The notes below the pieces were generated by a model, which was given only the letters and a program-made list of their open reading frames with translations, did not search any database and was not told the origin of the DNA. Both the position numbers and the translations under genes were made by a program. From Pontederia crassipes (lineage: Eukaryota > Streptophyta > Magnoliopsida > Commelinales > Pontederiaceae): a stretch of DNA of 64,000 nucleotides. The stretch covers positions 71,826,696 to 71,890,695 of the forward strand of contig CM060188.1 in NCBI GenBank assembly GCA_030549335.1, in the 5' to 3' direction. Positions within the stretch are counted from its first letter, which is position 1. Each line of letters opens with the position of its first letter. This document shows positions 1 through 64,000 of this stretch, in pieces.

Positions 1-2714
1 TCCTTGTACACTACTTCCTTCAACATTGGCTTAAGTCTCCTCTGAAATTGGGTTACAATTTTGCTGTTTTCTTCCATCAAAATCTTGTGCATGCAGATAG
101 AAGGGGAAATTTCCTTGATATTTGTTATGCTCCAAGCGATAGCCTTTCTGTGTTTGCGGAGTACTTCAAGTAACATGTTCTCCATTTCTTCTGTCAATGA
201 TGAAGACACAATTACAGGGAACTTATTAGTGTCTAAAAAACAATATTTAAGATGCACAGGTAAGGTTTTGAGTTCTGGAATAGGGGGTGGTAAATCTCCT
301 TCTTCTGACTCCTCTATACTAGAATCTTCATTCATTAATTCTTCCTCCAATTCCTCATTTTTAGCATCCTTCATTTGGGTCTCCACTATTTCATCGATAT
401 TGTCCCTGCCATGTGCATAAAAAATATCAATTGCAAAACAAGAAGAATTATCAATCGGATATTTCAAAACTTGTCCAATATTGAATGATAAGTCTGCGTC
501 ATTTATTCTTAATGTTATTTTTCCTTGTTGAACATCAATTAACATTCTTCCCGTGGCCAGAAATGGTCTGCCCAAGATTAATGGAGGCTCCTTTTCAGTC
601 TGCATATCAAGAACGACAAAGTCAGCAGGAAATATGAATTTGTCAACCCTTACTAGTACATCATCTAATAATCATTTGGGTTGCTTTATTGATTGATCGG
701 CTAGTTGAAGGAGAACTCTCATTTCTCTAAGTTGACTTGTGCCTAACTTCAAAAATATTGAATATGGCATCAAATTAATGATGGCACCTAAGTCACATAG
801 AGCGTTAGCACAAAAGAAATTTCCAATTGAGCATGGAATTGTGAAACTCCCTGGATCCTTCAATTTCTGAGGAAGATCTTGTTGATTTATAGCACAACAA
901 CTGGATGAAAGTTTTACCAGTCCAGATTCTTCTATCTTCCTCTTGTTGGTCAGGATGTCCTTCAAGAACTTAGCATAAATTGACATCTGCAAAATGGCTT
1001 CGGAAAATGGAATATTAATATGCAATTGTTTTAAAATTTCCAAGAACCTAGCAAATTGTTTATCTAATTTCTCCCTTTGATATTTCTATGGGTAAGAGAG
1101 TTTTCAAATTCTTTCATCTTCAGGCTTTTCTTGAAGCTTATCCTCTTTAGATGGTGCAGTGTTGTTTTGTATTTCTTCTTTTTCAACTTTTTCTTCCTGC
1201 AAAGGTGTCTCTGCTTCAGGAATTTTTGGACCTTCTAGCTGAAGTCCACTTCTCAGAACGATTGCATTTGCTTGCTCTTTCGGATTTTTCTCTGTGTTAC
1301 TAGGCAAGCTTCCTGGCTGTCTCCCAGATATCATGTTTGCCAGTTGACCAATCTGAGTTTTCAAATTTCTGATTGATGCATCCTGATTGGTGAACTTAGT
1401 CTTAACAGTTGTAATAAACTTTGATAAAACATCCTCTATGCTAGTCTTAGGTTCAAGACGAGGGTGATAAACGGGAGGTTGTGCTGGACCTCTATTGTTC
1501 ACCCATGAATAATTCGGAGGATTCCTCAACCCAGTGTTGTATGGATTGCTCCACACATTGTTTCTGAAAGCATTATTGGAGACATAATTAGCATCCTCAA
1601 AATTCTGTTGTTGAAAATTCATACCTGCTTGGCATTCATGATTAGGATGCCCTCCTTCACACATATCACAGATGATGTTTGAGATTTTGTTGATAGACTT
1701 TTGCGTCATTAGCATGTCCATTTTCCTTGCTAGGGCATCTAGTTGAGCTTGAATATGGCTTGCATTATCTATCTGATGAAATCCAGCTTTTTTTACTTTT
1801 GCATTTTGCCAACTGTTCAAGGCAAGTTTATCAAACAACCTATAAAGATCTTCAGGAGATCTGTCCACAATGGTCCCTCCAGCAGCAATATCAATCTTGT
1901 CCTTTATCTCAGCAGTCGCCCCATTATAGAAGTACTGAATTTGCTGGTACAGGGGAATGTTATGAATTGGGACCTAGCTGACTAGATCCTTGAATCTGTC
2001 CCAAGCTTCATGCATAGTTTTCAGTTTCCTGCTGAAAGAAAGAAGAGACTTCAGATAAACATCTAGCAGCTTTTTGGGGGGGACAATATTTATTAAGAAA
2101 CGCTTGTCGCATATCATCCCAAGTTCTTATGGTGCCTACAGGTAATGTAGCAAGTCACGTATAGGCTTTTCCTCTCAAAGAGAAAGGAAAAAGTCTTAAC
2201 CAGACTGCATCATCAGTTACTCCTTCAAATTTAAATGTTGAGCATAATTGAATGAACTTTGTGATATGGTTAAATGGTCTTCATCTCGATCTCCTCCAAA
2301 GTTCGTATTTGATATCATTTGAATCGTGCCCTGTTGAATTTGGAAATTGTTAGCACCAATTTCAGGAAGTGCAATACTCCCTCTTTCCTCGATCAGTGGA
2401 CCCATAGTGTAGTCTCTCATAGTTCTGTATGCAGGCGGAAGTGGTTGGTTCTCAATTTGCCTCTGTTGATCTGCCATCTTAACAATAGTGGAAATCTTCT
2501 TCTTCAGTTGTCTGGCAGTTCTCTCTATTCCAGGATCAAACACTAGTGGGCGTCCTGAACTTCGTGTATTATGCCTATGTTCCAAGGCACTAGTGTTAGA
2601 ATCCTCCAGGATGTGTGGATTATGAACTCTTCAATTCCTGCAACCACACCAATACAAATGAATGGTAATAATTCTCAAATTAATAAGCAAGATAAGAAAT
2701 TAAATATTAACTAG

Positions 2715-2732
2715 TCCCCAGCAACAGCGCCA
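2715..2732 (-). other. Primer-binding site, tRNA-Asp type
   Basis: On the minus strand this reads TGGCGCTGTTGCTGGGGA. That is nearly complementary to the 3' end of plant tRNA-Asp, the primer known for Athila-type elements. It sits six bases inside the LTR edge at 2739. Confidence 0.75.
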
Positions 2733-2738
2733 AAAACT

Positions 2739-4183
2739 TGATGCGAACTTAGAAACACTAGCAAACGCACTAATCGTTCAAGTAATAAAATGATGAGTAT
2801 AAAGTATCCTTCCCACGAGGACAAGAAATAATTAATAACTTCTCTTACTTATAACTTGAGAAAAGATAAATAGATTGTTTAATGTGAAAATAAGATGAAT
2901 AAATAATAAAAATATAAGACTACGATCAATGGAGTTTAAAAGTATAGATTTGATGAATAGGACTTATCTTGATTAATACCACTACTCACATATGAATTCT
3001 AGACAAAAGATGATGAATTAATAAAGTAAAATTCTCAATTTGATTTAATCGATATTTTAGGCTTTAAACCCTATTTTGAGATCAATAAAAGAGAGTAATC
3101 TTTTCAGTTTTTAATCTAATCTATTCAATCTCAAAACGCATTCAACTGGAATATAAAGTTAAGGGTTTTCTCAAGTCACCTTAACAACAACACAATTGGG
3201 TTTCTTGCGATTTCCCCAATTATGACATGTAAGAGAAAAATCAGAGAAAAACTCTAGAGAATCTAAAAACTTCTTTTCAGATAATCAAAAGATTCAAAAG
3301 AATAAATCTCAGGTAACAATTAATCAAATCTTCAAACATGCTATTCATCCATCAACTAATTGTACAAAGAATTCATAAAGAATAGGGTACAATCAAGAAA
3401 ATCCTAAAGAACTACTCTAATAAACTAGAGTACATCAATCTAAATATTGTTTCAGGAAAAGAAAAGAGAACAAGAAAAACTACTCCTAATTCTACCATCC
3501 TCTCTCGAGTTTCCGGCAGAACTTCGTTGTAGCCTCTGGATCTCCTTCACCAAGCCTTCAACCTCTGAATTATGCCCTCCAAAGATGATCTTCCAATTGA
3601 TTTGGGGTCTTCTTAAATAGTTTTTCCCGTAACATGGCTCAACAACCCGAAATCTTATAAAAAAGATGGATACAAATAACTTAAAACTGCCTAACGGAAC
3701 CGCCGTCACGGCCGTGAAGATCAAGTCGCACGGCCGTGACAGAACATCAATTTCTGGTCTTTCGCAGCACGGCCGTAATGACATACCGCACGGCCGTGAC
3801 AGAATGTCAGTTAGCCTTCGATTTGTACGGTCGTGATCATTTCTGCACGGGCGTGACAGAACGAAAGTTCCAAGCCTCCGATTTGTATGGCCGTGAAATT
3901 CATCGGCACGGTCGTGACAGAAAGATTGAATTTCGCTCTTCATTGCACGAGCGTGACATCTATTGGCACGGCCGTGCCAGATGCAAAAAGTTGTTTTCCA
4001 TAGCTTTTCCGTCCAAATTCCAACGTACTTCCATTCCCTGTCACAAATTCAATCAAGCCTAGGTAGAAGTCAATCTTTTGGGAATTTCTCTATATTTATA
4101 CTACTTTTTCCACTTTAAATCATGAAACATTCTTAAAGTTATAATAAATTGGCCTAACAATTATGCATGAATTCTATGCATCA
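2739..4183 (-). repeat. 5' LTR of the left-edge Tat/Athila-lineage element
   Basis: The LTR is bounded by TGATGC at 2739 and GCATCA at 4183 (TG...CA), about 1445 bp. The primer site lies just outside its right end in element sense. It carries an array of ten CACGGCCGTG-like palindromes at 3707-3976. The fragments at 4184-5271, 6220-7132, 40531-41861 and 46188-47454 are divergent relatives of this LTR. Confidence 0.8.
3707..3976. repeat. Array of ten CACGGCCGTG-like palindromic boxes with alternating 21/39-bp spacing
   Basis: Box starts are 3707, 3729, 3768, 3789, 3826, 3846, 3886, 3907, 3946 and 3967. Successive distances are 22, 39, 21, 37, 20, 40, 21, 39 and 21 bp, so the unit is a pair about 21 bp apart repeated every 58-61 bp. 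The boxes are conserved (CACGGCCGTG with one to three changes). Between pairs only a short flank (ACAGAA) after the second box is kept. The function is unknown. Possible readings are a decayed 60-bp tandem repeat or a clustered binding site inside the LTR. Confidence 0.85.
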
Positions 4184-7132
4184 GACACCAATTATTTCCA
4201 CTAAATGTAATGAATTTTCTCAACTTAGAATTAATTGAATCAATAATAAAGTGAATTTCCAAAATCAGTTAACCAATGTTTCAGGCTTTAACTACTATCT
4301 TATGAATAATTAGAGTAAAACAATCATTTCAGTTTTTAATTTACTCAATTAAATCATAAGATGCATTAAAATGGAATTAATATTAAAAGCTTTCTCAAGT
4401 CACCTTAATAACTACACAAATTAGGTCTCTTGCGATTTCCTTAATTGTGACATGCAATAAATAAGATCAATCCTAGAAACTATCACGAAAATAATCGTTT
4501 CTTCTCAGATAGCAATCAGATAACAAATCATGGAATCAAAGAAAAGCATTAAACATGAAATTGCAATTCTATTAAATATTCAAACCAAACTAATATTAAG
4601 AAGAATCCAATACATAACTAATGTCAAACTAGGATGACCCTAATAAAGAAATAAATCTGCTAAAATCAACATCAAATCTAGAATAAAAATGTAGGGAAAA
4701 GAAAACAAAAACTCTAGCGTAGACTAAGCGCGTCCTCTCTCGAGTTTCCGGCAGAGCTTTGTTGTTATCCTCGCACTTCTCCTATTTCTAGAATTCAAAA
4801 CTATGCTCCAGAGATGCTTTTCCAAGTTCTCTTCTGCATCATTTTATAGGTTTTTTCTTATCCCCTAAGGAAAGAAATCGAAAATATATTCAAAAAGTGG
4901 ATAAAAATAACTTTAAAATGGCCTAACCGACCGTTGTCACGGCCGTAATAGAAGGCTGTCAAGACTGAAAAATAAATTTTTTGCTGAAAAATGTCTCTGT
5001 CACGGCAAATTTTTGAGTGCAATATCTTTCTGTCACGGATATGAAAAGAAATGTCACGGCCGTGACAATCTTCTGAGCTGTTTTAGGCATTTTCTTTCTT
5101 TGATTTCGACGTTTTCTCATATCGTGCCACGAATAATTTTCAGACTTAGGTAGAAATCAAATCTAAAGGAAATTATATGAAAACAAATCAAAACTCCTCT
5201 TTTCTAAATATAAAAACATTCTAAAATGCTAATCAAATGACCTAAACTAATGCATGATTTTTTATGCATCAAATACCCTCAAGCTTAATATTTTGCTTGT
5301 CCTCAAGCAAATTTCAGATAAGACATAGGACTCAAATACAAAACCAATACTTTTCTCCCACTGTTCTTTTACATGACCATCACCAGAGTATCTGTTCTCA
5401 ACCAATACCCAGCCTTGCAGAATTCTTAGCATTCAAATATGTCTTTCTTGCATATTTACAAATAATATTAGTCAATCTCATAAGAGTATCAATATTGCAA
5501 CATAAGTTTTAAGGAGCTTATTTTCATACTATTATCATTTTACATTTCAGCATTAAGAAATTTTTTTTTCATTTTTTTAGAATTTAGAAACCCTCCATAT
5601 TGCACAAAATGGTCTATGTAATGGGCTTTCGACCGACGGATCCCAGAGCAGATGCCCTTAGGTCGCCAGGCAAGAATCCCATACGGATTTAATCACCCGG
5701 ACACACCAATATTCCAGAAGGTACTTTATACTTTTTACTTAACTGTTGGGGCTCAACTAGCCCTCTTTTCATCTTTATTTTTGCATTACAATTGTATAGC
5801 ATAATTATAAGCTCCAAAAAGCCTTAATATATTCAATAAAGATGCAATTATAATAAAGACTTAATAGAGAAATTAATCATTTAAAAGCTACTCCTTCTAC
5901 TTAGCAATAAACTCAATCAAAATCTCAATACTTTGGTGATACATGATAAAAAGAAACAATGATTGAATTTCATAAGTTAAGGGATGTTTTAAAAATAAAC
6001 TTAAAAGACAATAAAATAGTAAACAACGACAAATGAGATGGCATAAACTTTTTTTAAAATAAATTCAAAATTAGATGCATGTCAAACAAAATAAGATGAT
6101 CGTCTTAAAATGTCAAAAATAGACATGCCATGCGAATGAAATAAGATGTTATTATTCTCAGATTTATTCCTTTATTAGGGTCATCTTAGTTGAATCCTAT
6201 TTATATTTTGCCAAAAACTTGATGCGTGTAGAATTGATAGCAAACACTAACAAGTACACTAGGCGTTCAAGTAATAAAGAGAATGAGTAGAGTTATTATT
6301 CCCACAAAGACGGTTAATGACTTAGAAATATATGATTTCAAATGTGAATAATAAGAAAATAATAAAAACAAAGGAAATGATCACCTGAAGAAATAATGAT
6401 TTGATTATTAAGGCACCTAATTATCACCACTAGAATATAATGAATTTTCTCAACTTAGAATTAGTTGAATCAATAACAAAGTGAATTTGCAAAATTAGTT
6501 AACCAATGTTTAAGGCTTTAACTACTATCTTATGAATAATTAGAATAAATCAATCCTTTCAATTTTTAATTTACTCAATTAAATCATAAGATGCATTAAA
6601 ACGGAATTAATATTAAGGGCTTTCTCAAATCACCTTAATAACTACACAAATTAGGTCTCTTGCGATTTTCCTAATTGTGGCATACAATAAATAAGATCAA
6701 TCCTAGAAACTATTATAAAAATAATAACTTCTTCTCAGATAGCAATCAAACCAAAAATCATGGAATCAAAGGAAAGCATTAAACCTGAAATTGCAATGCT
6801 ATTAAAGTTTCAAATCAAATTAATATTAAGAAAAATCCAATACATAAATAAGGTTAAAAGGATGACTCTAATAAATAAATAAATATGCTAAAATCAACAT
6901 CAAATTTGGAATAAAAATGTAAGGAAAAGAAAACAAAATTCTAGCATAAGCTAAGCGCTTCCTCTCTCGAGTTTCCGGCAGAGCTTTGCTGTTGTCCTCG
7001 CATTTCTCCTCTTTCTAGGCTTCAAACTATGCTCCAGAGATGCTTTTCCAGGTTCTCTTCTGCATCCTTTTATAGGTTTTTTCTTATCCCCCAAGGAAAA
7101 AAATCGAAAATATATTCAAAAAGTGGATAAAA
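4184..7132 (-). mobile_element. Shrunken Tat-lineage LTR element, with partial LTRs at 4184-5271 and 6220-7132
   Basis: The 4184-5271 fragment ends in ATGCATCA, next to a polypurine-side sequence (reverse complement TTGAGGACAAGCAAAATATT, 5280-5310) that is also found before the right LTR at 46188. The second fragment starts TGATGCG at 6220, beside a primer-site remnant CCAAAAACT. The two share long blocks (for example 4420-4520 and 6640-6740). The interior is under 1 kb and non-coding, and it matches the 3' internal region at about 45380-46187 in reverse. A short LTR piece at about 6155-6205 is in the opposite orientation, so the copy has been rearranged. It is broken and old. Confidence 0.75.
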
Positions 7133-9110
7133 ATGGGAAGACCAAGTTATTCCAATCGCCATACATTTTCTAGCTTGTGTCCTAAGATTGAAATTTGCAT
7201 ACAAGAATTAACTTTTCAAGAGGAATTTTTTGGATTGCCATTAGAAGGAACTGGTGTGGTTTTGGGGGTACAGTGGTTGCAGAAAATAGGACCTGTTACT
7301 ATGGATTATAATAATCTCTCAATGGGATTCACATGGCAGCAGCAACATGTAATATTAAAGGGAATGAACAAATTAAGTCCTGAAGGGGTCACTGTTCATC
7401 AACTGAAGAAAATGATCACTGCTAGTGATATAATGACTTATTGGCATCTTACAATGAGTAAGGAAGATGAAGTCAACAATGCCCAAGGTGAACAGGAAAT
7501 GATAGATAAGGTTCTCAGTCAATTTGAATCTATTTTCTCTGAGCCAACTTCTTTACCTCCTTTTAGAGAAACACAACACTATATTCATTTGCTTCCTGGC
7601 ACTAAACCTGTAAATGTAAGGCCCTACAGATATCCTCGTTTTCAGAAAACTGAAATTGAGAAGTTAGTGAAGGAGATGTTGGAGCAAGGAATAATTCAAC
7701 ATAGCTCTAGTCCTTTTTCTTCACCAGTACTGTTAGTTAAAAAAAAGGATGGAACCTGGAGGTTTTGTGTGGACTATAGAGCATTAAATTGTGTTACCAT
7801 TAAAGATAAATTCCCTATTCCAACTATTGATGAGTTGTTAGATGAACTACATGGCGCAACGATATTCTCAAAATTGGATCTAAGGGCTGGATATCATCAA
7901 ATTCGAATGAGTCAAATGGATGTGCATAAAATTGCCTTTAGGACACATGAAGGGCATTATGAATTTTTGGTAATGCCATTTGGTCTTACAAATGCACCAG
8001 CAACTTTTCAAGATGTTATGAATAGACTATTTGGTCCATACTTAAGAAGGTTCGTGATAGTATTTTTTGATGATATCTTGATATATAGCCAAAGTTTGGA
8101 AGTTCACTCGCATCATTTACATGTTGCCTTAAAATGTTTGCAAGACAACAATTTTTACCTAAAGAAAAGCAAATGCAGTTTTGCTCAAAAGAGAATTGAG
8201 TACTTGGGACATATAGTATCTGATCGAGGTGTGGGGCCAGATGAGAAGAAAATAGCAGCAGTTCAAGATTGGCCTCAACCAACAACCTTAAAGCAATTAA
8301 GAGCATTTTTGGGATTAGCAGGATACTATAGAAGATTTGTAAAAGGTTATGCAAGTATAGCTAGCCCTTTAACTGACTTTTTGAAGGACTCCTTCAATTG
8401 GTCAGAAGCAGCTACAAAGGCATTCAACACTCTCAAGGAATCTTTAGTCTCAGCTCCTACTTTAATGTTACCTGATTTTTCTAAAGAATTTGTGGTGGAA
8501 ACTGATGCATCTGGTATGGGAATTGGTGTTGTGCTTTTACAAAATAATCATCCAATTTGTTATTACAGTAAGAAGCTATCTCAGACTATGCAAAGGGCTT
8601 CAGTTTATGTAAGAGAATTGTATGCCATTGTAGAAGCTATCAAAAAATGGAGACAATATTTGTTGGGGCATCATTTCACTATCAGAACTGACCATCAAAG
8701 CTTAAAGGAATTATTAACTCAAGTGATTCAAACTCCAGATCAACAAAAATATGTGTCTAAACTATTGGGATATGACTATACAGTGGTATATAAGCCTGGA
8801 GTGGACAATAGGGTGGCAGATGCATTGTCAAGATCCCCAGATCCTGTGAGACTCTTTTGTTGCCTAACTATGCCAATTTTTAAAGTCATTGATCAAATTA
8901 AGAAGGATTGCATTGATATTCCTCAGTGGCAACAACTTTACAAACAAATACAAAATGGAGAAAAGGAAGGCACATATTGGATGGCTAAAGATGGTCTTAT
9001 ATATAAAAAAGGAAAAATATTTTTGTTTTCTAGTTCCCCAATAATTTCTCTATTACTAAAGGAGTTTCATGAATCTTTTGTTGGAGGACATTTGGGGGTG
9101 CTAAAGACAT

Positions 9111-10160
9111 ATAAAAGATTATGCGCAGAATTTTATTGGGATGGCATTAAGAAATCTATAGAAGATTTTATCAGAAATTGTAGTGTGTGCCAGAAAGTCA
9201 AATATTGTACAACACAACCTGTTGGATTGTTGCAGCCTTTGCCTATTCCAGAGAGAGTGTGGGAAGATATTTCCATGGACTTTGTAACTTCCCTACCAGT
9301 TTCTCAAGGAAATACTGTGGTACTAGTTGTGGTGGATAGGCTATCTAAATATTGTCATTTTGGTCCTTTGTCAACACATTATACTGCTGCAAAAGTTGCA
9401 CGATTATTTGTAACTTTGATAGTCAGGTTACATGGTTTTCCACGGACTATAGTGTCTGATAGAGATGTAGTTTTCATGAGTGCTTTTTGGAAGGAACTAT
9501 TTAGTTTAAGTAACACTAAACTAAATATGAGTTCTGCTTATCATCCCCAATCCGATGGACAGACTGAGGTGGTTAATAGATGCTTGCAGCAGTACCTAAG
9601 GAGCTTTGCTATGGACAAACCTAATACATGGGTTAATAAAAGATTATGCGCAGAATTTTATTTGGATAGCATTAAGAAATCTGTAGAAGATTTTATCAGA
9701 AATTGTAGTGTGTGCCAGAAAGTCAAATATTGTACAACACAACCTGTTGGATTGTTGCAGCCTTTGCCTATTCCAGAGAGAGTGTGGGAAGATATTTCCA
9801 TGGACTTTGTAACTTCCCTACCAGTTTCTCAAGGAAATACTGTGGTACTAGTTGTGGTGGATAGGCTATCTAAATATTGTCATTTTGGTCCTTTGCCAAC
9901 ACATTATACTGCTGCAAAAGTTGCACGATTATTTGTAACTTTGATAGTCAGGTTACATGGTTTTCCACGGACTATAGTGTCTGATAGAGATGCAGTTTTC
10001 ATGAGTGCTTTTTGGAAGGAACTATTTAGTTTAAGTAACACTAAATTAAATATGAGTTCTGCTTATCATCCCCAATCCGATGGACAGACTGAGGTGGTTA
10101 ATAGATGCTTGCAGCAGTACCTAAGGAGCTTTGCTATGGACAAACCTAATACATGGGTTA
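9111..10160 (+). repeat. Two tandem near-identical 525-bp copies within integrase
   Basis: The stretch beginning ATAAAAGATTATGCGC at 9111 recurs at 9636, offset by 525 bp (175 codons). Reading the two copies side by side shows only about six to eight base differences. It covers the integrase zinc region and much of the catalytic core. The surrounding reading frame passes through both copies. The low divergence suggests a duplication younger than the element's arrival, or an assembly artefact. Confidence 0.85.
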
Positions 10161-10862
10161 CCTTTTTACCATGGGCAGAGTATTCATTTAATACCTCTTA
10201 CCATACAAGTTCCAAGTTAACACCTTTTGAAGTGGTGTATGGTCGACAACCTCCTACAATTCTTGCTTATGTTAAAGATCAAGCTCATGTGGAAGCTGTG
10301 GATATGGAACTGAGAGAAAGTGATGATGTCTTGAAACTTTTAAAGAAAAATCTAGTTCGAGTCCAACAGAGGATGAAGACTTTAGCTGATCAACACAGAG
10401 TTGTTAAAACATTTGAAGTGGGAGATTTGGTTTTTGTTAAACTCCAACCATATAAACAGGGTTCATTAGCACAGAGGAGCTCTCACAAACTTTCTCCTAA
10501 ATTTTATGGCCCCTTTCCTATCTCTAAACGCATAGGTTCAATGGCTTATGAGTTGTCTTTGCCTCGTTCCTCTAAACTCCATCCTATTTTTCATGTTTCT
10601 AAGTTGAAAAAGGCTCATGGTATTATGGAGCCATCTGTGGATCTACCCGAGGAAATTGCATTGATGGTCCTATCGTGGTTCCAGTGGCCATATTATCTTC
10701 TAGAGTTATCCAACGACAGGGAAATCTTGTTGAGCAAGTTCTCATTCAATGGGAAGGGCAAAACTTAGAAGATGCTACTTGGGAGGATCGCTCTAGGTTG
10801 CAAAAGAAATTTCCTGACTTGTGTCTCGAGGACGAGGTGGATTCTCTAAAGAGGGAGGGAGA

Positions 10863-11362
10863 TGTTATGTCTCGGAAGCTACCAACTAGAGAGAAGAAGC
10901 TACCAGTTAGAGAGAAGAAGAGGCCTCACTACTTGCAAGATTATGTAGCAAAATAAATAAGAGCCCAGATACAATTGTTAAGCAATGTCATACGTAGACA
11001 GTGTAGACAACATTTAGTTAGTTACATGTACTGTGGGGAACATTTTAGCAACATTCAGTTACATGTACTATGAGGAACATTTTAACAGAGGAGAAATGAA
11101 ATAAAAAGGGAAAGGAGGCGGGAGATGCCTGGTTGGTTTTTGGCTAACAGGAACGTCTCTCTCTCTTTCTTGGAGTTCATGGTACTCGAAACCATCTTCT
11201 TTTCCTTTTTCTTCTTCATTTCATGTTGGTGTAGAGTCTTCGTGAGTTGGTGATGCTGCTGTGGCCATCAAGACTCATCCTCCATGCATAATCTCAACCA
11301 GGAGCATCATCTTCGTCAGCAACAAAGAAACCTAGATCTGGTGTATTTGAGGCTTTCGAACA
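10863..11362 (+). repeat. 3' LTR of the chromovirus fragment
   Basis: The purine-rich tract AAAGAGGGAGGGAGA immediately precedes TGTTATGTCTCGG at 10863. The proposed right end is CGAACA at 11362, giving TGTT...AACA ends and about 500 bp. The right end is an inference, because the partner LTR is missing and cannot be used to fix it. Confidence 0.55.
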
Positions 11363-11836
11363 TTATAAAAGGGAGAGATTTAGGTGGCTGTCATATATTG
11401 TGAATTGTCGGTGGGCTGCAGGCTAAGTTGGATTTGGCTGAGAGATCCAAGGCCTAACACATCGCCCCTGTCGCATGCGATGGTGGAGGAGTAGAGTGGA
11501 AGGCGGCAATCGGGGGCATTCGACGACGGGCGGCAATCGGGGGCATTCGACGATGGGTGCATCACGACGGTTGAGGGGGTCCTAAACCATGATGGTGCAG
11601 GGGACAGTGGTGCAGGCAGTGACAAGGAGCATGTAGGGAAAATAATGTTGAAAACCAACGATTTATTTGTCTATTTCGATATGTCATTCCTTCAATATCA
11701 AACAGTAATGTAAATAGGAAGGAGCGTCCGACAGGGAGGATGCCCTATTTTTTGTTAGAGATCAATGCTTTGGCTAAATAATTAAATCCATATGGCGTAT
11801 GCTTTCATGCCATCCATATGCAAGAAAATTAACTAG
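11363..11836. other. Unclassified spacer with a 27-bp tandem duplication
   Basis: This is a locally GC-rich stretch. A unit beginning GGCGGCAATCGGGGGCATTC occurs twice in a row at about 11500-11555. No gene is supported. The long minus-strand frame here is probably a by-product of the base composition. Confidence 0.4.
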
Positions 11837-13847
11837 TTGTCTATTACAGAAAAGATGTGGCCTGACCGTAATTACATTCATAGTTGGAAGGTTAAATGTG
11901 ACATTATATGTGACGTTATAATACAAGAATATAAAGATGGTGTTAATAAATTTATTAAGGTAACATATGGAAAGGAAGACCTTGCTACTGCATGTAGCAA
12001 ATTCTTATGCCCTTGTATGAAATGAAAATGTTATAAGTGCAAAGTTAGCTATGATGTTGAGAAGGATTTATATTTCAATAATTTTCTAATGAAGTACATA
12101 AATTGGTTCCTTCATGGTGAAAAAAGATGGGCTAAAAAATACCAGTGGATGCTAACATAGATACTAATATGAACGAGTCGAGCAATCCACACATCGACAT
12201 GATACAAGATGTAATATTAGTAGAAAATATTGGTGAAACATTTGTTGGAGAATACCCAAATTCGATGAACCTTTCTATTGAGTAGGGCATGCAGAAATGC
12301 CCATAGCATATTAGGCATCCAGTTTGTGAGTTCCACGGTAGAAAATGATAAGTATGTTTATATTTTAATTATTTTTACTTAATTTATCATTTTATAAAGT
12401 TTAAATATTTGGTGTTTATGCAGAATGAATGAGGATTGATAAAGAAAGTTTGAAAATGCTAAAGGTAATAGACTTTCTGATCCTATTTGCAATATTTTGT
12501 TGTAGGAGGAGAAAGAAGGGGATACTGTCAATTTTTGCATAGTCTTCGAGGCTACACATACATGTTCACTTCTAGTGTTCGTAGAGTCTTGGTAAGTCTC
12601 ATTATTTGTTTATTTGGTTGTTTGAATTAATCTAAATGATTTCTCAAATTTGCAATGCTTAAATATTATAGGATCCATATAATGAAAACAATGTCGAGAA
12701 ATACGGGAATGATCGTAGTACTCGGCCACCTGCAAGTAATGTATCAAAAAAATTATTATTAGTTTTAATGTTATGTAATATTTTATATGGTTATAGAACT
12801 TTTCTATTTTGTAGGGGACACTGTGTTTGGGAGGAGGTGGCTGGCATGATACGAGGCGGATACTTGAGAGGCTTAGGAAGACTAGAATATACGTAGGTGG
12901 ATCATCTACTCTGATATCATCTGCGGCACATGAGTTGACACTAGACAATATTATAGGGTTGATTACTGAGCAGCTTTCTCAACAACTTGTCGAGCAGCTT
13001 TTTCAACATCAATTTTAGAAGTTGACTCCATTTTTGTAGACTATTTAGAATATCCTTGAGCCTCAAACAACACGAGCACAAGGATTGAGTAAGTCATCGT
13101 CGAATGTCAAGAATGATGTCGATGATGATAAGGATTTAGGAGAGTAAAAATTTTTGTAACTTTATAGTGATTAAAGTTTTGTAGCATCAAACTTTGTATT
13201 GATAATACTTTTTATATTATTAACATTTTATTTATTAATTTTAGTTTGATGCACTATATTGCTTTAGTTTATATTGTTTTGGATGTGCAGAATGAATGCA
13301 TTATAGATGCATTGTAAAATGCATGGAGAGGGAAGGGAAGAATAGAGCGCAAGTAGGGAAAAATGTATCACAATTCGCATCACAGTAATGACGCATTAAC
13401 CGACTTCCATCACACTTAGCATCAATCTAAAGTCAAATTAACGATGCACAAACTAGCACCACAATGGCATCGCACTAGCGATGTGTTAACTTAGTGCTCT
13501 TTGGAGTCAACTTTGCACCGCACTGAAGCAGGTGGTGACGATGGTCTTCGCCTCAAAGTAGCGCCATCGTGACGTCAAAAAGCGTTTCCATTTTTAGCGC
13601 CACCTTGGCATCTCAATTGATGATGCTAAATGTGTTTCATCCACCCGACAATCAGTGAGACTATAACGTCTGAATAGCGTCAGAAGGTAATGCTAATAGC
13701 GTTGCAGTGCTTTTGGCATTGTGTCGACGTTATTAACGTTGGATGGCCCGCATCACATCTCTTATAGCACAGAGATGACGCTAATGTGTTTTAGCATCAC
13801 TTTAGAGACGCAATATTGTGTCTCTAGTGGTGCTACTTTTTATAGTG
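11837..13847 (+). mobile_element. Degenerate CACTA (En/Spm) DNA transposon, 3' part
   Basis: The frame from 11837 reads like the transposase-associated zinc-binding domain of CACTA elements (MWPDRNYIHSWK, then LCPCMK). It is interrupted at 12025 and similarity continues to about 12120. Around 12500-12950 there are pieces resembling the plant Ptta/En/Spm transposase tail (FEATHTC; DPYNENNVEKYG). At 13320-13847 the subterminal repeats typical of the superfamily appear as many short GACGCTA/TAGCGTC-like words in both orientations. The right end reads TTTTTATAGTG, the complement of a CACTATAAAAA terminus. No matching left terminus was found nearby. The transposase is broken by multiple stops and most of it is missing. 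Confidence 0.7.
13320..13847. repeat. Subterminal repeat region and right terminus of the CACTA element
   Basis: About 500 bp is dense in short direct and inverted words (AGCATCA, TAGCGCCA, GACGCTAAT, TAGCGTCA) and ends in TATAGTG at 13847. Such subterminal arrays are the transposase-binding regions in this superfamily. Confidence 0.65.
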
Positions 13848-15510
13848 ATGTGAAAATTCTTTGTCAGAACTTTCATTTCCTTTTTCAGTCATGTGTCCAA
13901 ATCTTTTGTCATAAATTTGGTGAAGCTTTTTCCTTTTTTGCATTAACTTTCCAATTAAATTCACTTGAGTTTTGTAGAAGACCCCTAATAACTTTTCTTT
14001 GACAATCATGGATCGTTTGATCAATTTTCACGTTCTATCGCTCGAGTGTCTGTGGTAGCTTTCTTGATTCAAAAGCCTAGGAGAAATTAGTTTGAGATGC
14101 ATATTTGATATGTTTGACATCCTTCAGAATTAGCTCATACCAACATCTATTATAATGCATACATTTTCAATTTCTACAATTTTAGACTATATCTTATTGT
14201 CCCTCTTCATTTGCCAAAATTACCACTCTTGTACACACAATCATGTTTTTAATGGAATTGCATGATGTGAAGCCCCTGAATCGATGACTCACTCAACTAA
14301 AGAGTTTGTGATATTGCATTCTTCATTTCCTTCTGAAAGGAATATGAGATCCTCATATGATGTCACTGTAGCGGTACTCTAACCATATGCATCTTCCCGA
14401 TCCTTCTCACTCTATTGTCTCTCTCAATCTCTAAAATTTCTCATGGTATATTCTTCTATTGCCATAGTAATAACATGTAAATTTTTCTCTCGACTGTGAC
14501 CTATTATTACCACAGCCTTATCTTTCTATCTTTGCCTCTGTTCTCTATGACTCTTCCTCATTGTTTCTTAATTGAACAAACAATTGTTTACCATGGAGAA
14601 TGATACACCATCATTAAGACCAGAATTATTAAGTGATATCATCAATATTTTTCAAGAATTTGACAAGGAACTTAGGAGAATTAATCCCTGAATCTCATCA
14701 TTAAGAATTATTTTTATTGCTCCCAACTATTTACTATTTCTTAAAATTCACTGAAGTATTCAACAACGGAATTCTCATATTTAAATTTTAAATTCACTAA
14801 TTTTCTAATCATGAAAGTTTTATTCTGAGCAGTATTTCTCTCATATAAGTCTTGCAACTTCATCCACAAAACTTGTGCATGTCTCTTGAGCAACATGATG
14901 AAAAACATTAACATCAATAAATTGTCTATCATGCCAACAATTTTTTTGTGCATCTTTATCCAACTATTGTAAGTTTTACTGATGGCTTTTCATCTCCTAA
15001 TTCAATAGGATTAAACAAATCCTTGCAGTAAAGAAAGTCATCCATCCTAGCTTTCCAAAATGAATAATTATTCGGTGTAAGTTCCATCATCCCGCTAAAA
15101 TAATTTTCTCCATTTAATTCATACAAAATAATCTCAATTAACTTCACTCTAATACCACTTGTTAGAAAGTTAATCTCACCTTTTAGGAGTGAATTAAATA
15201 ACATAAATCACAATGCGCATGAAATAATAATAGGCAAAAGAGATACCAAATTTACGTGAAAAATCCCTCTAAGGAGAAGAGAAAAAAGTCAAGAGACAAT
15301 CACGTAGAAATATCACTTATCCAATAATAAATTACAACGTCTTTCATTTTTCACTCGAACCCAAACAATAATTCAATAGGGTAAATATTTTTTCTTTATT
15401 GAAATAAATATTAAAGATAATATCACTTAAGTACATTATTATAATATGAATAAAATCTCAAAGATCCTCCCATTTGTTGACTCTTTGCTCTTAAGGAAAG
15501 ATGTAACGAT
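13848..15510 (-). mobile_element. Copia (Ty1) retrotransposon fragment: 5' LTR, gag, start of pol
   Basis: On the minus strand, a primer site resembling TGGTATCAGAGC lies at about 15148-15159 beside a TG-edged LTR that extends rightward to about 15510 (end not fixed). Gag follows (14741-15204, with GENYF and SFWKARMDDFLYCKDL and then a UBN2-type segment), a decayed zinc knuckle near 14460 and an aspartic-protease-like VIDSGASHH segment near 14300. A GAG-pre-integrase-type RFGHMTEKG segment is at 13833-14024. The copy stops at the CACTA terminus at 13847, so the DNA transposon probably inserted here. It is broken and old. Confidence 0.7.
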
Positions 15511-15559
15511 AAAAGTTTTAAGTATTTAGGAAAATTTCAAGTCATAATTAAGCCAAAAT

Positions 15560-16000
15560 ATGAAGAATGATCTTAAAACATAGCCAATATGAAGAATAGG
15601 GATCTAAATCTTCTAGTCTTAGGATTTTCTTGGCGGAGAAGAAAAAAGAGAGAAAAATTGGTGCCGAGAATAAGAGGGATTTTTTTTCTTCTTGTTTTAT
15701 ACGGCCGGAGTTGATTTCAAAAGATATAAGAGGAATTTTCTTTGGTCAACAAATATGAAAAAGGAGAAAGAAAACATAACTTTTTTTGTAATAATTCAAA
15801 ATTTTGAGTCAAGAGTATTTGAGCTTTTTACTAAAATCCTAATGTAAATTCTATATAAAAGAACCCGATTAATTCCTTTCAAAATTTAGCCGTCAACTTT
15901 TCTTCTCTTTTTTTTTTCTTCTCCGCCAAAAGAAGTTTAAAGTTAGGAGATCTAGAGTCCTACTTTTTATAGTGACTATGTTTTAAGAAAAAAAAATCAA
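15560..16000. repeat. Inverted repeat spanning the left edge of a long LTR
   Basis: The left arm (about 15565-15655) and right arm (about 15915-16000) are reverse complements with visible divergence. Both contain CTTAAAACATAG and GGCGGAGAAGAAAAAA. The LTR start at 15787 lies between them, so the left arm is probably an inverted fragment of a related LTR. Confidence 0.6.
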
Positions 16001-18868
16001 GAATTTTACAAGAAGGAGAAGAAGACCTAGAGGCTTCCAAATTATGAAGAATGAATTTTAGATCTAAAATTCAAAGGTATATAAAGGGGTCCAACCTCTT
16101 TCTCCCCTCTCAATGATATTTTATTTGAATTGTGAGTTTCAAGAACACCTTGTTCATTGAAATTTTAGATCTAAATGATGTTTATGCCTAGATCTATATA
16201 CTTGGATCCATATTAGATTGTCATGATTAGATCTGTGTTCTTTATGCCCTAAATCTTCCTTTAGATGAATTTGGGGAAAAGCCCTAAATTATGATAATGA
16301 ATGATAATTGCATGTTTTAATATGTTTTATAATGCATAGATGATAAGAGATCATACCTACAATCTCTATAATGTTTTATATTATTTTTTATTGAAGTTTT
16401 GATCCCAAAAATTGAAAATTTCGAATTAAAAATCGACATTTCAGGACGTGCCAACCCTAGCAAGGGCTATGCCCGAGCGGATGAGATTGAGAGATTAAAC
16501 GGCTATCGGTCATGCCCATGACACCTTCGTCACGGTATCGTGACCAACTTGGTCACGATAGTGAGCGAGAGCGATGCTGAAATTTGAGATTGATATGGGC
16601 ACGAGGCTCACACGACCGTGACAAATATGAGCACGCCGTGACAGCACTAGGAACGATCGTGACAACACTAGGAACAACTGTGACAACACCAGGCATGACC
16701 ATGAAAGTGTTGGGCACGATCATGACATCTCTGGGCACGGGTGTGACATTGAAAAATGATTTTTATGATGTTTTAAACATATTTTCTTATGTATATATAT
16801 TATGTATTAATGTGTATTGATTGTATATGACACGTAATGCATGTTCAATCGTAATTAAGCTAAAATATGATGAATAATTGATATGAATGATTGATGTTTT
16901 GCAAAACATAATACACCTAAAGTTGGAAAATGTACTCACTCATCGATGTTGAGAAGCAAAGTCCTACACCTATATATGTACTTTAAAGAGATTTAAGCCT
17001 GCGAAGTAAAGTCCTGCATTTGTGTATGTACTTCTCAGGAAATAAAGTTTCTCATAAAAAAGTGTGCGTATTACTTGGAATAAAATCCCTCACTATTATC
17101 GTATTCCTCAAAATAAAGTTCCTCACTATTATAGTGTGCGTATTCCTTGAAATAACGTCACTCACTATTATGATGTGCATGTTTCTAAGGATGTGGCCTA
17201 GCTAGCCAATGTGATAATGTGCTATGATTTTTTCAACTATGTTAAGATCAAAGATGTTATAAGATAAAGTAAGAATGAAAGTGTAATTAACTTCAATGTA
17301 TCTTATAACAAAGAAAGTTAAGATGATGAAGAAGTAAAGATGAAAAGTAAAGTCCTGTATATACTTCAAGGGAACCTAAGTCTGAGAATTATGTACTTTT
17401 CAAGTAACAATGTCCCTTATCGTATATTGTGTCTATTCCTAAATATGATTAGGAATAAAGTTGCTCACTATTATGATGTGTGTTCCTAACATATGACTTA
17501 TGATATGGAATGAAAATTAAGATGTTATTATGTGATAAAGATGAAGGATGAATATGACACACGAATGATCCCATAATAAAGAAAGAAAAGAAGAATGAAA
17601 GAAGATCCAAAAGATTATAAAACAACCTTGAGGAGATGTAAAGTATGAAAGAAGTCAAAAAGTAAGGATCGATGAGTTATGAAGAAACTCCTAGAATTAC
17701 ATGATAATGAGAATGAAATGAAATGACATGTTATGTCATCCATGTTATGAATGTATGTTTCTATTGTATGATACTTGCAGATGATGGATATGAATTAAAT
17801 AGGTACAACACGATGTTTATGTTTCATAAATATTATATGAAGAATGAATGTAAATGTTATGTAATGTCATGTAAAGTTAATATCATGTGATAGGATAGCA
17901 TGACATGCATGACCTTTAGATACTCTAATTGGGAAATCCTACACTCTGGATCCGTAACCAAAATGAAGTGATGGATGGCAGCTCAAACTCATGATCAAGT
18001 GTTGCACATGCTTAGGGTTAAATAAGTCCTAAGATTTTAAATGAACAATGAGGCTAATGATGTAATGAAGAGTTTAGACATTTAATGTCTTATGGAATAT
18101 TAGTGTATTTGATTAATAAAAAGTTTTTATTTATTATGATTTTATCTAAATTGTCAAGTCTTCTACAAGTAAATGATGTATGGTGAACGAGCTAATGACG
18201 TAAAATTTTCCTAAATGTTCAAAATCTTTTTAGGTGGATTTCGGGTTGTTATAGTTGGTAATAACCTAAGTCTAAGTAATGTAATGTTAAGAAGTCTAAG
18301 TTCATGTGCAACCGTTATGAACAGTCATTAAAAGTAATGTTTAATGTTATATAGGTTTTGAAGTAACCAATTAATGTCTAGTTAATTTTTTGAAAAGGAT
18401 GGAAGCAAAAATTCTTCCAATGCTAATGTTAATGATGACATTCAAGTTCATAGTATTGTCAGGTTAATTATGCGTGGTATGTAAAATGAGGGATATGAAT
18501 ATGAGATGTTAGAAAAAAGTGAAATATAATGGTGCATGATACCTAGGTGATATTGATGGTTTCATAGGATGCCCTCAAATAGAAAATAAAAGTCATCTAA
18601 AGTTCAAAAAACATGAATGAAGAGGATCAAGGTAAGCTTTAGGCAATGTCCATTATGCCAATATTATAGATGTCTATATGATTGTTCATGCATTAATATC
18701 TTGGGCTTTGATTATGATTAAAGTAAAAGATAATGAAAGAAAATTTTTAGAGTGCATAAGTAAGATTGAAATTCAAGGACAAATTTCTTTTAAGAGGGCA
18801 AGGATGTAATAACCCAAAATTTTGGGTCAAGAGTATTTGGGCTTTTTGACTAAAGTCCTAATGTAAAT
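15787..18868 (+). mobile_element. Long-LTR Ty3/Gypsy element (Tekay/Del-like): 5' LTR, minimal interior, 3' LTR stub
   Basis: TGTAATAATTCAAAATTTTG at 15787 recurs as TGTAATAACCCAAAATTTTG at 18805, and the match continues for about 60 bp. The second copy is preceded by a typical pre-LTR sequence (GACAAATTTCTTTTAAGAGG). A primer-site remnant, GTTGGTAATAACCTAAG, at about 18252 marks the end of a 5' LTR of about 2.46 kb. This LTR length and these boundary words are typical of Tekay/Del. Only about 0.55 kb of interior is left and no coding sequence was recognised. The copy is broken. The LTR carries a 21-bp repeat (16631-16755) and a 35-45-bp repeat built on CTCACTATTAT (about 17060-17180, again near 17465). 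Confidence 0.7.
16631..16755 (+). repeat. 21-bp minisatellite with decayed CACGRYCGTGAC boxes
   Basis: Unit starts are 16631, 16651, 16672, 16693, 16714 and 16735, a 21-bp period with one 20-bp step. Typical units begin GCACGATCATGACA or GAACGATCGTGACA. Related boxes occur upstream (near 16530-16620) with looser spacing. Confidence 0.8.
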
Positions 18869-18975
18869 CTTTCACCTCGACCGCTGCAAACTATGGAGAG
18901 TGATACCAAAATTAGTTTGGTTTAACTTTAAATCCCTTCTGACTTCTTAATAGGCTCTCTATCCCTGCATAAGGT

Positions 18976-19215
18976 TTATTTTGTGTAGTTTGAGTGCATG
19001 CAGGCGGAGGTCATATGGTTGATAACTGCGTGTAGCTGGGCAATGAACTCATTTTGTATTCCCAATCCGAGGTTGTCGGAGAACATCATAGCAGATGCAT
19101 GCATTTCAGAGGGCTCGCCCAAGGATTTCTTGAGGGCATCTCTACACATCACGAGAGAAGTGCAAGGACAGACCCTGCCAAAGGTTGGTGGATTATCTTG
19201 TCTCCATATATACAA
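18976..19215 (-). CDS. Possible terminal exon of an unrecognised gene, or a gene remnant
   Basis: The minus strand has an open 79-codon frame with ordinary protein-like composition (segments CRDALKKSLGEPSEMHAS and GLGIQNEFIAQLHAVI), ending in a stop at 18976. A plausible acceptor (TTTGGCAG) lies at about 19175, which would leave a last exon of about 200 bp. I do not recognise the protein. The stretch lies about 680 bp downstream of the IRX14 stop on the same strand and just right of an LTR stub. No matching upstream exon is evident between it and that gene, so it may be a duplicated or truncated gene fragment. It could also be a chance frame. Confidence 0.3.
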   Translation of the reverse strand: MYIWRQDNPPTFGRVCPCTSLVMCRDALKKSLGEPSEMHASAMMFSDNLGLGIQNEFIAQLHAVINHMTSACMHSNYTK

Positions 19216-19893
19216 GGATTAATGTACCACCTTCGTCCGGATTATCATTTGAAATGCGCTCAGTGTTCTTCCATATATACATCGCAAGTTACGATCAGGA
19301 ATGAAAGAATTGGTAAAGACGCACCGTATCTTGTTTGTTCGTAAGGTGAAACACAAGCAGAACAGACTTCCTTTCTTTCCAAAAGGGTGAAAAAAACTGA
19401 ATAGAATGGAAAAGTTCTCAGAGGGCCTCAACAGAATCGCAGAAAGCTGAATTCAGAACCAAGATTCATCTCCAAGTATACATGTAAAAAATCAGGTACT
19501 CACCTACACGTTTATGCATGGATGAAGACTAAATACCAAACCGGCATATTCTTTTTTTCCTTTTGGGAAACATCCAAAAGGAAAATACTTATACGCCAGT
19601 AGAATATGAACAGAAGATTCTTTTTTTCCTCAGGAAAGTCCAAAACTCAGTTTGTGTGTGAGTCGTGTGTATCAGTAGGTTTTTAGTGTGCGATGCAGTT
19701 CTTGCAGCTGGGAACAGCAAGGTTTTGAGTAAGAATGCCAGATGAACAGCTTTAACGTCCTGGTGAAGCTTCTAAAGAATGAATCAAGTCCTAACAGAAA
19801 ACAGCGAACAAACATGTAAATGTTACTTGGCTTTCCTACATAGTAGAAACAATTATATAAACGATATGTTGCAACATGATTTACCTTAAAGTT

Positions 19894-22800
19894 TTATGCG
19901 GCTTCCCTTTGCGACAACCTGGAAATATGAGTATCAACATGTACTTCACGCTTTCTTTTACTGCGAGAGCTGCGTCTAGATCTTGGTGGTCTCTCTGGCT
20001 TCAAAGAATGTTTCAAACCCTCTTCATCAGTCATAACCTTCTCAGAAGGAAACTGAGGCATCTCCGACCATGGAGTGTGTTTCGATGCGACAGTGATGTC
20101 TAGTGGAGGCTCTATTGCCCATCTGCACAGAGATAAGTAAAGAAACATGAGAAAGATCTAGAGCATATTTATATGAACATCAAATTGAGCATGCTGCTGC
20201 GGCCCAATCTTGGTTTCAGTGCAGTGACAATTTATGGCCAACCAGATTATGCTCCATTATGACTATTACCTGGAGAGGTTCACATGGTTCTAGATGAAAT
20301 AATGAGGTTCTGTTCAGATAGCCTAAGTCAATGTACCACCTTGTAAGGATCAAAACTCGTTCCTATAGTTTACATCGGTAGATAGGAAAGGCAGTTATTT
20401 TATTAACAGGGTAATTGAAACTCCAAAAGATAGCCAGCAACTTAAATGGTAATTAGTTCAAACAAATTGATCCATACCCTTAAAGTGCATTGCTTCATTT
20501 TTCATTTCATCTTCCCAACCATTTTGTTCAATCCAACACCCATTGCAATGCACATTTCCTACTTTATATGGTAATCACTTCATGATCACATCATTGGGAT
20601 TGTGCTCCAAATGCAACCTCTGTGCCACAATAGTACCTAACCTTCTAGCTGACTTAGCATTGTGTTCATGCCTTAGCTATGCATGTTTATTTATAATGAA
20701 AATGTTTTCTCAGAAATGAATTTGGCATTTTCTACTATTTTGTAACAGGAAAAATGAGTATCGACAGAAATATAAGTTTCGTTGACAAAAAAATTAGGAA
20801 TTGGGAAAATGAATTACTCTTTCTCAAATGAGAATACACTTTCATGCCACTTTCTCTATTTTGCATTACCAAGATTATTTTTTTCTTATAATTCAAATCA
20901 TCTACCAAACATGAAAATGAATCACTTCTTTAGAATTTTCTTTCCTTTGAAAATTATTTTCACGGAGTTGAATGTACGGAGGTCTATGACTATCTTATTA
21001 GTAAAAACCTCCCGACACTACCTATCCTACAGGAAGTTGAGAGGTCATGATCTCAAACCCCTCCATACATCAGGCACATCTCAAACCTATTGTGCATCAA
21101 AATAACATGATACTAGTGCGCTAAATTATGCAATTTGGAACTGTGCTCGATTAGATATGTAAATTATCTTACAGTCATAGACATAGTGATTCGTAATAGT
21201 TACACAACTTGTGGTTTCATTTTTTACCGTCACAGTTCCATTAAATGAGTTGCAGCATCACCAAACCTTTTTCAGTACTATGAAGGAGGCCAAGGCCTAG
21301 TACAATAAAACCTAGGAAATATCTGATAAGATAGTCACCTAAAATTAAATCTTTGGGCTCCTCTTAAAAGAGCCAAAAGGAATGGATTTAGCAAACTAAG
21401 GCAACCTAGTGTTACCATATAGATAAAACCTAGATGCGGAATTGATGTAACCTGATAGAACTGCTTTTTTTGTAGAACTGCTTACTAGAAATAATAACAA
21501 AACTCAAAGGTTTCCATCTCCGAACTATTAATGAGGTTTTGGACACCCCCCAATAAGATTATTCTTACATGAACATCCATCGTCCTCCAATGGTGATCAC
21601 CAATAAAAAGAAAACACAAGCAAAATACTCCTCAAATATAAGTTTTTTTTTGTTATTCAGAATATTAAATGATGATCTTTGGACTAGCTCCGAACTTTGC
21701 ACGTGCTTTATGAGGAACAATGAATTCCAAGGCAGGACACATGGTGACAATAAAATTCAACCATTTACAGTAACAGGGCTATCAAAGACTCAATTTGACT
21801 ATGACGAATCGCCTTTTCCTCCAATATTGTAAGGAATCAACCTACAAAATGCCTTACAAATAGCATAAGCTAAGTTGATTTATGAGATTTGAGGCCTGCA
21901 GGATTCAAGAATGTCAGTCTACCTTCCCCAAATTCAGTCCCTTGCGCATCCACACAAATCAACAATTCCATATCTCCTTATGCATGTGTGGAAAGATACT
22001 ATTTGGTTTAACTAGACCCTAATGACTATGCAAGTTGGTGTCTATTCAGTGAAATATCCAAAGTATATAGATGCAGTAAACATGCGTTCCAATAACAGAG
22101 TCACTGTTTGCATAAGAACAAAGTTGCAAGAACCCATCTGATCTTTTATCAGGGAATTCCATGAGGATGTAAGGCATTTTAATGTATAATGGTACCTTGT
22201 TCAAGAGACTAGAATATAAAGCTTACATATCTCAGTTATCAGAAGCTGTATGCAGACAATGAGAGTAAAGAATCTAACCATCTTGATACCAAAAAGGAGG
22301 AAAGTAGTATAATTTTTTGCCGAAAGGAGTTTTGCAAAACTAACCCAGAAGGAAATTTGCTGTCATAGCGAGCTTCCACACGCAGCCACCAGAGCAGAAC
22401 TTTCTTTCCGCATTTCCCCAGTGGCTCCACGAATGATGCGTCCTTCAACAAATCCAGCGGGCTATCGATCTCTTCGCTATTCATTCCCACTTCATCCAGA
22501 TCCCGAACCCAATTGGGCTTTTCCTCTGCTTGCTTCCACACCAACCTCGAGTTCATGACATACCCAGCCCATTCCAGCTTCCTCGGCAGCACGGTGGCAG
22601 GGTCCCCAACAAATGTGGCGCTCGAATTCGCATACGGCAGCGAATTGAAAGTATGCCAGCCGATGAGATGCCCTGAGGAGTTGCAGGCCGGACCCTGAAT
22701 TGGCATTGGAGAGTTCTCGTCGTCTTCCTCTCTTCGCCGCCTCATTCTGGTGGGATTCCAAGAATGCGGAAGAATGCCGACTGACACAGCCCCCATCCAC

Positions 22801-23755
22801 TTCACCTTCTGGACCTCGTCGAACAGCTCCATGCTGTGCGAATTGCTGTCATCCGCGAACACGACTATGCCGTCCAGATGGCGCTCCCGAACGATTCTGG
22901 GATACAAGCCAAAAATGTCAGATTGCAACAGCGAGAAAGGTCGAATCTTTGATACAGTAAGGGAGGCATTGAGGCAAAAAGGTCACACCTGAGAGCGTAA
23001 AGCCGCATTCGCGCCTCGAGGCGGTGGCGGTCATCCCAGCGAATGGGCATGTGCTCACGGAATGGGATATGAAGGACCGGGAGGTTGGATCGGGCAAGCA
23101 GAGCTGCGGTTTCATTTAAGCCGCCGGTGGGGGACGCATCGACGACTATCCAGGTGAGTGGGTACGGCGAGAGCTTGAGGGAGTGCATGAGGCCAGTGAG
23201 GTGGAGCGCCTGGAAGGTGCGGGCGTAGGTCGGGGTGACGACGAGGAGCGGCCGGGGGTTCTTGACGCCGCCGTACCGCAGGCGCTGCTCCTGCTGGACG
23301 CGCGCCAGGATGCGGTGCGCCCGCGTCACCTCATCGGGGTCCGGATGGGCCCCCGGGCGAACGAGGATGCCGTGGCGCCCAACGACGACGTGGCTGGACG
23401 CCCCCCGAAGGGTCGGTGGCGGAGGAGGAGGCGGCGGCGGCGGCGGCGGCGGCGTGGGAGGTGGAGGTGGAGAATGCGAGTGGACGTCGACGGCGGAGTC
23501 GCGGCGGTAGAGTTGGGTGGCGGGTGAGGAGACGAATAGGAGGAAGAAGAGGAAACGGGAGCAGCGGAAGCCGAGTAGGGCAGAGAGGAGGCAGCAGACG
23601 GCGTGGACGACGCGCCAGAAGAGAACGGCGGAGGGGGATGGCGACGCGGCGGCGAGCACGGGGCCGCCACCGGAACTGTCTACGGCCGATGTCGGGTGGT
23701 TGTGGAGTCCGGCGGTGGCCGGCCGGCGGGTGGCCGGCAACGCCGAGAGCTTCAT
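19894..23755 (-). CDS. IRX14: Glycosyltransferase family 43, IRX14-clade beta-1,4-xylan xylosyltransferase (three exons)
   Basis: The exons are 23755-22989, 22896-22345 and 20122-19894, joined by GT-AG introns of 92 and 2222 bp whose phases agree. The product is 515 aa, close to the family length of about 520. It is probably a type II Golgi membrane protein: a hydrophobic anchor at about residues 44-76, a proline-rich stem (96-114, nearly all Pro), then the GT43 domain (about 169-435). Visible landmarks are VVTPTYART (172-180), WIVVDA (202-207), the nucleotide-sugar/metal motif FADDSN (269-274), GHLIGWHTFNSLPY, LEWAGYVMNSRLVW and LLKDASFVEPLG. The tail SKHTPW and basic SRRSSRSKRKRE match IRX14 rather than IRX9. 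In known plants IRX14 works with IRX9 and IRX10 to extend the xylan backbone of secondary walls. The start is the first Met in frame with the anchor; the upstream extension of the frame lacks family similarity. Exon 1 is very GC-rich and exon 3 is not. Confidence 0.93.
20123..22344 (-). other. Intron 2 of the IRX14-like gene
   Basis: The intron is 2222 bp with GTTAGT at the donor and TGTGCAG at the acceptor. It contains no gene that I can support. Frames at 20782-21105 and 21565-21832 are short and lack recognisable domains. A stretch near 20985-21110 is slightly SINE-like but has no clear boxes or target duplication. Confidence 0.8.
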
Positions 23756-26286
23756 CGCTCTTCTCTCTGGAGCGTCGCCAGCTTTTTTTCTTTTGTTCTC
23801 GTCAACTCGATTTCTTTTTAGATCGTAGACGACGTCGTGGCGATAACTTGGACGGCACCAGACCGAGTCGTGAGATCGGCTTCTCCTCCTGTACAGGAAA
23901 CACCGAATCATCCATTTTAATTGGTTAGTGTTCTGGTTCACGTGTCTTATCATTGCAATTTTAGCTGATAACGCTGTTTCCTGTAGAAAGCCGGACTGCT
24001 GATCTCAAGTGTAGAAGGGGTTAGAGGAATCTACTGGGGGTAATGAAGGAAGTGGGGTGTGTTGGGTTTTTTTTGTCTTAGGACAAGGATTTGGGAGCTT
24101 TTGTTTATTTATGGATTTAAATATTTATTATTTGTGAAGGTTTTATTATTTTTAGGACAACAAAAAAGAGTGGTGGTATAATGGAGGGGGGATATAAAGA
24201 GATTTCTTTGTATATTTTTTTCTGTGGGAGTAGTCGCCCCTATCATCTGTTCCACCATACACATTTGTTTTCTGATTTATAGTAAAAAAATATTGAGAGG
24301 TAAGAAGAGATCATTAAGTAATCTGATCAGCTAAGAGATAGTTAAAACTATTAACATATGTTTGAATATATGTACGAGCGAAATTATGCTCCGACGAATG
24401 TATTAAAAATTTAAGAACAAAGAATTTTATTAGATGAAAATAAAATAATATTACAATTCATTTTTTATACCTCTAATTTTATTTAGGTAAGATAAGAATT
24501 TTGTACTGACTGAGACTTAGTATTAATCACTCCAAATATGACACCTATTATATGATATGAAAATAACTCAATTCTGAATTATAAAAAAGAATTTACCTAT
24601 CACATGATAATGGGATCCCCTTTTTATCCTCCACAAGCGAGATCCCCATAATACGAGAACGTCTCTTTACTTTGGGGTGTCTTACGACTAGATAGATGTT
24701 TAATTATTAACAATATATAATCGGTTTTCTAAGCTTACTATGATTTGCACTTTAAAGTGATGATTATTTCATACTAGCTTGATTCTCATTAATTTGTTTA
24801 TGTATAAATTAAGATACAGTAAGTTGGTAATTTGTTTGTGTAAATTAGGATACAGTAAATTGTGTATACTGTAAAATGTGGTATAAAAATGCTGTACATT
24901 TACTAGTTTTTTTGTTTCTTATTTAAGATCTTGATCGATTTATATGTCCAATTTGAACGTGCATTGTTTATATTCAAGTTGCCAAGTAGTTTGATACCTG
25001 AAGTTAACTGTGGCTTTGATTTTTCCCAAGAATCAAAAAAGAACAAAAGAAAAAACAGGTTGTGGAAGCTAAATTAATGCTTCAAATATCCAAATTTCAA
25101 CACACCAAATTCACCGTAGGTTCCGGGGCATTAACTACGTGACTCCACTTAATATAAAATTATAATTCGAATTGGACTTTAATTGCCAATTCGATAGCGA
25201 CTAATTTTCTGGACAATAATTAATATGCACTGAAACACCAAGTCAAAAGCTGCTTGGACAGAAGGGATTAAGATGATGTCGAATTTTGAAGTAGTGACAA
25301 ATGAGTTTGGATGTTTTAACTGCAACGTTTATTGATACGGTGGCCATTCTTTTTAAAGCTCAAGTCGTTAGAAAGATAATATTACGTAGAAATTGATGTG
25401 TTGATTAATTTTTTTTCAAAAACTTAAGTCGATAAGAAAAATGATATTATTAATTTTATATTCTTAACATTAACGTACCATAATATTCGGACATTGGTGT
25501 CACACACAACACTATGGAGAGACTAATTTGTTATCGTAAATTTTTTATGTTCGCAAAAATTTTAATTTAAGACCTTTAGTTAAGCAATGAAAAGTTATCA
25601 CTCCATCTGTCGTCGGTGAAAAAAAAGAGAAATGATTCATTGGTGTCAACATCAAATCCATGGATGGATGGATGGATAATTCCATCACCATCCATGCATG
25701 CAAGTGCTGTACTGCATATTAATCTGGGTGCTCTTTTCTTGACATGGACGTGGGTGTATAAGTTGATGGTGCACAGCATATATTTTGAGCACAACTGCAT
25801 AAGAGTTATATGTCAAAAATTAATATTGCAAGATGAGCAAATGGCTCAAAACTATGAATACTATTCAGGCCTATATGCTGCATGTGTGTGTGTGTGCTTA
25901 GAGGTCTGGTGGGAAGAACATTAATAATTGATTGAGAAGGAGACAAATTGAGTTGGTAATGGACAGCATGTCTCCTTTAACTTTTTTGGTTTTGAGGGCT
26001 TGAGAAAGATTTGTGGAGATACACCATGAGAGATGCATGCAGCAATTAGCCAAGTAATTAACACGTAGTGCTAATTAAAGTTGCATGGCAGACATTAATT
26101 AATCACTCTTAATTTGTTTGTGTGAATTGGCAGTTTCTCCCCATAGTGATGCTGATGCATTCACTCATCAAGATCTCCATGGCCACCCTTCCCCATCTGG
26201 TTACTTGTTAAGTTGTTGTTAATTGACACCCTTCTCCACCTTAATTTGTCCCTTCCTATTTAATTTTTAACTGAAGAAAAAGGAAC

Positions 26287-26287
<1 letters not shown>
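23756..26287. other. 5' flank of the IRX14-like gene and AT-rich intergenic DNA
   Basis: No coding sequence is supported. The immediate 5' leader (23756-23830) is purine-rich on the gene strand. TATA-like words occur, but none is well placed enough to call a promoter. A roughly 40-bp unit (GATACAGTAA) is tandemly duplicated near 24800-24865. Confidence 0.6.

Positions 26288-26331
<44 letters not shown>
26288..26331. repeat. (TA)n microsatellite
   Basis: This is an uninterrupted TA dinucleotide run of about 44 bp. Confidence 0.95.
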
Positions 26332-26333
<2 letters not shown>

Positions 26334-26559
26334 ATTGGAACAATTTTTTTACAAGATTTATATCATGGGCAAGTTTTAGGAAAAGAAAACCTTTTAACAG
26401 CATATAATGGTCCAAAGACGAAGGCCCATAAGTTCAAATATCATTGGGCTTCGGACAAGTAAGGCCCATTCTTGATCATGATGGTCTTAATTATTAATAA
26501 AAGTAATTACCTTAATTCAAAAAATTTAAAATGAGCTTTTCGAACCTTAGAACTAATGG

Positions 26560-26790
26560 ATAGACAAATTACCACCTTGTTGAAAATCTGGTGGTGCTAC
26601 CCGAAGACTTAAATGAATAGCCATCGCTGTTAAGAACAATCGAGATCCAATGAGAATTTGCGCGTACTTTAGACAGCACCAACGTGATTGACTTGAATTA
26701 AATCACCGATTGCCTAGGTCATAGAAAGCGAATCGAACTCCTAAATCTTTACGCGGAGAACTCCTGCTTTCGCTAATGGTTATAGAGAGG
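26560..26790 (-). mobile_element. Possible tRNA-derived SINE
   Basis: On the minus strand a box-B-like GAGTTCGATTC lies at 26730-26740, preceded by moderately GC-rich, tRNA-like sequence (AGCGAAAGCAGGAG). No convincing A box, tail or target duplication was found, so this stays tentative. Confidence 0.25.
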
Positions 26791-26900
26791 CTTCGATCGC
26801 CGCTGGATAAGGCCCTTCTTTGTTTCTTTTTCAATTTATTCATTAAATTCTATTTTCAATCATAAAGAAGTTCACCCTCTCTCCTATATCCCTTCTCTTT

Positions 26901-27410
26901 GAGACTGTTTGGTATCGGAATAACCCCCGAACAAATTTTTGTTCTCGCTATTCTTATCATAATATACATTTTTAACTTAGTAGAACCCACCTTATTAATT
27001 ACAAGAACAAGCAAAAAGTAGAGTGAAATGAGTTCAGACCCAAGAATTGTGTTGTTCTAGTCATGCTCCCATTTGAAGAACATCTTAATAACACATTTAT
27101 TTATTATGAGTTCCACTAACCCATTGCCAAATAGCCTCTTTTAAGTATAAGTGAAAGTAGGTGGAAAGAGGGAGAGCGGTCTTTTTTTTATTTGAATATA
27201 GAGGAAAAGAAAATTATTGACATGGATGCCATATTAATATTTTAATCAATTGATCTGTTATTTTTTTATTGTAAAATTATTAAAATTGAAGAATGATAAA
27301 TTACAAAATAAAATGTTAGGAAATGAAAATGCAAATGACTGGTCGTTTGAAAATTTTACTTATCACATTTCTTATTTTTTGTAAAATGTCAGAATGAGAC
27401 CAAACGGCCG
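26901..27410. mobile_element. Probable MITE with imperfect terminal inverted repeats
   Basis: The left end GAGACTGTTTGGTATC is mirrored by the right end, whose reverse complement reads GGCCGTTTGGTCTC. The interior is AT-rich and non-coding. The ends resemble PIF/Harbinger-type MITEs, but a clean target duplication is not visible. Confidence 0.45.
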
Positions 27411-27498
27411 TTATAGTTTTTTAGCCCTATATTTACAATATGTGGTTAAAAGATGTAGTGTATCACGAGACATAACAAACATATAAGCAGGAAAATTC

Positions 27499-27502
<4 letters not shown>

Positions 27503-27587
<85 letters not shown>
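27503..27587. repeat. (CT)n microsatellite
   Basis: This is an uninterrupted CT run of about 85 bp. The Arg-Glu repeat frame on the minus strand is an artefact of this tract. Confidence 0.97.
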
Positions 27588-27589
<2 letters not shown>

Positions 27590-28072
27590 CGGACAGGGGC
27601 AGGACCATTACGATGAAATCTGTTGGAGCCCTGACCCCTAGCAGACGGTGGACCGGTGGAATATTTCTTAGCCGTCGGTGGAGCCGTAGAGGGATCCGTG
27701 ATGTGATGCTGTCCACCCGTGTTGTATCTTTTTTTTCATTTTATTTCAGTATTAACTTTAATTAAAAAATTACTTAATTATTTTAACATTTATAAAGTGC
27801 ACTATTCATAAATTGAAGATCAATGTTTAATTCAACTAATTTAATTAGATCACATTCACGTTGTTCATCTCTCATTTCATAATTGACAATAGTAAATGAG
27901 ACAATAAAAAATTTTTACGTACTCAAAATTTTACTTAAACAAAAGAAAATCGATTACCACTCTATCTTTACCCTAACCATAACCCTCTTGGTATTACTTT
28001 ACCATCTCGTTCTCTCGAAATGGATCACATACTTTTTTTAATTGAATACAAACGACTTCCTGTTACCTTTTC

Positions 28073-28075
<3 letters not shown>

Positions 28076-28118
<43 letters not shown>
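28076..28118. repeat. (TA)n microsatellite
   Basis: This is a TA dinucleotide run of about 43 bp, located about 190 bp left of the LINE insertion. Confidence 0.95.
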
Positions 28119-28120
<2 letters not shown>

Positions 28121-28309
28121 ACATTGATGATCAAACAACAAAATAGTGAATATATTGCGGATAAATTCTAATCATTGATTTTCATGGAAGGCTATGATCT
28201 TCATTTATTAAATCCTCACGTGAGGAAGATGATCTGCTGGGTTTGTACTATGTGATTGGATTGGTGAAGACTTCTAAATTTTTTTTCCACTTTTAAGTTT
28301 AGCCTTCTA

Positions 28310-28498
28310 ACTCCGCCTATGTTTTATAGCCGGTCCCAAGCCCGGATAAAGAAGGAGGATTGTGTTAGGCCCCGACAGCCAGCGTAAAACTCTGTCGAAT
28401 TGCATGAACATGGATCAACGAATGGGGAATGGCGTCGTATGATCCATGTAGCCGACCCCACCTAGTGGAATAAGGCTTTGTTGTTGTTGTTGTTGTTG
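28310..28498 (+). mobile_element. 5'-truncated RTE-type LINE (3' end only)
   Basis: This 189-bp insert ends in a (TTG)n tail, preceded by the words CCGACCCCACCTAGTGGAAT and AAGGCTTTG. That combination is a familiar plant RTE-clade LINE 3' end. It is flanked by a perfect 19-bp direct repeat, TTTTAAGTTTAGCCTTCTA, at 28291-28309 and 28499-28517. This is the target-site duplication expected of L1/RTE-type target-primed insertion. The insert contains no coding frame of note. A SINE borrowing the LINE's tail is an alternative. Confidence 0.85.
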
Positions 28499-29029
28499 TT
28501 TTAAGTTTAGCCTTCTATAATTATTAAATATTTAAATAATCTAAATCAGTATTCTTCCTTATCATTAAGAGAATAAGTGAGATTAACTAAAGCTAGCCAT
28601 TGATAATGGATAGAAGAGTGAATTCGTTCTTTTAAGAATCCATAACGCTCAAAAGTTAATATATCCAAAGGATTGGAACTCATTTGTTTAAGGATACAAA
28701 TAACTTGCTCAAAAATTAATAATTTGAATAACTTGCCCAAAAGCAATATCAAATGACACCAAAGTGCCCATAGGCACAATAGTAATGTTAAACTAATTGC
28801 ATCATGCAATAGAAACACAAAGATTTTTGGTAGTGTTGCTATTATGATTGCTAAAAAAACACAAGGCTTACAATGTCATAAAATCCACAACATAAGGAGA
28901 ATGAGAAACTAAATTAACAACTATCATTGTAGAACAAATAAGTGAAACCTATAAAATGAAATTTAATGGAAAAAAGGTCTTTCATAACAATAGAAATTTA
29001 AAATATTACAAAAGAAAATAAACTCAAAT

Positions 29030-31180
29030 GATGTGATTTATCCGAGGCATTGGATAAGTAGTTTTATCACGACCTTTCACTCTACAATTCTTACATGATC
29101 TCTTATTTTCATTTTGTGACATGGAAATCTCAATATTGGATTTAATCTTATTTGCATTCTTTTGTCTCCCCTTTGATTTAACACAACTTGGGTTGTGTAT
29201 AACAAAATTAGATCCTTGCGGAATGACACTAGTTGCTATAATAACGTTAGTTGTACCTGATAAACTTGCATTTAAATTCACAATTTTCATCTTTTCTAAC
29301 CTTTGGATAGCATCATTTATCAGTGACATCCCAACCTAGATTCTCGACAGAATGCATAGTCAATTTAGACAATCTCCTCATGTTAGTTTGTAGGTCCCAT
29401 TTTTGCATGGGGTTTACGAGTTGTTGTGTATCTGAAGATGATAATGCATTACCTCCTTTTGTATATCGAGTATTTATAGTCCATCGGTAAAGAATATATT
29501 GCTCAAGTAAACTCATAAGTCTTTTGTATAGTCAGAATAAGCAAAAGATGCATAAAAAATATTCCTTCTCGTTCAAGTTTTTTAAATAGCTTATTGAGAT
29601 ACTTGGATCAGCATTGAATTGCACAATATGCCTTTTGTTTCTTTCATTTCTAGCTAGAAATATAAAATAAACACATTTTCGATTATCTTCTGAAATTATT
29701 TCTAACCATAAGGCTGACATATATTCTTAAATTCATCTTCAAATATTTTGAAAACCTTCTCAGTATAGACATTTCCTGCATGCCTTTCTAAAGGACTTGG
29801 AGAAGCCAAAGCAGGAAGAGAGTTTGAAACCTTGAAATCTTCTCGGGACAATTGTGATAACATGGTATTTGAATTAACAAAGCCATAAAGAATGAATTCC
29901 TTCTTTCAACTCTTTATGTAGTGGTAATGTCTGCACAAATATCTTTCAGATATACCAACACCCAATGATGACGCTTGTTATACATATTTTTCAACCAATG
30001 ACCATATGAACTTTTATAATTTTGCTTGATCAAGAGACATTTATCTTCAAATTCTTTAATAATAAATGATCTATATATCCATTCATCCTTATATGTCAAA
30101 TGCAAAATTATGTGGAGCATTTGGAAACACTCCACAAATGTTCATTCCCATGACAATATCTTGATATGTTATAATACATTTAGGGTGCTTGTTGTACATG
30201 CATTCAAGCCATGCTTCGAAGAGCCAAGTAAACATGCTTTCAGTTTGCAAGCAATGCGCACCCAAACAAAATTGACTACCTATGATGATTCACTCTAGTG
30301 AAAGACGCAAAAAGGCGTTGATAAATTATTGATCATGTACGTTCTCTCAAAAATTACACCAACTTCAAAGGTCATATAATCATCTTTAGACGTACCATTA
30401 GTCCAAAAGACACTTCTTGCATTATTATTCTTTTCTAACTCTCATCTAAAAAAGAAGTCGTCATCTTAGCTTCCTTCTTTTAAAAATAAGCAATTATGTT
30501 CATGCATTCATGATAAAAAATGTTTGTTTTGTTGCTACTAAATGATATATGCAATTTTGAGATGTACAAATGACTCACTTAATGTACAAATGATACTTCA
30601 TAACAAGAGCTATTTTTATGGTGCAATCCCACATTCGCATAATGTTGTAATTACCGTCTTGAAAGCATCACATAATTTGTTATCCGATCGCATTCTAGCT
30701 ACATTTGATGGAGCAGCCAAGGGATGTGCATGTTCTTCTTCAATTTTTTTCACTTCCTACTTGCCAATAGATGTAGCACTAACCGATAAATGTGCATGGC
30801 AACCCTCTCTAACATCTAGCCATTATTTGACTTCTTTTCCTATAAATCATTTTATATTGAGATTCTCATGCCCTTGCTTCGAACAAACAAGCATGTGAAA
30901 CATAACTTTTTTTGTTTTTAGAGATTTATGAGAATAATATTTTTGCACACAAAATCCAATTGACTTAGCATATGAATTATAGCAAGTGTATGCACCATCA
31001 TCTACATGGAATATCATACAAATAAAATGTTTAGCATTTTCACTGTTATTCTCAATTGTCAACCCTTCATTAAAATTGTCAATTATATACTCTTCATTAT
31101 CATTCTCATTCATCAACCCTTCATTATCATCCATAATAATAAACTCATCGTTGACATTCTCAATCCCGAACCACATCATT
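29030..31180 (-). pseudogene. FAR1/FRS-family (MULE-transposase-derived) pseudogene
   Basis: On the minus strand the order matches FAR1-related proteins. An acidic leader leads into a FAR1 DNA-binding domain (YNSYAKSIGFCVQK and LVCSKQGH, about 31030-30850; then EEEHAHPL near 30740-30650). MULE transposase-domain pieces follow (LFEAWLECM with a YQD where DQD is expected, about 30240-30150; HHWVLVYLKDI near 29950), then ILYRWT (about 29490). The C-terminal tail has a zinc-knuckle relic CKNCRVKGRDKTTYP (about 29070), in which the His and the last Cys are replaced. The pieces lie in different frames with several stops, so the gene is dead. It could be a host FRS gene copy or a Mutator-like element; no terminal inverted repeats were found. 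Confidence 0.75.
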
Positions 31181-31929
31181 CATCTTTGTTTTAACATTCA
31201 TTACACTGTTGTAACAACAAAGGCAAATAAGATAATGACATATAATAAGAAGATACGACTAAACAAAAGTAATAAAAATAATAAACCTTTGTATTTGTGT
31301 CCTTAATATTTCCAATGAAATGATCATGCATAATTTAACCACAAAGATTCATGTCATTTTTTTAGATTGGAAGACATTGTTACTAATATGTTGCATTGCA
31401 AACATATCAATAATTTTTCAATGAATTTGAATATGAAATATGCCATTCAATGGACTTGTTCAATATGAAATCAATTAATTTTCTAAAAAAAAAGACAATT
31501 TATGTGTATTTGTTTTTGGAAAAATATCTCCAAATGATCATAAATGATAATAAAAGTGTAGTTGAATAAATAAAAAATAAAAAATCATAGAAAAAAGTTA
31601 CCAAGTTAAAATAGAAAATAATATATGAGCGAATAGACTTGGGTAAAAAACCTAAAGTTTCATATGACAAATGAGAATGAAGCCAAATCATAATTCAAAA
31701 GAAACCTACGTATTTTCTATTTGATACAAGTATTAAGATGGCAATAGGATATTAAGATGATAGTACACTACAACATTGTTAAGACAACATTTGAAATCTA
31801 CATAGTTCCCACATAATTAGAAGTTAAAAAATCAAGTACATAATGTTCAATGCACAAATACTAACAGTAGGATGAAATGTGGCAATGTACAAAAGTTATA
31901 TAACAGCAAAATCAAATAAAAAATGTTGA

Positions 31930-32570
31930 AAAAATTGAAATGTGTCTCACACAGGCTGTAGACACGAGGGATCGAGATGGGTCCTCCTCCTAAATAAATT
32001 GAAATATGACGCGTTTTGAGAAAAATCGTATGAGCCGAGGCTCATAGCGGATAATATCCTACGCAAGTGTACATATGATATCAGAGTTACTCCATGTGAG
32101 TCACTGTGTATGATGATGTGCGATCACTCAATGAGGGCCCGAAGACCCTTAAGAGAGGAAGGGTGTATGAGGCATGCCTTGAATTAATCTCACATGCACA
32201 AATCATGATAGAGATGTTGGATATATATAGAACGTGACCTTGGCCTAGTAGGACGCACTTTAAAAAAATTGTGCGGACTAAGGCTCAAAGCGAAAAATAT
32301 CACACGCTGATCGAAAATGCTACATATAGTATCAGAGTACTCTGCGTGTGTTGCATGATGGGGTGCGATCGCTCAACGAGGATATTGATTCCTCTAAGGA
32401 GGTAGGATGCATGAAACATGCCTTGAATTAATCTCACATACATAAGTCACGAAAGATATACTCGATATATATGATGATATGTCTTTGTTTAGGTGTGACA
32501 CGTTTTGACAAAATCATGTGAATCGAAACACACAACGAATAATATTACAAGCTTGATTATATCATCACTT
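31930..32570. repeat. Tandem repeat, about 243-bp unit, 2.5 copies
   Basis: The landmark GCGTTTTGAGAAAAATCGTA recurs in diverged form at about 32012, 32255 and 32498. A second landmark, GGCATGCCTTGAATTAATCT, occurs near 32173 and 32418. The units also contain ATATCAGAGTTACTC-like words that resemble a Copia or gypsy primer site, so the unit may derive from an LTR end. Confidence 0.75.
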
Positions 32571-33426
32571 TAATTTACAATAAAAAATAAACTTCACCTT
32601 TTTCATGTTATTAACTATACTAAATAATATATCATCACGTCGTATCTAACTACGTCAAAACTAGTGGGCGGTACTAGCATCTATCTAACTACATATAAAT
32701 ATTTGAAGTCAATTTAATAACTTTCGCGTTCAACTACATCTAATAATAAATCAAGAATAAGTAAATATCATAGAATACTATTTAAAATTGAGGGCGATAT
32801 TTAGCTCTAATAAATATTTTTTGTAAAATGTGTTGGGCTGGACCCATTTTTTTCGTTTAGGGAGGATTTATTTTTTTATAAAAAAATGCATCACACTTTT
32901 GAATCGTTTTTTTTTGCTTTTTTTTATTTTTTTCCTACAATTAATAATTATTGGGTTTAGTTGGGAGACTTGACTTGAAACTTCAAGATAGAGATGAAAG
33001 TGGGTGAACTATTTCTTTTCATTTTTACTTGAAACTTTAATATAGAGATGAAAGTAGGTGAACATTTTTCATATTTAAATATTGTGCGGCTATGACCATA
33101 TATTATTGTAATAAAATGACATTAAAACTTTAATATTGTTATAAAATAATATTTTTTAAGTTAATATATTATTATAAAATAATATTGTTCAGCTTAATTT
33201 TTTTCTTTGAATTTTATATGAATAATTCATGATCTTGACTTCTTAATTTTTTTAAATTTTATCCATATCCACCATTCTAGATTTTTTTTCTAACTAGTAG
33301 CAATTTATTTCTGTTAATAATCCTTCAATTTTTCGTTGAGTACGTAACCATCACTTTCTATCATTATGTAGTATTCTTATATAAGCTCCTACGTAAAAAA
33401 ATATTGATAAAATTATATTTAATTTT

Positions 33427-33914
33427 AAGGCTATTTTCTTTAACACCTCTTAAATTATAATTTTTTCACATCTAATCATATACTATAAAGTTATAAAATT
33501 TAGTCCCGAACTAATCTAAATTTAACACTTAGGTCATTCAGTTAAATTTAATTTAAAATTTGGTAAGTTTCTTTTTTCTAATAAATATGAAATATCATTT
33601 TTCTCCTTATTTTTAACATAAACAATATTAAAGAAATAAAAATTATCGACATAAATATAATATTTTATAAAAATATTATTATCAATTAGTATTTTTACTT
33701 GTATTGATTATTTTTATTTTTAAAATATTATTGTACTATGAATGTAAGGGTAAAAATGGCATTCCATGATTAAATTTAATAAAGTTTAGTTAAAATTTAA
33801 TAGAATGACCTAAGTATCAAATTTAAGTTTGGGGACTAAAATTTGTAAGTTCACGCTTTATGATTAGATATGCAAAAAAGTTATAATTGAGGAGACTGTT
33901 AAAGGAGATAATCC
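33427..33914. mobile_element. Long-TIR non-autonomous DNA transposon
   Basis: About 140 bp at the left end (from GGCTATTTTCTTTAACACC) matches the reverse complement of the right end (GGATTATCTCCTTTAACAG). Both arms share TAGTCCC and CTTAGGTCATTC words. TTAATTTT lies on both sides (33419-33426 and 33915-33922) as a candidate 8-bp target duplication. There is no coding capacity. The superfamily is uncertain (hAT by duplication length, Mutator-like by arm length). Confidence 0.7.
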
Positions 33915-34305
33915 TTAATTTTACAGTGTCATATTACGCTTTCTCTATAATAAAAGATAAATACAACTTATGTATTCTTTTTTTTACTTATCTTATTTAA
34001 TTATACCCAGTCACAGTCACCAGCCCATCATTTTAATTGAAAGAAAGGCATAAATATAAATTTAACGTTTTATTTACAATTCTATAAACTCAATATCCAA
34101 TGAAGAGTTTATCATAGTGGAGCAATCGGTATGCAAAATGTGGGGCCAATATGTATACACATGCAGCTTATCTTTCTCCTTCTATTATTTGGTTATACAT
34201 AAACACACTATGACATCCCTGAAATTTGCTAAAATAAATCATCAATATTTTAATTTTTTGTTTCAAAAAATTATTAGATGATGAGACCTCTTAAGCAATT
34301 CTTAA

Positions 34306-34747
34306 GGATGCGTTTCGGTGAAAAGTTTAGAAGGGATGAGATATGTTTAATAGAATGGGTGTGTTTAAATTTTTTATATTATGTTTGGATATATTTTTTA
34401 TTAATTTAATTAAGAATAAGTTCGAATTTATAAGCTCATTATTTAATTTAAAATTAAACTCATCAAATTGATGATTTTGAAGGGATTGAAAATAATTATT
34501 CTTATACTATACTTATTTTTTCTTAATGGAATAAAAAATTTCTTAAGAGTAATAAAAATATTTATCAAACTTAACCTTCCCTAACCCGTGTATTGTATTC
34601 AAACAAAAAGTGAATTAAACTAACTTAACTCATCCCATTAATTTATATCCAAACATGATTTTTTATAAACTCTCACCATACTCAACTTCACCAACTTATA
34701 CTCCACCATCTTGATCCAACTCTATCATTAGAAAATCAAATACACCC
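34306..34747. mobile_element. MITE, PIF/Harbinger (Tourist-like)
   Basis: The ends GGATGCGTTTCG and the reverse complement of the right end GGGTGTATTTGA form an imperfect TIR. TAA lies immediately outside both ends (34303-34305 and 34748-34750), the target preference of PIF/Harbinger. The element is 442 bp and AT-rich with no coding sequence. Confidence 0.6.
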
Positions 34748-34750
34748 TAA

Positions 34751-37064
34751 GAGTCCTCTTCATTCGGGTCGAACACGGGTTGAACTCGCCTCTATACAAT
34801 CTGATCAATTTTAGTCTAACCAATTTGTCTTAGTTTATGGAGTTCCATATTGTTTATTCTCATTTGACCTTATAATTATTGTTATTTAGAATCTCATTCT
34901 CATATAATTTTTCTTTGCATCCAGGATTCATGCAAGTGAAAAGCAACTATTGATGGCATGGTGTTGTTGACAGTGACTTTGATAATAGATTTTGCACATG
35001 GACATATAACTCTCTTATTTTAATGTTATTTTAAAAATTAATTATATGAACTTAATTATAGTTATTATTATTTTAAATTTTAAAATTATAACATTTTCTT
35101 TTTAAGCGTTTAATTGATGTGTACATGTTGACGAGTTAAAAAAACATCAGTCTAGAGTTAGATAACGCCTCTAAAAGGTGTTTGAGGCATACACTATTAC
35201 ATATACACACCAAAATAATTCGAGAATCCTCATCTCCACACAATGTTGTGTTAGCTCAACCAAAATATTAGCCCAGATTAGTTCAAGGTTAAATTAAATG
35301 GTCAGACCAGATAATAAGAATTAATGTAAAGTAATAAGATACATAGAAAGTCAAATTAAAATATATCAAAATACATCAATTTTATGGGAAATAAAGTTCC
35401 TAATAATATAGAAATCCAACCATTTCAAAAAAATTATATTTTTTTAAATTTTGAATGATTATGTCTCTGTCATGACGTATGAGACATTGCCTTCCGCCTA
35501 AAGAGATCAACCACCTCTCGGGCCTCATCATCAACATCTTAAAATTTATTCGCTATCTTGGCACTTGTTGCATGACCAACAAGAGAAAGATTGGCGTGAG
35601 CTCTTCATTCACATCGTCACCGGCAAGGCTTTGAACAACCTCACCATCATCGGCACATGCTCGAGCAGCCAAGGGTGCACTACCGATGGAAACCAATGGG
35701 TGCACCATCAATGTAACACTCAACTCCTTGTCAGGCACCACAAAAGGTGATAACTTAAAATAACTCATTTACATTCAAATTCAAATATCTAATAAGAAAC
35801 CACCCTTAAAAGATCAACTAACTCTAAAATTAAGCAAACAATGTACTCATTCACTTCATGCAATAATTAAACAAGAGAGGTAGGCATCACTAAGCTTAGT
35901 GAGTTAAACAACTATCTCAAGAATTTAAAAAACAATAATGAAAATCAACATCTTTTACTTTTAAAAAACTCACAATATTTTTTTTCATTCGTCAAAAGAA
36001 AATACAGCTTGATAATCAGTCACACATATTAATGCAATGGATGTATATGATTGATAATTTTTTTATATAATATAGTGGGGGAATAATCTAATATGAATAT
36101 ACAAAAATTGCTCAACGGAGTACTTAATCTCACTCATCATATATTTATTAACACGGGATTATTGTTTTAATTTCATCCATTGACACATAATGTTGAACCA
36201 CTCATCATATCTTATTGATCTAGAGTATGTTATCTTTTCATTCTATCCATTGTATCCCATTGATACAGGATAATTGTTCTAATTCCACTCATCGTATCAT
36301 TATACTGACACAACATGTTGAACTTACTCATCATAACCCATTACACATAGCATATCGAACTCCAATCACTCTAACCGGAGTTGTGAATCCTTCAAGGTAA
36401 AAATACTCTACCTTATGTGAGCCTTTACATGCAATGGGATACGAAAGGTGAGATTGAGTACTCTGTTGAGGAGTGATTGGATGATGATGTTTTCTCAACT
36501 ATATTATATATTTATCAGTTTATCATGCATATGCATTCATAACCTTTCATTTGCGTGAACATTGCCTAATTGTATTTTCATTTGGGTATGAAAGTACTAT
36601 TGTTTCCGTTTCGAGACAAAAGATGTTAAATATTATATGTTTTAAAACATTAGAGGTAGTCATTTAACTCATTGAATTTTCATCATGCTCACCCCATTTT
36701 CTTTTATGATTGTAGAAAATGAATGAACACATTGCAATGTTGATCGCAATAAGGCCAATAGTTACAAAATGGGATGTGCGTGTGAGATCATACAAACAGT
36801 TTAGCATTTTATTATATTTTGTTCCTCATTTGATACTTATCATTTTATCTTTAGAATTTTGAGATTTGGATTCTTGTTATGTTTTTTTCATTATCCCGAT
36901 GGTGATTTCTGGGTTGTGACCCAAGTATTCCAGATATGAGATGTATGATGCAAGTTGAGGCTCCAAGATTTATGGATAAAATGATAAGGGCAAGACCATA
37001 TCATGATTTTAGATATGGGCTTGAGACCATCGATGGAGTTGGAGAGTATTTGATATATTTAAGA
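34751..37064. other. Unclassified repeat-derived DNA
   Basis: No gene is supported. At 36114-36475 an inverted pair (CGGAGTACTTAATCTCACTC and GAGATTGAGTACTCTG) encloses degenerate repeats of CACTCATCATATC. TGTAACACTC near 35713 looks like an LTR start, so a decayed gypsy-type LTR is possible but unproven. The minus-strand frame at 35553-35768 has no recognisable domain. Confidence 0.4.
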
Positions 37065-37231
37065 TCGACTTTCCTCCTGGTTGACGGGTGGGTCATGCAG
37101 TCAAGCCCCCTTCTGTCTTTGCACTAGAGGGTCAATCTCCGTTCGTCTTGAGGAAACCTTTGCATGCATCTATTACCTTTTGGGAGGCCTACACCCCATA
37201 AAAACTGTCCACCTAAGATGGTCCCTTGTCT
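37065..37231 (-). pseudogene. rrn23: Plastid 23S rRNA gene fragment inserted in the nucleus (NUPT)
   Basis: On the minus strand about 165 bp follows the plastid 23S rRNA in order: AAGGGAC, GGCCTCCCAAAAGGTAA, GCAAAGGTTTCCTC, GGAGATTG, GTGCAAAG, AGAAGG, CTTGACTGCA and GACCCACCCGTC. The flanks do not continue the match. Differences from my recalled plastid sequence are mostly C-to-T or G-to-A, as expected for an old methylated nuclear copy. It is far too short to be a functional rRNA gene. A mitochondrial or bacterial source is less likely because the wording follows the plastid gene. Confidence 0.85.
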
Positions 37232-38604
37232 AAACAAACCTAGAACATACCATTGGGAAGTGATTTGATAATTAAACCTTCATGAATCAATTTTTGTTCT
37301 TTCATTCTAGGTAACCTCCTTGAAGTAGCAACTATTCGGACGATTCTGTTCTGGTGTGAATTAAGTTGTGGAATCAAATAGAACCCATTGATTTGATATT
37401 TGATAAGGTAATTGCCCATTCATCTAGGCACAATGAGTTATTTATTGGAAAGTTTTGAGTTTTAATTTATTTGTGAATATCTGAAATTCTGGGCTTAAAT
37501 TACATACATTATTTTTTTATTACAAACTTTTAGTATTGCCTATATAAACTACCAGTAATGATTATTTTCTTCAAAAAGATTACAATGTGATGATATAAAA
37601 TGTTGTATATGATGTGTTGATGTATTTTTAATTGCATGCATCATGTCAAAATATTTTGAAAATCTCATAGTTAGTTTATTTTTTAATGTTGAATTTTCCT
37701 TGAATATCCGAATATGAATTTCTATAAGTTGTTTTATGATTTCATCCCTTGAGAAGCCTAATAGGAAGTTGAGCATTACCAGAGAGAAGCAAGTTTATCA
37801 TGTGAATACTCCATCACCTCTCGTCAGCAATGTTTCTTCAAGGTATAAGGCACAAGTCAATTGCCGAAGTCACATGAAAATATAGAAGATTATGTTAGGC
37901 ATTTAGTTTTTTTACAAATATTAGTTCGACTGTCTCTTTAAGTTTGTGCTCTTTCAGATAGTTTGATTTAACCTGTTAGATTCCTCGGTCAAACTCAAAT
38001 TTTGCTCTTGGTTTATGCCTCTTGTTTATATGTTTTTGTTGCAAACACTTATATTTTATGTTTTACTTTTTATCAAATTCATCATGCACATAATTATGTC
38101 GCAAATAATAATTTAATGTGAATTTAGACAGAATATTTACTGCTCAAGCATTATCATCAACTTTTAAATATACGATTGCAATTAATTGTTACTATTACAT
38201 ATATGAACGATTTAAATTTTTATATTAAAAAATTCAAGAATGAATTACAATCTTAAAATTAAGTTCATAATGAAATGAGCCATATAGGATGTCAATAATC
38301 AGTTGCTCTGCACATATATTTAATTCATAAATCTAATACAAAACGGAAAATCTTATAAATAATTGGATCAAGTGGTGCAAGTGTTCTAAACTTTTTCATA
38401 CAAAAATATTATAAGATGGAAATCAGATAGAAAACTTTCTTTCTTATTATAAGATTTGAAAAAAGGATCAAATTCTGGATTTATAAAAAAAACCTTTACA
38501 AAATAGTTATACTCCAATACATTATTTATAAGATATCTTGAATGTATTTGAACCGGAGAAATCAGCAACTGAATCCAAATCTTATATGGGGTTCAAAGTC
38601 CTTA
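37232..38604. other. AT-rich intergenic DNA
   Basis: No gene, RNA or bounded repeat is supported here. The small frame at 37549-37776 has no recognisable domain. Confidence 0.5.
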
Positions 38605-40045
38605 TGTAACAACTACAAAAAAAAACTTGACTTGTTAGCCTATCAAAAAACACAAATCCCATGATATTACGAGCCTGAAAATCATGGCCATTAACCCCCA
38701 TATCCAGCCATTAAATCAGGGTTATTATCCTCCACAAAATAAAATTCTCCACTTAATGCAATCTGATTTTTCCTTTCCACCCCAAAAATCAGAGGACGCC
38801 CCTTTTTCCGCTATTGTTAAGATCTGATTTACCCTTTTTCCTGCCCACACAAGGTGCTGCAACAGGGGAATACGAAGGCGAGAGGGGCACGCCGACATGG
38901 TTGGTCAAGAAGATATGTCGAATGAATCACAACAACAGGTGCTCGAAACGAAATCACCTTGAATAATCTTCTTTGGAATAAATGTGAGATTAAATCTAAT
39001 CCCTTTTCCAATCTACTATTAAATAAAGGCATGAATGTTACCATGATTTTTATTATCATGTGTCTTATTTGCTACCATGAAAATCTCGACCAAACTATGC
39101 TAATGCAACAATTAATAAAGGCTTTTCTCAAGTGATGTTTATTGATGAAAGTTCACCATTTGCATGTTTTGATATATCTTATTATATCTGAAAACCTTTA
39201 GTTGGCATTAGCCTACTAGTTTAGTGATTTAAATTTTTCTTGTTAGTAGAATAATATTACCATTGTGATTATTGTCTTCATATAATTTTGTTGTCATGAT
39301 CTTTATATTGTGTGGTGTATGCTATCTTGCTTATTTTGTATGTTGTATGCTATCTTGCTTATTACCTTGTATGTGGCATTAACCAAATCATTGTTATCGA
39401 TCATGGTTACCAAATTAGTAAATCATTACTTATTTTTTATTTATTGGATCATTGTTATTAACAATATTATTGAATGATATTGCCAAATTATGGTATATCT
39501 CATTGATCACCTACTAATTGTTATGCTCATCGAATATTGTTTTAAACGTCTTGCTCACATTACATGCAAAGGTATGTCTCTAATATAGATTTATCAATTT
39601 ATTCTAATTAGAAAATTATTCATTGTATATTATTGTGTTTACCCACTTGGGATGTAAAGTTCAAGAGAGAATTGTTTCTCTTGTGTTTGATTCCCACGGA
39701 GACAAGTAAGTGATGGTGGATGAAGTAATGTGCTAATAAAACACATGAAATTAGCGACCTATCTATCTTCTCATGTATGTTTCATATGGACCTTGATATA
39801 ATAATGTTAGAATATTTTATGAGATACTTTGTAATATCTCTTAGACTTCTGCACTTTGTGATACTTATCTTTTTTCTCTATTATTTCTTTTTCCATTTTT
39901 CTAATTGCTGATGTGTCTCAATTATTGATCAATCTTAGTCAAATATTTAGTTAAACTTATAGTTCTTGTAGCATCTCCAAGGCGATATTTGTTACATGAT
40001 GGGGATCAATTTGATGACGTTATATTTATAGTATCTGAGCCTAAA
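38605..40045 (+). repeat. LTR plus primer site of an old Tekay-like Ty3 element (left side)
   Basis: TGTAACAACTACAAAAAAAA at 38605 starts a 1.4-kb stretch that matches 56934-59169 in order but is clearly diverged (shared words include CATGGCCATTAACCCCCATA and CCCACACAAGGTGCTGCA). It ends near 40027, followed by TAGTATCTGAGCCTAAAA. That resembles the TGGTATCAGAGCCTAAG primer site of this lineage. Confidence 0.65.
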
Positions 40046-40736
40046 ATTGTGACTCTTTTGGCATCCCATTGTATCTAGTGTTTTTAAAATCGAACAGAAT
40101 TTGTCGTTTCGATTAGTTCAATCGTGAACTGGCCATTGATCTAGTTCAATTTAGTATTAAAAATTGATTTGTAAAAAATTGGATTGAATCGGGTCAATCC
40201 GGTCAGAACTGAGTTGAAACAAAAAATGGTTCAATCCATTTCTTCAAAAAAAAATCTGAAATAATGAAAACAAATAGAAAAAATGAAAGTATATTATAGT
40301 ATTAATAATGGAAGAATAGGAATAGGAGAAAAATAAATGATTATATTTTATAGAATGAATGTAAAAAAGGATATTAGTAATAAGAAAATTAAATTTGAAT
40401 TTGAAAATAAAAGATACTAAGATAACAATACAATCAAATTTAAATAAAAAGAGAAAATTATCATGAACTTAAATAAGATAATAAAATTTAAATCATTATA
40501 AATAATTTATATTAAAAATTGAAACATAAGTGATGCACGAAAAATCATGCATTAATTTAGTTTATTAAATTTATCTTTTTGAAATCTTCTGTGTTCAAGA
40601 AGGAGAGAATGAATTTATTTTTAGATAATTTCTTTAAGATTTGATTTATACCTAAGTTTGGATAATTTTATTGTAGAAGAACAAATTTACAAGAAAATGG
40701 TCGAAAACACATAAAAATATAGCAGATAGCCTCTGT

Positions 40737-40898
40737 CATGACCGTGCTCCACTTGATCACGGCCGTGCCTATACATGCCAGCAACAGGTTATTAAAAGCA
40801 TTTGTCACGGTTGTGCCTCACTCTATCACGATCGTGATCATGTTGAAACCAAATATATGTTCTCTATCATGGCCATGAAGGAGACCTCCACGGTTGTG
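40737..40898. repeat. Three pairs of CACGGCCGTG-like boxes, each pair 21 bp apart
   Basis: The box starts are 40737/40758, 40806/40827 and 40868/40889, and each pair is spaced exactly 21 bp. Boxes vary (CATGACCGTG, CACGATCGTG, CATGGCCATG) but keep the two-sided form. The second LTR has a reduced version: 46394 alone, 46442/46464 at 22 bp, and 46505. Confidence 0.85.
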
Positions 40899-42999
40899 AC
40901 AGCTGGCAGTTGGGTGGTTTGAAGGCAAATTTTATCCACTTTTCGAATAGATTTTCGATTTCTTTCTTTGGGGAAGAGAAAATCTATAAAGGGGACAGAA
41001 GAGACCCTAGAAAGGCATCCCTAGAGCATAGATTTAAAGCATACAAAGAGGAGAAGAGCAAGAACAATAAGAAGAGAGCACGTGCACAGTGGCTGCAAGA
41101 ATTCTTTGTTTCTTTTCTACACTTTTATATTAGATTTGATGTTACTCAACTATAGATTTATTCTTTCATATTAGATTTATTCTTTCATTAGGGTCATCTT
41201 AGTTGAACCCTATTTGTGTTTGGAGTCTTTCTTAATATCACTTTAGTTTAAATTTTTAATAGCATTGCAATTTCATGTTTAATGATTTTCTTTGATTCCA
41301 TGATTTATGATTTGATTGCTATGTGAGAAGTAATTATTTTCATAATAGTTTTTAGGATTGATCTTATTCATTGCATGCCGCAATTAGAAAAATCGAAAGA
41401 GACCTAATTTATGTAGTTATTAATGTGATTTTAGAAAGTCATTAATATTAATTCATTTTAATGCATTTATGATTAATTTGATAAGTTAAAAATTGAGATG
41501 ATTAATTTATTCTAATTATTCTTAAGATAGTAGTTAAAGCTTGAAACATTAATTAACTAATTTTGGGAATTGAACTTTATTATTAATTCAATTAATTATA
41601 AGTTGAGAAAATTCATTATATTTTAGGGGTGATAGTTAGGTGTCTTAATCATCAAATCCTTATTTCTCCAAATAATCATTTCTTTAATTTCATCATTTTA
41701 TTTTTATTCACATCTAAAATCAAATATTTTCTTAATTTCTCAATTAATAAAGTTAAAATAAAATCTAAGTTATTAACCGTCCTCGGGAATGATAACTCTA
41801 CTCATTCATTTTATTACTTGGGTGCACTTGTTAGCATTTTCTATCATTTTTACATGCATCAAATTTTTGGTGTCGTTGTCAGGGACAGAGTTTACTAACT
41901 TTTATTTTTTTTGCTTGTTAATTGATAGTTCTATTAAATTCCACGCATATTCATTTTAGTTCACATACTTTCACATTTTTTTTATTATCTTGTGTGATCA
42001 AGAAATATCTTCGAGAGACAATTTAGAATGACAACAAAACTAAAGACTATGGGAGATTACTATTTAGAAGAACAAAGAAAGATGATTGAGGCTCATGAAG
42101 CGCAAATATCACAAATTGCAAATGATAGTATCCAATTCATTCCCCTGGTGTTAAAGTTTATGTCAACGGCTGAGAAAAAATTTTAACTTCAAGAAAGAGC
42201 CTTTATGAAGTTGTTGGGACAAGTAGAGTAATTGGAGGCTAAGATCCAAATGAAAATTGATGTTCCTTAATCCACCCACTCAGAATCAAAATCCATCAAA
42301 TAAAAGTTGTTTAATTGATTGAAGTTATAGAGAAAATATTCACCCTACAAGATCAACTCATCAGCAATCTTCAATCACAACTAGCACAGTTGAAGGATCA
42401 ACAATCAATTATTATTTCTTCTCTTCCTCAATCCTTAAATTTTAATTCCAAATTTGATATCATGCAGGCAAAATTTTAAGAATTGGAGAAGAAAGTTAAG
42501 TTGGCTTCTCAAATTGATTATGAATCAGGGGAAAATATTGTGGACACAATCTATATCCATTATATGTCCATACCACTTGCAATACTTTAATCCAAGAAGG
42601 AGATGACCGAGAAAGAATTATTATCAAAAGTCATGGACTACTCAATGGAGGATCAAGGATACAAGAAAATATATTATGGAAGATGGACAAGTACGAAGAA
42701 GAATCGCTCCTTCAGAAAATTCAAGAACCATCCCACCATTACCTCCAAATCATTCATTGGTAGAAGGTAAGACATCATCATCATCTCAGGCATCATAAAT
42801 TTCTATGCATTGGAAGTCCAAAAATCAATCTCCACAAGGATGTGGCACGATCAATCTCCAAAAATCAATCTCCAAAAATCAATCAAGTCAAGCATGGTCA
42901 TTACGAACTCGACATTATAGGTCACGCTTGTTACAGATACATATCGACCGCATTACAATGGATGTGGCACGATCCAAAGGAGCACACTGACACCATCCA

Positions 43000-43850
43000 A
43001 CCATTGCCCTCTTCCTCGAACTAAGCAACACGTGTGTGACCCCTAGCCTCTTCAAACTGTGCTACCTGCATACCACCGCCTTTCATCCCCATCGCGCCCT
43101 TGATCTCCACCACCACCGCCATCGATCTCCAACACTACCGCCATCGATCGTACACCGTCGATTGCACTAGATCTCGCCGACCGTGACTACTCCGCCATCG
43201 GCACCTCAGTTCACCAGTGAGCCATCATGATCCTACGCAAGGGCGCATCCTGATCCCAATCTGCCATCAAGAAGACCGATGTTCGTTGCTCCTCTAGTGT
43301 CGGTTGATGTTCTTCAAACAGCAGTGTCAACTCGCCACACAGGTCGACAAAGCGAGCGCCGCACATGGACTACAGCAAGTCCCTCTTCTCCAACACCGAC
43401 AGACCTTTGTGCACATCATCTCAACCACAACCCCCTGCCGTATTCATGCTCAGACGATCTCCGATCTGCGTACCGACCGATCTCCACGACCCGACAAGAA
43501 GACTTTCGTCTCTACCGCCAGCCAATCTCTCCATCAACATCGACCCACATGCAGCTTTCGATCTCAATGCCGGCATCACCTAATTCACAGGGCCGCCATC
43601 CTAATCCCGTCGTCGACACTCCACCACCAATTGCCACAACTGCTGAGATTAATAGACGACTTCGTCGTCGGCATATCCATCTTATCAAACATCGATCATC
43701 CCTCTATCGTCGGCACTGGGCTAAAGAGCCACTTTTCTTCTTCGTCACTGCCCGCTTACCTATGACGAAATTGGCACCTTCGACCTAGCCGCTAGCTGCC
43801 TTTGCTCCTACAATTCCATCATCTTCCTTCTTTTGATCATCGGTTGTCGA
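43000..43850 (+). other. GC-rich island inside the LTR element
   Basis: About 850 bp is far richer in GC than the rest of the element, with CCACCACCGCCATCGATCTCC-like low-complexity wording near its start (quoted in part). A 169-codon frame (43279-43788) overlaps others of similar length and has no recognisable domain. It could be a spacer native to the family or a captured host fragment. Confidence 0.5.
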
Positions 43851-44169
43851 CCTCTGCTCACCGATTCATTTGGAACCAGTTGGTGTACATACACGATCAT
43901 GAAGGGTAAGGGAATGGCTGCGATCACCTCCTCACTCTCGAACGGTCGTGACAGAAGAAGGAAAGGCCGTGACAGTTCTAAAACTGGAGAGATGTCCGAA
44001 CCATGTTGAAAGAAGCCTGTGAGCCACCCTCAGAAGCATCCATGATTTGGAGAGCCTTCACATGTCTTGATTGTTTAGCAAGATCAAATTGAGTACCGTG
44101 ATAGGGAGCAATAGGTTCATGCGCGAAAACTTTGACAATTACCACTGACTCCCACTCGATTTTTACATG

Positions 44170-45180
44170 ATGCGACTATGACGGAGTTCCATATGAAAGA
44201 TGATGTGCTTCTTAGCGTGAGAACATTGTCTTGTATTCCTTTGCCACAAGCTCCTGGAATAGCTATGAGAGGCTCACAATTGAATTTCTATCTTCTTTTG
44301 CTACTAACGACAAGTTTTCAGCCCTTAGTTTCAGGATGCATAACATGGAGTTCCAACTCATATGAGAATAACTCAGTGACATATATAACTTTTCCAGTGA
44401 AAGCTTTCAGGATTATGATAAAAAGTTTGATGGCCCAAGTTGCACCTCAAAACAACAAAGAGTACGAGTATCCAAAATTCTGTTTTGAGATATACTCATA
44501 GATTCCTTTCATGTGGTTTATTGCCCAGAGGTGATAGTGAGGGATCTGGTACTATGTTTCAGTTATTTATTATGTGGGCTATGTTGCATAATGTTGTTAT
44601 AGATATGGGGTGTTATATAATTCAGCATTTTCAAAAGAATGCCTCATGAGATAAAGGCAAAATAATTGTCGGTGGCCTAATTACCCCGATTGCACGTCGT
44701 TTGGAGATTGCTTCGGAGCACACCACATGAGTACCAGGTTATATTTTCTTGGATAGGACAGTTGTTAGCTCTATAAACATGGTGGTTTAGGAAGGTAGTA
44801 AAGGATATGTGTTCAAATTCAAAGAATCTTCCATCCTTGTTTCTTCAGTGGACATTGATAGAATCACGGTATTCAATCGTGATAATTGGCTATTCTTCTC
44901 AACATTGGGGGTAGGACAAGAGGCACTTTCTACTCTTCTAGAGGATTATAATGCAGAGGCAGGGCCCTCTTGTTCTACTCCACCAGCATAGTGGACGCCT
45001 ACCCACCTCAGCCGCCTCCAACTTATGATTTCAGTCGTCTTCATAACATTCTTATGACTATCCATGCCCAACAGCAAAAGTTTTTTTCAGGAGCAGCGAC
45101 AGAACCTCGCCGATATATCAGCACAGCTGCGTCGGACAGAGTGGAGGAACAAGCAGATGTATAATTATCATGTGAACTAG
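44170..45180 (+). other. Degenerate ATHILA ORF1-like region
   Basis: Short translated pieces resemble the ORF1/gag-side protein annotated in Athila-type plant elements, including a PPQPPPTYDFSRLHN segment near 45000. The region is broken into several pieces and no intact frame remains. The identification rests on recalled similarity. Confidence 0.4.
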
Positions 45181-47972
45181 GGACACTTCATGCCACACCC
45201 GCCATCGCCATCACTAGAGGACTTGACTTGGGTTGTTTCTCCTCCTTTCTTTTGCACTTTACCACTTTTGTATTTTCTATTTACTTTTTTTGTATATGTA
45301 CAAACCTAACACTAGAATAGTGTGAGGTTCAAGTTTTGGAGAGGGACTTAGTCCGTTTTACATTTGCATGGCATGTCTACTTTCATCATTTTGAGTCGAT
45401 CATCTCATTTTTTGGCATGCATCTAACTATGAAAATTTTAAAATAATAATAATAAGAAAAAGTGTCATCTCATTTCTTTTTGTTTACTATTTTCTGTCTT
45501 AAAGTTTATTTTAAGAATATCGCTTAATCTATTAAATCCAATCACTATTTTTTTATCAGGTATCACCAGAGTATTAGGATTTGGATTGAGTTTGTTTCTA
45601 AGTAAAATGACTAGCTTTTAAATGATGAATTTCTCTATTATTTACTATGATGTTAGTCTTGATTATAATTGCATCTTTATTCAAAATATAAAGTCTTTTA
45701 TGAGCTTATAATTATGCTAAAATGACAAATAAATATAATGATAAAGTGGAAATAAAAAGAGGGCTAGTTGAGCCCAAGAAGTAAGTGAAAAGTTTAAAGT
45801 GCCCTCTGGAACATTGGTGTGTCCAAGTAATTAATTGTCTGGCCACCTAAGGAAAACTGTCGTGGGATCTATTGATCGAAAGCTCGTTACATAGACCACC
45901 TTGTGCAATATGAAGAAGCACACAAATATCTAAAAACACTAAGTGAAAAGAAAAAAAAGTATGAAAATAATCTCATGGAAGACTTGTCTAATATTATTTG
46001 TAGATATGCATGAAGGACATGTTTAAAGACTAAGAATTCTGCAAGGTTGAGTATTGATTGAGAATAGATACTTTGGTGATGGTCGTGTAAAAGAATAGTG
46101 GAAGAAAAGTATTGGTTTTATGATGGAGCCCTGTGCTTTTTCTGAAATTTGTTTGAGGACAAGCAAAATATTAAGCTTGGGAGTATTTAATACATGAAAA
46201 ATAATGCATTAATTTAGTTTATTTAATTTATATTTTTGAAATCTTATGTGTTCTAGAAGGAGATAATAGATTTGTTTTTAGATAATTTCTTTGAAATTTG
46301 ATTCTACCTAAGTTTACATAATTTTATTGCAGGAAAACAAATTTACAAGAAAATGGCCGAAAAACACATGAAAATACAATAGATAGCCTCTGTCATGGCC
46401 GTGCGTATACATGCCAGCAATGGATTATTAAAAGCCTCTATCACGAACGTGCCACACTTTTGTCACGGTTGTGATCATGTTGAAGCCGAATACATGGTCT
46501 CTGTCACAGCCATGACGGCGGGCAGTTGGGTGGTTTGAAAGCGCATTTTATTCACTTTTCGGATAGAGTTTTCTATTTTTTCCTTTGGGGGACGAGAAAA
46601 TCTAAAAAAAGGGGCAAAAGAGGTTAGAAAAACATCCTTGGAGCATAGATTTGAAGCACACAAAGAGGAGAAGAGCGAGAATAATAGCAAAGCTATGTTG
46701 CAAGAGTTCTTTGTTTTCTTTTACTACACTTTTATATTTGATTTAATATTACTCAACAGTAGATTTATTATTTCATTAGGATCATCTTAATTAAATCCTA
46801 TTTGTGTTTTGGAGTCTTTCTTAATATTAGTTTAGTTTGAATCTTTAATAGCATTGCAATTTCATATTTAATGCTTTCCTTTTCTTTCATTCCATGATTT
46901 ATGATTTGATTTGTATATGAGAAGAAGTAATTATTTTCATAATAGTTTCTAGGATTGATCTTATTCATTACATGTCACAATTACGGAAATCGAAAGAGAC
47001 CTAATTTGTATAGTTATTAAGGTGACTTGAAAGCCCTTAATATTAATTTTGTTTTAATGCATCTTATGCTTAATTAGATAAGTTAAAAGTCGAAAGGATT
47101 AACTTATTTTAATTATCCTTAATTAAAGCTTGAAACATTAATTAACTAATTTTGGGAATTAAACTTTATTATTTATTCAATTAATTCTAAGTTAAGAAAA
47201 ATCATTACATTTTAGGGGTGATAATTAGGTGTCTTAATCATCAAACCCTTATTTCTCTAGGTGATCATTTCTTTAATTTCATCATTTTTTTTCACATCTA
47301 AAATCAATTATTTTCTTAATTTCTCGATTAACAAGGTGAAAATAAAATCTAAATTATTAACCGTTCTCGTGGGAACGATAACTCTACTCATTCATTTTAT
47401 TACTTGAGTGATTAGTGCACTTGTTAGTGATTGTTATCATTTGTACACACATCAATAAGTAATATAATAAATTTTATAGGATGAACATGAAGAAGGAAAT
47501 AGATAATATGAAGAAAACATTGGAATTATATAATAAAATGTGGGAAGATAGTAATAAAGCAGGATTTAAATAAAAATAAAGTTATTCATAAAATTATTAA
47601 ATAATAAAATTAAATCATAACAAATATATAATTGAAAAATATAACAAATATTACTATTTGATTCATTTAAAATGATGATAATATGCTTTTTATTTTATTA
47701 TTTATGACCTTTTATACTTTAATTTATATTATATGTTCTTGAAGCAATACAAATAATTTTATTTTAGTACAAATTTGGTTCAATTCAGTCGAACCCGACT
47801 GAATTGATCGAACCATGACTAGTTGGCCACTGGTTCGATCACCAATCCGATTTTAAAAACATCGTAAAGTACAATTAAGATCTCTCTTGTTTTGTATTAT
47901 TTATTATACATATTTATACGAGTGGTTGATTCGTAAAGAACTTATTTTGAAATGTAGACATTAGGTTATTTT

Positions 47973-48660
47973 CAATGTTGTCAAAATCAGATCGGACCAG
48001 CCGGTTCAATCGTGAACCATCCGATGATCCGGTCCGATTAAGTGTCGGTTTTGGCATTGAACCGGATAAACCCGATTGAACCGATTCAACCCGATTCAAT
48101 TAAGTTTTGTAAAAAAATTTAAACATGATAAATATATGAAACTTAAATGAGAAAAAGGAAAGAAATATAAGGAACGTTAAAGAGGAGGGAATATGATATG
48201 TATAAAATTAAATAGGAATTGAAAGAAAAAAGGTAAGTATTTAAAATTGAATAACATTAAAATGGAAAATTGATCGAAGGGCATAAATAAAGAAATAAAA
48301 AGAAAAGTGTTAAGCAAAAAAAGAAATAAGAATAATTTAACATAAAATTTATTAATATAGAATCTATCATCATTAAATAATAGATATTAAATTAATAATA
48401 ATCTATTTCTATTTATATGTTAATCATGATTATTTATCATTATAAAACTTCTAATAAATAAAAATGTCATATTAATTTTTAATATTTTTAATAAGTTATT
48501 AGTACAATATTCATGTACTATATCATAAAACTTATACTATATCTTTATAATTATTATAACTAATAATATTTTAACAAAAATCTTGTTCAATCCGGTCGAA
48601 CCCGAGTGGACCGATCCAATCACGATCCGATGATGAGTCCGATCTGGCTATGAAAATATT
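47973..48660. mobile_element. TIR DNA transposon copy 2, 688 bp
   Basis: The ends CAATGTTGTCAAAATCAG and CTGGCTATGAAAATATTG are approximate inverted repeats. Subterminal blocks are rich in CCGGTTCAATCG-type words. The element is flanked by near-identical 9-mers, GGTTATTTT (47964-47972) and GGCTATTTT (48661-48669). A 9-bp duplication suggests a Mutator-like element. The interior is AT-rich and non-coding. Confidence 0.7.
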
Positions 48661-48707
48661 GGCTATTTTGGATAAAAGGAATCAACTTAAAATATTATGA
48701 GTGATAG

Positions 48708-48710
<3 letters not shown>

Positions 48711-48752
<42 letters not shown>
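48711..48752. repeat. (TA)n microsatellite
   Basis: This is a TA run of about 42 bp just right of TIR copy 2. A GTTCGAAAC word at about 48849 is B-box-like but has no matching A box. Confidence 0.95.
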
Positions 48753-48755
<3 letters not shown>

Positions 48756-49171
48756 ACAGGTGGCATCAGCGGCAGAGCCACCACGGGATAAATACATTGC
48801 TTAGTTATATACATTTGAGTGCTTAGAAGTGTTGTTTGAAGGTCATACGTTCGAAACTCAATGTTGTTTGAAGGCCATTTTGCATTTTAATTTATCAATA
48901 AATACACTCTATACTATTACCATAAAAAATAAAAATTAAAGTAGCGCACATGATATGACAAATTTTTTTTCTCCCTTAAGCTATGTATTTATTCTTATTA
49001 TATTTTTAGAGTAGAATAATGTATTTACAATTATCTTTTATCTCAAATAGAATATTTTTTAATATTATATTTTGCATAGAATATGATTGTATTGCATAAT
49101 AAAATAGAATAATATATTTATAATTATCTTTTATCTCAATTAGCTTAAATTATTAAATCTCATAACAAATA

Positions 49172-52100
49172 TGTTGGAACATAATTCCAACATTGGGTTT
49201 AATATGAAAATACTTATACAATTAATGATTGTCAAAATATACTAAGGCCCAAATAAAATGATCAAAATATTTATGGGCATATTCATTAATATGAATGATA
49301 TGAAATTATATGTGTAGAGACCAAAAGATGTATATACCAAAAGGTTAAAGGGTGTATATATATACCAAAAGATGTATAAAGTTTAATAGATGTATATATA
49401 TACCAAAAGGTGTATAAAGCATAAGGATGTATATGTGTTCATATACTAAAAGATGTATGATGATGAAATGGTATATACATGATCAAAAGGTATATCAATG
49501 TCAAAAGACATATATGGAGATCAAAAGGTACATCAATGTCAAAAGACATATATGGAGATCAAATGGTGCATTGGAAGGCTTCATGATGGGTGAAACTTCA
49601 AACCTCTTGTGCCTACTATAAATAGATGGTCATGGTCCCCAAAACACACGAATAACTTGGATGAAATCTATTTGGTAAAAGTTCTTCTTTTGCATTCCCC
49701 ATCCGTGCTAAGAAGACTAGATTTCGGTGGTGTCATTTTGGAAGTCCATTCCATCAGGTGTTCGTGAACATAAGAAGTCGATGGATAACTTATTCGTGAT
49801 CGAAAGAAAGCGATGGACGACTGTAAATTTCCGCATTCAGTTTATTAAGTTTTCTAATGATTCGTCATGATCCGATCTAGTTTTCGCTATTACGGTTCTT
49901 TCAATTGGTATCAGAGCCTACATGATTGAATCATTAGGAAAGTTCAATTTTTTTTATGAACATATACTTTTGGTTTCTTTCGTTCTTTGGTATGACATCC
50001 ATAATATTTTTTGGATATCATTGCATATGTTCATTCAAGAACTTCATTTGCCCAATCCAAGTTGATTTCATGCATTTTGGATTATTTAGTTTTTTTTATA
50101 TTAAAAGTGTCGCACTTTTAATAATAAGTGAACGGATAATTATAAGTAGATCCAAATTATCATTAACTCTCTTTCATGTGTAAGATTAGAATGTTCATTC
50201 TTTTTTTTCTTAAAGATATATTGGATGAATGCTTATATTATCTATTGGTTGATATTGATAAATATTTTTTTTATCATCCTACACATCATGCATGAATATA
50301 ATAATCATCCAATTATGGATAATTATTAGTTGGAAATTTATTTGTTATTTATCACTATTTTATTGTGATAAAAGGTGAAGAATAAGTATTGGACAATTAT
50401 ATATATTTTGAAATAAATTATTATTGCACAATATGTTATCAAAGTAACCTCTTTTGTGTAATTTAATTTAATTCAAAATATAAGCGGTGATCTACATATT
50501 ACTAATTAAATATTGGGCAGCCCAAAGGAAGCTTAATATTTGAATTGGTGACATATAATATCATGACAACATGTGACAATTATCTGGTATTACGTGTGAA
50601 AATAAATTGGCCCAAAGGAAAATTTATTATTTGATATGTTATTTATTATCAATTTGTTATCATGAGAAGATATCATTTACAAGTTAGTATTTTTGTCCAA
50701 AGACTAAATACTAATATTGTGTCAATATCTTAAGATGGGATTTGTCCATACTTATATTTTGCTATTGTATCGTGGCAACAATTAGTGATAATTATTTGGT
50801 GTTACATGTGAATAATAAATTGGTCCAAAGAAAAATTTATTATTTGATATATTATTTTATTATCAAATTGTTACCATGAGAAAATATCACTTACAAGTTA
50901 GTATTTCTATCCAAAGACTAAATACTAATGTTCTGTCGATATTTTGTGATGGAGTTTATCCACAATGTAATTTTGTTATAGCTTGATTTTGTATTTATGA
51001 TTTGTTCTCTATTCAGTTTCTGTATTTGCTAATAATATCAACATGAGCATCAAGTTCATTCTCATGTATAATGACACAAATTTTAAGACATGGCAAGAGA
51101 GTATTAACATCACTCTTAAAGTCATGATTTTGGATAATGCTTCGAGGATTGCCAAACCCATTGAATTACTAATAAGAATATCTCTAATGAAATGAGGGAG
51201 ATAGAAAAGTGAGAGTAATCTAATAGCATAAGTAACTAAGGGTGTCATTCCAAAAGTATTTAGAGGTGCTAAACCTAAAGATTGTGATTAAAGTCAAGAT
51301 TTCCTTGAAATTTTTGAGATGTGATTTATAAGAGTGCTGAGTTCTTTGAGGATGTTGAGTTTGAGGGAGGAGATAATATTAGAAATATTATCTTTAAGGA
51401 GGAATCAATTAAGATTCCAACAGATATGATTGACATTAATTAGAAATTTATTTCTAATATTAAGAATGTCAATTATGATTAAGATAATGTTGAAAATCCT
51501 TCTAGAGGAACAAACTCTACAACTTCAAGAACATTTGTCATTAAGAAGATCCACTAAAGAAATAATAAGTGTAGTCTCATATGACTATACTATATATTTC
51601 CAAAAGCATCAAGTTGATATTAATATAACGAAGGATGATCCAATCAACCTCCATAAGGTTATGGAAAACTCTAATTCTTAAAAGTGGATGGATGTCATTA
51701 ATGATATAATGTTCTTTTTATTTTTCAAAAGTGTTTATTGGGCTTTATAAAGAAAGAAGATGTTAATTTTCAAGAAATATTTTCTCTTGTGTCATATAAT
51801 GACTATTCTAATATATGATGACATTTGGTAGCACTTTTAGTTTTGAATCATATGATGTTAATATCACAAATTTCATGAAATTATTATCTCATTTGGTTTT
51901 AAGATAAACTCAACGCATGATTATGTATGTCGTTAATTCAGTGGGAGCAAGCACATTGAAAAAATCAAAAGATTTTTTTTATAAAGCTTTTGAGATAAAA
52001 AAAAGAAAAAATCTTGGTGATACATTTTTTTTGTTTGTTGCAAAAAATTGTGCTTACAAATCAAGAAGTACTCCTACATCTATAGGAGACAAGTTTAGTC

Positions 52101-53886
52101 TCAACCATGACAATGACTTTGAGAGAATGAAAATGCAGAAGATTTTTTATGCATTAGCAATAAGAAGTTTTATTTATGCTCAAGTTTTATGCATTCGGAT
52201 ATTACGTATTAGGCAAATACTTAACTAATCCAAAAATGGATTACGAAGGGTCCAATGATATTTTATAGAGGACATATCAGAGGACAAATTAGGTTGTGAT
52301 TATTGGATATTCAGACTCAGATTTGTTAGATGTCAAAGATAGCATGAAATCTACATTAGACTACATTTATTTGTAGTGTGTTACATTATGGAGGAGTGTC
52401 AAATAGTTAATTATTACACTCTTCAATTGTGAAAGTAGAATTCATTGCATGTTATGAGGCATCTAATTATGAAATTTGGCTGTGAAATTTTGTCGCAAAA
52501 CTACGGATAATTGATGGTACTAAAAATACCATTAAAATTATTTTTTATGACAATAAGGTGACAGCTATATATATTTCAATAATAACAAGAGCATGGAAAA
52601 TTTGAGAAACACTAAAGTCAAGTTCCTACTTATTAAAGAAAGAGTGAAGGGACGATTAATGTCTATTGAACATATTGGGACAAACTCTATTATTGTGGAT
52701 CCACTTATTAAGGAATTGTCATCCAAGGTGTTTCTCGAGTACACCGGTAATATGAGTGTCAATTTAGTTCAGGATATTCAGTTTCAGTGGGAGTTTGTAA
52801 TTACAAATGCTCATATTATAGACATATTATCGTATAGTTCAGCTTATGTATTAAGGTTAATATCTGCAGATCTATTAATCTCGGTAAAGTGGACCAATTG
52901 GAAGTAGGCATGTTATGATCACATTGCATGTAACTTCCATGCTACGCATCCATATCAATATCTTGTTATTGATTATATTGATATATGTGAACATTGTTGA
53001 GTCAAGTTGCGAAGAATGTGACAAAGACTACTTTGATTCTTTATTAGTATAATTAATGAATGAGATTATTTTAAGGCATTATGATTTTGACAACAAAGTT
53101 GAACTCATTTTAGTATGTATAATTATAAAATTTCATATGTAACCCAAGTGGGAGATTGTTGGAACATAATTCCAACATTGGGTTTAATATGAAAATAATT
53201 ATATAATTAATTATTGTCAAAATATACTAAGGCCCAAATAAAGTGATCAAAATATTTATGGGAATATTCATTAATATGAATGATATGGAATTATATGTGT
53301 AGAGACCAAAAGATGTATATACCAAAAGGTTAAAGGGTGTATATATATACCAAAAGATGTATAAAGTTTAATAGATGTATATATATACCAAAAGGCGTAT
53401 AAAGCATAAGGATGTATATGTGTTTATATACTAAAAGATGTATGATGATGAAATGGTATATACATGATCAAAAGGTATATCAATGTCAAAAGACATATGG
53501 AGATCAAAAGGTACATCAATGTTAAAAGACATATATGGAGATCAAATGGTGCATTGGAAGGCTTCATGATGGGTGAAACTTCAAACCCCTTGTGCCTACT
53601 ATAAATAGATGGTCATGGTCCCCAAAACACACAAGCAACTTGGATGAAATCTATTTGGTAAAAGTTCTTCTTTTGCATTCCCCATCCATACTAAGAAGAC
53701 TAGATTTCGGTGGTATCATTTTGGAAGTCCATTCCATCAGGTGTTCATGAGTATAAGAAGTCGATGGACAACTTGTTCGTGATCGAAAGAGAGCGATGAA
53801 CGACTGTAAGTTTTCGCATTCAGCTTATTAAGTTTCCTAATGATTCGTCATGATCCGATCTAGTTTTCGTTATTACGATTCTTTCA
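49172..53886 (+). mobile_element. Copia (Ty1) retrotransposon with both LTRs, shortened interior
   Basis: The LTRs are 49172-49903 (732 bp) and 53157-53886 (730 bp), both TGTTGG...TTTCA. A perfect 5-bp duplication, AAATA, lies outside (49167-49171 and 53887-53891). The primer site TGGTATCAGAGCC is at 49906-49918, and the purine tract AAGTGGGAGATTG precedes the 3' LTR. About 30 differences between the LTRs (about 4 percent) suggest an insertion of the order of 1-2 million years ago at a grass-like rate. The interior is only about 3.25 kb. It holds decayed reverse transcriptase-side pieces (GDKFSLN near 52090) and an RNase H-end segment (KERVKGRLMSIEHIGTNS near 52640). The element is broken and probably mobilised in trans. 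Confidence 0.92.
50568..50972. repeat. Tandem duplication in the Copia leader, unit about 210 bp
   Basis: The block with CCCAAAGGAAAATTTATTAT and TTACAAGTTAGTATTT (50568-50775) recurs, diverged, at about 50777-50972. A third, more decayed trace precedes it near 50490. Confidence 0.7.
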
Positions 53887-53891
53887 AAATA

Positions 53892-55183
53892 TACTTTTAC
53901 TCTTTATTACCATCACAAATCATATGGAGCACATTATATTAATTATCATGGAGATATTATTTCTCTTTTTTAAATTATGCATTCCTTTTAGTTATATTTT
54001 TTATATGAGTATTATCGTATTGCATGACAAAAAAAGAATAATATATTGAATAATTATATTTTATCTCAATTAGCTTAAAATGTATAATTTCATGAAAAAT
54101 ATAATTTATTTGAATTGTTGATATCATTAAGAGAATATATTTCATGATCATGCACTTAAATTTGATTTTGTACCATCATTTTTATGATAAAAACATGTAT
54201 GCATATCTTTGCACATAATTCTTTTTTTTTTGTATTTAGAAATTAGAACTAAAGTCCATATACCACTAAAAATTAATAACTTTTAACATTGTAATTTAAA
54301 AACTTACAGTAGTTTTATAATTTATATTAATAAAAAATATAAAGTCATCAACATTATGTGAACCCAGATAACTTTTAGGCTGGCTGTTGATATTCAACAT
54401 TTATTGAATTTAATGTTAAGTTATTAAATTTAATCTCAACCATATAATCATTATCCAACGATTCATATTCATTGGATGATCTTAATGTAAAGCACTTATT
54501 TCTCATTATTTAATTAATTTAATAATTATAATTAATGATTAAATTAATCATATACTTCTTAGATGAAGTAATATATATTTATTGATATAATTTGATAACA
54601 AAAAGGTATCATCTAAAACTAAATAAATTTTAGTCATTGAATTAATCTTCACTATCTTGAGATCTTGACCGTTCACGATCGTGAAGAATCGATCAGAAAA
54701 GAAATATTGATCATAGACATACAAGACATACATTCCTTTTTTACTTGGCATATAATTTATCACAGACAAGCAAACATTCTTTTCCAATATTCATAATGTT
54801 ATATATATATATATATATATATATATGAGGAAAATATATATGTAGAGTATTTGGTGTAGAATTGGTGTAGAGCACTCATATTATTTATTAGATTAATAAA
54901 ATATATATATAATAATATAAAATATATGTTAATTAATAAATATGTCTGAAATCAAGGTCATCGGATTATCGAGGATGATGATCAAGTGAATTAGTAGTAT
55001 TTCATTCCATAAATGATAAATTCTCATTGCACAAAAAATATATGTGGTGAGATTATAAAAGCTAAAAATTGGCATTCAAACATGTCTTCAAATATGGAAA
55101 CATAGTAAAATGTAACCTAAATGCATACTGAATATAAGAAAAAAGTGTATGTAATTTCTCCACATCAATAAACATCTAACTAA
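53892..55183. other. AT-rich DNA without supported genes
   Basis: It contains a (TA)n run at 54801-54826 and a perfect 14-bp palindrome, TTCACGATCGTGAA, near 54673. Nothing else could be assigned. Confidence 0.5.
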
Positions 55184-55752
55184 GGGGTCGTTTGACGCAT
55201 TACCAATTTAATTAATCAATAATTTAGATCACCACTTAGACAGATTGTCACTGTTTAAATTATCGGTAATATCACACTATAGTGTTTGACAACTATTGGT
55301 AATATAAGTTATGATTAAATAAATAGAGAACAAATTACTAAAATACGCTTAAAATTATTTTATATTTTCATCACATAGTATTATAAATAAATAAAGCAAA
55401 AAATCAAAAATTGAATATAGTAAAATAAGATGAGGCAAAACTAAATGTTATTTGTAAAAAAAATTAAATAATAAAGAAGATGAGATTGAATGATGTTTAT
55501 TCAGTAATAAAGTATTTTAAATTAAAATTTTGATTGAATGGACATTTTTTGCCAAAATGCATATCAATTGGTAATCTGGAAAGTCACCTCCTTTGTCTAC
55601 TATTTGGATTAGTGATGTGGTAATTAAGATTATCAATGTAATTAAAATTACCGATAATTTGTTGCAGTCAAATGAGGTAATGTGGTGGACCCTGAAAATT
55701 TTAAATAAAACAATCGATAATCTGTTTAGATTACCTCATACCAAACGGTCCC
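55184..55752. mobile_element. MITE, PIF/Harbinger (Tourist-like)
   Basis: The left end GGGGTCGTTTG and the reverse complement of the right end GGGACCGTTTGG form terminal inverted repeats. Further inside, GCATTACC and GAGGTAATC continue the match. TAA flanks both sides (55181-55183 and 55753-55755). The element is 569 bp and non-coding. Confidence 0.75.
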
Positions 55753-56144
55753 TAAGGGATATTCATTATTCATCTAAGTAAAGAATTAAGTTTAGTGGCA
55801 CAAATTATTTGAAGGTTGCAGATAGAATTCATTCTCAAATATCGAAAGATCATATGATAGCGAGTAATGCATGTACACATAGAAGAGAACAAATTTTAGA
55901 TCTTCTAATTAAATTAATGATAACATATCGTACCCGATTGAATTATTATCGACATTGGATCTCGATTTGAAGATTTGTACTTTGCAAGCAAATGAGGTGT
56001 CAATAGATAAAGATATTTAACAATATATATGGATCCCAATTGAGTAGGATTAGTAGTTAAGATGACTTTTATAAAACTTGCAGGTAAACTTATGAAGTTA
56101 TGAGAAGATAAGGACTTCAATAAGATTGTGTTCCAGTAACTCCA

Positions 56145-56744
56145 GGGCCTTGTTTGATTGGGGAACCGGGCGGGAACCGCGGCTTTGTTCCGCCCGGTTC
56201 TATCAAACACTGCCTCGGAATCCGATTTCGGAACGGGAACAGAGCTGATGGAATCGGGGGTCACGTGACCTCGATTCCACCATTTTCATTAGGTGGAACC
56301 GGAGGCTTCTCCTTTTTTTTTGGTTTTCACGTTGACGTGATGTTTGTTTTTTTTCAAAGTTTATTTTCTTTTTTTCTTTTCTCTTCACACAATATCTTCA
56401 TTATAATAAATTATTTAATAGATATAAAATAATTTTAATAAGTGTTTAATATAATATTATTTATTACCTATTTTTCATTAAAAAATTTAATATTTTATTA
56501 AATATAATTAATTTAAAAAATGATTTTTTATATTTAAATAATATAATTTTTAACAAACTTTTTCCCATAAAAATTTTTTATTTTACAATTTTATTTTAAT
56601 TAATAATAAAATTATACTTTACCATTATAATAATTATTTTTAATTTAAAACTCATCCAAAATTCATCCATCACATCTACTTTTTCTCATCACATCAACCA
56701 CCTTATTCCACATCATCAAATTCCACCCCAATCAAACACACCCC
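56145..56744. mobile_element. TIR DNA transposon with GC-rich left tip
   Basis: The left end GGGCCTTGTTTGATTGGGG is mirrored by the right end (reverse complement GGGGTGTGTTTGATTGGGG). Near the left end a 14-15-bp hairpin (arms 56163-56177 and 56187-56200, GAACCGGGCGG core) sits in otherwise AT-rich DNA. There is no transposase. A target duplication was not identified. Confidence 0.65.
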
Positions 56745-56887
56745 GAACTAATTTGTCAATTCAACTATGCACGAGAAACTTAAGAAGAACCAGACATCAT
56801 AGTAGCATAAGAAAAAAATAGGACACTTCATGGGAGTTCAAAGGAAATGCAAGTTACAGAGTTTCATAATAATTCAAATTATAGGTA

Positions 56888-59169
56888 AATTTTAGGACGA
56901 AATTATTTTTTAGAAATTTATAATGTAACAACCATAAAAAAATTGATCCATTGTTACACCAGACTATCAAAGAAACAAATCCCATGATATTAGGAGTAAA
57001 AAAATCATGGCCATTAACCCCCATAATCCAGCCATTAAATGAGAGCTATTAACCTCCAGGAAATAAAATCCCCCACTTAATGGATCTGATTTTACTTTTC
57101 CACACCAAAACCCACATGACCTCCCCTTTTTTCGCCTATTGCTAAGATTCAACTTATCGTTTTTCCTACCCACACAAGGTGCTGCAGTAGAGAATACAAA
57201 GGTGAGAGGGTCGCATGGATGGGTCACAATAATAGGTGGGTGAAATGGAAAGGTTTGATTGCAGCTGATCAAGAGAAAACGCCGGATGGGTCACAATAAT
57301 AGGTGGGTGAAATGGAATCATCTTGAATAATATTCTTTTGAATAAATATGAGAGTAAATCTGATGAAATCTATTACTTTCCCTTTCCAATCCACTATTAA
57401 ATAAAGGCAGGAATGTTACCATGATTTTTATGTCTTCCTTTGCTACCACGAGTTATTGGAACACAATCTTATTGATAGATAATATCAATAACATGCTTTG
57501 CCAAACTATGCTAATGCAATAATTAATGGATGCTTTGCTCAAGTAATATTTATTGATGAAAGTTTATCGTTTGTGTGTTTTGATCCATCTTATTACGCCT
57601 GAAAGCCGTTAGTTGCTATTATCCAACTAGTTTATTGATTTAAAATTTTTGTGTGCTAGTAGACTAATATTAGTGTTGTCATGATTGTCTTCGTATGATT
57701 TTGTCGTTGTGATCTTTGTTTTCTATGTTGTATTCTATCTTGGTAATATGAACATACGTTTGAATCACTCTACGTTAGACCTTAAAGTGTTGTTTTGAAA
57801 TTGTCCATAATGAGAACTTGACCTGGGTTCCATGAACCCAGGGCTAAGTTCATCCAAAAAATCAATAGGATCCTTTTTCGTCAACCCAAGTTCAGAAGTT
57901 GGTCATAGAATTAACTCTCATTTCACGAAACGCGACCCGGATTGCCGTAAAATTGGTCGGGATTAGCGAACACCGAAACTTGGATCCGCTTGACATTTCA
58001 TGAACCTAGGCCGGATTGCCTTGAACTTGGCCTGGGTTGTTGGACGCCAAAATATGGATACTTTCGACGTTTTCCTGAACCCATCTTGAGTTTCTCATAC
58101 ACACGAAGTCAAGTTCTTTCGCTGACCCCTTTTTATTGATCACGAAACTCGGCTCGGATTGCTTACCACCCGACCCGCGTTCTATGCAGTCGAAAATTCC
58201 TTCCTCTTTTAAGAACCTTGTACTCGACCTAAGTTTTTTCTATGTAGTCAAGTTCTGACATCATTCTTCTTCCTCTGAATATGTTATTTTTTTTTCTCTT
58301 GATTGATTTTCGTTAAACTTATAATTAAACATGGTGACATTATTTGATTTATTTGCTCATATCCCTATCATCGAATCGTGAACGTCGCTTGAGTACAATT
58401 TGTAACGAGTAAAGATGACTAAGAAATTAACAAGATGAAAGATAAACATCGGTTTGCCCTTGTTTGTTGATGGTCCACTTCAAGAATGTGTTATATCCTT
58501 CCCTCGTTAGAGGACATTTGTCATGATTTGATCACTTATTGTCCACCGACACACAATTATATTATTTACACAATATACATCATAATTAAATAAAAAGACC
58601 CATCTGATAATTAAAGGATGAGAAATTTCAAAGTTGTCTTCAAAGTAATATGTATTGTTAAATATCATGATAACTAAACAAAATCACCGAATCATTGGTA
58701 ATGAATAAATTACTGAATCATTATTATCAAATATGGACATCGAATCATATTACCGAACATGGATACCAAATTATTATTATCAAAATGAATACCGAATCAT
58801 GGTTATCGAATTACTAGATCATTGCTTATCATTGATTTTTATTGGATCATTGTTATCATCAGTATATATGAAGTAGGATATATGCTGCGATGATGATGAG
58901 TTGGCGATAAAACACACATGAATATCTATCTTCTTCTTTATGTTTTTTTAGAATAATTTTTTTAGAGATCTTCTAGTAATTCTCAGATTTTCGCGCTTTA
59001 CGACTCTTCCCTTGTATTTTTAGTAATTTATTTTCCATTTTTTTAATTGTCGATGCCTCAATAATTAACCGGTATTAATTAAATGTTTAGTTAAAGTTAT
59101 AATACTTAAGCGTCTATCTTTGCCACGTGAGGCCGAGGGAGATAAGTTTGAAGGCTTTACTCGTTAACA
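56888..59169 (+). repeat. 3' polypurine side and LTR of an old Tekay-like Ty3 element (right side)
   Basis: AGGTAAATTTTAGGACGAAA at about 56883 is the pre-LTR wording common in this lineage. The LTR starts TGTAACAACC at 56934 and ends near TTAACA at 59169. It matches the 38605-40027 LTR in the same orientation with strong divergence and is longer. Part of the extra length is a minisatellite of about 74 bp (57800-58230). This copy is old. Confidence 0.65.
57800..58230. repeat. Minisatellite, unit about 72-74 bp, about five degenerate copies
   Basis: GGATTGCC recurs at 57939 and 58013, with a diverged form at 58156. GAACTTGG/GAAACTTGG and TGGATCC/TGGATAC words share the same spacing. It is absent from the related LTR at 38605-40027. 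Confidence 0.6.
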
Positions 59170-60392
59170 TCTCTTTTTTTTTTAATAAAAGTATTATACA
59201 CGACCTTATCGTTGTTAACATGGCTTTGAAACATGTGAACGTTATTTATAAACAACACTGACACTTAAATTGGTAAACCTCTTCGATCGGGTGGATAACT
59301 CTTGGGACATATATATATTTTTTTTAATCTTAAGAGATGTGCATCCGACTCAAAAGAAGACCTCGAAAGTCATAAACAACACTTAAATCACAAGTCAGAG
59401 AGGCAACTCTACGATCCAAATCTCTTATGATCCTTCGCATGCTTTTTTTAAAAAAAAAATAATTAACAGAGAGTTTTCTTGTGATTTGAATTCAAAACTG
59501 CAATATTAGTACATATAGAATAATAAAGAATGAGTTAGACGTGTAGTGTGCATTTGGATTAACTATTCCATGTGACAATATGTGCTACATGTTATTATAT
59601 TAGATGATTGATTTAATGAGTGTGCTCACAAGTGTCTGATGCATGTGGTTTATACCCTACTATGTACCCATCTGAGATTGCTTAAGAAGCAAGCATTGAT
59701 GGTTAGTTCTAAAAATGTTGAATTTACAAGTCAAACTACAAAGTTACACAAAAATAACAGATGTGATGTTGCACCTAAATAAGGATGGTTTATTCGTAGG
59801 TCTGAATCTACAGGAATCTTAGGGTTGATTAACTCAAAATAAAAAAAATAGTAATAATTTATTTCCGACTCTAATATTTAAATTTGAGACTACTTACATC
59901 CGTCGAGAGTATTTGAAACTAAGTAGACTAATTTTAATACAACACTAGAGTATCCAAATGATTTATTGGGAAAAAAATTGCCACGTTACTTTAAAATATA
60001 TTTTTAATTTAGAGGGATGTGACTAAACTTACAAGCAACTCAAAATGACTCGTAACTTATTCTAAAATTTTCTCCATTTTTAGAAAGCCAATATGTGAAA
60101 AGGGAAACACTCACTTTGTTAATTTACAAGTCAAAAGATCAACGGAAGACTTCGCCTTATTTTTTTTTTGTCTTACAATTTATTTTATTAAAATAGTTAA
60201 TTAACTTATTTTCATAACATTCAACGTTTCAAATATTTTCTCCACGTAAAAATATGTTTCCATTTTTTTTATCATCATCTTTGTTATAAATTTAAAGAAC
60301 AATTTTGTCATTTAATTCATAAAACATATTAGTTACTCCATTACTAAATGGCATACAACTTCTTATTATATTTTCTTTTGTTAAATATTTAA
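59170..60392. other. AT-rich DNA without supported genes
   Basis: I see no gene, RNA or bounded repeat in this stretch. Confidence 0.5.
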
Positions 60393-61158
60393 GAGGAAAA
60401 TTAGTGTTACATCAGAGATTCTGATCTCATTCTCAAATTAATGAATATCAGTCATTATAGTCATCTGATACGTGCATCAACGGTCAAGATTGTGACGATT
60501 AAAATATCTTAATTGAGAGTTTAGATGAAAGCATCCCTCCCCTTCCCCCCAACAAAAAAAAGTCCATCTCCCCTCTTTCCTCGGTCTGTTGTTTAGCCTC
60601 TTGATCATCTCGTCGATGTGAGTCATTGCGGAACTCTTCAGGCCGTCGTTGCGGAGCTCATGTGGCCCCGTTGATCGGGATCCTCAAAGTACAGGGTGCG
60701 GAATGACGATAGAATATTGATTGGGGAAGGTGAGCGAGGGGAAGACTGAATTTCAGCGTCGGCCTCGACATTGGGGACACCAGACGCAATGGCGGAGGCG
60801 AAGGATATAAAGGAGTCGCGGACGATGACGATCCGGTGCTGTTGTAGGTGGAGTGTCGTCACCGCTGGCCTGGCGCTCTTGTCAATCTCCCTCTCAAGCG
60901 GACGATATCGTCGGGCATCGGGGGTGTTAGGCGTCGAGCTTCAATCGTCGGGCATTAGGAGTTGGTCGTCGCGCACCGGGCGTCGAACGTCACGACTCCT
61001 TTCACTTGGCGAGGCATAGATTGGGAGATGGGGCATGCGCCGATACAATTTTTTTTCTAAAATGACCGATTTAGTCTCATGAGATGTGAATTATTGATGC
61101 ACATATCAAATTATTATAACGGTCGAATGAAATCTTTGATCTAACACTAATTTTCCTC
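60393..61158. mobile_element. Mutator-like element carrying a GC-rich fragment (Pack-MULE-like)
   Basis: The left end GAGGAAAATTAGTGTTACATC and the reverse complement of the right end GAGGAAAATTAGTGTTAGAT are nearly identical TIRs. Near-identical 9-mers flank it, AATATTTAA (60384-60392) and AATATATAA (61159-61167), the 9-bp duplication of Mutator-like elements. Between the arms, about 60560-61030 is much richer in GC than the surroundings and open in more than one frame. The minus-strand frame 60638-60862 (HRIVIVRDSFISFASAIASG) looks protein-like but is not recognised. The cargo may be a captured piece of host gene. No transposase is present. Confidence 0.75.
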
Positions 61159-62031
61159 AATATATAATTACTTATCCATTAAAATAATTATCAATACCAA
61201 TTCATTTCTATTTTTTTAATATCAGCTACTTCAAACGGTGTGATATGATGCTTAAAGAATTTGACTCGCTACCTCATGGTCATAAATGTCATGTATTGTC
61301 TCGGGCATCGAAGTCGTTTACTCATTAGCTAATTTAATATCTCATTGCGTGTTTCATATGCGCAAACAACAAGAAGATTAAGAAAAAAAAGAAAAGAAGA
61401 AAGGAATAACAAAATAACACGCATCTTTATTTTCCGGCATTTTTTTCCAACTAATGTTCATATAACGACGTCATCAATATAATATCTTCCAAGTTGCAAG
61501 TTAATCTTGAGCAGTCAAAATGCTTTTTCATGAAAACAAATTGGTAAGGAAAATGAATTAGTGAATTAATTATTGGAAAAAATTATTTCCAAGCTTTACT
61601 CTACTTTTACTCTCTCAATCAACGATAAAATATGGCATTTTTCCGTCGGTAAGGCTACTAAATAGTATAAAATTGAGGAATTATTTTAAAAAAAAAGTTT
61701 TCCAACCCTAACTAAGAAAGTATCCGGAAAAATGTAATCTATAATAACTTCATTTGAAATCACACATCGAGTGCGAAATGAAATTAGATCAACAGGTAAG
61801 ATCAATAATTTATAATCGAATCCTCTCAATTATCATGATAATAATTTAGTAAACCGATAACTTTTTATCTTTAAAATCAATAATTGTATATATCCAAACT
61901 AACCAGACTAAGAGATTCTTAGTTAATTAGATCAATAATTGACTACTCCTCAATGATGTATATATTGAATAATAATAATATTATTACGGATAGATAAATT
62001 AATAACTAAATAACACCAACACAATTGAAAT
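61159..62031. other. AT-rich DNA without supported genes
   Basis: Nothing could be assigned beyond general AT-richness. Confidence 0.5.
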
Positions 62032-62719
62032 CAATGTTTTAAAAATCGATTTGCACCGGCAGAACCGGCAGGGTTGATTTCAAATTAATTGCAAATCTGA
62101 TTCGATTTTAATGTTTAAAATCAGAAATGGTACAAAATCGGTTCGACTTGAAAAAAATTTGAAAAAATTGAGTTGAACCAGTAAATCGGGTTCAACTAAG
62201 TTTTTTTTTTCAAAAAAGCATATATATGGGAAGAGTTTGAGGGGATATGAAAATATAAAGTTACCAAACGATTTTAAATGGAATTAGAAAGTTCTCCAAA
62301 TGAAGGAAGAAAAAATAAGGAAAGAATTTAAAATTTTAAAATAAGAAAATAAAAGGAAAGATGTTATTTGGAGGAAATGAATAAACCATTAAAAGAATAA
62401 TAAAATAAAAGAAAATTATAGATGGAAAGCGAATAAAATATAATTACGATTTTAAGTTGAAAATAAATTTAGACCGCTAAATTAGTGATAATATATTCAA
62501 TAAAATAAAATTACTATTTAAACTAACACCCGGTAACAGATAATAATTATCAAAATTAGATTAATTATTTTTGTAGTAATTTATATATTACATTATTAAT
62601 TATCAAATAATTATAAAATAATATTATTATATAAAAAAAATTGATTCAATCAATTAAAATTCAGTTGAATCGATTCGTCCTCGACTCAATCGGTACGCCC
62701 ATCCGATTTTTAAAACATT
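62032..62719. mobile_element. TIR DNA transposon copy 3, 688 bp
   Basis: The left end CAATGTTTTAAAAATCG is the inverse of the right end CGATTTTTAAAACATTG. The flanking 9-mers AATTGAAAT (62023-62031) and GATCGAAAT (62720-62728) agree at seven of nine positions. It has the same GGTTCGACTTG/GTTGAATCGATTC subterminal style as copies 1 and 2 and the same length as copy 2. It has no coding sequence. Confidence 0.7.
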
Positions 62720-62739
62720 GATCGAAATCCAAGTTGCAA

Positions 62740-62890
62740 TAAGGGGAATCGATGTGAACAGGAGGCGCCGGAGTGCACTGCCCGCACGGCAGTCCAATCC
62801 ACCCACGACGTGCCAACGGCCGAGTGACTCATCTGCATATCCTCCGTTCAAATCTCCCCCACGGCAAGCAAACACGACCAACCCCTTTTG
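62740..62890. other. GC-rich patch of unknown origin
   Basis: About 150 bp (GGAGGCGCCGGAGTGCACTG; CCACCCACGACGTGCC) stands out from the AT-rich surroundings. Overlapping short frames exist on both strands with no recognised domain. It could be a promoter or gene remnant. Confidence 0.35.
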
Positions 62891-63203
62891 TTGTTATTGT
62901 TAATTAAGTAATTAATTAATTAATCATGAACAGTACAAAAATTGCAAGCACATGGCACTTGCTTCTTTATTCAAGTTCTTATTTTATAATTGGATTCATT
63001 TAATTAGTTATATATGTATTAACGTACGACAACAAGACGAAGGAATCATGAGTTTTTGCGTAAAATAAATTTTCAGATATATAAGGCATTATGTGTAAAC
63101 CTTTTTTTCTGTTTTTTTTTCATGATTAATTAATTGGATTGTGAAATCATTTCATGCTTTGCTTCTTTCTTGTATTATTGTAGCTTATAAAATCAACCAA
63201 GGC

Positions 63204-63208
<5 letters not shown>

Positions 63209-63249
<41 letters not shown>
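63209..63249. repeat. (TA)n microsatellite
   Basis: This is a TA run of about 41 bp. Confidence 0.95.
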
Positions 63250-63251
<2 letters not shown>

Positions 63252-63493
63252 TCTCCGAGTTGCAAGTGATGGTGACAGTGATACTCCACATGAATATAAC
63301 ATCGGACAAAAAAAATAAAAATAAAATAAAAATAAAAGAAAATAAGGATGGGATACATCATACATCATGAGAATCTTGTTGGGGATTAGGTGTTCGCGTC
63401 TGGTTTTTCGTTTTCTGATAAGAAAAACAAGCTTGTTCTTTTAATTTATAATTATTATTATTATTAATAATATTATCTATGATCATTTAATTT

Positions 63494-63694
63494 TTTTTAT
63501 GTCGATCCGGGTCTACGGGAGGTCTTCGTTGTCCGAGGCTACTAGCACTCGACTAATCCGAAGTCGGGAAAATGGAGCAGTAACGATAATTTCCTGCCAA
63601 AATGGCGACTCCGAGATTTGAAGCTGGAGCTACTAGCACCTAGCGAACGCTCGAGACTCAACCCTACTTCCAGTTGAGCCAATCATCCTTGGTT
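63494..63694 (-). mobile_element. tRNA-derived SINE with perfect target-site duplication
   Basis: On the minus strand the head (from 63694) has an A box TGGCTCAACTGG (63681-63670), fitting the tRNA consensus. A B-box-like GCTTCAAATC lies at 63624-63615. The other end is a short A tract (T-run at 63494). A 16-bp direct repeat, TATGATCATTTAATTT, flanks the insert at 63478-63493 and 63695-63710. The element is about 201 bp, of typical plant SINE length. I do not recognise the family. Confidence 0.8.
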
Positions 63695-63710
63695 TATGAT
63701 CATTTAATTT

Positions 63711-64000
63711 ATTCGTCAATAGAGCTATATATGTGCCTACTTATAAAAAAACAAATATGTGAGATGGTTAGTTAACCAAACATAGAATAATGTTTTATAA
63801 TTTATTCGTCATTTAATTTTGATTCACCGGTGTTTAACATTAATATTAGCATTGGGTCGATTTTGAAATTTATGATTATAAAGCTCCAACTGTCCAACAT
63901 GATACGTGCATGCATCTGCATGCATGGATGATGATAAAAAAAAAGGATATTAGAAAGGGACAGCGAGATGTACCCTTGCACAAAGCAAAACTATTGACCA
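63711..64000. other. AT-rich DNA to the window edge
   Basis: No feature could be supported. Confidence 0.5.

Follow-up and report, generated by a model that had tools for sequence, protein, structure and literature searches.

RESULTS

Retrotransposons and box arrays in the window

The window, i.e. the whole 64,000-nucleotide stretch of Pontederia crassipes DNA analysed here, is plant DNA in which the long terminal repeats (LTRs) of retrotransposons carry arrays of a short palindromic box (Table 1). As a box we counted every match to CACGGCCGTG with at most two mismatches. The window holds 32 such matches against an expectation of 3.09, and none of 100 shuffles reached 32. Of these matches, 24 fall within five short arrays that together cover 979 bp, among them all 12 that have no more than one mismatch. 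Owing to this concentration, the box is, within the window, a property of particular LTRs.

Table 1. Carrier elements, box arrays and associated signals, with positions in the window
Feature	Position	Strand	Remarks
5' LTR of element A	2741..4183	-	sense 4183 to 2741; 1443 bp; TGATGC...GCATCA ends; adjoins the primer site
Box array, element A	3707..3976	-	ten boxes forming five pairs; period about 60 bp
TATA-like CTATTTAAG, element A	3612..3620	-	in the sense direction, 86 bp beyond the last box; picked by eye from the B/C alignment
Primer-binding site TGGCGCTGTTGCTGGGGAC, element A	2714..2732	-	adjoins the LTR
gag-like open frame, element A	1107..1973	-	related frames lie beside LTRs in own-genome loci
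Protease-like open frame, element A	675..1085	-	label by eye
LTR of element B, incomplete	4184..5272	-	homology to the LTRs of element C
Boxes of element B	5055; 5034; 4938	-	5055 exact; 5034 with three mismatches, 21 bp away; 4938 with one mismatch
TATA box CTATAAAATG, element B	4849-4840	-	
LTR D	15787 to about 18253	+	presumably chromovirus-type, judging by its LTR ends and by the context of the primer site
Degenerate box array, LTR D	16505..16750	+	21-bp period; downstream of a TATA-like site at 16077-16087
5' LTR of element C (C5)	40533..41864	+	TATA at 40984
Box pairs of C5	40737/40758, 40806/40827, 40868/40889	+	21 bp each
Internal box pair, element C	43941..43971 (43941/43962)	+	two mismatches each, 21 bp apart; outside the LTRs
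3' LTR of element C (C3)	46190..47455	+	four boxes

Element A is, as far as its sequence tells, an Athila-like Ty3/gypsy element. Its own gag-like and protease-like frames gave no match above the cutoff in a Pfam search, so that the label comes from the primer-binding site, which we take to be of the Athila type, and from the relatives of the element. Full-length relatives, up to 93% identical, are found in loci of the same genome. Element A seems to have landed within element B's LTR, whose homology ends at 4183/4184, the boundary of element A. Element C spans 40533-47455, and its two LTRs are 80% identical.

The array of element A

The original prediction described boxes inside an LTR that alternate between spacings of about 21 and 39 bp. 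This description was borne out: the array falls in the 5' LTR of element A, and its ten boxes (starts at 3707, 3729, 3768, 3789, 3826, 3846, 3886, 3907, 3946 and 3967) follow one another at start-to-start distances of 22, 39, 21, 37, 20, 40, 21, 39 and 21 bp, with 22, 21, 20, 21 and 21 bp within the pairs. Four boxes match CACGGCCGTG exactly, three with one mismatch and three with two. The DNA between the pairs, which had been called largely unlike, is in fact related in this array, with a mean spacer identity of 0.70 compared to 0.54 for shuffled spacers; the box columns are nevertheless far better kept, at a mean column identity across the five units of 0.87 compared to 0.40 elsewhere. Based on the related spacers and a 57-bp unit that Tandem Repeats Finder reports at 3788-3922, the array of element A is a decayed tandem repeat, and the 60-bp period is a trait of element A's subfamily.

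Are the boxes then only the remnants of a satellite? A tandem repeat could have grown by slippage in an ancestral LTR, and the boxes could have decayed slowest by chance or gene conversion, without any protein being involved. The repeat character of the element A array fits this explanation, and so does the comparison of the two LTRs of element C, in which two length differences each equal exactly one box-to-box distance. Two box pairs of C5 appear as single boxes in C3 through these 21-bp length differences (40737-40898 compared to 46394-46514), a pattern expected from slippage or from recombination between boxes.

The pair distance itself was compared with chance placement, and the predicted 21-bp spacing held for A and C5. 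When ten boxes were placed at random, at least five of their distances fell within 20-22 bp in 0.035% of the trials for element A; for C5, at least three of five distances did so in 0.36% of the trials; for B (6%) and C3 (18%) the spacing is not significant alone. The LTRs of B and C align on both sides of the array, but the array itself gave no BLAST alignment, and in a forced alignment the agreement is mostly limited to the boxes. Between the arrays of A, B and C5, the identity of the boxes is 0.73-0.80, a value inflated by the fact that boxes were picked by their likeness to the consensus, and that of the spacers 0.45-0.55 compared to 0.49-0.51 after shuffling.

Box pairs across the genome

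Is the close pairing of boxes a common feature of this genome? To answer this question, we searched its 1.13 Gb (43 contigs) for exact box pairs with spacers of 8-14 bp, corresponding to start distances of 18-24 bp. We found 529 such pairs, while a reversed control pattern gave 0. The 50 pairs listed of the 529 comprise 31 with a distance of 21 bp and 19 with a distance of 22 bp, and none has another distance although 18-24 bp were allowed. We then considered 42 loci (168,564 bp), fetched from contigs C1 to C4 only and seeded by intact pairs, which contain 49 exact pairs, 48 of them from the 50 listed. With at most two mismatches, 375 boxes occur in these loci, compared to 6 to 37 matches for six control palindromes.

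The exact pairs 18-24 bp apart, which served as seeds, were dropped from the count of distances. Among the remaining distances of up to 30 bp between neighbouring boxes, 110 of 117 are 20-22 bp: nine at 20, 70 at 21 and 31 at 22 bp, besides one at 6, two at 9, one at 16, two at 27 and one at 30 bp. The longer gaps vary, with 88 at 31-60 bp and 47 at 61-130 bp, and the pair is thus not merely an array period. The spacers within close pairs form 44 groups when clustered at nine matching bases (30 at 21 bp, 10 at 22 bp and 4 at 20 bp), 9 groups at eight matching bases and one merged group at seven. Helical phasing of the longer gaps is not significant: the raw gaps look periodic, but after collapse by family and cluster (34 values) the signal at 10.5 bp is R = 0.24 (p = 0.14).

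Carrier families

The loci and the window together contain 52 arrays of 3 to 13 boxes each, three being the cut used. By the similarity of their flanks the arrays form eight families, and close pairs of 20-22 bp occur in all eight. These families cannot all be counted as independent; four are single arrays, and one of these, family 5 (L033), lies beside sequence that matches the LTR of element B.

Wherever coding parts of the carriers were seen, they are of the gypsy type (gag relatives of element A, Ty3_capsid, reverse transcriptase and RNase H similar to a chromovirus pol, ATHILA and SH3_Tf2-1 matches). Family 0, with 29 arrays, takes in elements A and C, and gag relatives of A occur in eight loci. 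An Athila-type primer site with at most four mismatches is present in 7 of the 42 loci, all of family 0. In family 3 (L056), a Pfam ATHILA match (PF03078) occurs together with an integrase core, and a frame of element C at 44136-44498 resembles the ATHILA-matching part of this locus. Family 1, with 12 arrays, has a primer site of the initiator-Met type in L050, and gag, reverse transcriptase and RNase H after such a site in L065; L045 encodes an SH3_Tf2-1 domain and a chromodomain match that lies under its cutoff. In family 2 (5 arrays), the initiator-Met-type site is found in two loci, and none of the frames tried matched a known family. This site, defined as 12 bases with one mismatch allowed, is weak alone because it is also present in two family-0 loci (L032 and L037); in L050 and L020 it lies directly 3' of an LTR-like end. 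The carriers appear, by their coding parts and primer sites, to span at least the Athila-like and the chromovirus-type branches of Ty3/gypsy.

Position of the arrays in the LTR

The first box lies 208 (A), 209 (B), 205 (C5) and 205 bp (C3) from the LTR start. In A, B and C5, a stretch of 85-88 bp, as counted from the coordinates, separates the last box from the TATA box. Of the family-0 arrays in the loci, 23 of 26 could be placed; their first box is 197-228 bp from the LTR start, and 206-209 bp in 18 of the 23. The projected TATA site follows the last box of these 23 arrays by 4-147 bp, distances that are rough owing to the BLAST projection and limited to sites accepted up to 400 bp downstream. 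In the Athila-like LTRs, the array starts some 207 bp into the LTR and lies ahead of the projected TATA box. This placement in the upper LTR was seen in A, B, C5 and the 23 of 26 family-0 arrays, but not in LTR D.

Sequence profile and change rates of the boxes

A profile of 106 distinct 21-bp pairs, symmetric by construction since the strands were pooled, contains 1.1-2.0 bits at each box position and at most 0.09 bit at the five middle spacer bases. The flanks extend the dyad, with CTG and then T or G before the box and A or C and then CAG after it.

Within the box, change per site is more frequent at the two central bases than at CpG. The 23 boxes found in A, B and C have changes at 14 of their 46 central sites compared to 12 of 92 CpG sites (p = 0.02), a difference that is significant in A alone (p = 0.013) and not in B, C5 or C3 alone. 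The central and CpG changes in the loci amount to 54/342 and 52/684 in family 0, 32/192 and 33/384 in family 1, and 19/96 and 20/192 in family 2; in family 0, the first CpG cytosine is as variable as the box centre. Methylation decay alone should strike CpG hardest, yet the centres vary more, which points to the CACG half-sites.

We further compared nine copies of the A family, each with element A, so that private changes of A are counted nine times. With the seed boxes dropped, CpG sites are changed at 25/252 in the boxes compared to 39/125 in the spacers (p = 8e-7) and 59/320 over the remaining LTR (p = 0.004). Over all sites, boxes and spacers barely differ once the seed boxes, accounting for 176 sites, are dropped (87/661 compared to 227/1399, p = 0.08); with the seed boxes kept, the values are 95/837 and 227/1399 (p = 0.0015). 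The all-site rate of the boxes even exceeds that of the rest of the LTR (971/10465, p = 0.0016). A slower substitution in boxes than in spacers is therefore found at CpG sites and hardly when all sites are taken together. In the same copies, the first box of a pair (in the sense direction) is better kept, with 24 of 335 sites changed compared to 63 of 326 in the second, which suggests unequal roles of the two boxes.

The two LTRs of element C differ at 7/40 box sites, 15/80 array-spacer sites and 121/1116 other sites; the boxes had no protection after insertion of this element. We infer that active lineages are under constraint and dead copies are not, which would be in keeping with a promoter element.

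How do these results bear on a decayed satellite? The near-equal all-site rates of boxes and spacers in the A-family copies (p = 0.08) and the change of the C boxes at the pace of the array spacers are what it would predict. However, it leaves unexplained why the same box and distance occur in families whose spacers share almost nothing and whose longer gaps vary, why 110 of 117 non-seed distances up to 30 bp fall at 20-22 bp, and why CpG change is about three times rarer in boxes than in the adjacent spacers. We therefore consider a satellite origin without function unlikely as a general explanation; the alternative put forward in the original prediction, a decayed 60-bp satellite, describes the period of the element A subfamily and not the box and its pairing, which recur in unlike families with unlike spacers.

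Folding of the arrays

Palindromes could also act at the RNA level, by folding the transcript into hairpins that serve small-RNA silencing or packaging. The A and C5 arrays indeed fold better than their shuffles (z = -3.7 and -3.8, with 0 of 200 shuffles as stable in each case), and in the fold of the C5 array boxes 1 and 6, 2 and 5, and 3 and 4 pair in a nested order. Palindromes of maize Sireviruses are described as small-RNA hotspots in the passages cited (PMC5311732, PMC10760457). Such folding is, however, expected from any direct repeat of a palindrome, and the box stems would be just about 10 to 14 bp long. Furthermore, C>T and G>A changes are about equally common on the sense strand among the 23 boxes found in A, B and C (14/30 and 12/30), as two-strand methylation decay gives, and no Rfam family reached its gathering score in 2400-7200. 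An RNA-level or silencing signal hence seems to us quite improbable. A coincidence of the pair distance with Dicer sizes (21-22) was considered separately and rejected by inference, since the stems would be of only that 10-14 bp length.

Searches outside the genome

Viral contigs contained matches to the paired box (6 stretches, GC 0.54-0.69) and to the extended box (12 stretches, GC 0.55-0.70), both of which we set aside as chance because their composition is not plant-like. The primer-site search of these contigs gave 0 matches, and the search with a protein of element A gave one pattern match and no confirmed relative. A scan of genome contigs yielded a single plant-like record, L007 (BMWJ01000030.1, 3922 bp), which is filed under Streptomyces clavifer, has 37% GC and contains an LTR and an Athila-type primer site; its presence in this bacterial record is probably contamination. 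No box within two mismatches was found in L007, whose tandem array has a different motif and ends 27 bp before the TATA.

DISCUSSION

Gypsy elements make up a large part of many plant genomes, and to our knowledge little is known of what turns their promoters on. The paired box described here is, in our judgement, a real and probably functional part of the promoter grammar of Gypsy LTRs, recurring through the sampled genome. The original prediction of a protein-binding array is well supported at the sequence level by the pairing in unlike LTR families and by box CpGs that resist decay; helical phasing is not significant beyond the close pair.

We consider it rather likely that the boxes are paired dyad sites for a sequence-specific, probably dimeric nuclear protein, and that they form an upstream activating region in the U3 of Athila-like LTRs. 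Each box would be a dyad-symmetric candidate site with the core CACG-NN-CGTG, extended to roughly CTGKCACGGCCGTGMCAG, to which one such protein could bind. The two boxes of a pair are two helical turns apart, and two dimers might thereby come to lie on the same face of the DNA. Ahead of the TATA box, the array would then act in the U3 promoter, with activation rather than repression as its presumed effect, and the factor may be encoded by the host and common to the element lineages. Two observations run counter to a reading as an upstream enhancer: the array of LTR D lies downstream of its TATA-like site, and the related LTR in L007 has a different tandem motif before its TATA and no box.

Repeated activator sites in the U3 upstream of the TATA box are known from the LTRs of the Copia elements Tnt1, Tto1 and ONSEN, with other motifs and stress-linked factors. 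The closest parallel is found in the RM boxes of Sireviruses (Ty1/copia), many-copy CGG-CCG palindromes in the upper LTR half, 200-400 bp from its start and shortly upstream of the TATA box, which are CpG-dense and surrounded by diverged DNA; in the passages cited, the authors identified no single binding factor (Bousios et al. 2010, PMC2829016). Later work, in the parts cited, treats these palindromes as cis-regulatory and as small-RNA hotspots (PMC5311732, PMC10760457). Similarly, CACGGCCGTG holds CGGCCG and equals its own reverse complement, and the Athila-like carriers, unlike LTR D, have their boxes in the upper LTR before the TATA box. Sireviruses also have internal box copies, with extra boxes located upstream of an envelope-like gene; element C has an internal pair. 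The carriers here are not Copia but Ty3/gypsy and thus no members of the Sirevirus RM-box group, and their dyad is extended by the flanks. The copy number is often below the at least eight per Sirevirus element (A 10, B 3, C5 6, C3 4). The A array has a GC of 0.53 and a CpG observed/expected ratio of 1.44 over 284 bp and contains only a short run of CpG island, a feature of the Sirevirus arrays, and the arrays of B, C5 and C3 are at or below 49% GC. Finally, the boxes here are paired at 21-22 bp, a rule that the cited passages do not state for RM boxes (PMC2829016). By analogy, the Gypsy boxes may work like the Sirevirus RM boxes and add a strict pairing.

Arrays of short motifs in noncoding DNA of transposable elements are also known from other systems. 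The targets of VANC in VANDAL elements are likewise short motifs amassed in tandem arrays of rapid turnover, although the cited parts describe them in DNA transposons, with an element-encoded binder, a non-palindromic motif in one orientation and no fixed pair distance (PMC5735166, PMC10398659). Retand elements share with our carriers the tandem repeats in Ty3/gypsy noncoding DNA, but their position is between pol and the 3' LTR, they are family-specific and, in the text cited, they have no shared palindromic box (PMC11963269). An exact text search of open-licence literature for the box and its variants returned no plant-retrotransposon title among the matches listed, which is weak evidence of absence.

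In line with the VANDAL example, the boxes could be docking sites of an anti-silencing protein encoded by the elements themselves, like VANC of Arabidopsis, and not of a host activator. The architecture is similar in that VANC motifs also cluster in fast-turnover tandem arrays of noncoding element DNA (PMC5735166, PMC10398659). On the other hand, the box is common to lineages with differing coding parts, which is not predicted for an element-specific protein, the VANC motifs described in the passages cited lack palindromic symmetry (PMC5735166), and no candidate gene came up in the course of the analysis. We regard such an element-encoded binder as very improbable.

A host protein, our preferred reader of the boxes, would leave room for a wider speculation, which we advance tentatively and hold for somewhat doubtful: at least two separate Ty3/gypsy lineages, an Athila-like and a chromovirus-type one, might have recruited one and the same host factor via the paired palindrome at a strict 21-22 bp, whether by convergence or by exchange. 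The code, shared between retrotransposons, would be comparable to the CGG-CCG code of Sireviruses, and a protein of the same kind might perhaps read it. A factor common to unrelated lineages, if there is one, would account for the joint activation of element families and provide a single lever for silencing them. In any case, the paired dyad with its constant spacing can serve as a concrete bait in the search for the candidate factor and gives a testable promoter grammar.

Further features of the window

Outside the box arrays, the window contains a chromovirus-type pol frame (7133-10768) with a 525-bp in-frame tandem duplication of the integrase part. The copies at 9111-9410 and 9636-9935 are 99% identical, and one open frame holds two H2C2 and two rve stretches. 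Direct repeats at 49172-49804 and 53157-53787, about 3985 bp apart and 95-97% identical, are perhaps the LTRs of another short element. On the minus strand, 22865-23953 is a plant gene fragment with a match to glycosyltransferase family 43.
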